63,678 bases of DNA from a virus. Position numbers and translations under genes: made by a program. Below, in pieces: positions 1 to 63,678 of this stretch. The notes beneath the pieces are model-generated. The model was not told the origin of the DNA. It did no database searches and was given only the letters and a program-made list of their open reading frames with translations. How positions within the stretch are numbered: position 1 is the stretch's first letter; every line of letters begins with the position of its first letter. The stretch lies in IMG/VR virus record IMGVR_UViG_3300045836_000148, positions 1-63,678 of that record; one strand, given 5' to 3'.

Positions 1-430
1 TGTCGCTGTTGATGCCGCCCTTGGCGAGGATGATGTGCTGTACGACATCGATCGCCTGCGCCACGTCCTTGTCGCCCATACCCATGCCGGACTTGTCGAT
101 GAACTCGGCCGCGTGGGCAACGAGCAGGATCGCAGCGGGGATCAGCAGCTGCGGCGGGAGGCTGTTGTTGCTCTCCTTCTGCAGCAGGCCCATCAGGCCG
201 GCGATCGCGGTGCCCACGCGCACGCCGATCGGGCCGTTGCCCTGCAGCGCTTGGGCGACCAGGTTCTGCGTCTGCGGCGAGAACATGACCTTCATGCCGG
301 CGACCACGATGCGCTGCAGCTGCTGGGCGAGCTGCGGCGACAGCTTCATCTTCGACTGCAGCGACTGCGGCGTGATCGTCAGCTTGGCGCCCTGCTGCGG
401 CGCGCCGGAACCGACCGGGTTACCCTGCAT
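1..430 (-). CDS. internal virion protein, N-terminal part (gene crosses window ends)
   Basis: Minus-strand gene starting at ATG 430, 11 bases inside the end of the preceding gene. It runs off the left edge in frame and continues at 63678..63551, giving 185 residues. The N-terminal 143 residues are Gln- and Ala-rich with a hydrophobic stretch (GVRVGTAIAGLMGLL) followed by a second one (LLIPAAILLVAHAAEF). It sits between internal-virion-like genes in the late block, so a small ejection or core protein is likely. I recognise no named family. Confidence 0.75.
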   Translation of the reverse strand, partial: MQGNPVGSGAPQQGAKLTITPQSLQSKMKLSPQLAQQLQRIVVAGMKVMFSPQTQNLVAQALQGNGPIGVRVGTAIAGLMGLLQKESNNSLPPQLLIPAAILLVAHAAEFIDKSGMGMGDKDVAQAIDVVQHIILAKGGINSD

Positions 431-1607
431 GTTGGACCCCCTTCGAGGCGTTGGTGTTGGTCGTCGCTGCCGCGACCGAGGCCGGGAGCGGGATGGTGTT
501 CGAAGGCAGGCCCGGCACCTGGTAGGTGGGCGCCTGCAGGCCCATGACCGAGCTGCTCACGCGCTGGCGCTGGGCGTTGATCGCGTCCTGCTGCAGCTGG
601 TACTGGCGCTGCAGGCCCTGCTGCTGTGCGCTGTTCGACATGGCGCCATTGATCAGGCCGCCGACGACGTTGGTCGTCGCCGGGTTCTTCTGCATCCAGT
701 TGCCGAACTTGGAGAAGTTGTCCGTCCACGAGGACTGCGGCCCAGTCGCCGCCTGGTCGGTGCCCACGCCGCCGAAGCCGCTCGAGGTCGTCGGAGTGCT
801 GCTGCCGCCCGCGGACAGGCCGTTCAGGTTCTGGTTCTGGTTCGACGCGAAGTCGGTGTTGGCGTTGTAGTTCGCGTTCGGGTTCAGCGACTGCTGCACC
901 GGCGACGGGCTGCCCGAGCTGGGCGCCGCACCGCTGGAAGCGCTCGAGCCCGCGCTGCCCGACGACGCACCGCTCGACGCGTTCTGCGTGACGTCGGCCG
1001 ACAGGTCAGGCGACGCCGTGGCCGTCGAGCCGCTCGCGCCCGTGGTGCCGGCCTCGGCCGCCGGGTCGCTCACCAGCGACTGGATCGGCGAGCTGCTGCC
1101 GGCGCCGCTGGCGCCCGCGGTGACGTTGCTGTCGATGAGGCCGCCGCTCGGGCCCGTGGCACCCGCGTCGGTGCCCACGCCGCCGAAGCCGCTCGAGGTC
1201 GACGGCGAGGTGACAGCGCTCGAGGCGTCACCGGCCGTCGAGCCAGCGGCGCCGGTGGCCGCCGCATCGCCGCCCGACGCAGCTCCAGGCGCGACGGTGG
1301 CGCCGGTCGACGCGTCGACGGAGGCCGACACGCCCGGGTCGACCGTCGCGGACGCGCCTGCGTCGGCAGCGCCGCCCGCCACGGACGAGTCCGACGCCAG
1401 GCTCGCGAGCCCCTCGGCCGCGCCCGCAATGCCCCCCACCGCGCCAACGATGCCGCCGATGCGCGCGAGCTTGGCGTCGTTCGTGAGCACGCCGACTGCC
1501 GTCAGCGCGCCGCCCGCGATCATCAGACCGCCGACGAGCGCGCTGGACGCGGCCAGGCCGGCGCCGATCTCACCGGCGGCCAGGATCAGGGGGATTGCCA
1601 TCGGCAT
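420..1607 (-). CDS. putative internal virion/ejection protein, 395 aa
   Basis: Starts at ATG 1607, with AAGGAG seven bases upstream, one base after the stop of the preceding gene. The first 70 residues are hydrophobic and rich in Gly and Ala (LILAAGEIGAGLAASSALVG and IGGIVGAVGGIAGAAEGL). The remainder is Ser/Gly/Ala/Thr-rich low complexity with two copies of SGFGGVGTD. Such Gly-Ala hydrophobic N termini are common in phage ejection proteins that insert into membranes. The position between other core-protein candidates supports that, but no conserved domain is visible. Confidence 0.75.
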   Translation of the reverse strand: MPMAIPLILAAGEIGAGLAASSALVGGLMIAGGALTAVGVLTNDAKLARIGGIVGAVGGIAGAAEGLASLASDSSVAGGAADAGASATVDPGVSASVDASTGATVAPGAASGGDAAATGAAGSTAGDASSAVTSPSTSSGFGGVGTDAGATGPSGGLIDSNVTAGASGAGSSSPIQSLVSDPAAEAGTTGASGSTATASPDLSADVTQNASSGASSGSAGSSASSGAAPSSGSPSPVQQSLNPNANYNANTDFASNQNQNLNGLSAGGSSTPTTSSGFGGVGTDQAATGPQSSWTDNFSKFGNWMQKNPATTNVVGGLINGAMSNSAQQQGLQRQYQLQQDAINAQRQRVSSSVMGLQAPTYQVPGLPSNTIPLPASVAAATTNTNASKGVQHAG

Positions 1608-1608
1608 G

Positions 1609-1989
1609 TCAGGACTCCTTCGGGCCGTACGGCAGCGCCGACAGCATGTAGTGCTTGACGCCTCGGGCGTCGACGTGCGTCAGCACGAAGCCCAGGCGTT
1701 CGATGAAGTTCGTCGGATCGACCGACTCGGGCGCCACGCGCGTGGTCAGGAAGCCGCGCTCTTCGAACAGCGGCTCGAGAAACTCGCGCGTGCGCCGACG
1801 GGTGATGACCCGGCCGCGCCACTCGGGCGAGGCGGCGAAGTGGATCTCGGTGCCGCGGATCGCCGCGATGGCCGCGAGTTCGCGCCCGACCATCAGGGGA
1901 ACGAACTCCCAGCCACCAGCGACCAGCAGCGCGCCGTCGACCACCGCCCACGCGGCGAACAGCTGCAGGAGTTCGAGGGCGCTGTTCAT
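1609..1989 (-). CDS. GNAT-like virion protein (T7 gp13/DUF2824-like), 126 aa
   Basis: The protein carries a stretch typical of acetyltransferase folds: beta strand EIHFAASPEWRG, then an Arg-rich loop VITRRRTREFLEPLFEERGF and a C-terminal FIERLGFVLTHV. Small GNAT-like proteins of this kind (T7 gp13 and relatives) occur next to internal core protein genes in podoviruses, where they help virion assembly. The neighbours here are core-protein candidates, which agrees. An enzymatic acetyltransferase role is possible but not supported by the context. It begins four bases after the upstream gene ends. Confidence 0.6.
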   Translation of the reverse strand: MNSALELLQLFAAWAVVDGALLVAGGWEFVPLMVGRELAAIAAIRGTEIHFAASPEWRGRVITRRRTREFLEPLFEERGFLTTRVAPESVDPTNFIERLGFVLTHVDARGVKHYMLSALPYGPKES

Positions 1990-1992
1990 GGA

Positions 1993-3678
1993 TCAGCGCT
2001 GCGTGTTGTTCCAGTAATCGGTATTGATGCCGCCACCGTCGCCGCCGGGGAGCGTGCCCGTGGTGGCCCCACCGCCGCTCCCGCCGCCGCTCGAGCCGCC
2101 ACCGCTCGAGTTCGACTCGTTGCTGTTGGCGACCGCCTGAGATGCCGGGGCGATGAACTGGCCGAGGTTCAGGCCGGTGATTTGCGACTGCATCGCCATC
2201 AGGCCGTTGTAGTAGTTCGTCAGGTTCGTCATCGCCGCCGCCTTGGCCGGCGCGTCGAGGTTCTGGTCTTGCATGATCGCGGCCGACGACTGCAGGAACT
2301 GGCTGTAGGTGCTGGACATCGACTGCGACGTCTGCATCTGCACGTTGTACTGAGCCTGCATCGTCATGAGGCTCTTCTGCGTGTTCGCGTTGATCTGCGC
2401 CAGCTGCACCTGCTGCGCCGTGCTCGCGCCCTGCATCGCGCCCTGCACCGCCGCCTGGTAGGCCGCGAGCGACTGCTGCACCTGCGTCGACTGGTTCGCC
2501 GTCTCGGCCGTGAGCGTGTTGCTCATGACCTGCTGCGTCATCTGGTTCTGCGCCGCGACGTTGGCCGACGTCATGGCGTTCTGCTGGTTCGCGTTGAACT
2601 GCTGGTTCGCCTGCGCCTGGCCCGCGTTGAACTGCGACTGCGCGTTGGCCTGCGCCGTGTTCGACTGGCTGACCTGGGTCTGCTGGCCGGCGTTGAACTG
2701 CGCCTGCTGGTTCGCCTGTCCGGCGTTGAACTGCTGCTGCGCGTTGGCCTGGCCGGTGTTGTACTGGCTGGTCGTGTTGGCCTGCTGCGCGTTGAACTGC
2801 TGCTGCTGGTTCGCGGCGCCCGCGTTGAACTGCGCGTTCGTGTTGGCCTGCTGCGCGTTGAACTGCGACTGCGCGTTCGTCTGGCCCGCGTTGAACTGGC
2901 TGGCCGCATTGTCGGCCGAGGCGTTGAACTGGCTCGTCTGGTTCTGCGCCTGGGCGTTGAACTGGCTCGTCTGGTTGGCAGCGGCCTGGTTCGCGGCCGC
3001 GGCCTGCGCGTAGGTCTGCGCGTCCTGCTGCGCCATCGGCAGCGCCGCGCTGTACAGCGCCGACTGCGCCGCGGTGACGCCCATCGACGAGTTGAGGAGG
3101 CCGCGGCCGTTGGACGCCTCGTTGGCCTGCGCGACCGCCTGCTGCATGAGCGGGCTGTTCGCGTTGATGATGCCCGCGACCTGGCCCTGAACGGTCTGGT
3201 TGTTGTCGACGTTCCAGTTCGTGGTGGTGTCGAGCGACGTGTTCGCGTGGTTCGAGCTGGCCTGCGCCGCGTTGCCCGCGGTGCTCAAGCCGGCCTGGCT
3301 GAGGCCAGCGCTGTTGTTCGTCGCCTGGCTGAGGCCGGCCTGGCTCGTGCCGGCCTGGCCGGCGGTCGCCTGCGCGGCCTGCCCCGCGGTCGCACCGGCG
3401 GACGTGGCCGCTTGGCCCTGCGCGGCCTGCGTCGACTGGAACTGGTTCGGGTTGATCTGGCCGACGCCGGTCGGGGCGCCGAGCCCGCTCGTCGTGCTCG
3501 TGGCCGGCGCGCTGCCGGTCGACTGTGCAGCGTCGCTGGTCACGCCGGTCGCGCCCGCGACGCCGGTCGGGTTCGTGGTGCCCGTGTAGATCGTCCCGGG
3601 GTCGGTGCGCGGGACAGCCGGGCCGCCGCTCTCGCCGTTGCCGCTCACCGGCATGATGGTCGCCTGCGTGCTAGCCAT
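1993..3678 (-). CDS. Gln/Asn/Ala-rich virion protein with 12 exact undecapeptide repeats, 561 aa
   Basis: Low-complexity protein. Residues about 60-140 are Ala/Gln/Gly/Thr-rich, followed by a globular-looking stretch (NVDNNQTVQGQVAGIINANS). Residues 238-369 then form twelve contiguous 11-residue units of the type SQFNAGQxNAQ without any insertion, and a helical region follows to a Gly/Ser-rich tail. An 11-residue period is the hendecad of right-handed coiled coils. Its place downstream of the holin genes and upstream of other core candidates suggests a structural or ejection protein. No named family was recognised. It overlaps the preceding gene by eight bases. Confidence 0.8.
   Translation of the reverse strand: MASTQATIMPVSGNGESGGPAVPRTDPGTIYTGTTNPTGVAGATGVTSDAAQSTGSAPATSTTSGLGAPTGVGQINPNQFQSTQAAQGQAATSAGATAGQAAQATAGQAGTSQAGLSQATNNSAGLSQAGLSTAGNAAQASSNHANTSLDTTTNWNVDNNQTVQGQVAGIINANSPLMQQAVAQANEASNGRGLLNSSMGVTAAQSALYSAALPMAQQDAQTYAQAAAANQAAANQTSQFNAQAQNQTSQFNASADNAASQFNAGQTNAQSQFNAQQANTNAQFNAGAANQQQQFNAQQANTTSQYNTGQANAQQQFNAGQANQQAQFNAGQQTQVSQSNTAQANAQSQFNAGQAQANQQFNANQQNAMTSANVAAQNQMTQQVMSNTLTAETANQSTQVQQSLAAYQAAVQGAMQGASTAQQVQLAQINANTQKSLMTMQAQYNVQMQTSQSMSSTYSQFLQSSAAIMQDQNLDAPAKAAAMTNLTNYYNGLMAMQSQITGLNLGQFIAPASQAVANSNESNSSGGGSSGGGSGGGATTGTLPGGDGGGINTDYWNNTQR
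2572..2967 (-). repeat. 12 tandem 33-bp units coding an 11-aa repeat
   Basis: Twelve contiguous 33-base units without a frame break. Each unit encodes [S/A/Q]Q[F/Y/S]N[A/T]xxxxxx. The QFNA core is kept in ten of twelve units, with QYNT and QSNT in the other two, while the other positions drift among Q, A, N, G, S and T. The DNA copies are diverged, so the array is old or selected at protein level rather than a recent slippage product. Confidence 0.9.
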
Positions 3679-4195
3679 TGGTGTTGGCCTTCGCGAGCAG
3701 GTCGGTCTTGCGCGCCGAATCGTGCGTCGTGCCGAACCAGTAGGCCATGACGCTGCCCCAGCCGGTCGTCAGCGAGCCCAGCATCAGCAGCAGAGCCTGC
3801 GAGTCGGTGACGTGGAGCCACCCCAGCAGCATGCCGAGCAGCACGGCGAACAGGCCCACGGTGACGACCAGCGACAGCGTCGCCGGCACGCGCGAGCGCG
3901 TGGTCGACTCCATCGCCCGGGCGCTCGCGCGGTCGTCGGCCGCGATCTTCTCGAGCGACTCGAGGTCGGCGAAGCCGGCCTGTTGCATCTTGAGGGCGAA
4001 GTCGTTGTCGGCTTGCTTGATCGCGAGCATCTGCTCGGGCGTCACGCCGGACAGCGCCTGCTTGATCGAGTCCTCGGTGGGCTTGTCCAGTCCCAGCGCG
4101 CCGCCGATCGCGGTGACCGCCGCGCCGCCGAGCGGGCCGCCCAAGGCGGTGCCGATCCACGGGGCGATCGTGGAGATCAGGTTCTTCCAGTCCAT
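3671..4195 (-). CDS. holin of the three-TM GTA-holin type, 174 aa
   Basis: The N terminus (WKNLISTIAPWIGTALGGPLGGAAVTAIGG) is an amphipathic/hydrophobic segment. It is followed by a soluble helix with ADLESLEKIAADDRASAR, then two strong membrane helices (TLSLVVTVGLFAVLLGML and ALLLMLGSLTTGWGSVMAYW). This order matches the GTA_holin_3TM family, whose members permeabilise the inner membrane for endolysin release. It lies ten bases after another small TM gene. The endolysin gene is about 11 kb upstream in the same late block, so the lysis genes are split. Confidence 0.75.
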   Translation of the reverse strand: MDWKNLISTIAPWIGTALGGPLGGAAVTAIGGALGLDKPTEDSIKQALSGVTPEQMLAIKQADNDFALKMQQAGFADLESLEKIAADDRASARAMESTTRSRVPATLSLVVTVGLFAVLLGMLLGWLHVTDSQALLLMLGSLTTGWGSVMAYWFGTTHDSARKTDLLAKANTNG

Positions 4196-4204
4196 GAGCG
4201 CTCC

Positions 4205-4417
4205 TTAGCGCAGGAAGGGGAGGAGCTTCACGACGAACGCGCCGATCGCTGCGGACATCGTCCCGAGCAGCAGAAGCGTCTTCCAGCCCCCTCGGGCGTT
4301 CTCGATGGCGAGCCGCATCTCCTTGACGTCGGCTCGCACTTCTTCGAGGACTTGGGCATACAGGTCGACCTTGGCCTTGTAGGCGCCGAATTCCTGCGGG
4401 TCGATCGTGTCGGGCAT
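4205..4417 (-). CDS. small C-terminal membrane-anchored protein, possible holin partner, 70 aa
   Basis: Start chosen at ATG 4417; an upstream ATG at 4447 would place its first codons inside the terminator hairpin. The protein has a charged N-terminal helix (VDLYAQVLEEVRADVKEMRLAIE) and one C-terminal membrane segment (TLLLLGTMSAAIGAFVVKLL), the topology of XhlA-type holin accessory proteins. It is the first gene after the 4470 promoter-like element and is followed directly by the holin. A second holin, antiholin or holin partner is the best guess, by position and topology only. Confidence 0.6.
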   Translation of the reverse strand: MPDTIDPQEFGAYKAKVDLYAQVLEEVRADVKEMRLAIENARGGWKTLLLLGTMSAAIGAFVVKLLPFLR

Positions 4418-4435
4418 TCCGTTTCCCCAAAGAAA

Positions 4436-4461
4436 AAGGGCCCGCATTGCTGCGAGCCCTT
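4436..4461 (-). terminator. intrinsic terminator in late leader 3
   Basis: On the minus strand a stem AAGGGC-CGC / GCG-GCCCTT with a six-base loop and one mismatch is followed by TTTTTCTTTGGGG. It lies between the promoter-like element at 4470 and the start codon at 4417, so a transcript from there must pass it before reaching the holin genes. The 13 bases after the stem are identical to those at the 24243 terminator. Confidence 0.75.
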
Positions 4462-4469
4462 GGTGTTCG

Positions 4470-4499
4470 GGACGTACTATCCCGGTCGGTATGTTAGCA
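4470..4499 (-). promoter_or_regulatory. late promoter-like element, copy 3
   Basis: The minus strand reads TGCTAACAT, an extended -10 box of the TGnTAnnnT type, followed by ACCGACCGGGATAGTACGTCC. Twenty of 30 bases are identical in all three copies (4470, 14884, 24342). The element sits 50 bases upstream of a terminator and then the holin genes. No good -35 box is visible. The conserved downstream half would lie at the start of the transcript and could be an antitermination recognition site. Confidence 0.6.
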
Positions 4500-4523
4500 C
4501 TCTTTACTTCTCAGTGCGGGGGA

Positions 4524-4958
4524 TCAGGGGCTGTAGCCGACGTCCCAGGACACGCTACCGCTGCTGTAGACGGTCAGGCCGCCATCGGGGCTGAAGTACA
4601 CGTTCGCGGAACCCGAGCCCTCGGTCGACGGTGAGGAGTTGTGCCACTGAACGTTGAGGCTCGAGTTGATCTTCGTCCAGGCGCCACTCGTGTAGCTGTG
4701 CGAGGTGAGCGTCGTACCGTTGTCGACGAACTGCACCCACCAGCTCGAGCCGACACCCGTCGTCGTCGGCAGGAACCAGTTCGAGCTGGCGCTCGACGAC
4801 GAATTGCCCGAGAACGTGACCGTGCCGTCGCCTGCGAGCGTCAGCGACACCGTCCGGGCGCCGGTGGTGCCGAAGACGTTGTACAGGGTCGCAGTGAAGT
4901 TGGCGTTCGGGCTGCCGTTGCTGAACCCGGTCAGCATGACGTTGGCGATGCCGGTCAC
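4524..4958 (-). CDS. small beta-rich tail-associated protein, 144 aa
   Basis: GTG start at 4958 overlaps the tail-fibre stop as GTGA, giving translational coupling. The sequence is Ser/Thr/Gly-rich with alternating hydrophobic residues (VSLTLAGDGTVTFSG, WWVQFVDNGTTLTSHSY) and aromatic positions, typical of a beta-sandwich. Directly after the tail-fibre gene it may be a fibre tip, adhesin or fibre chaperone. No family was recognised. Confidence 0.65.
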   Translation of the reverse strand: MTGIANVMLTGFSNGSPNANFTATLYNVFGTTGARTVSLTLAGDGTVTFSGNSSSSASSNWFLPTTTGVGSSWWVQFVDNGTTLTSHSYTSGAWTKINSSLNVQWHNSSPSTEGSGSANVYFSPDGGLTVYSSGSVSWDVGYSP

Positions 4959-7672
4959 GAGATGTCCCCGTGGATGACGGCCTCGGCGCCCGTGCGGTAC
5001 CACAACGTTGCCAGGCCGTACGCGTTCAGCGTCCGGTTGCCCGTGTTGGTCGTGCCGCCCTGGCGCACCGTCATGCCCGAGCCCTGCGTGAGCGTGAACG
5101 CCGTCCCGCTGTTGTTGTAGATCGCGTAGACCTCACCCGCGTTGGCGGTGTTGATCGTCTGGCCGGTCGTCGTGACGAAACACTGGCCCCTGGCCCAGCC
5201 CGTCGTGTTGACCGGCATCCCCTTCCAGCCCAGCTCGTACGTGCCGTCGGAGGCGCCGGACACGACACCGCTGGCAGTGGTCGCCGTGGCAGCGTTGCCG
5301 CTGATGTTCGTGACGGTGACCGTGATGTCGCCAGAGCCGTCGAAGGCCACGCCGTTGATGTTGCGCGCCGTCTGTAGCTTGGTCGCCGTGGCAGCGTTGC
5401 CGCTGATGTTCGTGACGGTGACCGTGATCGGCGACGAGCCGTCGAACGACACGCCGTTGATCGTGGTCGCCGTGGCGAGCTTCGTGGCCGTCGACGCGTT
5501 GCCCGTCAGCGGGCCCGAGAGCGCCGTCGCGCTGAGGGTGCCAGTGATCGACAGGCCCGACGACGAGTAAGTCCCGATCGTCGAGTTGTTCACGACGAAG
5601 TTGTGCGTCACGCCCGCGTAGTAGTTCACCGCGCCGCCGAGCACGTTCCCGATGTCACCGATCAGAAAGCGGTTGCTGTTGTCCAGCTCGAAGCCCGCAC
5701 GCAGCGTGCTCGACGCGTCGTTGAACTGCAGGGGGACGTTGTTCGCGGGCGGCGGCACGCTGATCGTGATGTTCGCCGTCCCATCGAAGGCCACGCCGTT
5801 GATGTTGCGCGCGGTGGCGAGCTTCGTGGCCGTCGACGCGTTGCCGGTCAGCGGGCCCACGAACGCGGTCGCGGTCGCGGTGCCGGCGACGTCCAGCGTG
5901 GTCGTCGGCGTCTTGCCGATACCGAAGCGGCCCGACGTGTCGAAGCGCGCGACCTCAGTCGTCGCTTGGACGAACGTGAGGGCCCCGCTCGAGGTCTTCA
6001 GGGCATAGTTGTTGACCGAGTCGTACAGGCGCAACGAGGCGCTGGTCGACGTGTCCCGGACGCGGAACTCGCTCGACGCCCCGAGGAAGTCGAACTTGCT
6101 GGTTGGCGTCGCCATGCCCACGCCGAAGTTGCCCGAGCTGTCGATCACGGCGCCGGTGATGTAGCCCGTCGGCGTGCCGGTGCCGACAGTTGCGTTCACC
6201 AGAAACGACAGGCCGCCGGAGGTGTACAGCGCGTTCGAGCTGCCGGCCCACAGGCCGATGCCGCTCGCGGCGGTGTTCGTGTCCGCCTGGATGAACTGAT
6301 TGCCCGAGGTGCCGCGCACGCGCGCCATGCCGCCCGTGCCGGTGCTGACGTCCAACAGCGTCGACGGAGACAGCGTGCCGACGCCGATCGAGCCACCGCT
6401 GTTGATCACGAGGCGGCCGAGGGTGTTGTTGGTGCCGAAGATCAGACCGCCGACCTGCGCATTCAGGCTGAGGTTGACGCCGTCGTGGTAGGTGTAGCCG
6501 ACCTGCGCGCCCGCGACCTTGAGACCATAGATCGCGCTGGTCGAGCCGTTGACCTCGATCGTCCCGCGGCCCGACGTGCCCCAGCTTGACACGCCGGTGC
6601 CGACCAGGAAGTTACCGGACGCATCGAAGCGCGCCGCCTCGACGTTGCTCGCGAGGAAGCCCACCGAGTGCGCCGACTGCGTGCCGAAGTACAGGACGCC
6701 GTTCGTCGTCGCGCCGGCGGTCTCGGCAACGAAGCCGGTCACGTTGCCGTCGTCGACGACAAGGATCGGCGAGCCCGCGGAGCCGGTGAAGTGCGCGACG
6801 CGGCCGGACGCCGCCGTCACCTCGAACTTGTAGCTCCCCGTCGGCGTCGAGCCAGTGAGCGCGACGTTGCCGGCGGCATCGATCTGCTGGCGCAGCGTGC
6901 CCGCGGTCAGCAGCTTGATGCCCGCACCGTTCTCCGCGGCGATCGTGACGGAGCTGCCCTGGTTGAACCCTATGTAGCCGGTGCGCGCCGACGCGGCCGA
7001 GTTGTACCCGGAGAGGAAGGCGGCGTCGTTGACCAGGCGCACCTGCTCGGCCTGGCCGTTCTGCACGTGCAGGCCGACCAACGGAGCAACGCCGATGCCG
7101 ATGCCCGCCGTGGTGACCCGTGCGACGTTGACCGACGCCACGGCCAGGTCGATCTCCGATGAGGCACGGATCGCCGTGAAGCTCGAGGCGACGGCGAAGT
7201 CGACGTCACCGTAGTAGAACGTCGCGGCGCTCATCAGCGCGGCGCGGCGCGCCGTGCCGCCGCCGTCCTTGAAGCGCAGGCCGACGGCGTTCGGGAAGAC
7301 GATCTCGCCCGTCATCGTGCCGCCACCGGTCGGCAGGTACGCGAGCACCATCGCCGTCCAGGTCGAGGAGCCGTCGTACTGCTCGAAGAGACCCGTCGCC
7401 GAGTTCAGGCGCTTCGCGCCGGCCGGCGCGCTGGTGTAGTCGATCGTGTACGCCGGGTCGAACAGCTGGGCGATGTTGCCCACCGTGAACGACGACGCGG
7501 ACATGCCGGTGGCGCCCGCGTTGATCGAGACGACCTTGTTCGAGTTGGCCGCGTAGGTCGGCAGCCGATCGAACGCCGCCTGGATCGACGCGAACTCGGC
7601 CCGGATGTTCGCCGAGGTACCGAGCGAGCCCGTCGTCGGCGAGCCCGTCGCGGTGTAGTACGGATTGCTCAT
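4955..7672 (-). CDS. tail fibre protein, 905 aa
   Basis: The N terminus (NPYYTATGSPTTGSLGTSANIRAEF) has the look of podovirus fibre anchors followed by a phase-setting helix (FASIQAAFDRLP). The long middle is Ser/Thr/Gly-rich beta-structure with repeated short motifs such as DASGNFLVGT, DSSGNFGVGM and DTSGRFGIGK. The last 290 residues contain repeated GNASTATKLATARNINGVAFDG units common in phage fibres. It probably forms the trimeric host-binding fibre. The following gene is translationally coupled. No chaperone endosialidase domain is apparent at the C terminus. Confidence 0.85.
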   Translation of the reverse strand: MSNPYYTATGSPTTGSLGTSANIRAEFASIQAAFDRLPTYAANSNKVVSINAGATGMSASSFTVGNIAQLFDPAYTIDYTSAPAGAKRLNSATGLFEQYDGSSTWTAMVLAYLPTGGGTMTGEIVFPNAVGLRFKDGGGTARRAALMSAATFYYGDVDFAVASSFTAIRASSEIDLAVASVNVARVTTAGIGIGVAPLVGLHVQNGQAEQVRLVNDAAFLSGYNSAASARTGYIGFNQGSSVTIAAENGAGIKLLTAGTLRQQIDAAGNVALTGSTPTGSYKFEVTAASGRVAHFTGSAGSPILVVDDGNVTGFVAETAGATTNGVLYFGTQSAHSVGFLASNVEAARFDASGNFLVGTGVSSWGTSGRGTIEVNGSTSAIYGLKVAGAQVGYTYHDGVNLSLNAQVGGLIFGTNNTLGRLVINSGGSIGVGTLSPSTLLDVSTGTGGMARVRGTSGNQFIQADTNTAASGIGLWAGSSNALYTSGGLSFLVNATVGTGTPTGYITGAVIDSSGNFGVGMATPTSKFDFLGASSEFRVRDTSTSASLRLYDSVNNYALKTSSGALTFVQATTEVARFDTSGRFGIGKTPTTTLDVAGTATATAFVGPLTGNASTATKLATARNINGVAFDGTANITISVPPPANNVPLQFNDASSTLRAGFELDNSNRFLIGDIGNVLGGAVNYYAGVTHNFVVNNSTIGTYSSSGLSITGTLSATALSGPLTGNASTATKLATATTINGVSFDGSSPITVTVTNISGNAATATKLQTARNINGVAFDGSGDITVTVTNISGNAATATTASGVVSGASDGTYELGWKGMPVNTTGWARGQCFVTTTGQTINTANAGEVYAIYNNSGTAFTLTQGSGMTVRQGGTTNTGNRTLNAYGLATLWYRTGAEAVIHGDIS
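5281..5855 (-). repeat. NINGVxFDG fibre repeats inside the tail fibre gene
   Basis: Within the fibre gene the block ATKLxTAxxINGVxFDG plus a following TVTVTNISGNAATAT segment occurs three times in close succession between about 5281 and 5515 and once more near 5770-5855. The DNA copies are close enough to recombine with one another, a known route to fibre length and host-range change in phages. Confidence 0.8.
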
Positions 7673-7684
7673 GTTCCCTCCCGA

Positions 7685-9730
7685 CTACCGCAGCGCGCGT
7701 CGCGGCGAGTAGTGAATCGTCGTCGTGTTGATCGTGAACGGCGCGATGCAGTTGGACGAGCCCGTGACGGCGAGCGCGACGTTCTCGGCGCTGCCCGTCA
7801 TCTCGACCTCGATCGGGCCCAGGGCCCGGCCGTCCCAGTAGAACGACTCCCAGTACATCGCGTCCCAGTAGTTCTGCCCCAGTGCCGTCGTGTAGGCCGC
7901 AGGCAGCGTCACGTCGTGGATCGTCGCGTCCGCATAGCTCAGGTCATATCCCACGTTGAACTGCGCGAAACTCGTGCCGTTCACCTCGAGGGCGGCCTTG
8001 CGGAAGCGCTTGATCTCGCGCGCATTGCCGATCGCGTTGAAGTTCAACCGCAGCGCCCAGTCGATGTTCTGCCCGTCGCAGCTGGTGCCCGCGTCGAGCA
8101 TGTAGACGTAGCCGTTCGAGGAGCCGAAGAAGGACGCCTCGGGCGTCGTACCGGTGCTCGGGCCCTCGCACCAGCAGTACACCGGGTTCGGGAAGTAGAC
8201 GGGCATGGCGCCCATCGTCGTCCCGTTGTTGATCGTGATGTACAGGCCGTAGCCGTCGCTGTAGAAGATCCGGTACTGGCCTTTCTCGCGGTTCAAGCCG
8301 GCCGCCGTCGCCTTGCCGCGGTGCGCCTGGATGAACGGGCGCACCGCCAGCGTGAGCGTGTCACTGTCGAAATTGCCGTAGTTCTTCGACGTGTTCATCG
8401 AGACCACGCCGCGGTCGGCGAGCTGGTAGCTCTGCTCCATGTTCTGCACGGTGTTGAACGTCGCGCCCAGGCCCGTGTTGAACGGCACCATCTGCCACGT
8501 CGACGCGCCAGTGCCGTACAGGATGTAGGTCGTTGACGTAGTGAAGACGCCGAGCGCGCCAGTGCTCTGATTGCCCGGCAGGATCGAGAAGCCGGTGACC
8601 GGGTTGTCCGTCACGATCTCGCCCGCGCCGACCACTGCCGACCACTGGTACGGCAGGTTCAGCGCCGAGAACTGGATGCTCGGGCCGAAGGCGAAGAAAA
8701 GGAAGGACTTGTGCACGACGACGCACTGCGGCGTGTCGCTTGCCATGCCGGTGCGGATCGGCACGAGCGTCGTGCCATCGAACTCCCAACCGCAGTTCAG
8801 GCCGTCGCAGCCGTAGAGCTTCGTGGGCTGCGCGCCCCCGAAGTTGTTCGCCACGGTCTGCACGTTGCCGCCGGGCAACAACGTGATCTGCGTCGGCACG
8901 GCGGTCATCGTGGCGCAGCTGGTCGCACCGACCTTGATCGCCTCGCCCGCGGTGAACGTGCCCGTGATGCTCTTGACGATGAGGCGGCCGGCGCCCGCAG
9001 CGCCCCAGGCGCCGGACTCGAGCACCGCGCGCATCACGATCGCAGTCGCGCCACTGCTGCCACCGGTGATCGTGGCGCCGTCGTTGATCTGCGTCGTGCC
9101 ACTCGAGAACGACAGCTGCGAGCCGAACAGCACCGTCGTCCAGCCCGCGCCAGAGGACTTGTACATGCCGAGCGCCGTGCCGGACGTGTTGTCCCGCCAC
9201 GCGTAGACGGAGCCAGCGTAGTACGCCACGCCGCGCACCGGGCCACTGCCGGGCACCGGCTGGATGACGGCGCGGTATGCATCCGCCGCGGCAGCCTGGT
9301 ACTGCGCCGCGAGCAGCCCGGTCGCCTGCGAGCCGACCTGGGTCACGGTGCCGACAGGAGTGCCCCCCACGCTGACCGTGTCGCCGGACAGCGGTGCGCC
9401 CGTAGCCATCGTGTAGTAGATCGACGTCCCGTCGTTCACTACGGCCAGGCCCGAGGCGCCCGAGCTGGTGGTGAACATCGTGCCAACCGTCACGCCGGAG
9501 GTCGAGTTCATCTTGAACGCGCCGAGCGTGGCCGCGCTCGGGGCCGGGCGGCCGTCGAAGCGCTCGTACCCCGCGATGCGCGTGTAGCCGCCGGTGATCG
9601 AGACCTCGAAGTTCAGCGAGTCGCGCGCGACCCCCGGGGCCAGCGACTGGGGCGGCGTGACCAGGTCGAGGCCGCCCTTCAGCTGATACGACGAGAACTG
9701 GATCGGGGCGAAGCCGGGAGCGCGCGCCAT
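7685..9730 (-). CDS. tail hub/stabilisation protein, 681 aa
   Basis: Start placed at ATG 9730, just after the neck protein stop. The N terminus QLKGGLDLVTPPQSLAPGVA followed by LNFEVSITGGYTRIAGYERF is characteristic of a podovirus tail protein that joins the neck to the fibre. The rest is beta-rich with repeated ligand-like turns and few charged helices. By position (after the adaptor, before the fibre) it corresponds to the P22 gp10 or T7 gp12 functional slot, the tail nozzle or hub. Function is from order and composition only. Confidence 0.65.
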   Translation of the reverse strand: MARAPGFAPIQFSSYQLKGGLDLVTPPQSLAPGVARDSLNFEVSITGGYTRIAGYERFDGRPAPSAATLGAFKMNSTSGVTVGTMFTTSSGASGLAVVNDGTSIYYTMATGAPLSGDTVSVGGTPVGTVTQVGSQATGLLAAQYQAAAADAYRAVIQPVPGSGPVRGVAYYAGSVYAWRDNTSGTALGMYKSSGAGWTTVLFGSQLSFSSGTTQINDGATITGGSSGATAIVMRAVLESGAWGAAGAGRLIVKSITGTFTAGEAIKVGATSCATMTAVPTQITLLPGGNVQTVANNFGGAQPTKLYGCDGLNCGWEFDGTTLVPIRTGMASDTPQCVVVHKSFLFFAFGPSIQFSALNLPYQWSAVVGAGEIVTDNPVTGFSILPGNQSTGALGVFTTSTTYILYGTGASTWQMVPFNTGLGATFNTVQNMEQSYQLADRGVVSMNTSKNYGNFDSDTLTLAVRPFIQAHRGKATAAGLNREKGQYRIFYSDGYGLYITINNGTTMGAMPVYFPNPVYCWCEGPSTGTTPEASFFGSSNGYVYMLDAGTSCDGQNIDWALRLNFNAIGNAREIKRFRKAALEVNGTSFAQFNVGYDLSYADATIHDVTLPAAYTTALGQNYWDAMYWESFYWDGRALGPIEVEMTGSAENVALAVTGSSNCIAPFTINTTTIHYSPRRALR

Positions 9731-9732
9731 GA

Positions 9733-10428
9733 TCAGAGCGGAGGCCCGAACGTCACGGGCGGCATGTAGTCGCGCAGCAGCTGCTGCCACACGCGCTTCT
9801 TGCCGGCCGCCGCGCGCTGCGCCACCTCGGGCGCGGACTCGTACGCGGCGTACCGCTCCATCGTCTCGTAGACGAGGAGCATGTGGTACTTGACCGGCAG
9901 GTCGTTGCCCGCGCTCGACGGATCGTCGGAATCGGCGGACAGCGCGGTCGGCGCGCGGAAATACTCCGCGACGACCGTGTAGACGTCGTCGGGGATCGGG
10001 CCGAGCTGCAGGGAATGATCCTGGGGGTTCACGGCCATGGTCACAGGCCGCGTCTGCATCGTGCGGTTCGCACCGAAGAGCCAGACGCGCAAGAACGTGT
10101 CCCAGTCCTGCGGTGGCAGGATCATCTCGTCACCGTAGCCGATGGCCGCGTGATAGCAGCGGAAGCTGTTCAGCTTCCAGTTCACGGGCCCGGTGATGCC
10201 GATGTCGGTCGGGGCGTAGTTCGCCTTCCCAGGCGTCGTGTTGAACGTGGCCGTCTTGCGCATCCACTGCCAGTCCGGCTTCGCGATCTGCAGGTCGTTC
10301 CAGGCGTCCTGCATCCACGTGAGGAAACGCTGCCCCTCGAGCGTGAGGCCGGTTTGCACGGTCGCCAGCGGCTGGCCGGAGACGCCGCACTCTTGGCGCG
10401 CGCGGTTAATCAGGGCGAGCAGATTCAT
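9733..10428 (-). CDS. head-to-tail adaptor protein, 231 aa
   Basis: Helical N terminus MNLLALINRARQECGVSGQPLATVQTGL, then LTWMQDAWNDLQIAKPDWQWMRKTATF, the pattern of podovirus neck or adaptor proteins (T7 gp11/P22 gp4 slot). The C terminus has LPVKYHMLLVYETMERYAAYESAPEVAQRA, a conserved helix of the same group. It connects portal and tail hub. Its start overlaps the end of the GIY-YIG endonuclease gene by 23 bases, suggesting the endonuclease was inserted just upstream. Confidence 0.75.
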   Translation of the reverse strand: MNLLALINRARQECGVSGQPLATVQTGLTLEGQRFLTWMQDAWNDLQIAKPDWQWMRKTATFNTTPGKANYAPTDIGITGPVNWKLNSFRCYHAAIGYGDEMILPPQDWDTFLRVWLFGANRTMQTRPVTMAVNPQDHSLQLGPIPDDVYTVVAEYFRAPTALSADSDDPSSAGNDLPVKYHMLLVYETMERYAAYESAPEVAQRAAAGKKRVWQQLLRDYMPPVTFGPPL

Positions 10429-10900
10429 GCGTATCCTTCTTCGTGCCGCACGGCCACTTGCCCCGCTTCACTCGGTACGCGATGGCTTGTCGGGTGACGC
10501 CCAGCTCGTGCGCCCACTCGCGCAAGGGGCGCGTCGTACCATCCAGCCCTTCGATCCATCGGCAACGACGGGGCGAGTGCTTGAGGTTCGATGCGCTCAG
10601 TCGCGCGCGATGCTCAGGCGAAAAGCGCATCCCCGAGAGGCCCTCGCCACCGTCCGTCAGGTTGACCAAGGGGTCGCCCCGACGACGGAACCGTTCAATC
10701 AAGACGCGTTCGTGCTCGAACGCATCGTCTTCGTTCTCCCACACTGCCAGCAGAAGCACGATCCTTCCGTGCTTACGGGCGACGCGCTGCCAGTACGCCG
10801 AGCGTCCCGACCTCCGATAGGCGCGTTCCATCGAACCTTTTCCCGCATACATCACGCGGAGATCGTCCGCGCGGAGATGCAGGTAGGTATAGAACGACAT
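10406..10900 (-). CDS. GIY-YIG homing endonuclease, 164 aa
   Basis: Opens with YTYLHLRADDLRVMYAGKGSMERAYRRSGRS, the GIY-YIG fold signature (Y-x-Y, then Y-x-G-K-G, then Arg). A conserved Glu lies in EHERVLIERF, and NLTDGGEGLSGMRFSPEHRARLS is an NUMOD3 DNA-binding motif. A C-terminal HTH (LREWAHELGVTRQAIAYRVKRG) reads DNA sequence. Such free-standing enzymes nick or cut phage DNA lacking the insertion and spread by repair. It lies between two structural genes with overlapping ends and has no obvious structural role, so it is probably a selfish insertion. Confidence 0.85.
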   Translation of the reverse strand: MSFYTYLHLRADDLRVMYAGKGSMERAYRRSGRSAYWQRVARKHGRIVLLLAVWENEDDAFEHERVLIERFRRRGDPLVNLTDGGEGLSGMRFSPEHRARLSASNLKHSPRRCRWIEGLDGTTRPLREWAHELGVTRQAIAYRVKRGKWPCGTKKDTHESARPD

Positions 10901-11388
10901 CAGTCCTCGCCGAGGATGCGCTCCAGCCAGGCGCGACCGCGCGGGTTCGGATCGCCGACGATCTCGAACGGGTACACGATCGCGCTGTGGCCGATCATCT
11001 CGTTGCCCGACTCGGGATCCATCGGGTTGCGGGTCGGCTGCGTGTAGCGCGTCTCGCGCATGCGCGCCAGCACCTCGACGAAGCAGCGCTTGATCTCGAC
11101 GACGCGGCCGCGCGGGATCTGCACGCGGTTGGTCGGGCTGTTGACCGTGACGGTCACGAACGGCGGCGCATTCGGATCGGTGGTCGTATGCACGCGGATC
11201 TTGATGCGCTCGTTCATGAACGCCTCGTCCCGCGCGACATCGGCCAGATCGCTCTCGGTGATCGGCTCAATCACGGGCTCGTCGTCGGACACGACGATCT
11301 GCGGGACGTCATGGATGACGCCATGCGAGGCAAGCTCGTCGGCGAGCTTGCGCTGCGCCGCCGAGGCGGTGATGACGGTACGACTCAT
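10900..11388 (-). CDS. putative neck/virion structural protein, 162 aa
   Basis: The central part (NERIKIRVHTTTDPNAPPFVTVTVN) is beta-stranded and is followed by VVEIKRCFVEVLARMRETRYTQ, a pattern I associate with an uncharacterised structural protein downstream of N4-gp56-type capsid genes. It lies after the decoration proteins and before the adaptor, so a head or neck role is likely. Its stop overlaps the start of the endonuclease gene in an ATGA. Confidence 0.6.
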   Translation of the reverse strand: MSRTVITASAAQRKLADELASHGVIHDVPQIVVSDDEPVIEPITESDLADVARDEAFMNERIKIRVHTTTDPNAPPFVTVTVNSPTNRVQIPRGRVVEIKRCFVEVLARMRETRYTQPTRNPMDPESGNEMIGHSAIVYPFEIVGDPNPRGRAWLERILGED

Positions 11389-11411
11389 GAGGTGTCCTGG
11401 TGGGGAGAGGA

Positions 11412-11436
11412 GCCCCGGGGCTAGTCCCCCCGGGGC
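11412..11436 (-). terminator. strong stem-loop after the decoration genes
   Basis: A nine-base stem GCCCCGGGG / CCCCGGGGC with a seven-base loop lies between the end of the second decoration gene (11444) and the next start (11388). No U-run follows, so it is either a partial terminator or an RNA-stabilising hairpin that limits expression of the neck genes relative to the capsid genes. Confidence 0.5.
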
Positions 11437-11443
11437 GTATTGC

Positions 11444-11905
11444 TTAGAAGCCGGAGGCCGGCAGCAGGCAGAGGTTGAAGTAGTTCGTCGTCACGCCGGC
11501 CGCGTTGAACGCCGTGGTGCCCGGCACGAAGGCCGAGCCCGAGGCGTTGTAGACGCTGGCGACGCCGATCAGGGTGCGCGAGCCGGGGTTCGGCGGAGGC
11601 GCGACCTTGTCGGTGCCGGTGGTCACGACGCTGACCGGGCCCTGCGTCACGGTCAGGTTGCCGGAGCTGTCGAGCCACACGCCGAAGTTCGACTTCGAGC
11701 CGTTCGGGATGTTGGTCAGCACGAAGTTGCTCGGGGTCGCCAGAGCGAACGTCGCGACCGCGTTCTTCGCCGTCTGGTAGACGCCGTCGAGCGTGTAGTT
11801 CGCGGTGGCCGCCGTCGACAGCTGGTTGGTCGAGGAGCCGATGCCGAGGCCGACGTTCGAGAAGCAGAAGCTGCCGCCGATGGCCTCTTCGAGGTTGAGA
11901 GACAT
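11444..11905 (-). CDS. head decoration protein paralogue B, 153 aa
   Basis: Beta-rich protein following the capsid gene and its paralogue. It shares with the adjacent gene the block IPNGSK-x2-x-G-x3-D-x2-GNLT-x2-QG-x-V and a later YNASGSAFVPGTTAF segment, equivalent to ENGTGSTFTGGTTAL in the neighbour. The two are therefore a tandem duplication. Location directly after the capsid gene suggests outer-capsid decoration or cement proteins. No enzymatic motif is present. Confidence 0.7.
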   Translation of the reverse strand: MSLNLEEAIGGSFCFSNVGLGIGSSTNQLSTAATANYTLDGVYQTAKNAVATFALATPSNFVLTNIPNGSKSNFGVWLDSSGNLTVTQGPVSVVTTGTDKVAPPPNPGSRTLIGVASVYNASGSAFVPGTTAFNAAGVTTNYFNLCLLPASGF

Positions 11906-11925
11906 GGTTGTGTCCTTTCGCTTGT

Positions 11926-12426
11926 TCAGAGCACCGAGAGCGGCTGAATGCCGTCCGGCTGGTTCACGTAGGTCACCGTCAGCGACGCCGTGTCGAGGGC
12001 GGTCGTGCCGCCCGTGAAGGTCGAGCCCGTGCCGTTCTCGATCACCAGGTAGCCCACCGCCACCGTCCAGTCCGGCAGCGCGGGGAACGTCAGCTGGCCG
12101 ACGCTGGCCGCGACGCCGCCCTGCAGCATCGTCAGGTTCCCGTTCACGTCGGTGACGAAGCCGATGACCTGCTTGGAGCCGTTCGGGATCGACACGCCGG
12201 TCAGCGCCGGCATCGCCGTGCCCGAGGCGATCTTCACGAGGACACCGTTCACGAGCACGAAGCTCGCGGTCGTGGTCTTCGCGAAGGTCGCGCCCGCGCC
12301 GTTGATCGCCAACGTCACCGGGGCGACGACCTGGCTGCCGAAGATCGAGACGAAGATCCCGCGCACGAACGCGTTGCGCGCGAACGCATCGCTGATGTCC
12401 TGGGCGTACTTCTTGAGGATGTTCAT
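11926..12426 (-). CDS. head decoration protein paralogue A, 166 aa
   Basis: First gene after the major capsid gene, with AAAGGA seven bases before ATG 12426. A short basic helix (MNILKKYAQDISDAFARNAF) leads into a beta-rich domain with VSIPNGSKQVIGFVTDVNGN, homologous to the next gene. Probably a capsid decoration or head fibre-like protein. The helical N-terminal extension is absent from the paralogue, hinting at different attachment. Confidence 0.7.
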   Translation of the reverse strand: MNILKKYAQDISDAFARNAFVRGIFVSIFGSQVVAPVTLAINGAGATFAKTTTASFVLVNGVLVKIASGTAMPALTGVSIPNGSKQVIGFVTDVNGNLTMLQGGVAASVGQLTFPALPDWTVAVGYLVIENGTGSTFTGGTTALDTASLTVTYVNQPDGIQPLSVL

Positions 12427-12441
12427 GGCTGTCCTTTCAGG

Positions 12442-12461
12442 ACGGGGGCCGAGGCCCCCGT
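12442..12461 (-). terminator. stem-loop directly downstream of the capsid gene
   Basis: Nine-base perfect stem ACGGGGGCC / GGCCCCCGT with a two-base spacer lies five bases after the capsid stop. It lacks a U-tract. Hairpins in this place often act as partial terminators or protect capsid mRNA from 3' decay, raising capsid output over downstream genes. Confidence 0.55.
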
Positions 12462-12466
12462 GTTCC

Positions 12467-13540
12467 TTACAGCGCCGAGACGCCGCACTCGAGACGAGCC
12501 ATCCACGCCTCGTTCAGCCGCACGCAGTTGAACCAGGTCGTGGCACCCACGTAGCCGAACTGGCCGAGCGGGTTCGCGTGGGTGATCGTGCCGCTCTTGA
12601 GCACGGTCGGCTTGATGGCGTTCATGCCCTTGAGCGCGACCTGGCCCCAGCAGTCGTCACCGATGACGATGAAGGGGTACACGTCGACGTTCGAGCCGCC
12701 CACGCTCAGGCAGCCGTTCATCGTGGAGTTGCCGGCCGCGAGGAACGGCACCAGCAGCGGGGACTTGATGAAGCGGAAGTCCTCGCAGCTGCCGATCTCG
12801 TTGTCGTGGATCGGCTTGTACGAACCGTAATCCTCGACGCGGGTGAAGCCCGGCAGGTTGCGGATGTCGGCCACCGCGTCCGTGTGCACGAACACGATGA
12901 ACGCCGGCTGCACCGCGCGGGTCGCGAAGTTCACGCCCGGGGCGACGCGCTGCGTCACGCGCTTGGCGCGGTTCGACTCGAGGGTACGAGCGGACTTGCG
13001 CAGCGCGTTCAGGGTGACGGTCGTGTTCACCGTGGCGCGGCTCGAGCCGTTGGCGTAGACGACGGTCGAGCCCGCCTTCAGCACGCCGTAGCGGATCATC
13101 TCGAGCACTTCGGCCATCGTCTCGCCGGTGAGCTTGACCATCTCGCCCGGGATGTCGTCTTCGTACAGCAGCTCGACCTTCGAGGTGAACTTGAAGAGGA
13201 TGCCGTACTGCTGCAGCGTGACGCTGACGTCCTGGAACGTGATCGTGTTCGCCGCCGGGGTCTGGCCTTCGGACAGCATGAACGCGGTCGGCGCGAGGCC
13301 GGTGTTCGAGCCGCCGGGGGTGCCGACGTAGCGGTTCGAGCCTTCGATCGAGATGCCCGCGGTCGAGGCGAGCAGGGGCAGCGTGCGACGGAACACGATC
13401 GTGTCCGTCTGGTTCTGCGGGATCTCGCGCTGCATGCCGAAGTCACCGAGGACGGTGATCGGCTGGGCGTGGGCGAGCATGTCTTGCGCGGCGCGGATGG
13501 CATTCCGCGATGCCGCGGTGGAGTAACCTTGGATCGACAT
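12467..13540 (-). CDS. major capsid protein, N4-gp56 type, 357 aa
   Basis: Features of the N4-gp56 capsid family are visible: N-terminal GDFGMQREIPQNQTDTIVFRRTLPL, then QDVSVTLQQYGILFKFTSKVELLYED, and later RAVQPAFIVFVHTDAVADIRNLPGF with VYPFIVIGDDCWGQVALKG near the end. It would form the HK97-fold shell. It follows the scaffold gene directly, the usual order, and is followed by a stem-loop and two decoration genes. Length fits the family. Confidence 0.9.
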   Translation of the reverse strand: MSIQGYSTAASRNAIRAAQDMLAHAQPITVLGDFGMQREIPQNQTDTIVFRRTLPLLASTAGISIEGSNRYVGTPGGSNTGLAPTAFMLSEGQTPAANTITFQDVSVTLQQYGILFKFTSKVELLYEDDIPGEMVKLTGETMAEVLEMIRYGVLKAGSTVVYANGSSRATVNTTVTLNALRKSARTLESNRAKRVTQRVAPGVNFATRAVQPAFIVFVHTDAVADIRNLPGFTRVEDYGSYKPIHDNEIGSCEDFRFIKSPLLVPFLAAGNSTMNGCLSVGGSNVDVYPFIVIGDDCWGQVALKGMNAIKPTVLKSGTITHANPLGQFGYVGATTWFNCVRLNEAWMARLECGVSAL

Positions 13541-13555
13541 CGTGATGTCCCTTTC

Positions 13556-14497
13556 TCAGTACGCGAGCCCAGCGTTCCGGCGCTGGGCGCGCTTGCGTTC
13601 GTATTCCCAAGCCTCCTTGGGGCTCATCTGGTCGGGCGTCTTCTGCGTCGCCACCGGTGCGGCGCCCGGGCGGGCGCTGACGGCGGCGGCGAGCTTCGTG
13701 CTGCGTTGCTGCTGCTGTTGCGCGGCGGTCTGCGCCGTCGCGGCCTGGTAGGTGTCCAGAAGGCGGATCGCGTCCGCGGCCCGCTCGCTGCCGCTCAAGG
13801 CGCGCAGCTCGGGGGACTGCTGCTGGTACCAGGCAGCGAACTCCGGCGTGTTGATGACCGCCTTCCAGTCCCCGTGCTTGCCTTCGACCTTCGCCTCTTC
13901 GATCGCACGCGCGGTCGCGGCACGCTCACCGGCCAGGCGCTCGTTGACCATCGCCTCGACTTGCGCCGGGGACAGGCCATCGGTTTGCTTGGACGTGAGG
14001 CCCGCGAGCGACGCCTGCACGAACTGCTCGGTCGCATCGGCCCACTCGGGGAAATCGGCGCGGAGGGCTTCCCACTTCTTCGTGTCGCCCTGCGCCGCCT
14101 GGATCTGCGCGTTGGTCGGCCCCGCGTTGCCGACGGCCTTCGCCGCCTGCTTCGCGCTGTCGATCTCGCGCTGCATCGCTGCCACCCGCCCTTCGGCGGT
14201 CTTCACGTGCTGGATCAGTTGCGGGAGCTGCGCGACCTGCTGCTCGAGGTGCTCGAGCTTCTCGAGTCGCTGCCGAACCTCCGGGGAGAGTCCAGCAAAC
14301 GGGTCGGTCTGCTCTTGCGCCTGCGCGCTGTTGGTCGTCTTGCTTTCCTGGGTCTGCTCGGTCGACGGTTGCTCGATCTGCTCTTCGGGGGTCGCGACGG
14401 TCTTGCTCGAGGGCGACTCTTCGCCGGCCTCGCGCTCCTGCGCAATCTCGTTCCAGAGCTTCTGGGCGTCGTCGGCTTGTGCGGTGTCACCAGCCAC
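13556..14497 (-). CDS. capsid scaffolding protein, 313 aa
   Basis: Strongly acidic, Gln/Glu/Ala-rich helical protein with coiled-coil segments (LEKLEHLEQQVAQLPQLIQHV, AMQREIDSAKQAAKAV) and a basic C terminus (WEYERKRAQRRNAGLAY) that could contact the capsid floor. Low cysteine and aromatic content, position immediately before the capsid gene and length all fit a scaffold. It begins 26 bases after the upstream gene ends. Confidence 0.85.
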   Translation of the reverse strand: MAGDTAQADDAQKLWNEIAQEREAGEESPSSKTVATPEEQIEQPSTEQTQESKTTNSAQAQEQTDPFAGLSPEVRQRLEKLEHLEQQVAQLPQLIQHVKTAEGRVAAMQREIDSAKQAAKAVGNAGPTNAQIQAAQGDTKKWEALRADFPEWADATEQFVQASLAGLTSKQTDGLSPAQVEAMVNERLAGERAATARAIEEAKVEGKHGDWKAVINTPEFAAWYQQQSPELRALSGSERAADAIRLLDTYQAATAQTAAQQQQQRSTKLAAAVSARPGAAPVATQKTPDQMSPKEAWEYERKRAQRRNAGLAY

Positions 14498-14523
14498 TGA
14501 CTTCTCCTACTACGTGGTTGCCC

Positions 14524-14751
14524 TCAGTACGAGGGCCAATCCGAATGGGCATGCGCCGACTCGGAGGCTTTCGCGCGCGCTGCCGCTTCGGGCAGGGCGA
14601 GCATTCGTTTGGCGAACCTGATGGCCCCGCGCACGCGCGCGGTTTCTGCCGGCTCCAGGTCACGCTCGAGTTCTGCGCGGAGCTTCTGCAGCTCCGACTC
14701 GGCCCAGCTCGCTACCGCGAGCCAGTCGCCGGATAGAAAGTTGATGGGCAT
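14524..14751 (-). CDS. small helical protein of unknown function, 75 aa
   Basis: Mostly alpha-helical (VASWAESELQKLRAELERDL, ARVRGAIRFAKRMLALPEAAA) with no membrane segment or catalytic motif. Its start codon lies directly at the T-run of the leader terminator, so translation needs read-through from the element at 14884 or transcription from upstream. It precedes the scaffold gene. Function unknown; a head-assembly accessory is possible. Confidence 0.6.
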   Translation of the reverse strand: MPINFLSGDWLAVASWAESELQKLRAELERDLEPAETARVRGAIRFAKRMLALPEAAARAKASESAHAHSDWPSY

Positions 14752-14757
14752 GAAAAA

Positions 14758-14805
14758 GCCGCCTCGAGGGCGGCCAGAAATGACGAAGCCCGCACGGGGC
14801 GGGCT
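14758..14805 (-). terminator. double hairpin terminator in late leader 2
   Basis: Minus-strand order: stem AGCCCGC / GCGGGCT (14787..14805), then GCCGCC-tcgag-GGCGGC followed by TTTTT (14758..14774). The T-run ends one base before the ATG of the next gene. Together with the element at 14884 this gives promoter, leader, terminator, gene, as at the two other late leaders. Confidence 0.75.
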
Positions 14806-14883
14806 ACGGGGTGGGGTATGTGGTGGCGAGGGCCCGAGCTAACGGGTGCATCGAGAACGTCTTCCTGATCCTCGCCTGAGTCG

Positions 14884-14913
14884 GGACGCACTGTCCCGGC
14901 CCGAATAGTACCA
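14884..14913 (-). promoter_or_regulatory. late promoter-like element, copy 2
   Basis: Minus strand TGGTACTAT (extended -10 type) followed by TCGGGCCGGGACAGTGCGTCC. It shares 20 of 30 positions with both other copies and lies immediately after the stop of the 100-residue gene at 14916. About 80 bases downstream are two terminator hairpins, then the head operon (scaffold, capsid). No clear -35 box. Confidence 0.6.
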
Positions 14914-14915
14914 CA

Positions 14916-15218
14916 CTATTGATCAATGTGCGACGGTTGTTCCACACTATCACGCAGCAGACGCCGCTTCTTGACCGGCCCCATGGGCGTCAGCGCGCGG
15001 ATCTTGCGCACCATACCGCGGGGGATGCGCTCGCGCGCGGCGACCAGGCCGGTGCCATCGGGCTCGACGGCGTGCGTCAGCACGATCGCGTCGCGCGTGT
15101 CCTCGAGGAGCCAGCCGACCTGCAGGAAGACCTTCGGCGTCATCGGCGGCGAATTGCGATCGACCCACGGGCCGGCCTCAGCCACGGCGTCTTCCCATTC
15201 CACGCAAACGAGTCTCAT
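14916..15218 (-). CDS. unknown small basic protein after the endolysin, 100 aa
   Basis: ATG 15218 overlaps the endolysin stop as ATGA, and this start fits the coupled reading. The N-terminal half is beta-like (RLVCVEWEDAVAEAGPWVD, FLQVGWLLEDTRDAIVLTHAV). The C terminus is basic (VRKIRALTPMGPVKKRRLLR). Short proteins of the type -GWLLEDTRDAIVLT- with a Lys/Arg-rich tail are common in phages but lack an assigned role. No membrane segment, so it is not an obvious spanin. Confidence 0.65.
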   Translation of the reverse strand: MRLVCVEWEDAVAEAGPWVDRNSPPMTPKVFLQVGWLLEDTRDAIVLTHAVEPDGTGLVAARERIPRGMVRKIRALTPMGPVKKRRLLRDSVEQPSHIDQ

Positions 15219-15715
15219 GCGGCCTCCGAGGCGATGAAGCGCAGATCGTTCGCGAGTCGGGCGTCCCAGCCCTTCGCGAACGTCTGGAAGTTGGAGAGCT
15301 TCGTCCGGTACTCCACGCACTCGGCGACGAAACGAAGCAGCAGGACAATCTGCGGCGTCGCCTTGACGGCGGCCGTGGTGACGGGGCCCCAGTGCCCGTC
15401 ATCCGCAACGCCCGCGGCGGCCTGCAGCTTACGGATCGCGGTCTGGAGGCCCGAATTCACGGCGAACGTCAGGGCCATAAACGCGAGCATCGGCGGCAGG
15501 TCGTCGTAGTGCAGCGGATCGGCGAAGTCACGCCGGTAGATGGCGGTGATCTCTTCGTCCGAAAGCGCCTTGATGTCGAGGTCAGGGTACGAGCGCTTCG
15601 TGATCCCCTTGTTCGTCTCGCCGCCCGGGTCGTCCGTCAGGCCGGGGGTGTAGCCCCCCTCGTCCTTCAGCAGCTGCGCGATGTCCCGGTCGAACATGGT
15701 TCCCATCTGTGACAC
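15215..15715 (-). CDS. endolysin, glycoside hydrolase 108 family, 166 aa
   Basis: N terminus FDRDIAQLLKDEGGYTPGLTDDPGG then TNKGITKRSYPD matches GH108 muramidases. The Glu of DEGGY (residue 19) is the expected catalytic acid. The C-terminal half resembles the family's peptidoglycan-binding domain (LQAAAGVADDGHWGPVTTAAVKA). It hydrolyses the glycan backbone of peptidoglycan at lysis. The GTG start at 15715 is favoured by AAGGT seven bases upstream; ATG 15706 is an alternative. No signal peptide is visible, so export depends on a holin. Confidence 0.9.
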   Translation of the reverse strand: MSQMGTMFDRDIAQLLKDEGGYTPGLTDDPGGETNKGITKRSYPDLDIKALSDEEITAIYRRDFADPLHYDDLPPMLAFMALTFAVNSGLQTAIRKLQAAAGVADDGHWGPVTTAAVKATPQIVLLLRFVAECVEYRTKLSNFQTFAKGWDARLANDLRFIASEAA

Positions 15716-15757
15716 GTTGTGTTACCTTACAGTTGAGTACCGAAAACGGAGGTGAGG

Positions 15758-15910
15758 ATGTCGGAGACGCTCGAACTGGTGCTGGAACTGATCGGCCTCG
15801 TGGCGCTGGGCGCCACGCTTCTGCTCACCCGCAAGAAGGAGACGTCCGAGGTCACCGAGGAGGCGAAGGAGCACCACGCCTTCCTCGACTGGCTCAATCG
15901 CGTCTGGTGA
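15758..15910 (+). CDS. single-TM small protein on the opposite strand, 50 aa
   Basis: The only convincing plus-strand gene inside the late block. It fills the gap between the endolysin start and the tailspike stop. GGAGGTGAGG lies just before ATG 15758, a near-perfect ribosome site. The protein has a membrane helix (LELVLELIGLVALGATLLL), a basic stop-transfer RKK and an acidic soluble tail ending in HAFLDWLNRVW. No convincing promoter or terminator was found. It could be a moron-like membrane protein or an antisense-encoded lysis regulator; function unknown. Confidence 0.65.
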   Translation: MSETLELVLELIGLVALGATLLLTRKKETSEVTEEAKEHHAFLDWLNRVW

Positions 15911-15914
15911 GGCG

Positions 15915-18278
15915 TCAAGCCTCGTAGCAGCCGGCGGCCCCCGTGCCGTCGTTCTTGCGAGCGACGCCATCGAGCGCGTACTTCAGTACCGCCCTGCCCG
16001 CGGGGACGCGGTTGCGCAGGTAGACCGAATTGGCGTTGCTCGTGTTGATGTGGTAGTCGCCGCCGAGGGCCGGCGACGCCTGCGGCAGCACCGTGTAGTT
16101 CGTGAAGATCGCCATCACCTGGGCCTGCGTCAGTGCCAGGCCGCCGGAGCCCGTGTAGGTCAGGTTCGGCATCGACGACGGGAGCCACGCCGACCCCAGG
16201 TAGGGGTTGTCGAAATTGTCGTTGTGCGGCCACTCGGTCGGGCCGCGGTTCACGGCGCCGAAGAGGCTGACGTAGCCGATGTTCCCCGTGCTGTAGTGGT
16301 ACTCCCAATTACCCGTCGAGCCGGCGCCGGTGTTGAAGGTGTCGGTCTTGTTGTTGTAGTCGTCGACGATGCTGAACATCGACACGCCACGCTTGATGAC
16401 GCCGTTCGGCGTGAACTTGTCCGCGGTGTTGTCGTTGTACATGCGCGAGCAACGGTTGCCCACGGCGGTATTGTGCATCTCGATATAGTTCTGCACGGTC
16501 GTCGCGTCGCCGTCCGCGAAGACGTTCATCGCGATCGCGCCCTGCGTGTTGTCGCTCTCGAACAGGTTCTGGATGTTCGCGAACCCGTAGTTGAGCGTGT
16601 TCGCCGTGTTCGCCGTCGGGTAGTTCTGGATCAGGTACGCGGCGCGGTTGTTGTAGACAATGCGCCCGTGTTCGCCGTCACTGATCGTGTTCGCCGCTTG
16701 GATGCCGAACTTCGGGAGCACGCAGCCAATCATGAGGTGCGGCTGATCGTTGGTGCTCGACGGAATCGACGTGTTCGTGGCCGAGACCCAACCGGCGCCC
16801 AGGGCGATGCCGCAGGTCGCGGTAACCAGGTTCTGCATCGTGCAGGTTCGGCTGCCTGCGAACGTGATGTTCGTCAGATACTTGATGTCGTACCAGCTCA
16901 CCCCCGATGCAGCGGCGGCCGTCAGGTCGAACGTGCAATTGTCGACGGAGAGCATGCTGCGGCTGTTGTTCTGGCCGATCAGCATGTAGCCGGTCGCCGC
17001 AGCAGACAGGAACGTCAGACCGCCAGTCCACCGCATCTTGTCCGGGAATTGCGCCTGCGCCGACCACGTCACGGAGACGGCGCCGGTCGCAGCCGGATCC
17101 TTCTGGATCTCGCAATACGCCGTGCCCGGACTGTTCGTGGGCGCGCTCGCGATCGTGTGCGTCGACGCGCTACCGCTCGCGTCCATAAGGCGAATGATCG
17201 CGCCGCCCAGGTCGTTGTGGGCCTTGTTCGTGTTGTTCCACGTCTTCACGGCGGCCATGGCCGCAACGATCGTCGGGAACGGCGCCGCGGCCGCCGTCGC
17301 AGCAGTCGCCGACACGGTACCCCCCGACGCGCCGACCTGAACGTAGGCGTAGGCGCCGCCGTAGGTGCCGGACGTGTCATTGAAGATGCGCAGCTGCGTC
17401 ACCGGCAGCGACGTCGGCCACGCGACACCATCGGTCGCCAGATTCAGCACAGCCGTCGAGTCGCCGATCCATGGGTAGACCTGCGCGTTCGCGTTGACCG
17501 TCGTCGCCTGCGTCAGCGTCGACAGGTTCAGCGTGCCGGCCCAGACCTCGGGGATGTTGCCCTGGATCAGCTTGGTCGACAGCGTCGTCGAGCTGATGGT
17601 CACGGTCGACGTCGTGTTCGTGCCGTCCGTGGCCGAAACCTTCACGCAGGCGACCTGCTGGCCGGCGCGCGCATGCCGGTGGAACGTGACGAGTTCGAAC
17701 GGGAACGAAGTCGTGCGCGCGATCTCGCCCTGGTGGTTGATCCAGCCGAAGAGCGGCTTCGTATACGCGCGCGTCGACAGGTTGCTGACGACCGCCGACG
17801 CGCCGCTCGTGACCGCACCGGTGTAGAACGAGCTGTTCAAGGTCACCGAAGTGATCGAGGTCGAGGCGTAGATCGTGTCGTCGAGGGACACATAGAACAC
17901 CGTGTCGCCCGCGCCGTCCGTCGTGAAATACTTCGAGCCGCCGTTGGGGTACTGCCGCCGGAGCTGCGCAACGCCGTTGATCGTGCGCGTGACCGTCGTC
18001 GCGTTGCCAGAGGTGTCAAAGCCGGGGTCGGAGACCGTCAGCTGGAGCGCCGTGGGCGTGCACGCACCGGTCGTGTTGACGCCCTTGAGCACCACGCGCG
18101 CGACCCAGCCAGAGCCGGTCGCACCGACAGCGCTGCCGATGCTCGGGCCGGCGGTCGTCACCACCGGATCGATCTGCGTGTCGTCGGCGATCGTCAGCGT
18201 CTTGAGCGCGCCAGGCAACACGGGGTTGCTCGCGCCGTACATGGCCGCGATCGCGAGGAGGAGCCGGTAGGACGACAT
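15915..18278 (-). CDS. tailspike-like protein with beta-helix features, 787 aa
   Basis: Starts MSSYRLLLAIAAMYGASNPVLPGALKT, followed by beta-rich repeats of Ser/Thr/Gly. A middle region (GGAIIRLMDASG, then YMLIGQNNSRSMLSVDNCTFDL, ITFAGSRTCTMQNL) has the short regular strands with Asn and Cys positions of right-handed beta-helix spikes. It is coupled with the two small beta-rich genes upstream. A second receptor-binding or depolymerase spike besides the tail fibre is likely. Catalytic residues cannot be assigned by eye. Confidence 0.65.
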   Translation of the reverse strand: MSSYRLLLAIAAMYGASNPVLPGALKTLTIADDTQIDPVVTTAGPSIGSAVGATGSGWVARVVLKGVNTTGACTPTALQLTVSDPGFDTSGNATTVTRTINGVAQLRRQYPNGGSKYFTTDGAGDTVFYVSLDDTIYASTSITSVTLNSSFYTGAVTSGASAVVSNLSTRAYTKPLFGWINHQGEIARTTSFPFELVTFHRHARAGQQVACVKVSATDGTNTTSTVTISSTTLSTKLIQGNIPEVWAGTLNLSTLTQATTVNANAQVYPWIGDSTAVLNLATDGVAWPTSLPVTQLRIFNDTSGTYGGAYAYVQVGASGGTVSATAATAAAAPFPTIVAAMAAVKTWNNTNKAHNDLGGAIIRLMDASGSASTHTIASAPTNSPGTAYCEIQKDPAATGAVSVTWSAQAQFPDKMRWTGGLTFLSAAATGYMLIGQNNSRSMLSVDNCTFDLTAAAASGVSWYDIKYLTNITFAGSRTCTMQNLVTATCGIALGAGWVSATNTSIPSSTNDQPHLMIGCVLPKFGIQAANTISDGEHGRIVYNNRAAYLIQNYPTANTANTLNYGFANIQNLFESDNTQGAIAMNVFADGDATTVQNYIEMHNTAVGNRCSRMYNDNTADKFTPNGVIKRGVSMFSIVDDYNNKTDTFNTGAGSTGNWEYHYSTGNIGYVSLFGAVNRGPTEWPHNDNFDNPYLGSAWLPSSMPNLTYTGSGGLALTQAQVMAIFTNYTVLPQASPALGGDYHINTSNANSVYLRNRVPAGRAVLKYALDGVARKNDGTGAAGCYEA

Positions 18279-18282
18279 GCGG

Positions 18283-18648
18283 TCAGCTCCCCGTGGCCTT
18301 GAACGAGCCGGAGGTCGACGTCGGCAGGATCGCGAAGCCCGCGGGGTTGCTCGCAGCCGAGCGCGTGATCGCCGACGTCGAGCCGTTGATCTGCGTGCCG
18401 CCGACCGGCGTCACGGTCACGGTCACGCCCGTCTCCGGGATCACGATGCACATGAAAGGGTCGGGCGGCGACGCGAGCGTGAGGTTGCACGAGACTTGAA
18501 CATCCAGGATGCGGCCGGAATGCGCGCGCATCAGCGTCGTGTCCCCATTGATCTGGAGCACCTTCAGACCGTGGGTCAGCACGGGCTGGCCCTTCTCGAA
18601 CCCCACGGTGTAGTCCGGCACGGCGTCGACAACGTTCGTGATGTACAT
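18283..18648 (-). CDS. small beta-rich structural protein, 121 aa
   Basis: Hydrophobic/polar alternation (GRILDVQVSCNLTLASPP, ETGVTVTVTPVGGTQING) indicates an all-beta fold. It sits between the portal-proximal small protein and the spike and ends four bases before the spike start. No family recognised; probably a virion component such as a decoration or spike-associated protein. Confidence 0.6.
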   Translation of the reverse strand: MYITNVVDAVPDYTVGFEKGQPVLTHGLKVLQINGDTTLMRAHSGRILDVQVSCNLTLASPPDPFMCIVIPETGVTVTVTPVGGTQINGSTSAITRSAASNPAGFAILPTSTSGSFKATGS

Positions 18649-18660
18649 GGTCGGCCTCCC

Positions 18661-19044
18661 TTAGGCGTCGATGTTGGAGACGTCAGCGCGGTGCGCGACC
18701 AGCGTCACGGTCAGCGCCGTGGTGCCGTCACCGGCCGTCACGTGCGGGCGCACCCACAGCGGCATGTCACGCGGCGTCAGGAACGCCGCCTGCGTGGTCG
18801 TGAGCGCAGTGCCCTGCCAGGTCGACAGGACGGCGGTGTTCAGGGGCGCCGGGTCGTTCGACCCTTCGATCGAGACGCTGCCGCCGGTGCCGAACGTGCC
18901 GCTCACCTGAAACGACTTGTTGCTGTACTGCGGCCACGCGATCCAGGCGCCGGTGTCGCCATTCGCGAGCGGCGCCCACGCGATCTGGATCGCGGAGTCG
19001 TCTTGCGTGATGTTGCGCGTCACGGTCGCGGCTTGGACTGCCAT
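18661..19044 (-). CDS. small beta-rich structural protein, 127 aa
   Basis: Begins ten bases after the portal stop. The block KSFQVSGTFGTGGSVSIEGSNDP followed by LTTTQAAFLTPRDMPLWVRP and TALTVTLVAHR is typical of a small phage beta-sandwich in the head or decoration class. No catalytic or membrane features. Confidence 0.6.
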   Translation of the reverse strand: MAVQAATVTRNITQDDSAIQIAWAPLANGDTGAWIAWPQYSNKSFQVSGTFGTGGSVSIEGSNDPAPLNTAVLSTWQGTALTTTQAAFLTPRDMPLWVRPHVTAGDGTTALTVTLVAHRADVSNIDA

Positions 19045-19054
19045 AGGAACTCCC

Positions 19055-21475
19055 TCACATCACGCCCGGACGGGCGCCTTGAACATGGACTTGCGCCGCC
19101 GCCAGGTCTTGGCGGGAGCGCTCTTGGATGGCGACTGCAGCGAGGTCGGCCTTGATCTGCTGCAGCGACAGGTTCTGCTTCTGCGACAGGCGCAGCATCT
19201 CGATCTCGCGTTGGACGTTGAGCGTCTCGAGTTGCACCTGCAGCTGCGCCTGGCTGATGTTTTCCTTGGACTGCAGCGTCGCCTGGTTCATCTGCACCTG
19301 GGCTTCCACGCGCTGCTGGTCGATCTGCGCGCGCTGCTGGCTCGCGACGATGCGCGGGTCGGGCTGCTGGGCCTGCGCCATGCGCTGCTGCGCCTGGGCG
19401 ATCTCGGCCGGCGTGTTCATGATGTCGGCCGGGTCGACGTGCTGCGCGCGCAGCGCGGCCTCGAACAGCTTCTGCACGTTGATCAGCGGCGCGAACGTCG
19501 GGTTGCTCGCGAGCGCGAGCATCTGCACGAGCGCCTGGTTCTGGATGTCGCGGACGACCAGCGCCGACGAGCCCAGCGCGATCACCTGGAAGTCGCCCTT
19601 GATGTCGTCGCGGTCGCTGTACTCCATCAGGTAGTCGTAGTACCGATGGATGTGCGGCTTGACGAGGCGGTCGTCGCAGTGCTTGACCAGGCGGCGCAAC
19701 ATCACGTTCGCCTGGTTCATCATCACCTGCATGCCGCCCACGGTCTGCGGGACGTTCTCCTGGCCGGCCGACAGCATCGGCACGGCGCTGACCACGTCGG
19801 CCAGCTGCTCGGCCATCTGCAGGACGTTCTGCAGCTCCTGCTGGTGCGAGTTGAACTCGAACGTCTGGAACGCCTTCGAGACGTCCTCGATGTCATCGTC
19901 GGCGTACCAGACCTTGCGCGCAGTGATCGCCCAGCTGCCGTCGGCCGGCGTGATCGAGCCCTGCCGGATCACGATCTGCGGGCCAGCGGCCAGGCCCTGG
20001 TTGTCCAGGAGCATGCGCCACGCCGAGTTGATCACGCGCTGCTGCGCGCGCATCAGGTACGGCACCCCGTACCCCCAGCACGAGCCCGGATGCAGCTCCC
20101 ACGGCACCATGTCGTACGGGAGCGCGCCGTCGGGCAACGGGTTCAGGTAGGCCCGGACGATCGTCGAGTTGATCATCTCGATGCACGCCGACGTCGACAC
20201 GAGGATGTCGTCGGGAACTTTGACGCCCGCGGCGATCAGGTCGTCCTTGTCGACCTCGCCCCAGTAGAACCAGTGCTCGTACACGTTGTCCGCGGTCGGG
20301 TCGTGATCCTCCTGGTCGTGCGCCGTCTCGAGCGCGCGGCCGAACTGAGGCCCCTCTTCGAGCACCTGGCGCAGCTGCGCGAGGTTGTACTCGGGCTGCT
20401 TCGCCAGCTGGCGCAGCTGCTTGACGGTCTTGCGCTCGTAGCGGAACGCGCCGGTGCCGTTCTGCACGTTCTCGCCGCAGCCCGGGTCGGGGTAGAAGCA
20501 GCGGGGGTCGACGCGGAACGTCGCCGGGCGCAGCTCCTCGGCGACCTCGAGTCGCCAGGACGGCGCGCCCGCGGCATCGGTGACGCGCGTCCACTTGCGG
20601 CCGGTGCGCTTGACGACGATCGGCCCCATCATCACGCCGGTGCCCAGGAGCGCGCAGTCGAACAGCACGCGCCGCATCTCGGCGTTGAAGTCGCACTCGT
20701 CGAAGCAGTCCTCGATCTCCTCCTGCATCGCGTCACTGGCCTTCTTGGCGGCCTGGAACTGCGCGAGGATGGCCTGCTGCACCGGCGTGAGGTCGGCGGT
20801 CGCCGGGTCTTGCTGCGGGCCCTGCGCCTGCGCGCCACCGTTGACGGCCTGCTGCACGGCGGTCGTCATGCCGCTCGGAGGCTGGCCGCCGGTGGACGTG
20901 CCGCTCGAGACGGACGGCGTCGCGCCGTTGGGGGTCTGCCGCGCCAGGTCGCCCGTGCCGGTGCTCGCGCCGCCCTGCGCCGGTGCGGCCACGGGCGACG
21001 GCTTCACGTCGGGCATGAACGGGATCGGCGTCGGCTTGATGCCGAAGTTCCGCTCGTCCGTCGGGAGCATCACGTCGGCCAGGCGCGCCGCGGCCGCGTT
21101 GGTCTTCTGGCGCGTGACCGGCACGTACACCGTCGACCGCGTGGGCTTGTTCTCGTGCGTCAGCACGGGGTAGCCCTGTTCGACCGTCTCCATCATGGAC
21201 GACGCCATGCGGTTCGCCCAGTCGACTCCGTTGTACTGGTCGACGTCCTCTTGCCAGCGGCGGTCGATGCCGCGCGCCGCGCGCGCCGCGATCCAGTCCG
21301 CGCGCTTCTTGGTCATGAAGGCGCTGAAGGTCTGCAGGCGCTCGATCACCTTGGCCTGCGCCGCCGCCGCCTCGTCCGCGTCGGACGCATCTTCCCCGTC
21401 GACCAGGGGCGTCTCGGGATCGGGGCTGACGGCGTCGGGCACGCCGTCGTCGTCTTGCGGGCGTTGAGGCTTCAT
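19055..21475 (-). CDS. portal protein, 806 aa
   Basis: Large podovirus-type portal. Early VYVPVTRQKTNAAAARLADVMLP, then a middle with FRVDPRCFYPDPGCGENVQNG and YDMVPWELHPGSCWGYGVPYLM, matching portals of P22-like and related phages. The last 150 residues are a Gln/Ala-rich helical barrel (AQAQQRMAQAQQ, QQRVEAQVQMNQATL). It forms the dodecameric ring for DNA entry and exit and follows the terminase. Length is at the upper end, consistent with an extended barrel. Confidence 0.85.
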   Translation of the reverse strand: MKPQRPQDDDGVPDAVSPDPETPLVDGEDASDADEAAAAQAKVIERLQTFSAFMTKKRADWIAARAARGIDRRWQEDVDQYNGVDWANRMASSMMETVEQGYPVLTHENKPTRSTVYVPVTRQKTNAAAARLADVMLPTDERNFGIKPTPIPFMPDVKPSPVAAPAQGGASTGTGDLARQTPNGATPSVSSGTSTGGQPPSGMTTAVQQAVNGGAQAQGPQQDPATADLTPVQQAILAQFQAAKKASDAMQEEIEDCFDECDFNAEMRRVLFDCALLGTGVMMGPIVVKRTGRKWTRVTDAAGAPSWRLEVAEELRPATFRVDPRCFYPDPGCGENVQNGTGAFRYERKTVKQLRQLAKQPEYNLAQLRQVLEEGPQFGRALETAHDQEDHDPTADNVYEHWFYWGEVDKDDLIAAGVKVPDDILVSTSACIEMINSTIVRAYLNPLPDGALPYDMVPWELHPGSCWGYGVPYLMRAQQRVINSAWRMLLDNQGLAAGPQIVIRQGSITPADGSWAITARKVWYADDDIEDVSKAFQTFEFNSHQQELQNVLQMAEQLADVVSAVPMLSAGQENVPQTVGGMQVMMNQANVMLRRLVKHCDDRLVKPHIHRYYDYLMEYSDRDDIKGDFQVIALGSSALVVRDIQNQALVQMLALASNPTFAPLINVQKLFEAALRAQHVDPADIMNTPAEIAQAQQRMAQAQQPDPRIVASQQRAQIDQQRVEAQVQMNQATLQSKENISQAQLQVQLETLNVQREIEMLRLSQKQNLSLQQIKADLAAVAIQERSRQDLAAAQVHVQGARPGVM

Positions 21476-21566
21476 GCGCTTGTCTCGGGTAAGGGTGCCG
21501 GGTGCCTTTCTTCACGCTGCCCGGCGCAGCGCCACCACCGGCTCAGGCGGCCGGCCCACAGGAGAT

Positions 21567-23006
21567 TCAGTACCCGCAGGAGGCGTCGAGGACGCCGAAG
21601 CTGGGGAGGGGCTTGGTGTTGCGGTTGCGCTTGTGCGGCCAGGGGGTATCGAGCGTGGGCTCGACCATCCGCGCCAGGCCATCCAACATGTCGTCGTGGC
21701 GCCCCACGGGGAACGCCAGGTACTCTTCTTCGATGAAGTCGTGGATCAGGTTCCGCGGCTTGCCGTCCGTGCCCGTGTAGGCGATCTCTTCGGGCATCCA
21801 CACGCGGCCCTGCTGGAACACGGGCACGAGGCGCCGGATGCGGTCTTCCTTCGCCGTGATGCCGCCGACCTCCGTGATCGGGAAGCGGTACGACTTGGCG
21901 TTCATCTCGGACTTGATGTGCTCGATGTCGGCCATCATTCCGTAGCGCTCGTAGCGCACCTGGCTCGGCTTCCACTTGCGGTGCATGCGGAACACCGCCT
22001 CGGAGCGCTCGGTCAGGTTCATGCGATCGCGGATCGCGTCGAGCACGTAGTAGTTCTCGTCCTCGCCGAGGCCGATGATCCAGATGCTCGTGAAGTCGTT
22101 GTTCTTGCGCTTGCCCGATGCCGGGTCGACCAGCATCAGCTTGTACATGCCGCGGTGCTGAACCGTGGTGTAGAAGTTCAGCCACTGGCGCTTGAAGTCG
22201 GCGCCGGTGCCCGCGCGCGGGCGCTGCTGGTACAGCGCCTCCCAGTCGCGCGGCGGCAGGGTCTGCTTGATTTGCAGCAGCCGCTCGAGCGGGTAGCTCT
22301 CGGGCCACAGCGCCTTGGGCGTCGAGTCCTCGTCCTCGATCGCCATCAGGTTCAGGACTTCCCAGTTCTCGTGGGCGTGCTCCTTCAGGAGCCAGCCCGC
22401 CAGGTCGTCCTCGTGCCAACGCGTCTGGATGACGACGATCGCGCCGCCCTTCATCAGGCGGGTGTACGCGACCGACGTGTACCAGTCCTTGAGCTTCGTG
22501 CGCTGCAGCTCGGAGTCCGCCGCCTCGCGATCCTTGATCGGATCGTCGATCAGCAGGACGTGCGCGCCCTTGCCCGTCGCCGAGCCGCCGACGCCGACCG
22601 CGATGTACGCGCCCTGATGCCCCGCGATGTTGAACTTGTCCTGCGCCTGGCTGTCATCGGACAGGCTGGTGTTCGGGAACACGGCACCGTACAGCTCGTC
22701 CTTCAGTTGGTTTCGGATCTTGCGGCCGAACGAGTCGACCAGCTCCTGCGAGTACGAGCAGTGGATCACCTGGTTGTCCGGGTGCGAGCCGAACAACCAG
22801 GCCGGGAAGAACTCCGAGCACAGCATCGACTTGCCATGCCGCGGTGGCATCGTGACGATGAGCCGCTTCAGCTCCCCGCGCGCCACGCGCTCAAGCGCGT
22901 TGGCGAGCCGGCGCAGGTGATCGGCCGGCTCGTAGCCCGGCCACATCGCGATCGCGTAGGCCAGCAGGCTCTTGCGACACAACGGGATCAGGTCGCGCTT
23001 GTCCAT
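21567..23006 (-). CDS. terL: terminase large subunit, 479 aa
   Basis: ATPase and nuclease of the packaging motor. Walker A MPPRHGKSML lies at residues 53-62, Walker B HVLLIDDP near 149-156, and TRWHEDDLAGWL near 195-206 is the coupling segment common to large terminases. The C-terminal RNase H-like nuclease shows VDPASG (D294) and a late HDDMLDGLA. ATG 23006 overlaps the preceding stop by one base. Packaging mode (headful or cos) cannot be read from sequence alone. Confidence 0.95.
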   Translation of the reverse strand: MDKRDLIPLCRKSLLAYAIAMWPGYEPADHLRRLANALERVARGELKRLIVTMPPRHGKSMLCSEFFPAWLFGSHPDNQVIHCSYSQELVDSFGRKIRNQLKDELYGAVFPNTSLSDDSQAQDKFNIAGHQGAYIAVGVGGSATGKGAHVLLIDDPIKDREAADSELQRTKLKDWYTSVAYTRLMKGGAIVVIQTRWHEDDLAGWLLKEHAHENWEVLNLMAIEDEDSTPKALWPESYPLERLLQIKQTLPPRDWEALYQQRPRAGTGADFKRQWLNFYTTVQHRGMYKLMLVDPASGKRKNNDFTSIWIIGLGEDENYYVLDAIRDRMNLTERSEAVFRMHRKWKPSQVRYERYGMMADIEHIKSEMNAKSYRFPITEVGGITAKEDRIRRLVPVFQQGRVWMPEEIAYTGTDGKPRNLIHDFIEEEYLAFPVGRHDDMLDGLARMVEPTLDTPWPHKRNRNTKPLPSFGVLDASCGY

Positions 23007-23209
23007 CAGGCGTCCCGCGCGCAATCGGAGGGAATGCGCCAGCCCACGTAGTAGATACCGTCGAACTCCTGCTCCACCCACTGCGCCGTCGTGCCCGGGC
23101 GGGCGTACTTGACGAGCGCGTCCTCGGCGTCCTGGCGCGCGTGCGGAGCCTCCTGCCGGTCGCCGTAGGCTCGCAGGTACGCGAGCTCGCGGGGCGCGGC
23201 GGCGTTCAT
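23006..23209 (-). CDS. unknown protein between terminase subunits, 67 aa
   Basis: Couples with both terminase genes: ATGA with the small subunit, TGATG with the large. Composition is charged, with ALVKYARPGTTAQWVEQEFDGIYYVGWRIPS near the end, so it is probably a small folded alpha/beta protein. Its place suggests an accessory to packaging, but no family is recognised. Confidence 0.6.
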   Translation of the reverse strand: MNAAAPRELAYLRAYGDRQEAPHARQDAEDALVKYARPGTTAQWVEQEFDGIYYVGWRIPSDCARDA

Positions 23210-23616
23210 TCGGACGCCGCCTCCATGCCGGCGCGCAGGAACTCCTGGGCCATCTTGCGCGCCTGGTCGTCGGTCACGTCGAAGACCGCGAGCGAGCCCT
23301 TGGCCTTGACCTCGACGGACTTGAGCTTGGGCTGCGTGTACTGCAGCAGCTCGTTCCACATGCGTGCGCGCACGTCCGGGTCGAGGTCGATGACGGGCTT
23401 GCCGTCGGCGCCTTCGCGCGGCAGCAGCAGCTTCACGATCTCCTCGGTCGGGTCGAGGCCGCGGGCCGCGAGCACCTCGGAGACGGCGCGCAGGTTGATC
23501 CGGCCCGGCTGCTTGGCCGACCGGCGCGGATCGATGTGACGCTTGACCTTGTCCGTCGCGGCGTCGGCGATGCCGCCCATCGACGCGACCACGGTCTTCT
23601 GGCGCCGGTGCGTCAC
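23206..23616 (-). CDS. terS: putative terminase small subunit, 136 aa
   Basis: Start taken as GTG 23616, two bases after the upstream stop; ATG 23580 is possible. The segment LRAVSEVLAARGLDPTEEIV is followed by DPDVRARMWNELLQYTQPKLKSVEV, an arrangement seen in small-terminase-like proteins of proteobacterial phages. It would recognise phage DNA and load the large subunit, which lies one gene downstream. Assignment rests on this motif and order and is moderate. Confidence 0.6.
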   Translation of the reverse strand: MTHRRQKTVVASMGGIADAATDKVKRHIDPRRSAKQPGRINLRAVSEVLAARGLDPTEEIVKLLLPREGADGKPVIDLDPDVRARMWNELLQYTQPKLKSVEVKAKGSLAVFDVTDDQARKMAQEFLRAGMEAASE

Positions 23617-23618
23617 GA

Positions 23619-23831
23619 TCAGCTCTTGCCGCCCAGGAACGCCTTCAGCGTACCGGTGCCGGAGAAGCCCTGGACGGCCTTGCCCGGGGTGGTGGGCGCG
23701 CGGCCCTCGCTCGAGTCGACGGTCGTCTTGTGCGCGGCGCCCAGGCTGATCTCGCCGGGCTTCACGCCGCCGCCCATCGCGGCGCGGCTGGAGTTGCGCG
23801 CGGGGGCGCTGGAGTAACCTTGTTCGGCCAT
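23619..23831 (-). CDS. small glycine-rich protein, 70 aa
   Basis: Short protein with GYSSAPARNSSRAAMGGG and TTPGKAVQGFSGTGTLKAFLGGKS, lacking strong secondary structure. It lies 11 bases after the first late gene and two bases before the small terminase start. Likely a minor virion or assembly protein; no known family. Confidence 0.55.
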   Translation of the reverse strand: MAEQGYSSAPARNSSRAAMGGGVKPGEISLGAAHKTTVDSSEGRAPTTPGKAVQGFSGTGTLKAFLGGKS

Positions 23832-23842
23832 GGTCGTGTCCT

Positions 23843-24232
23843 TCAGTTCGAGTTGCGCAGGCCCGTCTTCGGGTCGCGCTTGGCGGCTTCAGCGTTCCAC
23901 GCCGCCTTGGTGGGCTTGGGCGCGGGAGCGCCCGAGTCGGTGCCGGCGTCGGCCGAGTCATCGCTCGGAGCGCCGCCGCTGTCGTAGCTGCCGTCGTTGG
24001 GCGGCGTCGCGCCCGAGGCATCCTGGGAGCCGCCGCCGGAGGCCGCGTCTTCCTGGTCGGCCGAGTCGTCGCTCTCGTCCTGCAACCACTGATCGACGGT
24101 CGTCGACACGTCGCTCGGGTCGCTGAAGGACTGGTCGATCGGCGGGTTCGGATCGTCCTGGTCGGGATCGGTCTGCTTGACGTGGTAAGTGCCGTCCGGC
24201 AGCTTCGTGATCAGCAGGGAGTCGTTCGCCAT
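23843..24232 (-). CDS. acidic first late gene, 129 aa
   Basis: Start at ATG 24232, just after the leader terminator. The N-terminal 25 residues (SLLITKLPDGTYHVKQTDP) look folded. Then follows a long Asp/Ser-rich disordered segment and a small basic C terminus (PTKAAWNAEAAKRDPKTGLRNSN). It is the first gene of the late unit controlled by the 24342 element. Unknown function. Confidence 0.6.
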   Translation of the reverse strand: MANDSLLITKLPDGTYHVKQTDPDQDDPNPPIDQSFSDPSDVSTTVDQWLQDESDDSADQEDAASGGGSQDASGATPPNDGSYDSGGAPSDDSADAGTDSGAPAPKPTKAAWNAEAAKRDPKTGLRNSN

Positions 24233-24242
24233 CGAGGGCCCC

Positions 24243-24279
24243 AAAGAAAAACGGCGCCCGCGTTGCCGCGAGGCGCCGT
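24243..24279 (-). terminator. intrinsic terminator in late leader 1
   Basis: Minus-strand stem ACGGCGCC / GGCGCCGT with an inner CGCG/CGCG extension and a short loop, followed by TTTTTCTTTGGGG. It lies 11 bases before the first late start codon and about 60 bases after the promoter-like element. Unless it is overridden, transcription of the packaging genes would stop here. Confidence 0.8.
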
Positions 24280-24341
24280 GAAAACGTGCAACAAGGAGTG
24301 GGGTGTTCTGACCGACCGGCACGCCGCAAGCTGCACCAGGA

Positions 24342-24371
24342 GGACGTACTACCCCGGACGGAAGTGTAGCA
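24342..24371 (-). promoter_or_regulatory. late promoter-like element, copy 1
   Basis: Minus strand TGCTACACT, an extended -10, with a weak -35 GTTACC 17 bases upstream (24386..24391), then TCCGTCCGGGGTAGTACGTCC. It is conserved with 14884 and 4470. It is the likely start of the main late transcript (terminase, portal and the rest). The 17-bp operator-like palindrome at 24376 lies between its -35 and -10. Confidence 0.7.
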
Positions 24372-24375
24372 GAAA

Positions 24376-24392
24376 AGTTAGTCGTGGTAACA
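24376..24392. promoter_or_regulatory. operator-like palindrome O1 (one mismatch)
   Basis: AGTTAgtcgtggTAACA, one base from TGTTA-N7-TAACA. It lies between the -35 and -10 of the late promoter-like element, where a bound protein would block RNA polymerase. Confidence 0.6.
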
Positions 24393-24955
24393 CACCGGTG
24401 CACTCGCGCCACTTTTCGGAAAAGACCGGAGTCCCGCCGGAACGCGGTCGCAATCAGGAACACCGGGGGTCACTTCTCGACAGTGAGAAGTAACCGGGGG
24501 CACCTCGAGAAGTATCTTTGCCGGGTTGATCCATGACCGCGCGAACTGGTGCGGAATTCAGGCGCGGCCAGGCGCAGGATCTCGTTCGGGATGGCGGGGG
24601 TCGAAACCATCCAGGCCCAAAACCACCCCGGGGACTCTCGCTCAGGTGGCCCGTCCGGCGGTCGCGTGCCTGTGCGAGGCACACAAAAACGTGTCAACCA
24701 TGCGTGTTTTCCGCTGGTTTGCTGCAATCTCGCTGCACCGATCCAGGTGTAGGCGGCAGGTCGCCGCCCCAGCGCACGACCTGCCACGAGGTGGCGCGCC
24801 CCGTGGTCGACCTGACGCACGAGGGGCCAACGTGCGGCACGCGTCCCGCGTGGCACGTGGCGGCCGAACGACGGTCGACCTTAGCGCTCGGCATTGTACC
24901 GGCTGCGATAGCTATTGCCTATAGATCGCATCTGCTGCATGTAAAGGATTCATCC
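24393..24955. other. divergent control region between late and early blocks, no gene seen
   Basis: About 560 bases without a believable gene. It holds an inverted repeat ACTTCTC-gacagt-GAGAAGT at 24472..24491 and a further GAGAAGTA at 24507. From about 24758 to 24881 there are at least four copies of AGGTCG/CGACCT, including GGTCGACCTG and GGTCGACCTT, mixed with GCCAC/GTGGC half-sites. An AT-richer stretch TAGCTATTGCCTATAGAT at about 24909 may carry the rightward early promoter. Function of the repeats is not known. Confidence 0.5.
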
Positions 24956-25138
24956 ATGACGACTGTTATCCATGACAACATTTCGTCATCGTCAACCGCG
25001 TCAAGGGAAAACCCGATGATCCTCATTTTCGACACTGCCCGGGAGGCCTGGGCGTGCGTGCGCGCCCTGCGCGACGCCGGCAAGATAGCAACCCCGCGCG
25101 CCACCGGCGCCGGCTTCGAAGTTCACACCACGCTCTGA
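24956..25138 (+). CDS. early small protein, 60 aa
   Basis: First gene of the rightward early unit, with AAGGA before ATG 24956. The C-terminal 40 residues look folded (MILIFDTAREAWACVRALRD, then ATGAGFEVHTTL), reading as a small alpha/beta protein. ATG 25016 is an alternative start. No family recognised. Confidence 0.6.
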   Translation: MTTVIHDNISSSSTASRENPMILIFDTAREAWACVRALRDAGKIATPRATGAGFEVHTTL

Positions 25139-25145
25139 GGTACAC

Positions 25146-25355
25146 ATGGCCCGCAACGGACTTTCCCTTACCGCGCGCATCGTCATGGCGATGAACCGCA
25201 TCGATCGCGTCCCGATGGCCGACCGCGGCGACGACTTCTACAAGGCGGTCGAATGGCTCGAAGCCGCACGCGACGCGAACGGGCGCGGCAATTACCAAGC
25301 CGCAACCGCGTTCCTCGCGAAGGCGCGCCCGCACATCGAAGCTGTTGCGCCCTGA
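25146..25355 (+). CDS. early small helical protein, 69 aa
   Basis: Basic N terminus (ARNGLSLTARIVMAMNRIDR) and two helices (FYKAVEWLEAARDAN, YQAATAFLAKARPHIEAV). No catalytic motif. It lies seven bases after the previous gene and belongs to the same early unit. Unknown function; it could be a small host-takeover protein. Confidence 0.6.
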   Translation: MARNGLSLTARIVMAMNRIDRVPMADRGDDFYKAVEWLEAARDANGRGNYQAATAFLAKARPHIEAVAP

Positions 25356-25367
25356 CAGGAGACGAAC

Positions 25368-25589
25368 ATGTCCAACCCCACGCGCCCCCTCGCCTCCTCA
25401 CAGCGCGCCATCATCGGCACGGCGCGCCTCGCCGAACTCGGCAACGAGGTCGAACTCCTCGCGCTCGCCGACGATCTGGCCGGCGGCGGGCAGTTCTATG
25501 TCATCCGCGGCAAGGGCGAATCTCGCCCCTTCGGAGTCTGGCCGAACGAACTCACCGACATCGCGTGGGCGATGCCGCTTGCCGATTGA
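25368..25589 (+). CDS. early small protein, 73 aa
   Basis: Contains ARLAELGNEVELLALADDLAGGGQFYVIRGKGESRPFGVW, an alpha/beta pattern without known signature. The stop TGA is immediately followed by the first copy of the repeated intergenic stem-loop. Unknown function. Confidence 0.6.
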   Translation: MSNPTRPLASSQRAIIGTARLAELGNEVELLALADDLAGGGQFYVIRGKGESRPFGVWPNELTDIAWAMPLAD

Positions 25590-25631
25590 TTGCAGCCGCT
25601 ATGCCCCGCGTGCAGGGCATGCGAGTGCAAT
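25589..25631 (+). repeat. intergenic stem-loop element R1
   Basis: Outer stem ATTGCA / TGCAAT encloses internal loops GCCGC(T) and GCGAG and an inner stem ATGCCC / GGGCAT. It begins at the last base of the stop codon and ends about 20 bases before the next ribosome site. No U-run follows, so it is not a standard terminator. Confidence 0.85.
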
Positions 25632-25657
25632 CCGCACGGCAACGAGGAAACGACAGC

Positions 25658-25894
25658 ATGGCAACGACAGCGGGGACTATCGACCTCACGCCCACCTGGG
25701 GCGAGTGGGGCAACATTTACCGGCGTCTCGCCGAGTCTGGCGAGCGCAATGCCGTCCGCGGACTCGCCGCGGACTTCGCGAAGGCGATGGCCGCGTGCGC
25801 CGCGCTGCAGGCGATCCGCGGAACGCTCACGGACGATCAACACGCCGTCGTCGCGCGCACGATGGTCGACGAACTCACCAAGCAAGGATTCTGA
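25658..25894 (+). CDS. early small helical protein, 78 aa
   Basis: Starts with TTAGTIDLTPTWGEWGNIYRRLAESGE followed by helices (FAKAMAACAALQAIRGTLT, HAVVARTMVDELTKQ). The pattern -DLTPTWGEWGNIYRRLAESGE- looks like a small plasmid/phage early protein family of unknown role. The next gene starts two bases after its stop. Confidence 0.65.
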   Translation: MATTAGTIDLTPTWGEWGNIYRRLAESGERNAVRGLAADFAKAMAACAALQAIRGTLTDDQHAVVARTMVDELTKQGF

Positions 25895-25896
25895 TC

Positions 25897-26367
25897 ATGT
25901 CCGACATCCGCAGCACCGACGACACCATCGACATGCACGACCTCATCGAGCGATTCGAAGAGCTGCGCGACGAACTAATCGAGCGCCACGAAGCCGGGGG
26001 ATTCATGTCCGATTTCGACGACTGGATCAACAACTCTCGCGACAACTCAGCCCCGACCCACGCGGCGTTCCCGGAGGACGGCGCGCAGGTACAAGAGGAT
26101 ATCGAAGAGTTCTTCAAGCTGCGTGAGCTGTTGGACGACCTGAAGGTCTACGGTGGCGATGTGCAATGGGAGGGCGATTGGTACCCGAATTCGCTGATCC
26201 ATGAAAGGCACTTCGTCGACGCGATGAAGGAACTGTGCGAGGACATCGGCGACTTCCCGAAGGACATCCCGTCGTACTACGTGATCGACTGGGAAGCGAC
26301 CGCCGATAACCTACGCGTCGACTACAGGTCGACCGAGTTCGACGGGCAGACTTTCTGGTACCGCTGA
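25897..26367 (+). CDS. conserved acidic early protein, antirestriction-like composition, 156 aa
   Basis: Very acidic. Helical N terminus DLIERFEELRDELIERHEAGGF, and a C-terminal domain with HFVDAMKELCEDIGDFPKDIPS then DWEATADNLRVDYRSTEFDGQTF. That C-terminal pattern recurs in phage and plasmid early proteins. High negative charge is shared with DNA-mimic antirestriction proteins such as ArdA, but I cannot assign this gene to that family. The stop codon is fused to stem-loop R2. Confidence 0.6.
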   Translation: MSDIRSTDDTIDMHDLIERFEELRDELIERHEAGGFMSDFDDWINNSRDNSAPTHAAFPEDGAQVQEDIEEFFKLRELLDDLKVYGGDVQWEGDWYPNSLIHERHFVDAMKELCEDIGDFPKDIPSYYVIDWEATADNLRVDYRSTEFDGQTFWYR

Positions 26368-26410
26368 TTGCAGCCGCTATGCCCTGCGCGCCAGGGCATG
26401 CGAGTGCAAT
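26367..26410 (+). repeat. intergenic stem-loop element R2
   Basis: ATTGCA, GCCGCT, ATGCCCTG-cgcgc-CAGGGCAT, GCGAG, TGCAAT: an outer six-base stem, an asymmetric internal loop and an eight-base inner stem. It begins with the A of the preceding TGA stop. Confidence 0.9.
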
Positions 26411-26433
26411 CCCGCACACAACGAAGGAAAGCT

Positions 26434-27213
26434 ATGCATCCCGTAACCTTTGACTCTGACCGCGCAATGCCGATGCTCGGCGTTCCGGGCCGCCTCACGC
26501 ACCGCACCACCCGCGCCGGTCAGGCCCCGGGGCTGTGGTTCAAGCAACGCTGGGTCAGCGATCCCCGGCCGATCAGCGGCTACGGATCCGGCGGACTACT
26601 CCAGGTCGAAGTGCGATACGACGACGAATTGGGCAACGGCCGCAATAGCTTCGCGATCACCGCAACCGTCACAACGCCCGCGAGCATCCGACAGGGCGAC
26701 ACCGCCGCGGGTGGCTGCCTGCACGGCGACATCGCGCGCGTTTTCCCCGAGCTGGCTCCGCTGATCCGGTGGCACCTGTTCGACTCCGACGGCCCGATGC
26801 ACTACATCGAAAACACCCTTTACCACGCGAGCGACCGCGATCACAACGGCCTCACCAAGGGGGAGCGCCAACAGATTCGCAACGGCAAGACGGGAAAACT
26901 GGCCTGGAAGCTCGAAAAGGTCGGCCCAGACGTCGACGCTCCCGCGCACATCTACGCGGACGAGCAGCCGACACCCCCGGATGTCCGCCTGGTGTATGTG
27001 CCGTGGGAACGCATCGGCGAGGGCAAAGAACGTGACCTCAAGGCGGCCCGAAGCTGCGCGGCGTGGCCGGACGCGACCGACGAACAACTTTGCGCCCCGC
27101 GTGAGACGCTGAGGGCCGCACTTGAAGCCCGGCTCCCCGCGCTGATGGCCGAGTTCCGAGCAGCAATCGTCAGCGCAGGTTTCGCGTTATCCCCCGCCGA
27201 CCTAATCGCCTGA
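26434..27213 (+). CDS. conserved phage/plasmid early protein, 259 aa
   Basis: The block GGCLHGDIARVFPELAPLIRWHL followed by SDGPMHYIENTLYHASDRDHNG is a recognisable segment of a family found on plasmids and phages with no known function. Conserved His, Asp and Tyr residues in it (CLHGD, MHYIENT) could form a metal or catalytic site. AAGGAAA precedes ATG 26434. The largest gene of this early operon. Confidence 0.65.
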   Translation: MHPVTFDSDRAMPMLGVPGRLTHRTTRAGQAPGLWFKQRWVSDPRPISGYGSGGLLQVEVRYDDELGNGRNSFAITATVTTPASIRQGDTAAGGCLHGDIARVFPELAPLIRWHLFDSDGPMHYIENTLYHASDRDHNGLTKGERQQIRNGKTGKLAWKLEKVGPDVDAPAHIYADEQPTPPDVRLVYVPWERIGEGKERDLKAARSCAAWPDATDEQLCAPRETLRAALEARLPALMAEFRAAIVSAGFALSPADLIA

Positions 27214-27255
27214 TTGCAGCCGCCAAGGGTCGCGTGCGGCCCTTGCGAGTGCAAC
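27213..27255 (+). repeat. intergenic stem-loop element R3, with a swapped inner stem
   Basis: Same plan as R1 and R2 (outer ATTGCA / TGCAAC, loops GCCGC and GCGAG), but the inner stem is AAGGGTCGC / GCGGCCCTT with a GU pair. The whole stem sequence differs from the other copies while pairing is kept, which is compensatory change. Confidence 0.85.
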
Positions 27256-27279
27256 CACCAACGAAAGGAGAAACGCACT

Positions 27280-27555
27280 ATGGCAACCACCGTTTGGCTC
27301 GTGATCGACGAGGATCGCCAGTCGCCCGAAATCGGCGTGTCCGTCTGGGCCTCGCGCGACAAGGCGATCGCCGACGCGCGCGAGTGCATCGAGCAATACC
27401 GCAACGATTCGACCATCCCGGCCGAGGACATCGACGCCGCGCTCGCGGACTTCGATGCCGATCTGACGAACGATGGACAGAGCGACGTCGGCGCCGGTGA
27501 TCCGAACTGCCGGTTCTGGGTCGAGGTGCGTTCCGAACTCGTGCGGGAGGACTGA
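27280..27555 (+). CDS. early small acidic protein, 91 aa
   Basis: Ribosome site AAAGGAG before ATG 27280. Beta strand VWLVIDEDRQSPEIGVSVWAS, then an acidic helix region and CRFWVEVRSELVRED, a small alpha/beta fold with strong negative charge. Unknown function. Two bases separate it from the next gene. Confidence 0.65.
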   Translation: MATTVWLVIDEDRQSPEIGVSVWASRDKAIADARECIEQYRNDSTIPAEDIDAALADFDADLTNDGQSDVGAGDPNCRFWVEVRSELVRED

Positions 27556-27557
27556 CC

Positions 27558-27782
27558 GTGCCGAAGTCGAAGCCCCTCATCCCGCAAGCGCAATGGCCCG
27601 CGATCTACGACGCCGTTCGCGAGATTGTCGACTGCTCGTACGACGTCGGCGACTGGCGCGACATGGGCGACGCCAACGCCGAGCCGCTCGCGGCCGTCAT
27701 CGATCGCGCCGACGCTGCAAAGGCCAAGCTGTTCGATCTGCTCGGGATGCCTGCCCCGACGCCTGAAGACCCGATCCGCTGA
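27558..27782 (+). CDS. early small protein, 74 aa
   Basis: GTG start directly downstream of the previous stop. Features IYDAVREIVDCSYDVGDWRDM and a helix AAVIDRADAAKAKLFDLLGM. No family recognised. Its stop is fused to stem-loop R4. Confidence 0.6.
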   Translation: MPKSKPLIPQAQWPAIYDAVREIVDCSYDVGDWRDMGDANAEPLAAVIDRADAAKAKLFDLLGMPAPTPEDPIR

Positions 27783-27825
27783 TTGCAGCCGCGATGCCCT
27801 GCGCGCCAGGGCATGCGAGTGCAAT
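27782..27825 (+). repeat. intergenic stem-loop element R4
   Basis: ATTGCA, GCCGCG, ATGCCCTG-cgcgc-CAGGGCAT, GCGAG, TGCAAT. Nearly identical to R2 and R5; it starts at the stop codon. Confidence 0.9.
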
Positions 27826-27851
27826 TCCGCACGCTGACAGGAGAGAACGCA

Positions 27852-28112
27852 ATGCCTGGTTTCTGGAACGTCAAGGGGTCGTTTTATCGCGACGACAACC
27901 GCCTCGAAAATCACCACACGCTCGTAATCAATCGCGACTTCTCCGATCCGTACACCGGCGGCATGTGGACGGCGCGTCGCGAACTGCAATCCCAAGACTA
28001 CGCGCCTGTTGTCATGCGCTGCGAGAACCAGCTCGGCTACTTCGTCCCCGAGCGCGGCGAGGTCGAGCGCATCGGCATGCCGCTCGGGCCCGATAGCTGG
28101 GCCGAGGGCTGA
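27852..28112 (+). CDS. early small beta-rich protein, 86 aa
   Basis: Sequence GFWNVKGSFYRDDNRLENHHT and QDYAPVVMRCENQLGYFVPE suggests a compact beta fold. ATG 27852 follows CAGGAGA. Function unknown; located between R4 and R5. Confidence 0.6.
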   Translation: MPGFWNVKGSFYRDDNRLENHHTLVINRDFSDPYTGGMWTARRELQSQDYAPVVMRCENQLGYFVPERGEVERIGMPLGPDSWAEG

Positions 28113-28118
28113 CTTGCG

Positions 28119-28162
28119 ATTGCAGCCGCGATGCCCTGCGCGCCAGGGCATGCGAGTGCAAT
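28119..28162 (+). repeat. intergenic stem-loop element R5
   Basis: Same sequence plan as R4. Here it lies six bases after the stop codon rather than fused to it, showing that it is a unit separate from the coding sequence. Confidence 0.9.
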
Positions 28163-28184
28163 CCCGCACTGACACGAGAACATC

Positions 28185-28406
28185 ATGCGAACCATTGACA
28201 TCGACTCGGCCAACGGCCAATTCCACGGCACCATCGTCGTCGGCCAATACGTCGCGTATTGGACGTCTGACGACACGAGCGACAGCCTGCCGATGACCAT
28301 CGGAAGCTATGCAACGCCGGAAGCGGCGATCAAGGCCGCAGAAGCGGAGGCCGTCAACGCCGGTCTGTCCGGCGGCCGCTGCCACGCGCACGTCGTCACG
28401 GACTGA
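28185..28406 (+). CDS. early small protein, 73 aa
   Basis: Beta N terminus (TIDIDSANGQFHGTIVVGQYVAYW) and a helix (YATPEAAIKAAEAEAVNAGL). Possibly a small regulator or inhibitor; no known family. The stop is fused to element R6. Confidence 0.6.
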   Translation: MRTIDIDSANGQFHGTIVVGQYVAYWTSDDTSDSLPMTIGSYATPEAAIKAAEAEAVNAGLSGGRCHAHVVTD

Positions 28407-28448
28407 CCCCAGGCGCCATGCGTCGCGGTGCGGCGCATTGGCCTGGGG
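28407..28448 (+). repeat. intergenic stem-loop element R6, diverged
   Basis: Outer stem CCCCAGGC / GCCTGGGG and inner stem ATGCGTCGC-ggt-GCGGCGCAT. Neither stem shares sequence with R1-R5 except the TCGC..GCGG inner tip of R3, yet the two-stem architecture and the position after a stop codon are the same. Confidence 0.7.
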
Positions 28449-28479
28449 CCATCCCAGGACAACAACGAGTGGAGAAACG

Positions 28480-28641
28480 ATGTACCAATTCCGAATCCGC
28501 TTCTCTAGCGGGCTGCTCGCCTGCGTCCGCGCGGCGCATGTCTTCGAGGCCGCGTGCCTCGCGTTCCGTGTCTCGGCGTTCATGCCGTCACCCATCGAGG
28601 CGATCGAGCGGCTCGGCCAGCTTGATCTGTTCGCGCAATGA
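28480..28641 (+). CDS. early tiny protein, 53 aa
   Basis: GTGGAG before ATG 28480. Contains YQFRIRFSSGLLACVRAAHVFEAACLAFRV and ends PIEAIERLGQLDLFAQ. Its last codons overlap the next gene by four bases. No family recognised. Confidence 0.55.
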   Translation: MYQFRIRFSSGLLACVRAAHVFEAACLAFRVSAFMPSPIEAIERLGQLDLFAQ

Positions 28642-29006
28642 GCCGCCGCCCGACCAAGGAGGACGACCCCATGCCGCAGCTCTGCTCCACCGCCGACACG
28701 CTCACCCTGGCGTTGTTCCTCCACGCCGCCGAGGGCGCGAGCGTGCGCGACACCGCGCTCGCTCTGCGCCGGCTGAACAACCACGCGATCGAAGCCCGCG
28801 AGGGCAAGGGCGCGCGGCTGTACGTCACGCCCGGTCGCGTCGAGGAAGCCAAGAAGCTCCACGATCGCGCGACGCCGCTCGCGCTGCACAACACGGCCCG
28901 GCTGTTCGCCCAGCAGTGCACCGGCATGACCGACGCTCCCGAGTGGCGCACGCTGCAGCGCATCCTGACACTGGCCGAGGCGAGGATGCTCAAGCACCGG
29001 CATTAA
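28638..29006 (+). CDS. early helical protein, 122 aa
   Basis: ATG 28638 overlaps the previous stop as ATGA; ATG 28671, with GGAGG upstream, is a plausible alternative. The pattern TLALFLHAAEGASVRDTALALRRLNNH followed by a basic segment resembles a winged-helix-like DNA-binding domain but lacks a clear signature. A terminator follows, so it is the last gene of the early unit. Confidence 0.6.
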   Translation: MSRRPTKEDDPMPQLCSTADTLTLALFLHAAEGASVRDTALALRRLNNHAIEAREGKGARLYVTPGRVEEAKKLHDRATPLALHNTARLFAQQCTGMTDAPEWRTLQRILTLAEARMLKHRH

Positions 29007-29016
29007 GTCTCGGTTG

Positions 29017-29057
29017 AACGGCCCCGGTGTTATCCAGCTTTACACCGAGGCCGTTTT
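29017..29057 (+). terminator. terminator closing the early small-gene unit
   Basis: Stem AACGGCC-c-CGGTGT / ACACCG-a-GGCCGTT with an 11-base loop and TTTT. The upper stem and loop also contain TGTTAtccagcttTACA (29028..29044), one mismatch from the operator palindrome. Confidence 0.8.
29028..29044. promoter_or_regulatory. operator-like palindrome O8 (one mismatch, within a terminator)
   Basis: TGTTAtccagcttTACA upstream of the 29106 gene. The match may be a by-product of the terminator stem (GGTGT/ACACC), so it is weaker evidence than the other sites. Confidence 0.3.
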
Positions 29058-29105
29058 ACTTGTATCCTGGGTATGAATCTTTCCTATCAACCTGAGGAGG
29101 AATAG

Positions 29106-30239
29106 ATGGCTCGCCACGGCCACAAGACAATCGTGATCTGGACAGCCCGCGAGACACGGGACGTCGCTCTTGCCGCCGCCTACGCCCGGCAAGCGAATCC
29201 AAAGCTCAAGCCCGCGCAGGCAATGATTCAATCGCAGTCCATCCTCCCGGAATCCCGGCGAAGGACGGAGAACTCGATCTCGTCGACCCGTTCGACCTGG
29301 GGCACGGCCCTGGAGCTTTGCGAGGGCTTCGTCCAAGAGCGCACGCGCCTGGAGCAAGAGCTCACAGCCGCGAACGCTGCTGTTGCTGAAGCGGACAAGC
29401 GCGTCGCGAAGGCGCAAGCGCAGGCCGCGGCCCAACCCCTGAATAGCCCTGGTTACTTCGAGAACAGTAACCAAGGGCCGAACGAGAGTGGGTCAAGGGG
29501 TCACCAGCCATCCCTGGTCGAAATGCTCGGGAACGCGCTGGAAACCTCGCTCGCGGGTTTGTTCGAGCGTTCGATGGCCCGTGCCATCACGTCGCTGTCT
29601 CAGGCCGCCGCCTTGAACGCCGCATACGGCACGCAACCTGTCCCGGAGCCGGGGCCGCAACCTGAGCCGCCCGCGCCCAAGCCCGCAGCGAAGAAGGCGC
29701 CTCCCAAGGGCGCCGAGATCACCCCCGAGACGCTGACGGTCAAGCGCACCTACGCCAAGCGCGGGACGGGCGCCAAGGCGATGGCGAAGAAGGCCGCGGA
29801 GGCAGCAGAGGCCGCGAAGCCGCTGTGGCAACGCCAGAGCAAGGAATGGAGCCCGGGGCCGGTGCCCATCCCGGCTGCGAAGAAGGCAACGCTCCACATC
29901 CTCAAGCACGACCCGCAACCCCCGACGTCCCCGCGACCGGACAAGCTGCGCGTGTTCGTGTTCGGCCTGCTCGATCAACAAAACCGCGAGCTGGAAGCCA
30001 AGTACAGCGACGCGCTCGATATCCGCGCGCTGACGAAGGACGCGGGCGACAACGAGATCACGGGGCAGGCCAAGAGCGCGGACAAGATCATCGCCGTGAC
30101 CAGGTTCATCAGCCACCCGCACGAGGACATGCTGCGCAAGCACGCCAAGCCCGCCGCATTCATGCGTACGAGCGGCGGCCTCGGCGCTGTGATGACCCTG
30201 CTCGATCGGCTCAAGCCTCAAGCAGCGCAGAGCGCTTGA
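29106..30239 (+). CDS. monocistronic coiled-coil/Pro-Lys-rich protein, 377 aa
   Basis: A gene with terminators on both sides and a strong GAGGAGG ribosome site. Regions: N-terminal folded segment (KTIVIWTARETRDVALAAAYARQ), coiled coil about residues 75-110 (EQELTAANAAVAEADKRVAKA), a Pro/Lys/Ala-rich basic linker about 175-245 resembling nucleoid-protein tails, and a C-terminal domain (LRVFVFGLLDQQNRELEAKY, ADKIIAVTRFISHPHEDML). The basic linker suggests DNA or RNA binding. No known family. Confidence 0.75.
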   Translation: MARHGHKTIVIWTARETRDVALAAAYARQANPKLKPAQAMIQSQSILPESRRRTENSISSTRSTWGTALELCEGFVQERTRLEQELTAANAAVAEADKRVAKAQAQAAAQPLNSPGYFENSNQGPNESGSRGHQPSLVEMLGNALETSLAGLFERSMARAITSLSQAAALNAAYGTQPVPEPGPQPEPPAPKPAAKKAPPKGAEITPETLTVKRTYAKRGTGAKAMAKKAAEAAEAAKPLWQRQSKEWSPGPVPIPAAKKATLHILKHDPQPPTSPRPDKLRVFVFGLLDQQNRELEAKYSDALDIRALTKDAGDNEITGQAKSADKIIAVTRFISHPHEDMLRKHAKPAAFMRTSGGLGAVMTLLDRLKPQAAQSA

Positions 30240-30257
30240 CCATCGCGCCACCGAAGC

Positions 30258-30282
30258 AACGGCCCCACCAGGGGCCGTTTTT
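30258..30282 (+). terminator. terminator after the 29106 gene
   Basis: AACGGCCCC-acca-GGGGCCGTT followed by TTT. It overlaps the stop codon of the converging minus-strand gene. Little T-tract is present on the minus side, so it acts mainly on rightward transcripts. Confidence 0.85.
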
Positions 30283-30752
30283 CATTCCCGCAGCTTGCGC
30301 GTCACCGCGGCCGCGGCCAGCGCCTGCTGCGCCTGCAGCCAGTCGTTGAGCCTGTGCTCTTGATCGCCCCAGCCGCTCGTGCGGTTGCCGGTGCCCCCGC
30401 ACTCGCTGCACGGCCGGTCGCTCAGGCGCGCCGCGCCCTCGGCCAGCTCGAAGCAGCGGCCGCGGCAGTGCCGGCACTTCGGGTCGACGAGGTACTGCAG
30501 CACGTTCGACACGACATGGATCGGGTCACTCTCGATCTTCAGCCGCACGCACTCGACCAACAGCCCGTCGAACGCCTTGCGGAACACGCTCTTGTCGCCT
30601 TGGTCGATGAGCCGCCAGACCAGCAGCGCCGTCGGGTGCTTGCGGCCCGCGGCGCCCAGCGCGCGCAGCATGTCCACCGCGCCGATGCCTTCGACCTCAG
30701 ACAGGTCGCTGGACTCGCGAGCCCAGCTCGCCTCTTCGCGCCGGCTGCTCAT
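30282..30752 (-). CDS. zinc-finger protein, candidate late antiterminator (Q-like), 156 aa
   Basis: ATG 30752 overlaps the previous stop (ATGA). The N-terminal helical part includes LVWRLIDQGDKSVFRKAFDGLL. A C-terminal zinc-binding module has CRHCRGRC and CSECGGTG, DnaJ-type CxxC pairs as in some lambdoid Q antiterminator families. It is the last gene of the early leftward operon, a typical place for Q. The three late leaders with terminators give it a plausible target. Inference only; a zinc-dependent recombination protein is an alternative. Confidence 0.5.
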   Translation of the reverse strand: MSSRREEASWARESSDLSEVEGIGAVDMLRALGAAGRKHPTALLVWRLIDQGDKSVFRKAFDGLLVECVRLKIESDPIHVVSNVLQYLVDPKCRHCRGRCFELAEGAARLSDRPCSECGGTGNRTSGWGDQEHRLNDWLQAQQALAAAAVTRKLRE

Positions 30753-30973
30753 CGCGTCGCCCCTTGCTTGGCGAGCGTGCGTTCGCGGCGCTCGAAGTCG
30801 TCCCGGCAGTCCCGGTCGCAGTAGCCCCGCTGCCCCGCGCGCAGCGGCGCGTCGCAGTTCGCGCACGCGCTCTCGTCGGGCAGTTGCGCATGGGCCGGCT
30901 GGCGCGCGCGCCGCAGCGCCTCGGCCAGGAAGATCGCCGACTGCTCGTCGGCCATGTCCGCTTCGTCCATCAT
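30749..30973 (-). CDS. small zinc-finger protein, 74 aa
   Basis: Begins with overlapping ATGs (30973, 30970) at the helicase stop. Carries CANCDAPLRAGQRGYCDRDCRDDF, a CxxC...CxxxC treble-clef-like zinc site with Arg-rich surroundings typical of nucleic-acid binding. Located between the SNF2 helicase and the Q-like gene. Unknown role. Confidence 0.7.
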   Translation of the reverse strand: MMDEADMADEQSAIFLAEALRRARQPAHAQLPDESACANCDAPLRAGQRGYCDRDCRDDFERRERTLAKQGATR

Positions 30974-36671: not shown

Positions 36672-39326
36672 CTACGCCGCCTCGGGCAGCTCGTCGAACT
36701 CGACCTCGGTGCGCAGGAGCGGGACGCGCCGCCGCCGCACGAGGCCGTCGCTCTTGCTGTCCTCGCCGGTGATCTTGGTCATCACGCGCCCGAGGGACTG
36801 CAGGTCGCCGCGCGTGGGCTTGCTGTAGCCGCAGAGGTTGGCGATCTCGGTCGGCGTGCGCCAGACCCACACGTAGTTCTCCGGCTCGAGCTTGGCGTCG
36901 TCGAACTGGAAGCGCGTGATCACGGCCTCGGCGATCGGCTCGCGCACCACGAACTGCTCGTTGTGCGCGTTGACCTGCGCCATCTCGTTGGCGGCGAACC
37001 AGTGCTGCTCGCCCTCGCGCCAGGCGTGGAGCATCTCGGCCCACAGCTGCTGCATGTCGATGTCGTGCTCGTGGTTCATCGCCTCGACGATGAGCACCCA
37101 GAAGCGCGTGTTGCCCGTGTCGTCGACGAGGAACTCGTCGCCGTTGACGCTGGCGGTGAAGACGGTGCGGCGCTGGAACTTGGACTCGGCCGGCGCGTAG
37201 GGCAGCCGGAACGTGTCCTCGACGTTGGCGAGGAACGCCTTGATCGCAGCGACGTCGCGCTTGAACGTGCCGTCGATCTCGCCCAGCTCGCAGATCCAGT
37301 GGCTGATGGCGATCTTGACGTCGTCCTTGTTGTGCGGGTCGATCTGCCGGCCCAGGATCGCCAGGTTCTCGTGGCCGCGCACGAGGCTCTTGAACCACCG
37401 CGTCTTGCCCACGTACTGAGGACCTGAAAGCACCAGGACACCGCGGCTCTGCAGCGGCGCGTCGGTGGCCGCCATGGCGACGGCCTGGATCAGCCACTTG
37501 CGCAGGATCATCTTCGCCAGGCCCGGCTCGAAGCCCTTGCGCAGCGTGATCGTCTTCAGCAGCTCGTCGATGCGGCTACGGCCGTCCCACGGCTCGGACT
37601 CGATCCACTCGAGCACCGGGTTGTACGGGTTGCGCGCGGCCAGCTCGGTCAGGTACAGCTTGAGCTGGTTGGCCTGGTGCGGCATGCCGACCTTGGCCGC
37701 CTCGCTGGTGACCCAGGCGAACGTGGCGTTGTCGGCCTGCTCGTCGATGTAGCCCGGCTTGCCGGCGGCCAGGACGTCCTGGCGCTTGCGGATCATGTCG
37801 TAGCGCACGGTCGCGCCCAGGCTGCGGCACAGCGCCTCGAGGTTGCCGATCGTGCCGAGCACCTGGCCGTCCGGCCCGACATCGGGGAACACGGCGCGGC
37901 GCAGCTCGGCGACGTCGACCGTCTCGGGGGTGACCCAGCTGCGCACGGTCTTCATCGGCAGGCCGCGGCCGCCCTCGGTGCGGCGGGTGGCCTGCTGCAG
38001 CTGCAGCGCGACGCGATCGCGGTCGGTCTGGCTGATGCTGCGGTCGGTCTTCCAGTTGGCGACCAGGGCCTGCAGCTGCCGGGTCGTGGCAGCGCTGGCG
38101 ATGCGCTGCTGCAGCGATTCGTCCTTCGCCTGGTCGGCCTCGGCGCTCGCTTCGCTCGCGGCGGCCTGGGCTTCGGCTTTGGCGTCTAGACGGGCATGCG
38201 CCTGGTCGACGGTCTCCTGCATCTCCTCGAGGACGGCCGGCTGCTCGCGGGCCCACTTGAGCGTGGCCTGGTAGGCGGGCGCGGCCGTGGGGTCGAGGTC
38301 GTAGTCGCCGTCGCCGTCCAGCTCGCCGAAGACGTGCAGGCGGATGAAGTCGAACAGGTTCAGCGCCCGGTCAGTCGGGGCGGTCGCATGCGTGTTGCCC
38401 AGGTGCAGCGCATCATCGGTGACGTAGATCCCCTCGGGCGTACCACCGCCGTGCAGCCACGTGATGCGCTCGGGCTTGCTGCCGGCCTCGAAGTGCTCGG
38501 GGAACAGGTCGACGATCGCGTGCGGCTCGAACGCGCGGCACAGCGCGCCGATGACGCCCGGCTTGCTGCGGGGGTCGACCATGCCCGTCGCGCGCGCGGC
38601 GCGCCGGACGCGCACGGCCTCGATCGTGGGCACCGGCATCGACGGCGGGATCGACACGACATCACCGAGCACCCCGCGCGCCAGGCCGACGCGCTTGCCG
38701 GCGTACGGGTCGACCGGCCCTCCGTCGACCGTGAGTGGTGCCGCCGTGTAGTTGACCTGGACGCGACGATGCACCGTGTGGTCGGCCGCGGGCACGTACT
38801 GCTTGGCCCATGCCTCGGCCTGCTCGCACGTCAGCGGCTCCTCGAGCAGGAACCACAGGTGCGCGCGCAGCTGCGCGGCCTTGGTCGGGTGTCCCATGCC
38901 GGAGGAGAGCTGCCAGACGTAGGACACGTCGTGGAACGGCTCGGGCATGCGCTGGTCGACGAAGCGCTGCAGTGCGGCCTGCGGATCCTCGAGCACGCCG
39001 GCCTCGTCGACGTTCAGGGCGAACTTGTCGACGTCGACCATGAACAGCGTGCTCGGGTCGTCGACGAAGTTGTCGAGGTTGCGTTCGATCCGCTTGCCCG
39101 CGCGCTTGGCGACGGCCGCTGCCTCGCCGGGCTGCCCGCGGATGATGCAGTCGTTCTGGCAGCCCTGCAGCTCGAGCAGAGCGCGGTGAAGGTCGTCGAT
39201 GGTGTCGACGTGCGATTGGTACCAGGTGAAGTTCTTCGCTCGGCCGTAGTCGTCGATCGAGCCATCGGCCAGCCAGGTCTTCGCGAGCGCAATGCCGGCG
39301 CTCCGAAGGATGGTGATAGGTTGCAT
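36672..39326 (-). CDS. primase-helicase (PrimPol-like plus VirE-type ATPase), 884 aa
   Basis: The N-terminal third has PrimPol-like features: FMVDVDKFALN (Asp-x-Asp), SSGMGHPTKAAQLRAHLWFLLE (conserved His). A helical Gln/Ala linker follows near residues 380-450. The C-terminal VirE/VapE-type P-loop ATPase shows VLSGPQYVGKTRWFKSL (about residue 632), HWICELGEIDG and FTASVNGDEFLVDDTGNTRFWV. It probably primes and unwinds at the phage fork. ATG 39326 is preferred; a TTG at 39350 would lie under operator-like site O12. Confidence 0.9.
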   Translation of the reverse strand: MQPITILRSAGIALAKTWLADGSIDDYGRAKNFTWYQSHVDTIDDLHRALLELQGCQNDCIIRGQPGEAAAVAKRAGKRIERNLDNFVDDPSTLFMVDVDKFALNVDEAGVLEDPQAALQRFVDQRMPEPFHDVSYVWQLSSGMGHPTKAAQLRAHLWFLLEEPLTCEQAEAWAKQYVPAADHTVHRRVQVNYTAAPLTVDGGPVDPYAGKRVGLARGVLGDVVSIPPSMPVPTIEAVRVRRAARATGMVDPRSKPGVIGALCRAFEPHAIVDLFPEHFEAGSKPERITWLHGGGTPEGIYVTDDALHLGNTHATAPTDRALNLFDFIRLHVFGELDGDGDYDLDPTAAPAYQATLKWAREQPAVLEEMQETVDQAHARLDAKAEAQAAASEASAEADQAKDESLQQRIASAATTRQLQALVANWKTDRSISQTDRDRVALQLQQATRRTEGGRGLPMKTVRSWVTPETVDVAELRRAVFPDVGPDGQVLGTIGNLEALCRSLGATVRYDMIRKRQDVLAAGKPGYIDEQADNATFAWVTSEAAKVGMPHQANQLKLYLTELAARNPYNPVLEWIESEPWDGRSRIDELLKTITLRKGFEPGLAKMILRKWLIQAVAMAATDAPLQSRGVLVLSGPQYVGKTRWFKSLVRGHENLAILGRQIDPHNKDDVKIAISHWICELGEIDGTFKRDVAAIKAFLANVEDTFRLPYAPAESKFQRRTVFTASVNGDEFLVDDTGNTRFWVLIVEAMNHEHDIDMQQLWAEMLHAWREGEQHWFAANEMAQVNAHNEQFVVREPIAEAVITRFQFDDAKLEPENYVWVWRTPTEIANLCGYSKPTRGDLQSLGRVMTKITGEDSKSDGLVRRRRVPLLRTEVEFDELPEAA

Positions 39327-39349
39327 GGGGGTGGTGACAGGTTGCCGCA

Positions 39350-39366
39350 AGTTATGTCGGCCAACA
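39350..39366. promoter_or_regulatory. operator-like palindrome O12 (two mismatches)
   Basis: AGTTAtgtcggcCAACA immediately upstream of the primase start, about 67 bases from the perfect site O4. Confidence 0.4.
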
Positions 39367-39432
39367 AGAAGGTGTCGGCGGCGGGTGCGCGGTGCCGGCG
39401 GTCAGTGCTAACTGACATTGACATTTTGCCGT

Positions 39433-39449
39433 TGTTAGCGCGGATAACA
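39433..39449. promoter_or_regulatory. operator-like palindrome O4 (perfect)
   Basis: TGTTAgcgcggaTAACA between the divergent primase-helicase and HTH regulator genes, next to a TGACATTGACA repeat at 39413 that also offers a -35-like TTGACA. Binding here could control both directions. Confidence 0.7.
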
Positions 39450-39630
39450 TTATGCGTCACATGACCCCCCGAAAACGGCCGTTTGAAGTCGCTTAAACCG
39501 TGATATTGTGCGCACAAATTGGGGGTCACCCCATGTCGGGGTCTAGCGAAAATAGCCCTCGCACGACTGACGTTGTACGTTTTACCTGTTGACAGAACGG
39601 CTAACAACCGTCAAAGTCTGGGCCGCCGGG

Positions 39631-39647
39631 TGTTGCCGTGCATAACC
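39631..39647. promoter_or_regulatory. operator-like palindrome O11 (two mismatches)
   Basis: TGTTGccgtgcaTAACC, 25 bases upstream of the regulator start codon, consistent with autoregulation. Confidence 0.4.
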
Positions 39648-39671
39648 CGACACCAACTACAAGGAAAACTG

Positions 39672-40547
39672 ATGCGTGCAAACACGAGCGCCGCGACCAG
39701 CCGAGTCGCGGTCAACATCGAAGTTCCGCCGCCGCCGAGGGCTCGAGTCATGACGTCCGCGACCAAGAAGTCCGAGCTGTTCCAGCGCTTGCGCGCGGCT
39801 CGCGACCGGATGCAGTACACGCAGGCCGAGCTGGCGGCGAAGCTCGGCTTCTCCCGTGCGTCCATAGCACAGTGGGAGACTCCGAATCCCACCGTGCGGG
39901 TAACGCCGTCGCTCGACCAGCTGAAGATGCTGGGCGAGGCCCTTGACGTGCCCGTCCCGCTGCTGTTCAGTGACGAGCAGACCCTGGAGCAGTTCGAGCG
40001 CGCGATCGCGGGGGCGGGCGACCCCATCGAAGTCGTGCATGCGGTGCGTGACCCGCTGACCCAGGCAGAGCTGATGCGCCGCCGGGCGCAGGCGTTCTGG
40101 GACTCGGTGCGCAGCCAGGTCGTTCTGGATCAGCCGGAGCTGGCCGACGCGTTTGACGTGCCCTGCCCGCGCGCTGGCTTCGAGCTGCGTGCCTCGGCGC
40201 TGATCGGCGCGCACCTGTTCCGCTTCGCGGAGCTGACGCCCGCGGCCGACCCCGATCCGGCCAGCGTCAACGAGTTCCTGGCGCGCGAGGTCGGGCACCT
40301 CCTGGCCTGCGAGTACGCGCTGAACTCGACGTCGGGAGTGCGCCGCCGTCGCCGCGTGTTCCGCAAGCACCTGGTCGTCTGGACGAATTCGGGCAAGCTC
40401 GCCGGCTTCAACAAGGTCGACCTGCACGCGTCCATGGGCGTCGAGTTGTTCGCGACCAACGACGTGCCGCGTGTTGTGGCGCACATACTCAGCTGTGCGA
40501 ACGCGGCCGTTTCAAACGACGTGCCCGAGATCGACACGGAGAACTGA
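39672..40547 (+). CDS. HTH (XRE-family) regulator, candidate lysogeny repressor, 291 aa
   Basis: Helix-turn-helix at about residues 49-69 (YTQAELAAKLGFSRASIAQWE), preceded by a Pro-rich linker. The rest, about 200 residues, is an uncharacterised domain containing FRFAELTPAADPD and RVFRKHLVVWTNSGKLAGF; there is no S24 autopeptidase motif (Ala-Gly/Ser/Lys). It has its own terminator and is flanked by palindromes O4, O11 and O12. A repressor of the phage operators is the natural reading. AAGGA precedes ATG 39672. Lack of a peptidase suggests induction by another route. Confidence 0.8.
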   Translation: MRANTSAATSRVAVNIEVPPPPRARVMTSATKKSELFQRLRAARDRMQYTQAELAAKLGFSRASIAQWETPNPTVRVTPSLDQLKMLGEALDVPVPLLFSDEQTLEQFERAIAGAGDPIEVVHAVRDPLTQAELMRRRAQAFWDSVRSQVVLDQPELADAFDVPCPRAGFELRASALIGAHLFRFAELTPAADPDPASVNEFLAREVGHLLACEYALNSTSGVRRRRRVFRKHLVVWTNSGKLAGFNKVDLHASMGVELFATNDVPRVVAHILSCANAAVSNDVPEIDTEN

Positions 40548-40580
40548 AGCTCATTCCCTGAGCCTGTACCTCCATACAGT

Positions 40581-40613
40581 AAGCCCCTGTGAGACGCGAG
40601 TCTCCAGGGGCTT
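40581..40613 (+). terminator. terminator after the regulator
   Basis: AAGCCCCTG-t-GAGAC-gcga-GTCTC-CAGGGGCTT, a 14-pair stem with one bulge. It isolates the regulator from the following operon. The 150 bases after it, up to 40769, are AT-rich (a run of eight T at about 40648) and probably hold the next promoter. Confidence 0.8.
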
Positions 40614-40769
40614 CGACGTTCTAGGGGTGCATGACCCGATTCCAACTTTTTTTTGTAACCGGTGTCGCTCGGGAAACTCCTACGGCAAATGTGACCGACG
40701 CGCTTGCAAACGGTTACGAAGCATTTATAGTCGACCGCTCGCGATCAAAGAATCTCATCAGGAGCATAG

Positions 40770-40976
40770 ATGAACACGATCCGACAGGGGGAACATGTGC
40801 TGGAGGCCGCGGACTTCATGCCGCGCCTTAATGTTACGGAACATAACTCCAGCCCGCTCGAAGCGGCGCTGGTGCAGGTTGGCGTGCGCAACGCCGCCCG
40901 CGCCCGCGCCGTGATCGAGGCCCTCGGTACCCGATACGCCTGCCATCCCGCCAACCGCGTGCAGCGCGCCAACTGA
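40770..40976 (+). CDS. small early protein, 68 aa
   Basis: AGGAG six bases before ATG 40770. Short helical protein (LEAALVQVGVRNAARARAVIEALG). Its coding region contains the operator-like site O9, so binding of the regulator would act as a roadblock within the first gene of the long rightward operon. Unknown function. Confidence 0.6.
   Translation: MNTIRQGEHVLEAADFMPRLNVTEHNSSPLEAALVQVGVRNAARARAVIEALGTRYACHPANRVQRAN
40832..40848. promoter_or_regulatory. operator-like palindrome O9 (one mismatch, inside a gene)
   Basis: TGTTAcggaacaTAACT at codons 21-27 of the 40770 gene. The central TGTTACGGAACA is itself a nested inverted repeat. Confidence 0.45.
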
Positions 40977-40989
40977 GGCCAGAAGAACC

Positions 40990-41322
40990 ATGCTGCAACT
41001 CACTACCCAACACGGCGTCCGCTACCACGCCGACCTCCTCGAGATGATCGAGGAGAGCCTCGGCGAACACGAAGCCTCGTCTGTCCGTCACATCCTCACC
41101 TGCCACAAGCTCGAGGACGTGATGGCCCGGCTGCTCTGTGCCAAGGGCACGACGCAGACCGAGAAGGACAACCTGGTCGACCAGGTGTCCAAGGCGATCA
41201 GCCAGATCATCGCGCGCCAACCGATCGAAGTGCAGGACTACGTCCTGCAACCCCTGCTGACGGCTTCGTCCAGTCGGCTCCACAACCCCACCCCTGCCAA
41301 GGAGGAACCTGTCACATGCTGA
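40990..41322 (+). CDS. unknown helical protein, 110 aa
   Basis: LLEMIEESLGEHEASSVRHILTCHKLEDVMARLL and a helical C terminus (NLVDQVSKAISQIIARQPIEV). Possibly DNA-binding or regulatory; no signature. Overlaps the next gene by seven bases. Confidence 0.55.
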   Translation: MLQLTTQHGVRYHADLLEMIEESLGEHEASSVRHILTCHKLEDVMARLLCAKGTTQTEKDNLVDQVSKAISQIIARQPIEVQDYVLQPLLTASSSRLHNPTPAKEEPVTC

Positions 41323-41798
41323 CCGTTCAGCACCCGCGCCACAAGGTCACCGTGCAGTTCGAGCTGCCGATGAACATGACCGATGCGGCGCGCCACATCG
41401 AAGAGCTGCTCGCCGGCCTGACCGTGCACGGTGTCGTTTTCGAGGCGATCCCGATCGTCGCGGAGGATGTCCGCGCCATCAGCCCGCGCAGCCGCAAGAA
41501 GGCGGACGCGCCGCCCCCGGCCCCCGAACCCACGCCCGAACCCGCCGAGGCTCAGGAACAGCCCGTTGCGGCCGCCGCAGAGGCATCGCCGGGCCCGGCC
41601 CCTGTCGAGTCTCCGGCGACCGGCCCGACCGATGACGAGATGCGCACTGTCGCACGCGAGCTGGCGCGCGCCGGCAAGCGGGCCGCGCTCGTCGCCCTGC
41701 TCGCGGAGTTCAAGGCCGAGTCCGTGACCCAGGTCGCCGCGGCCCGTCGCCAGGAGTGGATCGATCGCGCGCGTGCGCTCGCTCTGATCGACGCCTGA
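41316..41798 (+). CDS. unknown protein with Pro/Ala-rich linker, 160 aa
   Basis: N-terminal beta-like domain (KVTVQFELPMNMTDAARHIEELLAGL), a Pro/Ala/Glu-rich linker about residues 65-110, and a C-terminal helical unit (VARELARAGKRAALVALLAEFKAESVTQV) resembling small phage protein modules that bind partner proteins. Precedes the recombination/replication genes. Function unknown. Confidence 0.55.
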   Translation: MLTVQHPRHKVTVQFELPMNMTDAARHIEELLAGLTVHGVVFEAIPIVAEDVRAISPRSRKKADAPPPAPEPTPEPAEAQEQPVAAAAEASPGPAPVESPATGPTDDEMRTVARELARAGKRAALVALLAEFKAESVTQVAAARRQEWIDRARALALIDA

Positions 41799-41799
41799 T

Positions 41800-41816
41800 T
41801 GTTATCCAACATCACA
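41800..41816. promoter_or_regulatory. operator-like palindrome O10 (one mismatch)
   Basis: TGTTAtccaacaTCACA, ten bases upstream of ATG 41826 in the short gap after the preceding stop. Confidence 0.5.
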
Positions 41817-41825
41817 CTTGACACC

Positions 41826-42503
41826 ATGAAGCATCCCGACTTCGCCCCCATCCCGCCCCTCATGGGGCGCATCGTGATCTCCGAGAAGCCGTCTGGCGTC
41901 CTCGGCCTGATCGACATCCGCCCCTTCGGCGAGGACATTGCGCCCGAGGACATCCTGTACGCCTGGCGCCACGAGGCCGCGTGGTGGTGCATCCGCGCCG
42001 GTACGCCGTACGGCTGGATCAAGCGCGATGACGTCTACAAGCGGCACATCTTGGGTTGTTACCCCCTCACGTTCGCGCGCTGGGTCGCGTTCCACGGACA
42101 CACCCTGACGGCCCTCGGCAAGGGGCAGCATGCCGGCTACTTCCTGTGCGACGGCAGCGTCGCCCAGCCGCTGCCGATGTTCCGGCTGCTGAACACGCGC
42201 CGCTGGATCGGCGAGCCGACGCTCCCGACCATCTGCAGCACCGTGCGCGTGCTGTACCAGGGCCCGTTCTCGCAGTCCCAGATCGACAGCGCGATCCTCG
42301 CGGTGCGCGGGCGCTACGGCTCCTCCGGCATCCTGGTCTACCACGAGGCGTCGGACTCGATCTACCAGGTCGACCAGCACGACGAGTACGCCCAGAAGCT
42401 CAATCACGTGCGCTCGATCACGCCGCTGACCTCCGAGCAGCAGCAGCGCGTGCTGGCGGCCCTGTTCAAGACGGCCCCCGCCGAGACGGAGCCGGCGTTC
42501 TGA
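41826..42503 (+). CDS. unknown protein, 225 aa
   Basis: ATG 41826, without a clear Shine-Dalgarno sequence. Contains RIVISEKPSGVLGLIDIRPFGED, YAWRHEAAWWCIRAGTPYGWI and RVLYQGPFSQSQIDSAILAVRG. The pattern looks like a folded enzyme-like protein with many aromatics, but I cannot assign a family. A terminator follows. Confidence 0.6.
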   Translation: MKHPDFAPIPPLMGRIVISEKPSGVLGLIDIRPFGEDIAPEDILYAWRHEAAWWCIRAGTPYGWIKRDDVYKRHILGCYPLTFARWVAFHGHTLTALGKGQHAGYFLCDGSVAQPLPMFRLLNTRRWIGEPTLPTICSTVRVLYQGPFSQSQIDSAILAVRGRYGSSGILVYHEASDSIYQVDQHDEYAQKLNHVRSITPLTSEQQQRVLAALFKTAPAETEPAF

Positions 42504-42525
42504 CCGTGGCCCAGGAGAAGTAAAA

Positions 42526-42548
42526 GCGCCCTCGAGGCGCCCTTTTTT
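42526..42548 (+). terminator. terminator after the 41826 gene
   Basis: GCGCC-ctcga-GGCGC followed by CCTTTTTTAC. Ten bases downstream begins the perfect palindrome O5. Confidence 0.75.
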
Positions 42549-42557
42549 ACGCCTGAT

Positions 42558-42574
42558 TGTTATGTATAGTAACA
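42558..42574. promoter_or_regulatory. operator-like palindrome O5 (perfect) over a -10 box
   Basis: TGTTAtgtatagTAACA, extended to 19 bases by flanking T/A. TATAGT within the core is a good -10 hexamer for the 42598 gene, so binding would block transcription start. Confidence 0.75.
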
Positions 42575-42597
42575 ACGCCAACAGCAACCACATCACC

Positions 42598-43143
42598 ATG
42601 ACCAGCAACACCAAGCAACCCGTGACGTGCCAGATCCTGGTTCAGGACGTCAACGACGACCTGGGCCACGCGCTCTGCACGGTGGAGATGCGCTCGAGCG
42701 ACCCGAGCCAGCTCATGTCGAACGCCAACCTGTTCACCGCGTGGCTGGCGGCCAACTGGGACGAGCTGTTCCTGATGTTCCGCGCGCAGCTCACGGCGCA
42801 CATGCAGGAACGCACCGGCGCCGCGCCCGTGCAGGCCAAGACGTCGGGCCCGCGCATCTTGGCGGCCGACGGCAAGTCCGCCCTGTCGTCCGAGACCACG
42901 CAGCCCGACCTGTTCGACCAGGCGGTGACCGACGTGATCACGACGTCGCAGCAGGCGCTGCTGACCGACGACGCCCCCGTGGTGACCCCCTACGTCGCGC
43001 CGGCCTACTACGAGTCGCCGGTCGCGGCGCCGGACACGTCGAGCTACTGCGGCAGCGACAACGGCTCGTCGTTCTCGTTCGACACCTCGTCCTCCTCGAG
43101 CTTCGACACGTCCTCGTCGTGCGGCAGCCTGGGAGGCAACTGA
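42598..43143 (+). CDS. unknown protein with Ser/Cys-rich tail, 181 aa
   Basis: Start set at ATG 42598 because an ATG at 42562 lies inside O5. N-terminal domain VTCQILVQDVNDDLGHALCTVEM with a helix (LFTAWLAANWDELFLMFRAQL). The C terminus is acidic, Tyr/Ser-rich and ends SSSSFDTSSSCGSLGG. It starts the recombination/replication gene run. Function unknown. Confidence 0.6.
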   Translation: MTSNTKQPVTCQILVQDVNDDLGHALCTVEMRSSDPSQLMSNANLFTAWLAANWDELFLMFRAQLTAHMQERTGAAPVQAKTSGPRILAADGKSALSSETTQPDLFDQAVTDVITTSQQALLTDDAPVVTPYVAPAYYESPVAAPDTSSYCGSDNGSSFSFDTSSSSSFDTSSSCGSLGGN

Positions 43144-43619
43144 TGCTTCATCACCACGACTCGCCGGTGCCCACCGGCCACGTCCCGCGCCTGCACGGCG
43201 ACGCCTGGGCGGCGGCCGATGACTCTCTGTCCCGCGGCGCCAAGGCGTCCGAGCCGAAGCGCCCCGCGATCGACACGACGAAGCCGGTCTACACCCGGGC
43301 CGGCGCGCGGGCGCGGATCGTGGCGACCGACGTCGCCGGCCCGGCGCCGATCCTGGCGCTCGTGCCGAACTCGCGCGGCATCGAAGTGCCGCTGACGTTC
43401 TTCGTCGACGGCCGCATGTCCGAGCACGGCATGTCGACGTTCGATCTCGTGAACGCGCAGGTGGTGTACCTGAACGTCTACCCGCACGGCGTGAACGCGA
43501 CCGGCGCGCTGGTCGAATCGCGCGCCAAGGCCGACGAGCAGCGCGCGCCCTCGCGCATCGGCGTGATCCGCGGCGAGATCGTCTCCGGCAGGATCATTTC
43601 GGTTGCCCTGGACGACTGA
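43143..43619 (+). CDS. unknown protein, 158 aa
   Basis: TGATG overlap with the upstream gene. Beta-rich core (ILALVPNSRGIEVPLTFFVDG, FDLVNAQVVYLNVYPHGVNAT), then GVIRGEIVSGRIISVALDD. Two bases separate it from the exonuclease-like gene, so it may be its partner. No family recognised. Confidence 0.55.
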   Translation: MLHHHDSPVPTGHVPRLHGDAWAAADDSLSRGAKASEPKRPAIDTTKPVYTRAGARARIVATDVAGPAPILALVPNSRGIEVPLTFFVDGRMSEHGMSTFDLVNAQVVYLNVYPHGVNATGALVESRAKADEQRAPSRIGVIRGEIVSGRIISVALDD

Positions 43620-43621
43620 GC

Positions 43622-44548
43622 GTGAAGCCCGGCCACTACCCCTTCCTGTCGAACGCCGAGTACCACGGCGGCCCGGGCATCTCGAAGTCCCACCTGGACA
43701 TCGTGGCGCAGGGTCTGCCGCTGTACTGGCAGGCGTATCGTAATCCCATGCGCCCGGCGCGTGAGGAAAAGGAGGCGTGGAAGCTGGGCAGCATCACGCA
43801 CTGCGCGATCCTCGAGCCCGACGCGCTCTTCAAGGAGTTCGTCATCGAGCCGACCGAAGACGACGGCGCGCCGCGGCGCCCGACGTCTCGACAACTCAAC
43901 GCGAAGAAGCCCAGCGCCGACAGCCTCGAGGCGATCGCGTTCTGGGCGGACTTCGACAAGCGAGCTGCCGGCCGCACCATCGTCAGCCAGGAGCACTTCG
44001 ACCTCGCGATGCACATGCGCGATGCGGTCGACCGGCACCCCGCGGCCGGGCCCCTGATGCGCGACCGGAAGGCGGCCGGCAGCAAGGCCGAGCAGAGCTT
44101 CTACGCCATCGACCCGGCGACGGGCCTGCTCGTGAAGTGCCGCTTCGACGACCTGGTCGACGTCTCGGCGCTCGACCTCAAGACAACCAAGGACGCTTCG
44201 GAAGCGTCCTTCGCGAACTCGGTCTGCGACTACCGCTACCACGTCCAGGAGGCGTGGTACCGCAAGGTCTTCAAGCTGGTGACCGGCAAATCGCTCGACG
44301 ACTGGACGTTTCTGGCCGTCGATGTGCGACCCCCTCACCAGGTCGGCCTCTACACCCTGCCGCGCGACGTGGTCGCTGCTGCTGCGCGTGTTGCCGACGA
44401 GAACCTGCGCGCGATCGGGGACGCGATCGCCGCCGACTACTGGCCCGACCCGGGCTACGGCGGCAAGAAAGAGCTGGTCATCCCCGGCTGGGGCCGCAAG
44501 GCACTCGGCATGGGACTGGCCGAAGACGACTACGCGGGCCTCGACTGA
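43622..44548 (+). CDS. PD-(D/E)XK exonuclease, DUF3799 (RecE/exonuclease VIII-like), 308 aa
   Basis: GTG start. Typical DUF3799 opening: SNAEYHGGPGISKSHLDIVAQGLPLYW, WKLGSITHCAILEP, then the nuclease core LLVKCRFDDLVDVSALDLKTTKDAS (D-x-K) and YRYHVQEAWYRKVF. Such enzymes degrade one strand at double-strand ends for phage recombination. It lies directly before the DUF2815 ssDNA-binding-like gene, a pairing known from phage replication modules. Confidence 0.85.
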   Translation: MKPGHYPFLSNAEYHGGPGISKSHLDIVAQGLPLYWQAYRNPMRPAREEKEAWKLGSITHCAILEPDALFKEFVIEPTEDDGAPRRPTSRQLNAKKPSADSLEAIAFWADFDKRAAGRTIVSQEHFDLAMHMRDAVDRHPAAGPLMRDRKAAGSKAEQSFYAIDPATGLLVKCRFDDLVDVSALDLKTTKDASEASFANSVCDYRYHVQEAWYRKVFKLVTGKSLDDWTFLAVDVRPPHQVGLYTLPRDVVAAAARVADENLRAIGDAIAADYWPDPGYGGKKELVIPGWGRKALGMGLAEDDYAGLD

Positions 44549-44580
44549 CGTCGGGTACCCCATACCGTATAGGAGATCCA

Positions 44581-45246
44581 GTGAGCGAAACCAAGAAAGC
44601 TCAGGCGCAGAAGCTGATCATCGGCGGCACGCGCGACCAGAAGACGGGCGAGCCCAGGCTCGTGCGCTTCGCCTACGTGAACCTCTTCAAGTCCAAGGGC
44701 ACCAAGCAGCAGCCGGACAAGAAGCAGTGGAGCGTGCGGCTCATGATCCCCAAGGCCAACACCGAGGAGATCGCCGCGATCCGCAAGGTCATCGAAGACC
44801 AGCAGCGGCAGCTGTGGTGGGACGAGAAGAAGGGCAAGCTGTTCCTGCCGCCGAAGGCGATGAACCCGCTCATCGACGCGGACACCGCCGTGCAGCAGAA
44901 CGGCAAGCCCTACGACGACCAGTTCGCGGGCCACTACCTGCTGAACGTCAAGTCGTACGACATGCCCGAGAAGGCGAACAACGCGCCGCCGGTCGTGATC
45001 GGCACGAACCGTGACGACGCCGGCAAGTTCCTGAAGCTGGGCCCGACCGACATCAAGTCCGGCGACTGGGGCCGCGCCTCGGTCAACTTCGTCGCGTACT
45101 CGAACGGCGACGGCGGCGTGGGCGTCTACATCAACTCGGTGCAGCGCGTGCGCAAGGGTGACCCGATGACGACTTTCGCGGACGCCGACGACGACTTCGG
45201 CGAGTTCGACGACATGGACGACGCGGACGACCCGCTGCTCGGTTGA
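44581..45246 (+). CDS. ssDNA-binding protein, DUF2815 type, 221 aa
   Basis: AGGAGAT before GTG 44581. Family features: GEPRLVRFAYVNLFKSKG, WSVRLMIPKANTEEIAAI, and later SGDWGRASVNFVAYSNGDGGVGVYINSVQRVRKGD, with an acidic tail (DDFGEFDDMDDADDPLLG) of the type that binds partner proteins in SSBs. It probably coats ssDNA at the fork and interacts with the polymerase or helicase. Confidence 0.85.
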   Translation: MSETKKAQAQKLIIGGTRDQKTGEPRLVRFAYVNLFKSKGTKQQPDKKQWSVRLMIPKANTEEIAAIRKVIEDQQRQLWWDEKKGKLFLPPKAMNPLIDADTAVQQNGKPYDDQFAGHYLLNVKSYDMPEKANNAPPVVIGTNRDDAGKFLKLGPTDIKSGDWGRASVNFVAYSNGDGGVGVYINSVQRVRKGDPMTTFADADDDFGEFDDMDDADDPLLG

Positions 45247-45255
45247 TCTCAACCC

Positions 45256-45286
45256 GGAGTGTTATTTAACATAACAATAACACTCC
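45256..45286. promoter_or_regulatory. operator-like palindrome O6 within a longer inverted repeat
   Basis: TGTTAtttaacaTAACA (45260..45276, perfect). An 11-base arm GGAGTGTTATT at 45256 also pairs with AATAACACTCC at 45276..45286, so the site has two overlapping dyads. It lies before the 45310 gene. Confidence 0.7.
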
Positions 45287-45309
45287 GAACAAACACTCAA
45301 GGAAACAAC

Positions 45310-45624
45310 ATGACCCGTACCGTCACCGGCACCGCCACCCTGCAGCCCGCCACCGGCCCGGCCACGCCGCCGCCCGACCACTACCTGCTGACGCTGACCA
45401 ACACCGTCACCGGCCAGGTCATCACCGGCACCGCGCCGATGGGCTCGACGTCGATCGTCATCGACAACGTCCCGCAGGGCACCTACTCGTCGACGTACCT
45501 GTGCGTGACCGCCGATGGCACGCCGTGGTCGACCGCCGTCGCCGCCGACAACCTGTCCGTGTCCGACCCGGTCGCGACCGTCACCGTCGATGTCCCGGCC
45601 ACGCTGGTTCTGTCCGTGGCGTAA
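45310..45624 (+). CDS. small Ig-like/fibronectin-like beta protein, 104 aa
   Basis: AAGGAAA before ATG 45310. Thr/Val/Pro-rich with evenly spaced strands (YLLTLTNTVTGQVITGTAP, IVIDNVPQGTYSSTYLCVT), typical of an immunoglobulin-like domain. An isolated Ig-like protein under its own operator site in a replication region is unusual. It could be a head-decorating Ig protein expressed separately. Function unknown. Confidence 0.6.
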   Translation: MTRTVTGTATLQPATGPATPPPDHYLLTLTNTVTGQVITGTAPMGSTSIVIDNVPQGTYSSTYLCVTADGTPWSTAVAADNLSVSDPVATVTVDVPATLVLSVA

Positions 45625-45633
45625 GCGCGAGAT

Positions 45634-45657
45634 GACTTGGGCCTGGGTGCCCAAGTC
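45634..45657 (+). terminator. hairpin after the Ig-like gene
   Basis: Perfect nine-base stem GACTTGGGC-ctgggt-GCCCAAGTC, ten bases after the stop. No U-run follows, so it may be a processing or stability hairpin. Confidence 0.5.
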
Positions 45658-45694
45658 GCTCACGCTGACTGTTCAACCTCATACCCCACCACCT

Positions 45695-45943
45695 ATGCAA
45701 AAACCCACCATCGGCCGCGTCGTCCTCGTGCGCGCGCCGCAACTGTTCGAGGGCTGGGGCCCGGCGCTCGTGGCCCACGTCTGGTCGGACACGTGCATCA
45801 ACGTCGGCGGCTTCACGCCCAACGGCCACGCGTTCGCGTACACGTCCGTGACCCGCCACGTCGAAGGGCATGACGGCCTCGGCGTCACCTGGAAGTGGCC
45901 CGACCGTGAGCCCGCGGCCGCAGCGGAGGAGGCGACGCAATGA
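45695..45943 (+). CDS. small beta protein, 82 aa
   Basis: ATG 45695 lacks a clear ribosome site. TIGRVVLVRAPQLFEGWGPALVAHVW then AYTSVTRHVEGHDGLGVTWKWPD resembles small phage proteins of unknown role. The stop overlaps the next start (ATGA). Confidence 0.6.
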   Translation: MQKPTIGRVVLVRAPQLFEGWGPALVAHVWSDTCINVGGFTPNGHAFAYTSVTRHVEGHDGLGVTWKWPDREPAAAAEEATQ

Positions 45944-46119
45944 CCCTCCCCCTGCTCCCCATCGGCACGTCCGTGCGCTACGCCTCCCGCGTCCGCGAGG
46001 GCGTGGGCCAGATCACGAAGCACCTCCCGACCACGCGCGGCGTCTGGTACGAGATCACCGATCACGCCACCGGCGCCACGGTCAAGTGCCGCCGCATCCA
46101 GCTGAAGGTGCGTCCGTGA
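45940..46119 (+). CDS. small beta protein, 59 aa
   Basis: Short gene in ATGA overlap upstream and GTGA overlap downstream. IGTSVRYASRVREGVGQITKHL and WYEITDHATGATVKCRRIQL form a small SH3-like barrel pattern. The coupling on both sides supports it as real. Unknown function. Confidence 0.6.
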   Translation: MTLPLLPIGTSVRYASRVREGVGQITKHLPTTRGVWYEITDHATGATVKCRRIQLKVRP

Positions 46120-46460
46120 GCCGCGCCGGTGTCGCTGGCGCTTGCGCCGTCCTCCTCATCGTCTTCGGCCTGGTGTGCTGCGCCAAGTCGGAGAACCCTC
46201 CGCAACCCGTGGCCGTCGCCGTGCCACAGCCCGTCGTGCCCGTCGCGCCGGTGCAGGCCACCACGCCCGCCATCGTCGCCCCGGCGCCGGTGATCGTCCA
46301 GCAGGCCCCGAGCCACTCGGACGGCCTGGTCGAGGGGATGGTGCTCGGCCACCTGATGTCCGGCGGTGGCGGCTATGGCCGCACCACCGTGATCCACAAC
46401 CACACGACGACCGTCGTGCGCCCCACCTACCGCCCCACCTACCGCGGCCGTCGCCGCTGA
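46116..46460 (+). CDS. exported or membrane-anchored protein, 114 aa
   Basis: GTG start. Signal-anchor VAGACAVLLIVFGLVCCAKSE followed by a Pro/Val/Ala/Gln-rich stretch, then YGRTTVIHNHTTTVVRPTYR. The CC after the hydrophobic segment could accept lipid, but the preceding residue is not the usual Gly/Ala/Ser, so the lipobox is not canonical. Probably a periplasm-facing protein. Function unknown. Confidence 0.6.
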   Translation: MSRAGVAGACAVLLIVFGLVCCAKSENPPQPVAVAVPQPVVPVAPVQATTPAIVAPAPVIVQQAPSHSDGLVEGMVLGHLMSGGGGYGRTTVIHNHTTTVVRPTYRPTYRGRRR

Positions 46461-46465
46461 TCGCC

Positions 46466-46669
46466 ATGACCACCGACAACCAAGACCCCAATGTGACCCT
46501 GACCCTGCCGCTGTCCGTCGTGAACACGGCGCTCGCCGGCCTGGCCGAGCTGCCGGCGAAGCTGTCCCTCGCCGCGATCGCTTCGATCCGCGACCAGGCG
46601 AGCCGCGCGCTCGCCGCCGCCGCCCCGGACGCGGCGAACGACGAGTCCCAGGCGCCGGACGCGGCCTGA
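46466..46669 (+). CDS. small helical protein, 67 aa
   Basis: TTDNQDPNVTLTLPLSVVNTALAGLAELPAKLSLAAI with an acidic Ala-rich tail. The central part resembles a small amphipathic pair of helices. It is just upstream of the DNA polymerase gene; role unknown. Confidence 0.55.
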   Translation: MTTDNQDPNVTLTLPLSVVNTALAGLAELPAKLSLAAIASIRDQASRALAAAAPDAANDESQAPDAA

Positions 46670-46706
46670 CTTAGGTACTTCTCGAACAACACCTAGAGAT
46701 CGCAAC

Positions 46707-48884
46707 GTGCTGCTCCCTGAACCGTCCATCGACTTCGAGTTCCGCTCGGGCACCGAGATCAAGCTCGGCCTCGAGCGGTACTTCGCGTCGCCGGAGGCGG
46801 CCGTGCTCTGCATGGCCTACGACATGGCGGACGGCCTGGGCGCCGACCTGTGGGTGCCGGCGGACGGCCCCCTCGCGATCCAGCCGCTGCTCGATCACGT
46901 CGCGCGCGGCGGCCGCATCCGCGGCTGGAATCCGGTGTTTGAGTGGTACGTCTGGAACCTGTTCTGCGTGCCCCTCTACGGCTGGCCGCCGCTGCAGCTC
47001 TCGCAGCTGGTCGACACGATGGCCGAGGCCGCGGCGATGAACATGCCGCAGGCTCTCGACCGTTGCGGCAAGGCGATGCGCCTGCCTGAGGACAAGCGCA
47101 AAGACAAGCGCGGCAAGGAGCTGATCAAGCTCCTGTGCTGCCCGCAGGAGGAGCCGGTCGTTCGCGCGCCGGAAACCTACCGGCGGCCGGCGGACTACAA
47201 GACCGCCGTCACGCGCCATCGCAAGTGGCTCGAGCGCGGCGGCCGCTGGATCAACGACCCCGTGCTGCTGCAGGAGCTGTACGACTACTGCCTGCAGGAC
47301 GTGGTCGCCGAGGTCACGATCGCGCGCAAGCTGCGCCGGCTCTCGCCCTACGAGCAGAACGTCTGGATCGGCACGCAGGAGATGAACCTCGACGGCGTGC
47401 CGGTGGCGATCGACGAGATCCCGAAGCTCGTCGGCCTGATCGATCGCGAGACGCGGCGCCTGAACGCCGAGCTTGCGGAGGTGACGGCCGGCGCGATCGC
47501 CTCCGGCGCCGAGACGGCTGCACTGCGCGCCTGGATCAACGAGCGCCACCCGCTGGTCGTCGTGACGCTGCTGGACTTGTCCGACCCGGACGAGTTCAAG
47601 TACCGCGAGGTCGAGCAGGAGCTGCTTCCGAACATGGAGGCGGAGACGCTCGAGCGCGCGCTCGTGGAGCACGGTGACGCGATGAGCGCGCCGGTGCGCC
47701 GCGCCATCGAGATCCGTCTGTGCGTGTCGCAGACGTCGGCCAAGAAGCTCGTCGCGATGGAGAGTCGCGTCGCGGACGACGGCACGCTCAAGCACATGTA
47801 CGCGTACCACGGCGCCTCGACGGGCCGGGACGCGTCGCGTGGCGGCGTGAACCTGCAGAACATGGCGAGCCCGACGCTGTCGTCCCGGGAGATCGCGCAG
47901 GCGTTCATCGACTTCGTCGAGAACGACCCCGAGTTCGCCTATCAGCTGTGGGGCGACAAGACGATGGAGGCCATCGTCTCGTGCTGCCGCGGCGTGATCA
48001 AGGCGCCCAAGGGCTTCGTGTTCTTCGACGCCGATTACAGCTCGATCGAGAACCGCGTCTCGGCGTGGCTCTCGGGCCAGGACGACGTGCTCGAGCTGTT
48101 CCGCGAGGGGCTGGACGAGTACCGCGCGTTCGCCGCGCTGATCTTCGACAAGAAGCCCGAGGACATCACACCGGCCGAGCGCAAGTTCGCGAAGCCTGGT
48201 GTCCTAGGCGGCATGTTCGGCCAGGGCTGGCGCGGCCTGATCGACTACGCCGCGGGCATGGGCGTCAAGCTCACGCCCGAGCAGAGCCAGCGCATCACGA
48301 AGCTGTACCGTACCCGGTATGACCACGTCGAGACGGCGTGGTACCGCTTCGGCGATGTCGCCATGCGCGCGGTGCTCAACCCGGGCCAGTGGTACGACGT
48401 CGGCCGCGCGGCCGGCGAGCGGCAGTGGAACGGACGCGAGCTGCCGTCGATCCCGTTCGGCCGCGTGTCGCTGATGTCGGCCAAGGGCTACCTGTGGATG
48501 CGCCTGCCCTCGAGCCGGCTCATCGCGTGGGCGCAGCCCAAGATCGAGCGCAAGCGCACGCCGTGGGGCTCGATGCGCGACACGATCACCGTCGAACAGG
48601 AGACGGCCGCCAAGCAGTGGAGGCGCGACAAGCTGCTCGGCGCCTCGATCTTCCAGTCCGCAGTCCAGGCCATCGCGCGCGACATCCTGATCGCCGGCTG
48701 GCTTCGCGTGAAGGCCGCGGGGTACCGCGTCGTCATGCGCACGCACGACGAGCTGACCGCGCTCGTCCCCGAGGGGTTCGGCTCGATCGACGAGTTCGGA
48801 CGCCTGATGTGTATCAACCCCGAGTGGGCGCCCGACCTCCCGATCAAGTTCGAGGGCTGGGTCGACGTCCGCTTCCGCAAGTAG
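46707..48884 (+). CDS. DNA polymerase, family A (Pol I-like) with 3'-5' exonuclease, 725 aa
   Basis: GTG start. Exonuclease motif IDFEFRSG with D9 and E11. Polymerase motif A FDADYSSIENRVSAWL (D443 region), motif B AERKFAKPGVLGGMFGQG (about residue 491-507) and motif C RTHDELTALV (about 679-685), the standard catalytic residues. Length and insertions fit phage family A replicative enzymes of the DUF2815-associated module. It would be the main replicative polymerase, working with the primase-helicase on the other strand. Confidence 0.95.
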   Translation: MLLPEPSIDFEFRSGTEIKLGLERYFASPEAAVLCMAYDMADGLGADLWVPADGPLAIQPLLDHVARGGRIRGWNPVFEWYVWNLFCVPLYGWPPLQLSQLVDTMAEAAAMNMPQALDRCGKAMRLPEDKRKDKRGKELIKLLCCPQEEPVVRAPETYRRPADYKTAVTRHRKWLERGGRWINDPVLLQELYDYCLQDVVAEVTIARKLRRLSPYEQNVWIGTQEMNLDGVPVAIDEIPKLVGLIDRETRRLNAELAEVTAGAIASGAETAALRAWINERHPLVVVTLLDLSDPDEFKYREVEQELLPNMEAETLERALVEHGDAMSAPVRRAIEIRLCVSQTSAKKLVAMESRVADDGTLKHMYAYHGASTGRDASRGGVNLQNMASPTLSSREIAQAFIDFVENDPEFAYQLWGDKTMEAIVSCCRGVIKAPKGFVFFDADYSSIENRVSAWLSGQDDVLELFREGLDEYRAFAALIFDKKPEDITPAERKFAKPGVLGGMFGQGWRGLIDYAAGMGVKLTPEQSQRITKLYRTRYDHVETAWYRFGDVAMRAVLNPGQWYDVGRAAGERQWNGRELPSIPFGRVSLMSAKGYLWMRLPSSRLIAWAQPKIERKRTPWGSMRDTITVEQETAAKQWRRDKLLGASIFQSAVQAIARDILIAGWLRVKAAGYRVVMRTHDELTALVPEGFGSIDEFGRLMCINPEWAPDLPIKFEGWVDVRFRK

Positions 48885-48892
48885 GAGAACCA

Positions 48893-49525
48893 ATGGAAAC
48901 CAAGACCATGCACTGGGAGGGCCTCGATTACGAGACGGCCGGGTGCGGCAGCGAGAACAGCTGCGAGGGCTGCGCCTTCGAACACGTGCTGTCCGGCGCG
49001 TGCGACAGCGAGCTGCAGCGAAGCAAGCTGGGAGAGAGCTGCTACGGCGGTCGCTACATCTTCGTCGAGAAGTCCGACGAGCGCGTGCCGGCCGACACGA
49101 AGCCCACCAACCCGAAGGACGCCATCGGCATCCAGAAGGCCCCGATGTCGACCGTGAGTGGTGCGGTTCTGGCCGAGATCGGCGTCGCGATGCTCGATGG
49201 CGCGTGCAAGTACGGCCGCCACAACTACCGCGCGATTGGCGTGCGCTCGAGCGTCTACTACGACGCGACGATGCGCCACCTGCTGTCGTGGTGGGAGGGC
49301 GAGGACATCGACCCCGACTCGGGCCTGTCGCACGTCACGAAGGCGATCACGTCGCTCGTCGTGCTGCGCGACGCGATGATCCAGGAGAAGGTCACCGACG
49401 ACCGGCCGCCGCGCTCGAAGCCTTTCATGGGCTGGCTGAACGAGCACGCGAAGGCGACGCTGCAGAAGTACATGCTGCAGGCCGCGCCGAAGCACTACAC
49501 CCTGGCCGACGAGGTGACCGCATGA
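48893..49525 (+). CDS. dATP/dGTP diphosphohydrolase-like protein (DUF5664 type), 210 aa
   Basis: N-terminal Cys cluster (GCGSENSCEGCAFEHVL) then TNPKDAIGIQKAPMSTVSGA, AMLDGACKYGRHNYRAIG, YYDATMRHLLSWWEGED and SHVTKAITSLVVLRDAMI, the pattern of the dGTP diphosphohydrolase N-terminal family related to MazG-like enzymes. It may tune nucleotide pools near the polymerase. In phages with 2-aminoadenine such enzymes accompany PurZ, but no PurZ is seen here. GGAGAA precedes ATG 48893. Confidence 0.8.
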   Translation: METKTMHWEGLDYETAGCGSENSCEGCAFEHVLSGACDSELQRSKLGESCYGGRYIFVEKSDERVPADTKPTNPKDAIGIQKAPMSTVSGAVLAEIGVAMLDGACKYGRHNYRAIGVRSSVYYDATMRHLLSWWEGEDIDPDSGLSHVTKAITSLVVLRDAMIQEKVTDDRPPRSKPFMGWLNEHAKATLQKYMLQAAPKHYTLADEVTA

Positions 49526-49713
49526 ACGCCCCCGCGCTCTTCCTCCTGGGGCTGTTCAGCCTCGTCTGCGGCGGCGTCCTGCTCGTCTGCCTGATCCTGT
49601 GGCTCTTCGATCGCTCGGGCGAGCCCGATGACGACGAGCACATGGACTCGTCCTTCTGGGGCACCGTCGCCGCGATCGAACTCGCTGCGGCTCTCGACGA
49701 GATCGGCGACTGA
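49522..49713 (+). CDS. tiny one-TM protein, 63 aa
   Basis: ATGA overlap with the upstream gene. Hydrophobic segment LFLLGLFSLVCGGVLLVCLILWLF followed by an acidic region DRSGEPDDDEHMD and a short helix. First of a run of small membrane proteins. Role unknown; superinfection exclusion or a lysis-related function is possible. Confidence 0.6.
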   Translation: MNAPALFLLGLFSLVCGGVLLVCLILWLFDRSGEPDDDEHMDSSFWGTVAAIELAAALDEIGD

Positions 49714-49715
49714 CC

Positions 49716-49889
49716 ATGACCGCGCTCAAGACCATCGGCGTGATCGTCGCGCTCCTGATCGTTGGCGCCCTCGGCGCCGTGCTGCTGCCGTTCCTCGTGC
49801 TCTTCTTCGAGGGCCTGTGCGTGGCGTTCGCAGTCTCGATCACCCTCTACTGCCTGTTCCAGGCGATCAAACACGGAGTCTTCAAGTGA
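49716..49889 (+). CDS. tiny two-TM protein, 57 aa
   Basis: Two membrane segments (IGVIVALLIVGALGAVLLPFL and VAFAVSITLYCLFQAI) with a basic end KHGVFK. Two bases after the previous gene, and GTGA overlap with the next. The size and topology resemble small holin-like proteins. Unknown. Confidence 0.55.
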   Translation: MTALKTIGVIVALLIVGALGAVLLPFLVLFFEGLCVAFAVSITLYCLFQAIKHGVFK

Positions 49890-50047
49890 CCCTTCTCGGC
49901 GCGTTCATCATGGGCCTCGGTACCGGCGCCCTGCTGCTGATGCTGATGCTGCTCGCCTTCGGCGCCATCGGCTTCATGTTCGTCACTCCCGGCTACGGCT
50001 TCGGGATCAACACGTACCGCACGCAGGACGAGGACGACGAGTCGTGA
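49886..50047 (+). CDS. tiny one-TM protein, 53 aa
   Basis: GTG start in GTGA overlap. LGAFIMGLGTGALLLMLMLLAFGAIGFMFV is a long hydrophobic segment, followed by PGYGFGINTYRTQDEDDES. The acidic tail is similar in style to that of the 49522 gene. Unknown function. Confidence 0.55.
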   Translation: MTLLGAFIMGLGTGALLLMLMLLAFGAIGFMFVTPGYGFGINTYRTQDEDDES

Positions 50048-50247
50048 CACCGCTCGCCCTCATCACCGCCGGCCGGCTGGACGTGTACCACGGGCGGCAC
50101 GAATTCTCGAGGCGGCCCAAGCATGTGTCGACGTTCCTTCTGCCCGTCGACGTTACGCCGCAGGACATCGAGGACGCGCGTCTCGCGCCCCCGGTGACCG
50201 ATACCCCCACCCCCACCCCCACCGATCCCCAGGAGTCCCAAGCATGA
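50044..50247 (+). CDS. small soluble protein with Thr/Pro tail, 67 aa
   Basis: GTG start in GTGA overlap. PLALITAGRLDVYHGRHEFSRRPKHVSTFLLP then VTPQDIEDARLAPP and a Thr-Pro repeat. Same coupled run as the membrane genes; no family recognised. Confidence 0.5.
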   Translation: MTPLALITAGRLDVYHGRHEFSRRPKHVSTFLLPVDVTPQDIEDARLAPPVTDTPTPTPTDPQESQA

Positions 50248-50546
50248 CCAACGTCCTTATCGCCCTCGCTATCTCGCTGTTCACCGTCACCACCTTCGGC
50301 AAGGGTGGGGGCGGCGGTGGTGGCGGCCATGGCGGCTCGTCCGCGGGTCACGCCAGCGCCAGCGTCTCGCACGCCGCGCCGGCCGCCGCTCACGCTGCCG
50401 CGCCTGCGGCGCACGTCACCGAAGCGCCGACTGCGCACGTGGTCGCCGCCAAGGCGCCGGTGCGCACCACGCCCGCGGCGACCGTGCGCCCGCCGATCGT
50501 CATCAGCCACGCCAGCGCCAAGCCGGCGTCGGCCCCGAAGAAGTGA
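50244..50546 (+). CDS. exported Gly/His/Ala-rich small protein, 100 aa
   Basis: Signal peptide NVLIALAISLFTVTTFG with cleavage possible near residue 18-20, then an uninterrupted Gly run followed by Ala/His-rich low complexity and a basic end SAKPASAPKK. Periplasmic or membrane-associated, disordered. Function unknown. Overlaps the previous gene by four bases. Confidence 0.6.
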   Translation: MTNVLIALAISLFTVTTFGKGGGGGGGGHGGSSAGHASASVSHAAPAAAHAAAPAAHVTEAPTAHVVAAKAPVRTTPAATVRPPIVISHASAKPASAPKK

Positions 50547-50553
50547 GGCCGCG

Positions 50554-50952
50554 ATGCCCGCATACCTCTACCTGTATCTGATCCTGCTGACGCTGTTCGT
50601 CGCAGGTCACCTGCGCCAGCGGTCGTTCGAGCGCATGACGCGCGACGTACTCGCCGGGTACCGCGAGCAGATCCGAGAAGCCCGGCTCGATGCGCAGTTC
50701 GCCAACGATCGCCTCGACGCCGCGCGCCACGATTCGAACCGCGCGACCGTGCGCCTGGCCGAGCTGAACAAGGCGCTCGAGGACGTGCGCAAGATCAAGC
50801 TGCAGTTCCCGCCGCGCGAGATCAAGCCCTTGCAGCAGCTCGGCGACGCGCAGACCCTGGAACACCTGAAGCTGCAGACCTGGCTGCACATGCAGGAGCT
50901 GCAGCACCGCAACACGCAAGCCCAAGGAGCGCGCAATGCCTGCCTCCACTGA
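50554..50952 (+). CDS. N-terminal TM plus coiled coil protein (i-spanin-like topology), 132 aa
   Basis: AYLYLYLILLTLFVAGHL membrane segment near the start, then a long helical region with heptads (YREQIREARLDAQFANDRL, ATVRLAELNKALEDVRKI). This matches inner-membrane spanins (Rz) in topology. No overlapping lipoprotein Rz1 could be identified, and it is not in the late block, so the assignment is weak. Its end overlaps the HTH gene. Confidence 0.5.
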   Translation: MPAYLYLYLILLTLFVAGHLRQRSFERMTRDVLAGYREQIREARLDAQFANDRLDAARHDSNRATVRLAELNKALEDVRKIKLQFPPREIKPLQQLGDAQTLEHLKLQTWLHMQELQHRNTQAQGARNACLH

Positions 50953-51304
50953 ATCCGACGTGACGGCCAGCGAGGGCCGGCTCACGCGCGACGACCTGCC
51001 CCTCGAGGTGCAGACGATCACGCTGGAGCAGCTCGCGCAGCTCCTGGGCCGCAGCGCGCGCACGGTGCGCATCGACGCCACTAAGGCGCCGCACAAGCTG
51101 CCCCCGCTCGTCTACTTCCCGGGCAACCGCACCCCGCGCTGCCGCGTCATCGACTTCCAGCGCTGGATGGAGGGGGTCGCCCTGATGGAGCGCACGCGCC
51201 GCCAGGAGCGCGCCGAGGAGAGCAAGCGTCTCGGTGCCGGCGCCGAGCGCGGCCGGGTGCGCGGCGTGATGACGATGCGCAAGCAACCACAAGTCGACCT
51301 CTGA
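50936..51304 (+). CDS. HTH DNA-binding protein (excisionase/AlpA-like), 122 aa
   Basis: ATG 50936. HTH segment ITLEQLAQLLGRSARTVRIDATKAP followed by LVYFPGNRTPRCRVIDFQRWMEGVA, the layout of MerR/AlpA-type small regulators where the wing follows the helices. The Arg-rich C terminus is typical of DNA binders. Could be the excisionase or a middle-gene activator. The integrase lies 4.6 kb away on the other strand. Confidence 0.6.
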   Translation: MPASTESDVTASEGRLTRDDLPLEVQTITLEQLAQLLGRSARTVRIDATKAPHKLPPLVYFPGNRTPRCRVIDFQRWMEGVALMERTRRQERAEESKRLGAGAERGRVRGVMTMRKQPQVDL

Positions 51305-51314
51305 GGAGAACCCC

Positions 51315-51590
51315 ATGTGTGCAGTCAGCATGATCACCGACTACTACCGCGAGAAGTGGCCTGTCTACGACCCGACCATGCCGTCCGTCTCCCCGATGAT
51401 GCCGGTGTACTACGTGGCGCCGCCGATCGCGGTGACCCCCGAGCAATGGCTCGAGTACCAGGAACTGAAGCGCCGCATGGAGCGGTACGACAGGGACACC
51501 GGGCAGCCCGACTGCGTAAAGCCGGAGGTCGCCGCGTGGGAGGCCAAGGTCGCGGAGATTGTGCGCGGGTCGATGGGGGTGCAGTCGTGA
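51315..51590 (+). CDS. small phage protein with Pro-rich middle, 91 aa
   Basis: GAGGAGAA before ATG 51315. Opening CAVSMITDYYREKWPVYDP and Tyr/Pro-rich middle, then a helical part (QWLEYQELKRRMERYDRDTGQPDC). Short proteins of this type (MCAVSMITDYY) occur in many phages without assigned function. Confidence 0.65.
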   Translation: MCAVSMITDYYREKWPVYDPTMPSVSPMMPVYYVAPPIAVTPEQWLEYQELKRRMERYDRDTGQPDCVKPEVAAWEAKVAEIVRGSMGVQS

Positions 51591-51835
51591 TCGCGATCCA
51601 CACTGCCCTCGTCGACCACGTCAAGGATGAAGCCACGATGTCGCAGTACGAGGCGTACCTGGCCGTCGGGCTCAACGAACGCCTCGTCGCGGCCCGGCAC
51701 CGCGCGTTCAGCCCGCACGAGGCGATGCGCATGTGCGCGGCGAGCATCGGCAACTCGATCAAGGACATGATCACCGAGCGTGTCCTCGCGGCCGTCTACA
51801 CCGACGTCTCGGCTGCCGCGAAGGGGCCCCTGTGA
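51587..51835 (+). CDS. small helical protein, 82 aa
   Basis: GTG start in GTGA overlap. YEAYLAVGLNERLVAARHRAFSPHEAMRM and IGNSIKDMITERVLAAVY are helical segments. Unknown function. Confidence 0.55.
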   Translation: MIAIHTALVDHVKDEATMSQYEAYLAVGLNERLVAARHRAFSPHEAMRMCAASIGNSIKDMITERVLAAVYTDVSAAAKGPL

Positions 51836-52104
51836 CCAAGAGCAGCGACGAGAAGCTCGCGTACCAGCGCGAGTACAACGCCAAGCCCGAGAACGTGCGC
51901 AAGCGCGAGGCCAACAACAAGGCTCGCGCGATGCTCCTGCGCGAGGGCAAGGTCAAGATCGGCGACGGCAAGGACGTCGCTCACATCCGTCCGCTGAACG
52001 GCGGGGGCACCGACAACCGGGACAACCTCGAAGTGCGCTCCGAGAAGTCCAACCGCGGGTGGCGCAAGGGCCGCTCCGGCTACGACGTGGGCATCCAGAA
52101 ATGA
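51832..52104 (+). CDS. HNH-like small nuclease protein, 90 aa
   Basis: GTG start. Basic N terminus (KLAYQREYNAKPENVRKREANN) then DVAHIRPLNGGGTDNRDNLEVRS with HI-x-PL-x-GGG-x-DNRDNLEV, the HNH-type core (His, Asn, Asn). Small HNH proteins of this kind help packaging or cut phage DNA. Whether it is active is uncertain because zinc Cys pairs are lacking. Overlaps the next gene by four bases. Confidence 0.65.
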   Translation: MTKSSDEKLAYQREYNAKPENVRKREANNKARAMLLREGKVKIGDGKDVAHIRPLNGGGTDNRDNLEVRSEKSNRGWRKGRSGYDVGIQK

Positions 52105-52616
52105 AAGTCCTCTTCCTCGACATCGACGGCGTGATCAACAGCGTCCGCACCGCCGTTGCCAACGGCGGCTATCCCTTCGAGCTGGAGGAGCAGGAGGCGT
52201 TCGACCAGGTCGCGATCAAGCTGATCCGCGGGCTGTGCCGTGCGGGGGACGTGAAGATCGTCCTGTCCTCGGCCTGGCGCCTGTACCACGCCGTCCCGGA
52301 CGTCGCCGCCGCGTTCGACCTGCCGCTCATCGGCAAGACGAAGGCGGGCGGCAAGTCGCGCGGCCACGATATCCAGGCGTGGCTCGATGCGCACCCCGAG
52401 GTCACCGCGTACGCGATCGTCGACGACACGCCCCACATGCTGGAGAGCCAGGCCGACCGCTTCGTCCAGACCGACCCGTACAACGGCCTCGCCTGGAAGG
52501 ACTTCGAGCAGCTGTGCAAGCTCTTCGACGTGCCGCCCTGGAAGTGCAAGCCGCGCGACCAGGAGTGGCGTGCCAAGGAGCATCCAGTGCCGTCGTTCGT
52601 CGAGGTCGACGCATGA
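52101..52616 (+). CDS. HAD-like phosphatase/hydrolase, 171 aa
   Basis: Motif I FLDIDGVIN (Asp-x-Asp), motif II KIVLSSAWR, a Lys/Gly segment SRGHDIQAWLDAHPEV and motif IV YAIVDDTPHML. This is a minimal HAD-fold enzyme without a cap domain, like the HAD domain proteins often found in phages near nucleic-acid repair genes. A role in end repair or nucleotide dephosphorylation is possible. Confidence 0.8.
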   Translation: MKVLFLDIDGVINSVRTAVANGGYPFELEEQEAFDQVAIKLIRGLCRAGDVKIVLSSAWRLYHAVPDVAAAFDLPLIGKTKAGGKSRGHDIQAWLDAHPEVTAYAIVDDTPHMLESQADRFVQTDPYNGLAWKDFEQLCKLFDVPPWKCKPRDQEWRAKEHPVPSFVEVDA

Positions 52617-52858
52617 TCCGCTGCCCACATTGCGGCGAGTTGGGCGCGGCCGACGTCACCGAGACGCGCAAGGATCCTCGCGGCGTCTTTCGGCGCCGCC
52701 GGTGCTCGGGCTGCGCCAAGTCCTTCATCACAAAGGAGTGCGCCACCAAAGACCCGATGCCGGCGCGCCGCCGAGTCGATCGCGTGACCCCCGACGCGCC
52801 GCGGGGCGTGCGTGTCGCGGACGCCGGTGTCGCCGTGCTGCTGAGGGCGTGGCGATGA
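52613..52858 (+). CDS. small zinc-ribbon protein, 81 aa
   Basis: N-terminal MIRCPHCGELGAADVTETR and RRRRCSGCAKSFITKE form an NrdR/Ogr-like zinc ribbon (CxxC...CxxC). The rest is basic. Such proteins can bind DNA or act as transcription activators, so it is an alternative candidate for late gene control. Overlaps the next gene by four bases. Confidence 0.65.
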   Translation: MIRCPHCGELGAADVTETRKDPRGVFRRRRCSGCAKSFITKECATKDPMPARRRVDRVTPDAPRGVRVADAGVAVLLRAWR

Positions 52859-53055
52859 CGCCCGAGCAGCTGCGCGACTGCGCGCGCTTCACCCTCGACC
52901 GCCTCGAGGACGGGGATGTGCGGGCCGGCATCCTCGTCGAGGTCTGCGCCTTGCGGTTCGGCGCGTCGCGCCCGGAGATCGTGCGCCGACTGCACCTCCT
53001 GGCGGAAACAACAAACCCCGCCGAAGCGGGGTCTGAGGCGGCCACCGACGGGTGA
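52855..53055 (+). CDS. small helical protein, 66 aa
   Basis: LRDCARFTLDRLEDGDVRAGILVEVCALRFGASRPEIVRRLHLLAE, a short helical protein with a possible HTH-like end. Its last codons include ACCCCG-ccgaa-GCGGGGT, a hairpin that may end the rightward operon. It faces the leftward operon from the integrase. Confidence 0.55.
   Translation: MTPEQLRDCARFTLDRLEDGDVRAGILVEVCALRFGASRPEIVRRLHLLAETTNPAEAGSEAATDG
53012..53031 (+). terminator. hairpin at the end of the rightward operon
   Basis: CCCCG / CGGGG stem with a short loop inside the last codons of the 52855 gene. It is the best candidate for the rightward end, though the T-tract is weak and position is approximate. The 26 bases between the two converging operons hold nothing else. 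Confidence 0.4.
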
Positions 53056-53081
53056 CCTCGTGGGCTAGGCCCGGCTCGATT

Positions 53082-53333
53082 CTACCGCCAGCCCATCGGG
53101 TGTCCGCGGTACCAGCGGGCCGGCCCGATGAAGACCAGCTCGCGCGGCTCGAACTGGCACCACTCGCCGCCGTTGACGTAGCCCTGCACCAGGAGCTTGC
53201 CGGTGCGCGCGTGCGGCCCGACCTTGGTCACGGTCAGGAACTTGCCGGCGAGCTTCGGGTCGGCGAAGTTCTGGTCGATCTGGGCGACGTCGCCCTCCTC
53301 GAGGGGCTTGTCGAAGTTCGGGATGGTGGGCAT
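53082..53333 (-). CDS. small protein at the end of the integrase operon, 83 aa
   Basis: ATG 53333 is preceded by AAAGGAGA. PNFDKPLEEGDVAQIDQNFADPKLAGKFLTVTKVGP and VQGYVNGGEWCQFEPRELVF suggest a beta-barrel (SH3-like) fold. Last gene of the integrase-led operon. Unknown role. Confidence 0.65.
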   Translation of the reverse strand: MPTIPNFDKPLEEGDVAQIDQNFADPKLAGKFLTVTKVGPHARTGKLLVQGYVNGGEWCQFEPRELVFIGPARWYRGHPMGWR

Positions 53334-53344
53334 GGGCTCTCCTT

Positions 53345-54052
53345 TCAGGCGCGGAAGAGACGCGACCAGACCGCGATGAAGTCCCGTGATGACGGGTTCA
53401 ACGCTCGCGAGTACAGCCACGGCGGGTTGATCGTCATGTGCGGCCGGGACAAGATGGGCTTCCGGGCGTGCACCAGGTCGTTGCCGATGAAGACATAGTC
53501 GTGGCACACGTCGAGGATCGCGGCTTCGTCGACGCCGTACATGTTGCCGTGCGCCTCGTGGTTGCGCGGGTCATATCGGTGCGTGACCCAGCAGGCGATG
53601 ACGACCTTGGGCCGGTACCGGCGCACAGCCACGCCAGCGTCGGCGCGGATGATGTTGGGGCCGTAGGTGACGGTCGGCTGGCCCGTACGCCGGTAGTGCG
53701 CGGCGATCTCGGGGATCTCCTGCATCCTGTTGTCGGTGCCCGGGATGCCGAGCGCGTCGGCCAGCACGCCATGCCCCGCGCCGATCTCGATCGCGCTGCG
53801 CCCGTCGATGAAGTCCCGCAGCCACTCGACCAGCTCTGTCGTCGGGAAGCTGTAGACGCCCGTGCGGTTGCCGAGCAGCGCGCGCTCGTCACGCGTCGTC
53901 CCCGCCCAGAAGGCCGCCGGCAGGATGCGCATGCGCCCGGCCTCGTCCATGACCTCGGGGCGCAGGTCGCGGGTGGAGTCGGGGTTGACCACCGAGAGCT
54001 GCCCGTCGCGGGCGCTCAGGGCCATCGCGGCGATGGCGTCCGACGGCTTCAC
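53345..54052 (-). CDS. SAM-dependent methyltransferase-like protein, 235 aa
   Basis: GTG start in GTGA overlap. Motif I AIEIGAGHGVLADALG (SAM-binding Gly loop), then QPTVTYGPN and KVVIACWVTHRY, a possible motif IV region, followed by DYVFIGNDLVH. The N-terminal part (TTELVEWLRDFIDGRS) leads into the Rossmann fold. No DPPY/NPPY-type motif in the usual place, so DNA methylation is unproven. Co-transcribed with the integrase. Confidence 0.7.
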   Translation of the reverse strand: MKPSDAIAAMALSARDGQLSVVNPDSTRDLRPEVMDEAGRMRILPAAFWAGTTRDERALLGNRTGVYSFPTTELVEWLRDFIDGRSAIEIGAGHGVLADALGIPGTDNRMQEIPEIAAHYRRTGQPTVTYGPNIIRADAGVAVRRYRPKVVIACWVTHRYDPRNHEAHGNMYGVDEAAILDVCHDYVFIGNDLVHARKPILSRPHMTINPPWLYSRALNPSSRDFIAVWSRLFRA

Positions 54053-54402
54053 GGCGCGATCTCCTTGGTGAAGGTGGGCGACAGCCGGTCGGCCTCCGGG
54101 CCTATCTGACGAAGCTGCCAGCCGTGCCGGCGGCACCAGTCCGAGAGGACGGGGTTGTTCACGTTCTCGATGACGAGCGTCGACGGCTCGCCGCGCTGGC
54201 GCAGCTCGGCCTCGACCGTGGCGATGAAGCGCGAGAACACGCCCCGGCGCCTGCGCGACGCGTTTACCTCGACGTTCGCGATCGTGACGTAGCCGATGCC
54301 CCGACGCATGTACGCCGACAGCGCCCCGTCCTCGAACGACAGCCACGCCCGCATCGGGTGCAGCCCTTCCGCCGGCCGTGATACGAAGTCAGCCACCGTC
54401 AC
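54049..54402 (-). CDS. GNAT-like acetyltransferase, 117 aa
   Basis: ATGA overlaps at both ends. IGYVTIANVEVNASRRRRGVFSRFI has the strand-Arg/Gly-rich loop-helix of GNAT motif A, and LVIENVNNPVLSDWCRRHGW resembles motif B (asparagine and aromatic near the C terminus). Predicted to use acetyl-CoA. Its target is not evident; it lies between the methyltransferase-like gene and a short gene after the integrase. Confidence 0.75.
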   Translation of the reverse strand: MTVADFVSRPAEGLHPMRAWLSFEDGALSAYMRRGIGYVTIANVEVNASRRRRGVFSRFIATVEAELRQRGEPSTLVIENVNNPVLSDWCRRHGWQLRQIGPEADRLSPTFTKEIAP

Positions 54403-54860
54403 AGCGGGGCCCCCTTCGACAGTACGATCGCGAGCCGCGGCCCGCGCACAGCCCAGGCCGCGAGCGCGTGCTCGGGGCGCACGTCGCGCTGCGCCTCGGG
54501 GAGCTTGTTGACCAGCTCGCCCCAGCGCCGGTTGAACTCGGCCTCGGCGATGGTGACCAGCGGCGACCGAGGTGTCTTGCCGTCGACGAGGTGCACCAGG
54601 ATGCTCCGCGCCTGCGCGTCGAACTCGTGCTCGCGGCCGCTGTCGAACGTGTCGTTCCGGAAGTCAACGTCGCGGCAGGTCGTCCGACGCAGCTCGTCGA
54701 TCGAAGCGCCGGTCAGGCGCGACAGGAGCACCGCCCAGGCGACGTCCCGGTTCGCCAGCGTGTTGGGGCCCGGCGGCATCGCGCCGGGCCCAGAGGCGCT
54801 CGTGAGGCCGAGGGCACCCATGATGGCGGTGTCGATGAGGGTGGGGTCGGGGGTGCTCAT
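54399..54860 (-). CDS. unknown protein following the integrase, recombinase-like segment, 153 aa
   Basis: Starts two bases after the integrase stop. AWAVLLSRLTGASIDELRRTTCRDVDFRNDTF resembles the first conserved block of tyrosine recombinase catalytic domains (LLsxlTGxrixELxxLxxxDVD), but the catalytic Arg is replaced by Ser and no HxxR or Tyr motif follows. It may be a diverged recombinase fragment or an unrelated protein. Confidence 0.5.
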   Translation of the reverse strand: MSTPDPTLIDTAIMGALGLTSASGPGAMPPGPNTLANRDVAWAVLLSRLTGASIDELRRTTCRDVDFRNDTFDSGREHEFDAQARSILVHLVDGKTPRSPLVTIAEAEFNRRWGELVNKLPEAQRDVRPEHALAAWAVRGPRLAIVLSKGAPL

Positions 54861-54862
54861 GG

Positions 54863-55924
54863 TTAGTCCAGCATCGCGGCCAGGTCTTGAACCTTGGGGT
54901 TGTAGTAGCGCAGCGCTTCCTTCATCGACCGGCGGCCGGTGATCTTCATGAAGTCCGCCAGCGCGATCTTCTTCGTTCCGACCAGCCAAGTCGAGTAGGT
55001 GTGCCGCAGGTCGTGCAAGCGCAGGCCGGCGACCTCCGGGTGCTTCTCGGCGAGAACGGCCCGTTCCTGGCCGTACAGCGTGGTCAGGCTCTCCTCGTGG
55101 ATGTCGAAGAGACGATCGGAGCCCTTAGCACGCTGGTGCTCGACCAGCTTCGCGATCCAGCGCACGGCTTCTTGGCTCAGGGGGCACCGGTACGGAAGGC
55201 CGTTCTTCATCAGCTCGGACTTGTAGGTGATCCCGCGGGTCTTCAGGTCGATCCAGGCCAGCTGCGTTTGAACCAGCGAACGACGACGCAGCCCCGTGGC
55301 GTTGGCGATGATAATGAACCAGGGGATGTAGTCGGTCTTCCTCTCCGGCGCCTTGTTCTCGTCGAACTCGAAGTGCGCCAGGAACAACTCGATGTGCTCC
55401 GGCTCCCAGATCGTCTCGCGTTCGGCGTCAGCGCCCTCCGGCCGGAGAACGGCCTTCGCGGGGTTCGCCATGGCGTAGCCCCACTCCTTGATCGCGAACG
55501 TGAAGATGCTCGAGATCAGGTTGAAGTCGCGCTTGACGGTCTGCGGCGTCGCGATGACGCCCTTCGGGTTCGGCTTCGTCAGGCGCCAGTCGCGCCACTC
55601 GCGCAGCGACCGGGCGATGTCCATGTCCAGGGTCATCGCGGCCCACGGCGTCTGCAGGAAGTGCTTGATCCGGTTCTGCTCCCACCGGCAGCCCTTGCGC
55701 TCCGGGCAGACCTCGTCCCGGAAGTTCTCGAGCAGCTTGGCGACGGTCGTCGCGCGCAGTTCCTTCGCGTCCTCGATGGCGTCGCGCTTCATGGCGTGAC
55801 GGGCCTTCATCGTCGCGAGCCAGGACTCGGCTTCGCGACGGGTGCCAAAGGTGTCCGAGATGGACTTGTACCCCGGCTTCCGGTAGGTGGCCGTGAAGCG
55901 GCCCTCGCGGTTCTGGATGGTCAT
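54863..55924 (-). CDS. int: tyrosine recombinase (phage integrase), 353 aa
   Basis: SAM-like N-terminal domain (SWLATMKARHAMKRDAIEDA, TVAKLLENFRDEVCPE) and catalytic domain with Arg near 213 (ANATGLRRRSLVQ), LHDLRHTYSTW (His304-x-x-Arg), and nucleophile Tyr in EALRYYNPK (about 340). All catalytic residues are present, so it should integrate the phage at an attP/attB pair. ATG 55924 is preferred; TTG 55978 would extend it by 18 residues. Operator-like site O7 lies 125 bases upstream. Confidence 0.9.
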   Translation of the reverse strand: MTIQNREGRFTATYRKPGYKSISDTFGTRREAESWLATMKARHAMKRDAIEDAKELRATTVAKLLENFRDEVCPERKGCRWEQNRIKHFLQTPWAAMTLDMDIARSLREWRDWRLTKPNPKGVIATPQTVKRDFNLISSIFTFAIKEWGYAMANPAKAVLRPEGADAERETIWEPEHIELFLAHFEFDENKAPERKTDYIPWFIIIANATGLRRRSLVQTQLAWIDLKTRGITYKSELMKNGLPYRCPLSQEAVRWIAKLVEHQRAKGSDRLFDIHEESLTTLYGQERAVLAEKHPEVAGLRLHDLRHTYSTWLVGTKKIALADFMKITGRRSMKEALRYYNPKVQDLAAMLD

Positions 55925-56048
55925 GGTTGTGGTGCCCCGTGGTTTGTCGAAGGAACGGAATCGTACCTCGCCCGACAACAGGAATGCAACGGGACAACCC
56001 TAACCTATTGATTTATAAGGAAATGCTTGAGCCTCTTCTGGGCACCAT

Positions 56049-56065
56049 TGTTATGATTCATAACA
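56049..56065. promoter_or_regulatory. operator-like palindrome O7 (perfect), upstream of int
   Basis: TGTTAtgattcaTAACA, extended by CAT/ATG flanks to a near-perfect 23-base palindrome. A -10-like TATGAA(T) is inside it on the minus strand, so it may block the integrase promoter. Confidence 0.75.
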
Positions 56066-56268
56066 ATGTTTCGAGGCTGATTTCCTTTAAAATCAAGCAC
56101 TTGGAACGCATAAAAGCGCAGCGGGACGCAGTTGGAAGCAACAACAACTGCAACAGAATGACAACACATGTTGTGTTGCATCCCCAACGAAAATGAGCCC
56201 CCATCGACCGCGAGGTCGTGGGGGCTTCTGCGTTGTGCGGCGTCCATGCCGCTGACTGTACCTGACGT
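56066..56268. other. intergenic region between ejection protein gene and integrase
   Basis: About 200 bases without a gene. It contains a seven-base dyad CAACACA-tgt-TGTGTTG at about 56161..56177 and an A/C-rich stretch (AGCAACAACAACTGCAACAG). The attachment site would be expected near here or at the other end of the integrase, but I cannot point to a core sequence. Confidence 0.4.
56196..56225 (-). terminator. probable terminator of the late block
   Basis: On the minus strand AGCCCCC-ACGACC / GGTCG-(a)-TGGGGGCT with a short loop and one bulge, followed by CATTTTCG. It lies 40-70 bases after the stop of the 2103-residue gene and before the integrase, separating the two transcription units. 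Confidence 0.65.
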
Positions 56269-59200
56269 CTACTGGCCGGCTGCCTGCACCCGCTCCAGCG
56301 CGTCCGCGTCCCGCCGTCCGAGCGTCGTCAACGCGTGCGCGTTGACGCGGGACTCGGGGGACTCCTGACCCTTCAGGTACGAGCGGATCTCGTTGGCGTC
56401 CATGACCGTGCGCAGCATGTCGATCGCCTGGTCGCGATCCTCGTCCCGGCCGCTCGCGAGCAGCTGGTGAGTCTGCGACAGCACGTACGACCGCTGCTGC
56501 TGGAACCGCTCGTTCTCCGCGCGCAGCTGGCCGGCCTCCGGGCCGCCCGGCGCGCCCTTGCTCGCGGTGATGCCGGCGAGCATGGACAGCTCGAGCGCGT
56601 GGCGCTCCTGGGCGGTGCGCTCCTGCTCCTTGGGCGACGCCGCGGCGTCCGGCTTGGCCGTCGCCAGGTCGTAGGCCACCTGGAAGTCGTGGACGGGGAA
56701 CTGCCCGGCGGCGTAGTGCGCGACCGCCTTGCCGGCGGCGCTCAGGAACGAGTCGCTCGGCGCCCAGATCGGGCCGGACTCCGGCGCGTGGCCGGCGGCC
56801 TGCATGCCGATGTCGATCGCCGGCTTAACCAGCGTCCCGGACTTCTGCCAGGCCATCGCGCCCGGGTCGGACATCCAGCCCTCGAGATCCTCGCCGACCT
56901 TGCCGAACGGCAGCCGATAGTAGGTCGCCGTGCCGTCGCTCATGTCCGGGCCGCGGAACCGGTTTTCCTTGCCGGGGTCGTTCGTGCCGCCCGGGGTGAA
57001 CGAGTGAATCCACTTGAACGGGTGGCCGACAAACGGCAGGACGTCCTGGAGGTGGCTGTCGGCGTACTGCAGGGCCGCGGTCGCGCGCGGGCCGTACTTC
57101 GCCAGCTCGGCCTTCAGGTTGTCCTTGAAGTCGCCGTCCTGCGTGTACGCGCGCACGCCGGTCTGGAACGCGGCGTTCAGCATGTACATCATGCCGATGT
57201 CGCGCACCAGGGCGCCGACCGCCTTGCGGCGCATCGCCATGTTGGCCGAGCGCGCCGCCTGGTCGCCGTAGGCCAGGCGCAGCTGGGACTGCACCTCGGC
57301 CGGCAGGCCGCGGATCATGTCCTTGTACATCGCGAAATTCGACAGCGTGAACGACCGCGAGAAGAGCGCGATGTTGGCGAACTTCCGGGCGAAGCCCGAC
57401 ATCGCCTCGTTCGGGAGCGTACCGGCGACGCGGTTCGCCAAGTTGGCGGCGACCTTGCCCGCCATGCCGTCGGCGGTCGTCTTGTCGAAGCCCTGCTTCT
57501 GGAACGCCTCGGAGTAGTGGCGTTCGGCCTGGGCGTAGACGCCCAGCTGCAGGTCAGCCACGCGCTTCCACAGCAGGTGGTTGTGCACCAGGTCGCCGAC
57601 GCCGTCCGCCAGCTCGGCGCCGCGGTCGCCCGCGACCTTGCCGACCAGCTTGGCCTTCCAGCCCTGGCCCGGCCGCAGCGCCGTGTCGTTGGCGATGGAC
57701 GTGATGTCCTGCTTGTGGCCGTAGTTGTTGATCGGCACCATGCCGTTCTCGATCGCGCGGCGCACCACCGGCGAGGCGCCCGACGACTCGAGGCGCGCGC
57801 GCTCGTTGTAGGGCACGCCCTGCATCGCCTGCACGCCGCGCTGCACCAGGTTGCCGGCCGCCTTCGCGTAGCCCAGGACGCCGCCCCGCTCGCCAGTGCG
57901 CAGCGCGCGGCCCTCGAAGTACGCCGGCAGCGTGCCCAGCGGCATCGACGCGAGCGCCTTGCCGAACACGACCTGGTTGTGGATCAGCGGCGAGTACATG
58001 ATGTTCGCCGTCGCCTCCTGCTTCAGCGCCATCAGCGCGCCGTACGCCTTGCCCGGCGGGTCGTAGATGATCGACTTCAGCGGGCCCTCGAACTCCTTGG
58101 CGATGTACAGCGGGCGCTGCTGGAACACGGGCCGGTGGAACTGGTCGGTCGCGGGAACCTTGGCGCCGGTGCGCGGGTCGTTGACCATCTGCGGGGCGTA
58201 CGTCTTGAACGCCGGGTGGTCGAGCGTGAAGTAGCCCGCGGCGTTGGCGGCCTCGGGCTCGTCCTTGACCAGGCCGGTGCCGGAGGCGTCCGACGCCTGG
58301 CGGATGCGCTCGACCAGCTCGCGACCGGCGATCGCCTGCTCGAGCCGGCCCATCGCGAGCGGCATCGTGCGGATGTCGCGCAGCGTGTGCGCGGTCGCGG
58401 TGTCCGAGTTCAGCAGGCGCTGCTGCGCCGCTTCCGTCTCCTCGACCGTCAGGTACTTGCGGCCCTTGGCGGCCGACGCCGAGGTGGTCAGGTCGTGCGC
58501 GAGGTTGACGTCGGCCTTCGGCGGCGCGGAGTAGCTCCCGTCCTCGCCGATCATGACGGCCATGCGCGGCGTCCAGTACGGCAGGCCGCCGTCCGGGAAC
58601 ATGCCGACCGCCTGACCGCGCGCGAGCAGCTCCTCGCCGTACTGGTGCAGACGCTCGACCGCGGCGCGCTCCGGCGGCGACAGCGCGTCCAGGCCGTTCG
58701 CGCCGGTGCGCTCGAGGTGCCCGCCGCGGATCAGGTTCTCCTCGTCGGCGGCGTTCCACATCGCCTCGCGCCGTTCCTTGGAGAAGTTGCGCAGGAGCAC
58801 GTGGTCGAGCTGCTGGTACTGGTACTGCGCCACGCGCATCTGGTTGGCGGTGTCCTTGGCCCAGGCGCGCGCGCGGTCGCTGCCGGTCGACGCGGACATC
58901 GGCATCGTGCGATCGCGCAGCTCGTTGATCGCGTCGGTGATGCGCAGCGTGTTGCCGAAGTTGCGCAGCGACTGGAACGCCTTCGCGCCAACCCGCGCCA
59001 GGGCCGACACGGCGCGCGGCGCCGGGTGCTGTTCGCCGGCCCGCGCCTGGGGCGACAGCGGGCGCTGGGTGGCGCGCGGGTCGGGCTGAGGCGCCGGGCC
59101 CTCGGCCTCGCTCAGACTACGGCCTTGACCCAGGTCAGGTCGGCCCGCCACGCCAGCGCCGCCGCCGGGTCGCGAGCGATCGCTCGCCGCAGCGCTTCCG

Positions 59201-62200
59201 CCGTTGCGGGCGTCGGCCGCTCCTGCGAGTCCAGCGTCGCGGCCACCTCGCGCAGCAGCCGGCGCATCGGCGCCATCGGCGCGGGTGCGTCCGTCCTCAG
59301 CTTGTACGCGTGCCCCGGCCACCCCAGGACGCTCGGCATCGCCAGGATGAGCGCCGCCCACTCCGGCCGGTGCTTGCGCGTCGGCGGGGGCAAGTAGACG
59401 TCGGGGGTCGGTTCCATTGGCAGGATTCTCCCCCAGCGCCAGCATTCCGTCCACCGCCCGCCCGCGCCCCTTGGCTTCGGCCAGGCCCTCGGGCAGCTCG
59501 TTCGCCATCAGCCGGTGAGACACGTCGATCAGGTCGGCGAGCGCCGACGTGTGGCCCTTGTCCAGGTTGAACAGGCCGCGCACGCGCGCGACGAAGTCGC
59601 CCCAGGCGGTGCGGTTGATCACGCCCGGGGTCTGCTTCAGGTAGTCCTGCACCCGCGGGTCGACGAACCCCCAGGTGATCAGTTCCTCCGGCCGCTCGAA
59701 CGCCGGCCCGGCCACGGCGTCGACCGGGCTGCGCTTGCCCGCGGCGCGCTCGGCCTCGTAGGTCGACCGGACGTGGTTGAACAGTTGCACCAGGTCGCGC
59801 GCCGCGCGCCCGACCGGCGTGTTCTCCGGGGCCATCAGGCCGCGCTGGAACTTCTTGACCGTCGCCACGTGGAGCGCCTCGTGGAGCACCGTGCCATTGT
59901 TCGAGCCCTGGCTGCCCTGAGCGTAGTCCGCGCTCTTGACCCAGACCTCGTGCTTCGAGAAGTCGGGGCTCCAACGCATCAGGCCGCGCGCGCCGGCCAT
60001 CTGCGGCGGCGCCTGGCGGATCGTCTTCGGCGTGACGACCTTGAACGGGACGCCCTGCGTGAACGGAGCGACCACCTGCGCGATCGCCTTCTCGAGCGGG
60101 CTGCCGCCGTTGGCCGCGCGCCGCACCGCCTGGTCGAGGGACGTGTCCTGCTCGTACCCGCGGTTCGGCGTGCGATCGACGAAGGTCGGGCCGTTCGCCA
60201 TGCTGGTCGGGCCGTCGTCCGCGCCCGGGGGCGCCACCGGCTCGCCCTTGGCGTTCCAGCTGTCGGCGATCGCGGCCTGCCGGTCATCGCCCTCGCCGCG
60301 GGGCTTGTTGAACGGCACGCTGTCGCGGCCGGCGCGCGTGAGCACGTTGCCAGCGCTGGTCACGTTCTGGTCGACGGACGGCGCGGTGCGTTGCTGCTCC
60401 ACCATCGCGCGCTGCACGTCCTCGCGCGTGATGCGTCCGGCGTCGTACTCCTGGACGAAGGCGCGTGCGGCGGGCGTGTTCGTGTTGCGCTGGGCGTTGA
60501 CGTACAGGTCGACCGGGTCGGTGCTCGGGGGCGCCTCGGCCTTGTTGCCCTGCAGTTCGGGCGAGTACGGGTGCGGGGCAGGCGCCTCGTTGGCCTGGAC
60601 GGCGTAGGCGCCATCCTCTGCCGGGTGCTCGACGACCGACGTACCGTGGGGGAACAGCGGCTGGCCGTCCTTGGCCGTCATCGCGTTGAGCACCTGCGAG
60701 CGCTGCGACGCCTGGCTCTTGGTCTGCGGCGTCAGGTCGGCGTAGCGCGGCGCAGGCTGCGCCTCGGCCGGCGCGCGCTCGGCGTCGGGGTACGCGGGCG
60801 ATTGGTTCTTCAGTGGGCCCTGCGGCTCGATCAGCTGACGCTGCGGGCCCGTGAGGTCGGGTCGTGCCAACGGCTGCGACGGCACCTCGGTGGCCCCGGG
60901 CGTCATGCCCGCGTCCTCGCGGATGCGGTTCATGAACAGCTGCTTGAGCACCGGGTCGTTCGTCGTCGCGGCGATCTCGGCCGCGGAGCGCGTATCGACC
61001 GGAGTCGCGTCCGTGCGGTTGCCGAAGGCGTCGGGCAGGTCTGCCGCCATCGTGGCCGTGCGAGCCTGCCGCTGGTCGGACGTCGTGGCCTGGTTCGCGT
61101 GGTCGACGAGCTGCGCGTGCAGGTCGACGGCCTCCTGCAGCTTCTGCAGACGCGCCTGCTCTGCCTGGTCGTAGGCCGCGTCACGGCCCTGGTCGATGTT
61201 CTGCATCGCGCGCTGGAAGGCGGCGCTGCGGGCGTTCTGCTGGGCGAACTTCTCCTGGTCGGACAGCAGCTGCGCCTGCGCGGTCGGCGGCGCGAACTGC
61301 GCCTGCGACGCGTCGAGCGCAGCCTGGTCGCCGCGAGGCGCCGTGACCGCCGGATCATTCAGGTCGGCTTGCAGCTGGTTCAGGCGGTCGACGGCCTGCT
61401 GGTGCGCGACCGCGTTGAACGGCGACGCCTCGCTCGACGTCTGCTGCGCGTCCATCGCCTGGAACTGCGACTGTAGCTCGTTCATGCGCTGCACTGCGGC
61501 ATCGTGCTGCGTGGCCGCCACGCGCGCCGGGATGTCGTCCTGCGGGCGCGATGCCAGGTCGAACGCCGCGCCGATCGCACCGTCGACGTCCTTGGCCGAG
61601 TCGAGAGCGGCGATCGCGTCGGTCTTCTGCTGCTCCGCGCGCGCGGCGCCCTCGGCGACCGCCTTCTGCAGGTTCGAACCGACGGTGGGCGTGCGGCCCA
61701 TCGCCTGGTCGAGCTGCGTTTCGATCGGGACGCCCTCGATCGACGGAGTGGGCGCCGCGGGCGCCGGAGCCCGCGCGCCGCCGTTGGCAAGCGCCGGGAT
61801 CGCGGCGTGCGCCGCGTGGATGCCGACGTGCGCGCCGGCCTGGAAGGCCGCGCCCTCGAGCGTGCTGCCCCACGTCGGCGCCTCCTGCGCCGCCTGGTCA
61901 GGCAGCCCCGCGGCTTGCAGACCGAGCGACGTCGCCTCCTGGCTGGCAGCCGTCGTCGCGCCGCCGACGAGCGCCGAAGCGCCCGCGGCCTTCGCCGCGG
62001 AGCCCAGCAGGTTCGCTGCGCCGCCGCTCAGGTTGAGCCCGGGGATCGGGATCTTCGACGCGGCAGCTTGGATAGCCGCCTGCGGCGCGGCGATCGCCGT
62101 CGCCTCGCTGTACGGCATCGTCGGGTTCGCGTCCTGAATCTGCTGCGACTTCGCCGACTGCTCGCCAGCGAGGACACCGCCCGGGCCGGCCAGACCTTCG

Positions 62201-62580
62201 ACCGCGCCGCCGGTCAGCTTGCCCGACCAGCGCTGCGGCGTGTTCTGCGGCGCGTTGGCCTCGCGCAGGGTCTGCGTCCCCTGGTCGTAGGTCTTCTGCG
62301 CCTCCTCGTCGCTCATGAACGGATCGAGCTGGGCGAGCATGTGCGTCGCCGCGCCGTATAGCTTCTGGCCGCCCTGCTTGATACCCGTCCAGGCATCCTG
62401 CACGAGGCTCGGTTCGTCCTTGGCGGACTCGGCCGCGGCAGCCGGCGCCGCGTTGGGCTTGATCGCGCCGCTCGCGAGGCCGTGTTGCAGGATGCCGAAC
62501 GCCTGCTCGGGCGTCGCGCCTTCCGGCCCGGTGATCGTGTACGACTGGCCCTGCGGGGAAGTGAAGGTGAAGTCGGGCAT
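56269..62580 (-). CDS. giant internal virion/ejection protein with HExxH motif, 2103 aa
   Basis: N terminus TFTSPQGQSYTITGPEGATPEQAF, then a long Gln/Ala-rich helical part. HEALH (residues 900-904) in GTVLHEALHVATVKKF followed by RPEELITWGFVDPRVQDYL is a metallopeptidase-like motif. Residues about 1055-1156 are low complexity and overlap a nested gene. The C-terminal half (IALFSRSFTLSNFAMYKDMIRGL and a helix-rich tail) resembles very large phage ejection and polyvalent proteins. It ends the late block. Probably enters the host with the DNA. Confidence 0.85.
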   Translation of the reverse strand: MPDFTFTSPQGQSYTITGPEGATPEQAFGILQHGLASGAIKPNAAPAAAAESAKDEPSLVQDAWTGIKQGGQKLYGAATHMLAQLDPFMSDEEAQKTYDQGTQTLREANAPQNTPQRWSGKLTGGAVEGLAGPGGVLAGEQSAKSQQIQDANPTMPYSEATAIAAPQAAIQAAASKIPIPGLNLSGGAANLLGSAAKAAGASALVGGATTAASQEATSLGLQAAGLPDQAAQEAPTWGSTLEGAAFQAGAHVGIHAAHAAIPALANGGARAPAPAAPTPSIEGVPIETQLDQAMGRTPTVGSNLQKAVAEGAARAEQQKTDAIAALDSAKDVDGAIGAAFDLASRPQDDIPARVAATQHDAAVQRMNELQSQFQAMDAQQTSSEASPFNAVAHQQAVDRLNQLQADLNDPAVTAPRGDQAALDASQAQFAPPTAQAQLLSDQEKFAQQNARSAAFQRAMQNIDQGRDAAYDQAEQARLQKLQEAVDLHAQLVDHANQATTSDQRQARTATMAADLPDAFGNRTDATPVDTRSAAEIAATTNDPVLKQLFMNRIREDAGMTPGATEVPSQPLARPDLTGPQRQLIEPQGPLKNQSPAYPDAERAPAEAQPAPRYADLTPQTKSQASQRSQVLNAMTAKDGQPLFPHGTSVVEHPAEDGAYAVQANEAPAPHPYSPELQGNKAEAPPSTDPVDLYVNAQRNTNTPAARAFVQEYDAGRITREDVQRAMVEQQRTAPSVDQNVTSAGNVLTRAGRDSVPFNKPRGEGDDRQAAIADSWNAKGEPVAPPGADDGPTSMANGPTFVDRTPNRGYEQDTSLDQAVRRAANGGSPLEKAIAQVVAPFTQGVPFKVVTPKTIRQAPPQMAGARGLMRWSPDFSKHEVWVKSADYAQGSQGSNNGTVLHEALHVATVKKFQRGLMAPENTPVGRAARDLVQLFNHVRSTYEAERAAGKRSPVDAVAGPAFERPEELITWGFVDPRVQDYLKQTPGVINRTAWGDFVARVRGLFNLDKGHTSALADLIDVSHRLMANELPEGLAEAKGRGRAVDGMLALGENPANGTDPRRLLAPADAQAPAGVGGAHPGDAERPGVAGARVQAEDGRTRADGADAPAAARGGRDAGLAGAADARNGGSAAASDRSRPGGGAGVAGRPDLGQGRSLSEAEGPAPQPDPRATQRPLSPQARAGEQHPAPRAVSALARVGAKAFQSLRNFGNTLRITDAINELRDRTMPMSASTGSDRARAWAKDTANQMRVAQYQYQQLDHVLLRNFSKERREAMWNAADEENLIRGGHLERTGANGLDALSPPERAAVERLHQYGEELLARGQAVGMFPDGGLPYWTPRMAVMIGEDGSYSAPPKADVNLAHDLTTSASAAKGRKYLTVEETEAAQQRLLNSDTATAHTLRDIRTMPLAMGRLEQAIAGRELVERIRQASDASGTGLVKDEPEAANAAGYFTLDHPAFKTYAPQMVNDPRTGAKVPATDQFHRPVFQQRPLYIAKEFEGPLKSIIYDPPGKAYGALMALKQEATANIMYSPLIHNQVVFGKALASMPLGTLPAYFEGRALRTGERGGVLGYAKAAGNLVQRGVQAMQGVPYNERARLESSGASPVVRRAIENGMVPINNYGHKQDITSIANDTALRPGQGWKAKLVGKVAGDRGAELADGVGDLVHNHLLWKRVADLQLGVYAQAERHYSEAFQKQGFDKTTADGMAGKVAANLANRVAGTLPNEAMSGFARKFANIALFSRSFTLSNFAMYKDMIRGLPAEVQSQLRLAYGDQAARSANMAMRRKAVGALVRDIGMMYMLNAAFQTGVRAYTQDGDFKDNLKAELAKYGPRATAALQYADSHLQDVLPFVGHPFKWIHSFTPGGTNDPGKENRFRGPDMSDGTATYYRLPFGKVGEDLEGWMSDPGAMAWQKSGTLVKPAIDIGMQAAGHAPESGPIWAPSDSFLSAAGKAVAHYAAGQFPVHDFQVAYDLATAKPDAAASPKEQERTAQERHALELSMLAGITASKGAPGGPEAGQLRAENERFQQQRSYVLSQTHQLLASGRDEDRDQAIDMLRTVMDANEIRSYLKGQESPESRVNAHALTTLGRRDADALERVQAAGQ
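59112..59417 (-). CDS. nested gene inside the giant virion protein gene, 101 aa
   Basis: Fully embedded in another frame on the same strand. GGGGGAG lies ten bases before ATG 59417. The product has normal amino acid composition: YLPPPTRKHRPEWAALILAM, GHAYKLRTDAPAPMAPMRRL, AEALRRAIARDPAAALAW. The main frame over the same bases is Ala/Gly/Arg/Asp-rich low complexity, as expected when a linker is overprinted. Function unknown. Alternatively the region was once two genes that fused. Confidence 0.65.
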   Translation of the reverse strand: MEPTPDVYLPPPTRKHRPEWAALILAMPSVLGWPGHAYKLRTDAPAPMAPMRRLLREVAATLDSQERPTPATAEALRRAIARDPAAALAWRADLTWVKAVV

Positions 62581-63551
62581 CAGTTGACCTTAAGGCTCCA
62601 GCCAGCGGGGAGGCCCGAGGCCGCGGGTGCAGCAGCCGGGGCCGGCGTGGGGCCGGGGGCAGGAGCCGGAGCGCCCGCGCCGCCGATTCCCGGCGGGGGC
62701 TTCACGCCCAGCATGGAACCGACGGTCGAGGCGTAGTAGTCGTGCGTCTGCTTGAGGTTCTGCATCTCGACCTGGACTTGAGCAATCCGCTGCTGGATCG
62801 CCGGCTTCTCGGTCGACTTGGCCGTGGTCATCTGGTTGCTGAGGTCGTTCAGCTCCTTGCGGCGCTCCTCGATGTTGCGCGAGGCGTCGTCGTACATGTT
62901 CTTCGCCACCAGCAGCGCGGTCTTGTCGCCGCCGGCCGCCGAGTGCGCGAGCTGGGCCACCATGAGGCGCGTGTCCTGGTTGCCGGCCGCGATCTGCGCC
63001 ATCGTCTCGGCGCGCATCTGCGCGGACTCGAGGCGCTCGTGATCGCGGTTCGCCCACGCCTGCAGCATCGCCTGCGTCTGCGTGTCCGTGTGCAACATCT
63101 GAGCAACGGTGCCCATGGGGACGTCGCCGGTCTGCTCGCCGGCCTGCAGCTGGATGCGCGGGTCGGTCGCCATCTGCTGGCGCGCCGTGTTGAGCGCCTG
63201 CGACTGCGCGTCCTGCTGCCACGAGGACAGCTGGTTGTCCGTCATGCCCTGCGGGGCCTGCGGCATGTAGCGCTGCAGCTGCTGCGGGTTCTGCTGCAGC
63301 TGCTGGATGTTCTGGTCGATGATGCCCTGCTTGGCCGTCTGGACGCGGTTGACCATGTCCTGGCGCGCCTGGTTCGCCATGTTGTACTGGAGCTGCGCCG
63401 CAGCCTGGGCCTTCTGCTCCTCGAGCTGCGCCTGGTTCTGCTGCAGCGTCATCTGGTTGGCGGTGTTGATCTGGCCCTGCGCGTAGCCCTGCGCAGCTCC
63501 CGCGCCGCCCGCCAGGCCGGCCGAGACGATGCCACCAACGATGCCGACCAT
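62580..63551 (-). CDS. Gln-rich helical internal virion protein, 323 aa
   Basis: Begins VGIVGGIVSAGLAGGAGAAQGYAQG, a Gly/Ala hydrophobic start common in ejection proteins, then a long Gln/Asn/Ala-rich coiled-coil region and a Pro/Ala-rich end. TAATG overlap with the previous stop and direct abutment with the giant gene suggest they are expressed and assembled together in the internal core. Confidence 0.75.
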   Translation of the reverse strand: MVGIVGGIVSAGLAGGAGAAQGYAQGQINTANQMTLQQNQAQLEEQKAQAAAQLQYNMANQARQDMVNRVQTAKQGIIDQNIQQLQQNPQQLQRYMPQAPQGMTDNQLSSWQQDAQSQALNTARQQMATDPRIQLQAGEQTGDVPMGTVAQMLHTDTQTQAMLQAWANRDHERLESAQMRAETMAQIAAGNQDTRLMVAQLAHSAAGGDKTALLVAKNMYDDASRNIEERRKELNDLSNQMTTAKSTEKPAIQQRIAQVQVEMQNLKQTHDYYASTVGSMLGVKPPPGIGGAGAPAPAPGPTPAPAAAPAASGLPAGWSLKVN

Positions 63552-63678
63552 TACTGCATCCCCCGACCGATGAGGCCGCCGGCTTGCACGGGCGGCGCGG
63601 ACTGTTGCGGAGCCTGCGGCTGCGGGGCGCCGCCGGGCGCCGGCCCGCGCGCGGCGCCCGCCTTCACCTGCTGCGGGT
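63551..63678 (-). CDS. internal virion protein, C-terminal part (continues from 1..430)
   Basis: Last 42 codons plus stop of the gene starting at 430: PQQVKAGAARGPAPGGAPQP and GGLIGRGMQ, Pro/Gln-rich. The codon split across the ends (A at position 1, AC at 63678-63677 on the minus strand) reads AAC, so the frame closes exactly. The gene ends in TAATG with the next start. Confidence 0.75.
   Translation of the reverse strand, partial: PQQVKAGAARGPAPGGAPQPQAPQQSAPPVQAGGLIGRGMQ

Follow-up and report, generated by a model that had tools for sequence, protein, structure and literature searches.

A conserved hairpin that precedes small genes in many phages is probably an undescribed control element

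The stretch of DNA analyzed here (the window) is a 63.7-kb virus record (IMG/VR record IMGVR_UViG_3300045836_000148, positions 1 to 63,678) with a G+C content of 68%. The terminase and portal genes are encoded on its minus strand, and a tyrosine integrase domain is found at 54896-55318, far from the elements described here. A run of small genes occupies the plus strand from about 24.95 to 29.06 kb, and we infer from its gene content that this operon is an early one. Six gaps of approximately 65-75 nt cut the run into translation units; the remaining gaps are 12 nt or less, or the genes overlap. Each long gap harbors one hairpin element (R1-R6), so that every gene boundary of the run without coupling is marked by an element. 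The genes and features of this region are as follows.

25368-25589, plus strand: small gene upstream of R1
25587-25632, plus strand: hairpin R1 (core match and fold), with the UGA stop of the upstream gene as its first three bases
25658-25894, plus strand: small gene after R1, encoding 78 aa without a family match
25897-26367, plus strand: gene for a phrog_25535 protein, weakly ArdA-like
26365-26411, plus strand: hairpin R2 (core match and fold), UGA stop fused to its base
26404-26417, plus strand: possible competing 3' hairpin in R2, GUGC-AAUCCC-GCAC (putative pairing)
26434-27213, plus strand: gene for a 259-aa protein after R2, phrog_17696
27211-27256, plus strand: hairpin R3 (core match and fold), inner stem with four doubly changed pairs, loops kept
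27280-27555, plus strand: small gene after R3
27558-27782, plus strand: small gene before R4, GTG start
27780-27826, plus strand: hairpin R4 (core match and fold), UGA stop fused to its base
27852-28112, plus strand: small gene after R4
28117-28163, plus strand: hairpin R5 (core match and fold), upstream stop 7-8 nt before it
28185-28406, plus strand: small gene after R5
28404-28450, plus strand: hairpin R6, probable diverged member with the internal loop lost (alignment to the model; weak by an independent model)
28480-28641, plus strand: small gene after R6, overlapping the next gene (28638-29006)
29018-29057, plus strand: likely intrinsic terminator closing the operon, a stem followed by TTTT (read by eye)

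All six sites named in the original prediction, which was made from the sequence of the window, are present. A core motif (TTGCAGCCGC...GCGAGTGCAA) has exactly five matches in the window (R1-R5), all on the plus strand, and none in 100 dinucleotide shuffles. R1-R5 share a common plan, which is a hairpin of 46-47 nt with an outer stem of 7 bp (GATTGCA/TGCAATC), followed by a 2x2 mismatch (GC/AG), a segment of 3 bp (CGC/GCG), a 1-nt bulge, and an inner stem of 6-8 bp that is closed by a loop of 4-8 nt. The conserved stretches GCCGC and GCGAG had been read as the two halves of an internal loop, which is correct for the unpaired GC and AG but not for CGC, which pairs with GCG and is separated from the inner stem by the bulge. 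As predicted, the elements lie at or just after a stop codon: UGA forms the first three bases of R1-R4 and R6, and only in R5 does the stop lie upstream of the element. R2, R4, and R5 are nearly identical in sequence. R3 differs from the other copies mainly in the inner stem, where four pairs are altered on both sides while the loops are kept, and the proposed replacement of this stem by another paired sequence was thus borne out. Because the inner stems of R1, R2, R4, and R5 are almost alike, all covariation within R1-R5 stems from R3. Ordinary intrinsic terminators had been dismissed from the outset and were rejected here as well, as no U-tract follows any copy and the terminator scan lists none of them. 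The likely terminator at 29018-29057 is missing from the same scan because its loop is too long for the tool.

R6 has the same position and register as R1-R5, aligns to the covariance model described below without gaps within the hairpin, and adds three compensated outer-stem pairs. With R6 included, 7 of 18 pairs covary, a number that none of 500 shuffles reaches. It also has the leader CAACGAnnGGAGAAACG in common with R3. R6 and R2 are identical at 26 of 47 positions, which random hairpins of the same plan starting with TGA reach in about 1.4% of draws. The original prediction counted R6 as a sixth copy in which both stems are replaced, and the shared register and the compensated outer pairs agree with that. 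However, the GC/AG loop is lost and a model made solely from homologues gives R6 no better than E=0.71; it is therefore called a probable member only.

A covariance model built from R1-R5 was run over contigs fetched by terminase similarity and revealed clear relatives in two of them, L095 (two clear copies and a third weak one) and L120. Two sequence patterns drawn from these copies led to 22 and 13 contigs, respectively, most of which were confirmed by the covariance model. By this combination of covariance model and sequence patterns, homologues were found in about 30 IMG/VR phage contigs, and the search across phage genomes that had been suggested as a check thus recovered the element elsewhere. 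A strict structural descriptor delivered 37 distinct elements versus 7 in reversed sequence, whereas a loose descriptor gave about as many false matches as the reversed control (145 vs 104). The final set consists of 31 distinct hairpins from 19 loci, after five without anchors were dropped and R6, L128, and L130 were added by hand; because several contigs are near-copies, this number overstates independence, and 11 clusters at 80% identity is the fair one. A model without any window sequence recovers R1-R5 with E values of 3e-10 to 5e-13, but its independence is only partial because its alignment was fitted by the window-derived model.

An exact 20-base core produced only chance matches in viral and bacterial contigs, and those examined lie within coding sequence; a well-folded core match in Burkholderia was rejected, as it falls in the signal peptide of a predicted lipoprotein. 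A host origin was likewise rejected, since the 16-mer GAGTGCAATCCCGCAC is missing from 399 genomes of the order to which the Burkholderia locus belongs. No close relatives of the window were found by DNA or by the portal, g6, or g5 proteins, and the element is absent from phages that share early genes with it (Lana, JWF, Paku, Siara, and others). A match in Xanthomonas phage SB4 is short and reaches only E=3 by sequence, and is used here as suggestive. Rfam (release 15) has no match in the window at the gathering threshold none at E<=1 for 25500-28520, and none in 16 homologous loci. Among the open-access papers searched, no described phage RNA of this kind was found.

One recurrent fold is kept by compensatory change in many phages. 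Among the 31 distinct hairpins, 493 of 502 stem cells pair, 14 stem pairs carry compensatory changes, and 98 stem cells are doubly changed (24 expected in shuffles), figures that are biased upward because the descriptor requires pairing. A less biased test, restricted to matches of the sequence patterns, showed that 8 of 11 distinct spacers contain an inner stem of 5 bp or more without interruption, where 1.2 would be expected. The alignment from the model search gives the same picture of covariation. The argument for selection on RNA structure also withstood the addition of homologues, for double compensatory changes persist at most stem pairs when each of the 11 clusters at 80% identity is reduced to a single representative. 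Compensated variants of the outer stem include GATT/AATC, GATG/CATC, CATT/AATG, and CC/GG, and compensations also occur within the 3-bp segment and the inner stem. The CA, the mismatch C.A, and the AGUG are nearly invariant across the relatives, which is partly so by construction because CA and AGUG served as descriptor anchors. Position 6 lies opposite C43, with which it makes a G-C pair in the window but a Y.C mismatch in most relatives.

The orientation of the element is fixed, always sense, and it precedes many different genes whose proteins are varied. In 40 of 51 core occurrences, the end of the hairpin is followed at a distance of 17-31 nt by the start of a readable gene with a ribosome site; the remaining eleven include contig ends, probable chance matches, and starts missed by the simple rule (e.g., R5). 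Most internal copies have the upstream UGA stop fused to their base. The element, originally described as intergenic, is nevertheless not purely so, because some copies lead first genes (the one at 4895 in L095 has no evident operon gene upstream) and what stays constant is the distance to the start codon. Both observations indicate that the element is part of the leader of the gene that comes after it and is start-associated rather than a pure intergenic spacer. A SprT-like gene that is preceded by the element in L120 and L136 lacks it in L095; the element is thus separable from the genes.

In many copies, the 3' arm of the hairpin (AGUGC) has an alternative pairing partner further downstream, GCAC(U) or an equivalent sequence. 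Counterparts of the possible competing hairpin of R2 follow R1, R4, and R5, and R6 has its own version; R3 lacks such a hairpin, and in the class with the GTTTAAAC tail it is weak or absent. Of 36 copies, 32 have a competing hairpin of at least 4 bp, compared with 12.8 expected when the tails are shuffled; the 32 include a few weak G-U-rich matches as well as copies without the outer stem (L143, L146, L147, and L149). The energy gap between the two states is about 1 kcal/mol or less in many relatives, and the outer stem is favored by 4-6 kcal/mol in R1, R2, R4, and R5. The similar computed energies in many relatives hint at a bistable switch. The stem of the second hairpin shows hardly any sequence variation, and common descent alone could explain the conserved tail.

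The conserved pairing together with the fixed sense orientation and the fixed distance to the start codon points to a leader module in the RNA that has its effect on the following gene. We give an even chance to the reading that R1-R6 are phage-encoded, cis-acting RNA leader modules of predicted function, each composed of the hairpin, a short tail, and a ribosome site before a small non-structural gene. Such a module would act in the mRNA, where the hairpin would form in the stretch between a ribosome that finishes the upstream gene and one that begins the next, and may insulate each gene's expression or set it independently of the neighbors. As the stop codon lies within the 5' arm, the outer stem would have to be opened by the terminating ribosome. 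Where relatives have a GCAC tail, the 3' arm released in this way could form the second hairpin of nearly equal energy, which would make a two-state switch possible. The mismatch core (5' CANC facing 5' AGUG) may be the part that is recognized by a protein or the ribosome. A simple masking of the ribosome site by the 5' arm, which was considered because some folds place UYCA opposite UGGA, is not supported because the predicted access to the site is barely altered with versus without the hairpin in most window copies, and the 5' arms pair no better with their own leaders than with others. A more far-reaching version of the leader module, which we hold to be unlikely, is that each small gene possesses a bistable leader in which upstream termination opens the outer stem and thereby passes information on upstream translation to the next start, the whole being a portable gene-start cassette that is traded among unrelated phages.

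The main rival is processing by RNase III as in T7, to which we leave an appreciable but minor chance. Here, the host enzyme would cut the early mRNA at each hairpin and so provide each gene with its own 5' end, as at the intergenic R sites of T7. The T7 RNase III sites R0.3, R0.5, R0.7, R1, and R1.1 are two-stem structures between early genes, and R0.5, folded for comparison, has two stems, a medial defect, and a stop fused at the base. The hairpin family shares this geometry, including the TGA-fused base, the lack of a U-tract, and the approximately 20 nt to the next start; it has about 18-21 paired positions in total and several sites per operon (early as judged from gene content). Moreover, in T7-like Stenotrophomonas and Xanthomonas phages, a longer 18-bp stem is followed by a similar 3' hairpin before the start codon. 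On the other hand, no sequence relation to the T7 sites is seen, the CANC/AGUG core is conserved beyond the need of an enzyme that reads structure only, and the stems of many members (about 18 bp) are short for RNase III. The window encodes no RNase III, so the enzyme would have to come from the host. The family is furthermore present in phages that do not look T7-like, and the copies ahead of first genes lack an upstream neighbor from which a cut could separate them, although T7 R0.3 resembles them in that respect.

Recombination seams, DNA-binding sites, and 3' stabilizers explain less. As seams, the repeats would persist as crossover points for small-gene cassettes, with any RNA function being secondary. 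Unrelated genes do form cassettes that are delimited by the elements, a given gene can be found with or without an element, and the near-identity of R2, R4, and R5 fits as well; in T4-like phages, recombinogenic stem-loop cassettes that combine an early promoter with a terminator (PeSL, cited in PMC4503421) lie at the boundaries of shuffling early-gene cassettes. Crossover, however, needs sequence identity, while the stems here change sequence and keep pairing, and it has no need for a constant spacing to the start codon; our scan also found no promoter-like or terminator-like site of the PeSL kind at the elements. We therefore regard seams as distinctly unlikely. Inverted repeats bound by a DNA-binding protein are very unlikely: the arms are near-symmetric (GATTNCA/TGCAATC), but the central mismatch stays asymmetric and always in the sense direction, and both arms shift together to new sequences, which a fixed DNA recognition sequence would forbid. 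The same arms lack the R'/R'' boxes (RYYYAAC/GTTRRRY) of integron attC sites, which were rejected. Stable hairpins at stop codons within an operon could also act like REP elements and block 3'-5' exonucleases on behalf of the gene above, but we consider this highly improbable because the elements keep their fixed spacing to the next start codon and some copies have no gene above them.

The statement that no described element has this plan stands with respect to Rfam families, but parts of the plan have precedents, namely the T7 two-stem sites and the ESAS of cluster K mycobacteriophages (PMC3203893), which are the nearest precedent. ESAS are repeated imperfect inverted repeats upstream of non-structural gene starts that carry a 13-bp SAS (GGGATAGGAGCCC) 3-7 bp from the start codon; their authors favored DNA binding and found that changes in the arms give little support for RNA pairing (PMC3203893). 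The hairpin family resembles them in its imperfect inverted repeats with a short spacer, which occur several times per genome, are phage-specific, and lie just upstream of non-structural gene starts (here 17-31 nt). It differs in that arm changes keep pairing and that the stop codon is fused to the stem; the two have no sequence in common, and GGGATAGGAGCCC is absent from the hairpin-family leaders that were read. Achromobacter phage JWF has GGTTCGTAACGAACC hairpins with a ribosome site before several small genes, which are likewise repeated and start-associated but differ in sequence and have a single short stem.

Since the hairpin lies before gene starts in dozens of phages, keeps its shape, and has no Rfam match, it probably represents a control element of phage genes that has not been described before. 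The early genes of phages are mostly small, of unknown function, and packed in tight operons, and the control of their individual expression is poorly known. A gene-start module whose structure is conserved across phages offers a defined and testable handle on this control, and the hairpin is both a candidate for a new RNA family and a marker for early-gene cassettes in metagenomes.

In L095, a phage contig carrying homologues of the element, the palindrome GTTTAAAC is repeated across several intergenic regions of the minus strand (about 3360-5560), often with a start codon 15-25 nt downstream, and in related contigs many copies of the element are followed by this palindrome instead of the CCGCAC tail. 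Immediately 5' of the first element in L095 (minus strand, about 4920-5050) lies a structured-looking stretch, GGAGGAAGTCCGGGAGCAAGTCAGACAGGGTTCAAGCCCTGT, which is reminiscent of the T-arm of a tRNA or of RNase P-like sequence; the Rfam search gave zero matches in L121, a locus overlapping this stretch.

The T7-like early region of Burkholderia phage Paku (L012, about 3121-3180) contains a two-stem hairpin with an internal loop, the base of which overlaps a TGA stop, and which has the same plan as the element but a different sequence. In Stenotrophomonas and Xanthomonas Autographiviridae (L152-L157), three hairpins follow one another directly 5' of an early gene, and adjacent ones are mutually exclusive because they have the strands GGCAC / GCACUGCG...CGCAGUGC / AGUGC...GCACU in common.

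Two further features were recorded in the window:

25897-26367, inside the element-bearing plus-strand operon: phrog_25535 protein, weakly ArdA-like (antirestriction)
2566-2942, within a minus-strand gene: direct-repeat array with 33-nt spacing

Relatives of the phrog_25535 protein in other phages lie near genome ends or in early regions. The array translates into an 11-residue protein repeat.

Several gene starts of Achromobacter phage JWF (L010) carry a repeat of their own:

969-1010, 1607-1648, 3527-3568 and 9552-9593: palindrome GGTTCGTAACGAACC with ribosome site

A second start-associated repeat, CACAGCACACA-GACGAAGGA, occurs in the same phage, and the JWF repeats are a start-associated repeat system separate from the element.

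Follow-up and report, generated by a model that had tools for sequence, protein, structure and literature searches.

In phage DNA methylases, the ShiLan insertion carries an out-of-frame HNH gene (PMC11855218), and the embedded Rz1 spanin gene, noted for phage JC1 (PMC9144972), is a small phage gene lying wholly within another one in a different frame. On the side of the host gene, the polyvalent proteins (PMC5512222) and the T7 gp16 / phiKMV gp37-like ejection proteins (PMC8954989) are giant, modular and virion-linked; a phiKMV protein of 1,337 amino acids is classed as gp16-like in a review (PMC8954989). Overlapping small genes are unmentioned for these proteins in the texts searched. The words "overlapping" and "frameshift" have zero occurrences in the main text of the polyvalent-protein survey (PMC5512222), the literature searched being open-access only, with an earlier description elsewhere possible. 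P1 iddB in ddrB was considered as a further precedent and dropped, as iddB is annotated on the opposite strand.

Here we describe a 101-codon open reading frame nested in the gene of a giant ejection-type protein. The window, i.e. the whole stretch of 63,678 bases that was analysed, is an entire viral record and comes from a tailed phage by gene content, with a terminase, a head-tail adaptor/portal, a major head protein, a DNA polymerase and a tyrosine integrase recognised. As in ShiLan, a small gene lies in another frame of a phage gene, and the host frame is left without stops. ShiLan, however, is a 195-residue HNH endonuclease that is scattered in its occurrence and sits in a conserved motif, whereas the protein of the window has 101 residues, no nuclease signature and a place in an interdomain linker. 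Like Rz1, it is encoded wholly within another phage gene in a different frame; unlike Rz1, it is without Cys and hence has no lipoprotein signal, and its host is not an Rz protein. The comparison with the polyvalent, gp16-like and gp37-like proteins covers the host protein, which shares their giant, modular and virion-linked character. We put the probability at roughly 0.8 that the nested frame is a true overlapping gene, with translation from a start of its own, and that the frame of the giant crosses it as a disordered Ala/Gly/Arg linker.

Anatomy of the giant gene and its nested frame

The host ORF (56269..62580, minus strand; ORF list and homology) encodes 2,103 amino acids. It is preceded by a Gln-rich gene of 323 amino acids (62580..63551, minus strand; ORF list), the last base of which doubles as the A of the giant's ATG. 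Residues 887–1025 of the giant (59506..59922, minus strand), with a HEALH motif at 59869-59883, are similar to the phiKMV-type internal virion protein: they match phiKMV-type internal virion / ejectosome proteins in 101 phage records by tblastn, and phikF77 gp41 with an E value of 1e-10 by blastp. This homology lends support to the label of ejection protein given in the earlier note, and the giant resembles ejection proteins. No relatives were recovered from IMG/VR through the zincin-like region of the giant.

The conserved C-terminal core, delimited by relatives and alignment, begins at residue 1222 (56269..58917, minus strand), with weaker similarity from about residue 1150. Counted from about residue 1150, it is shared, at 28–38% identity, by more than 40 viral contigs and also by two bacterial genome bins, the range also found for the relatives L002-L055. 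The N-terminal part in three of the core relatives carries polyvalent-protein domains such as ddrB-ParB, InPase, ART-PolyVal, M15 peptidase and phosphoribosyltransferase. Several candidate identities for the core were rejected. It has no detectable homology to the phiKMV-type C-terminal part (hhalign against phikF77 gp41 and a Limnohabitans protein), to the C-terminal part of DarB or of the Atu_ph08 giant, or to an epsilon15-like pilot protein.

The nested ORF lies at 59112..59417 on the minus strand, exactly where it had been placed inside the 2,103-residue gene by the earlier note, and is delimited by the ORF list, the codon-phase switch, the shuffle test and its composition. It runs from ATG to TGA in the +1 frame of the giant; it is complete, with start and stop in a second frame of a longer gene, as expected of an overlapping gene. 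The GGGGGAG noted before as a ribosome site was found in the sequence at 59428..59434 (minus strand), a Shine-Dalgarno-like element 10 nt before the ATG. The predicted product has a mass of 11.2 kDa and a pI of about 10. By codon phase and composition, the giant reads the same stretch (59112..59418, minus strand) as a linker of Ala, Gly, Arg, Asp and Pro at residues about 1055–1156. The 102 residues comprise 26 Ala, 22 Gly, 13 Arg, 10 Asp and 8 Pro, in agreement with the low complexity of the host frame reported earlier. The nested gene is thus located where the variable part of the giant meets its conserved core.

Coding signal of the nested frame

The length of the ORF is uninformative. A 142-codon +1 ATG ORF with a strongly negative coding score occurs elsewhere in the giant gene, and the mean longest +1 ATG ORF in synonymous shuffles of this gene is 149 codons; since the shuffles yield longer ORFs, length was dropped as evidence. 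The base composition is more telling. The nested frame has G+C contents of 0.74, 0.59 and 0.93 at its three codon positions, a pattern typical of ordinary genes of this genome. In sliding windows along the giant, the G+C content of the third position is mostly 0.84–1.0 and drops, from about 0.95, to 0.56–0.76 only near residues 1026–1150, where that of host position 1, equivalent to nested position 3, climbs to 0.86–0.98.

With a codon preference model trained on the rest of the giant, the nested frame is preferred between its ATG and its TGA, and the host frame on either side. The log-likelihood of the nested frame is +59.5, as against −73.9 ± 9.5 (s.d.), with a maximum of −35, in 5,000 local synonymous shuffles that preserve the amino acids of the giant. 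The nested coding signature exceeds what the host protein imposes. The composition, the codon preference and the log-likelihood all agree with the earlier impression that the nested frame is protein-like. When 144 ordinary long ORFs (82,270 codons) were scanned as a control, no internal nested hit was obtained; the nine hits in total all lie within the opening 40 codons of stop-to-stop frames and are interpreted as overlap with a real upstream gene.

Nested genes in other giant proteins

A dual-coding hinge in such a protein had been regarded as unusual. It turned out not to be unique, as the arrangement recurs in several giant-protein families. In a frame scan of the giants that share the core, significant internal +1 ORFs were detected in L010 (two), L012 (two), L030 and L032, and significant internal +2 ORFs in none. 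The two nested ORFs of L012 follow directly after the InPase and phosphoribosyltransferase domains. L030 and L031 have a nested protein in common (MAQRAHRFLLARTFEK... and MADNLQSRAHRFLLAKTFEH..., the RAHRFLLA family), which is 66% identical between the two, compared with 30% for the host frames over the same stretch; L031 is below the single-sequence threshold of the frame scan, and its support is the homology to L030. This protein is likewise +1 nested in the core family to which the giant of the window belongs. It differs from that of the window in having 51 residues, another sequence and a different interdomain position, after ddrB-ParB.

A second and independent family was found in DarB-like giants of cultured phages, which were reached via the InPase domain. 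A nested +1 gene of 102–132 codons starting with ATG is present in Atu_ph08 (Agrobacterium), POI1126 (Ochrobactrum), VvAW1 (Vibrio), Mwe-JY07 (Microcystis), Pavtok, PEp14 and Stean (Erwinia), and LASTA and SopranoGao (Klebsiella), with products mostly starting MNLNNW or similar. The GenBank records of these nine phages annotate the giant CDS only and not the nested gene. In all 36 pairs of the nine, the nested identity is higher than the host identity. Given the nested protein and the codon usage, the chance of an open host frame is 0.0002–0.08 per phage; since host openness is this improbable, both readings appear to be maintained in the DarB-like giants. Pseudomonas Itty13 also has the nested gene, in a 4,112-codon frame where the annotated genes are on the opposite strand.

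An IMG/VR search, using short peptide seeds and recovering mostly fairly close relatives, gave 70 viral loci with the nested gene of DarB-like giants. In 66 of them a gene of about 100 residues is nested +1 at one junction, nesting being counted where the host frame is open for at least 200 codons on either side. The other four comprise two loci cut by contig ends, PBC5, and an apparently decayed fragment (L117). A Shine-Dalgarno-like 4-mer precedes a start in 64 of the 66. Over 16 pairs, each locus being used once, the substitutions at nested positions 1, 2 and 3 number 117, 95 and 261, and the nested identity exceeds the host identity in 15 of the pairs; the GenBank and IMG/VR sets overlap in phages and hence are not independent. 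Judged from these alignments, the analogous nested genes of DarB-like giants are under purifying selection in their own frame while nested.

In the Lessievirus giants (BcepIL02, JC1, DC1 and BcepMigl), the corresponding junction holds a nested gene preceded by AAGGAG(G/A), which is different from, or very remote to, the MNLNNW family (P 0.0016, probability 16%), and the giants of Pseudomonas USP_25 and 8P have one nested gene each. The giant of Burkholderia phage JC1 is one that has been detected in virions. The MNLNNW family and the nested gene of the window are alike in the +1 phase, a similar length, the Shine-Dalgarno-like site and the junction between a variable N-terminal part and a conserved core. 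They differ in that neither the nested protein nor the core is detectably similar to that of the window, the nested protein reaching an hhalign probability of 0.3% against the profile of the family.

Searches of phages, plasmids, IMG/VR, GTDB genomes, PDB and three family libraries gave no homologue of the 101-residue protein; against all six-frame ORFs of the collected loci its best E value is 0.08, and the distant core relatives (28–38%) are without it. Constraint on a nested frame is accordingly seen in the analogous genes of other giants.

Alternative readings of the nested frame

What else could leave a coding signature within the frame of a giant gene? The nested frame might be a fossil: a small gene, real when it lay between the two ancestral genes, that has been untranslated since their fusion and has not yet decayed. 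A coding signature in a single sequence cannot separate the present from the recent past, and the nested protein of the window has no relative to help. The ATG, the stop and the Shine-Dalgarno-like site are nevertheless all intact, and the analogous genes of other giants, while nested, are subject to purifying selection. We regard a fossil as improbable, though it is the strongest of the alternatives.

A codon-phase switch at both ends would be expected likewise if the stretch were the giant's own former linker, shifted out of frame and back by two compensating indels, one near each end; the PBC5 record, indeed, shows a frame change near such a junction, about 45 nt upstream of the nested gene. 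Such an excursion does not predict an ATG with a Shine-Dalgarno-like site and a stop exactly at the switch points, nor the same anatomy with a conserved ATG in dozens of phages, and is very unlikely.

The upstream gene of PBC5 is annotated as continuing into the nested frame, and in the window the nested frame is free of stops for 30 codons upstream of its ATG, where a shift would be possible. A programmed frameshift could thus be imagined, by which part of the ribosomes would slip out of the giant's frame upstream and terminate at the nested stop, giving a truncated giant with another C-terminal tail. The codon preference, however, gives no support for the nested frame upstream of its ATG, a start codon with a Shine-Dalgarno-like site would be superfluous, and many analogues have a stop in the nested frame 2–10 codons upstream. 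We consider such a shift to be slightly less probable even than the compensating indels.

To a homing-type insertion, i.e. a mobile element in the giant as in ShiLan with its out-of-frame HNH endonuclease, we give equally little credence. The anatomy is the same, with the host frame kept open across a gene in another frame (PMC11855218). The nested protein, though, has no match to an HNH or other nuclease, the flanks of the stretch have no repeat beyond a 10-mer, the stretch lies in a linker and not in a conserved motif, and the analogous genes keep to one position and are not scattered.

Finally, although +1 ORFs of such length are common in the giant gene, a chance open frame in a G+C-rich low-complexity linker has a negligible probability, since shuffles that keep the amino acids of the linker never come near the observed coding score and the control has no internal false positive.

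Proposed expression and role

If the nested frame is a genuine overlapping gene, a ribosome starting at 59417 behind GGGGGAG would make a small basic protein of 101 residues and stop at 59112. By ribosomes translating the giant, these 306 bases would be read in the neighbouring frame as a flexible linker of Ala, Gly, Arg, Asp and Pro, joining the N-terminal part, with the phiKMV gp37-like region at its end, to the conserved C-terminal core. The protein information would then reside in the nested frame, with the giant requiring merely an open frame there. The proposal of the earlier note that the overprinting favours the nested gene, with the giant tolerating a linker, is supported by the codon-phase statistics and by the conserved analogues in other giants. 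We infer that a single mRNA of late infection is the source of both products. Presumably the small gene is older than the linker and was crossed when an N-terminal module was joined to the core in a common reading frame.

As to function, we can only speculate that the small protein might be a dedicated partner of the giant, for example an assembly chaperone or an inhibitor silencing its effector or ejection parts until packaging; this we hold to be possible rather than probable. For a broader proposal the odds seem to us about even: giant injected phage proteins may generally carry overlooked +1 small genes in their interdomain linkers, conserved in position but not always in sequence, with products acting as dedicated partners in assembly, inhibition or ejection, and the gene of the window would be one member. 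Gene callers tend to suppress ORFs within longer ORFs, so such small genes would be invisible even in cultured phages. DarB-like giants have long been known in cultured phages, and the nested gene is still unannotated in the records examined. An abrupt Ala/Gly/Arg linker in a giant phage protein can accordingly be the shadow of another gene and not a designed hinge. Laboratory phages such as Pavtok, PEp14 and BcepIL02 would make a conserved partner of such a giant, whether an antirestriction or an ejection protein, directly testable.

Phase of the nested genes

Why are the nested genes found in the +1 phase? A host stop in the observed frame requires a T at the nested third position, and this frame is therefore far more often stop-free than the other same-strand frame. 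In G+C-rich genes, such avoidance of stop codons makes the crossing frame nearly always +1 and lets it read as rich in Ala, Gly, Arg, Glu and Pro. For the window, host openness by chance given the nested protein is about 0.55–0.66, so that the open host frame in the window alone is weak evidence for a selected crossing. The bias provides a simple rule for finding further nested genes. Given the nested gene, the probability that the host frame is stop-free is 0.55 in the window as against 0.04 for the other same-strand frame, and the corresponding values for BcepIL02 are 0.27 and 0.

Nested genes in DarB-like giant genes

The giant genes of the DarB-like type enclose a conserved nested gene of about 105 codons in the +1 frame, the MNLNNW family, which is not detectably related to the nested protein of the window. 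Among the viral loci compared, this gene lies at 13424–13732 in L061, at 13448–13765 in L064 and near 9001–9330 in L073, and is also found in L066–L070, L072 and L074–L143. Constraint was seen in its own reading frame, and it carries no annotation in the GenBank records examined.

In Sinorhizobium phage PBC5 (L060, 13740–13786), the frame of the giant changes ~45 nt upstream of the nested ATG, and the upstream gene is therefore annotated as continuing into the nested frame; an indel, programmed frameshifting or an error in the sequencing would account for the change. In Pseudomonas phage Itty13 (NC_070969.1), the DarB-like frame runs for 4,112 codons on one strand (3987–16325), and three large hypothetical genes are annotated on the opposite strand to it.

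Each DarB-like giant of the Lessievirus group (L144, L146, L147 and L148) contains two +1 nested ORFs accompanied by strong Shine-Dalgarno sites, for instance 11296–11619 and 9502–9666 in L144, and 5654–5992 and 3980–4168 in L146. The bigger ORF is located at the junction ahead of the DarB core.

Giants of the core family of the window

The 2,433-residue giant of L012, which shares the C-terminal core of the window's giant, has two +1 nested ORFs (7425–7640 and 9774–9884), which directly follow the InPase domain and the phosphoribosyltransferase domain within this single protein. At 62580 in the window, the ATG of the giant gene overlaps by one base with the stop codon of an upstream gene encoding a 323-residue Gln-rich protein; because of this shared base, the two genes may be translationally coupled.
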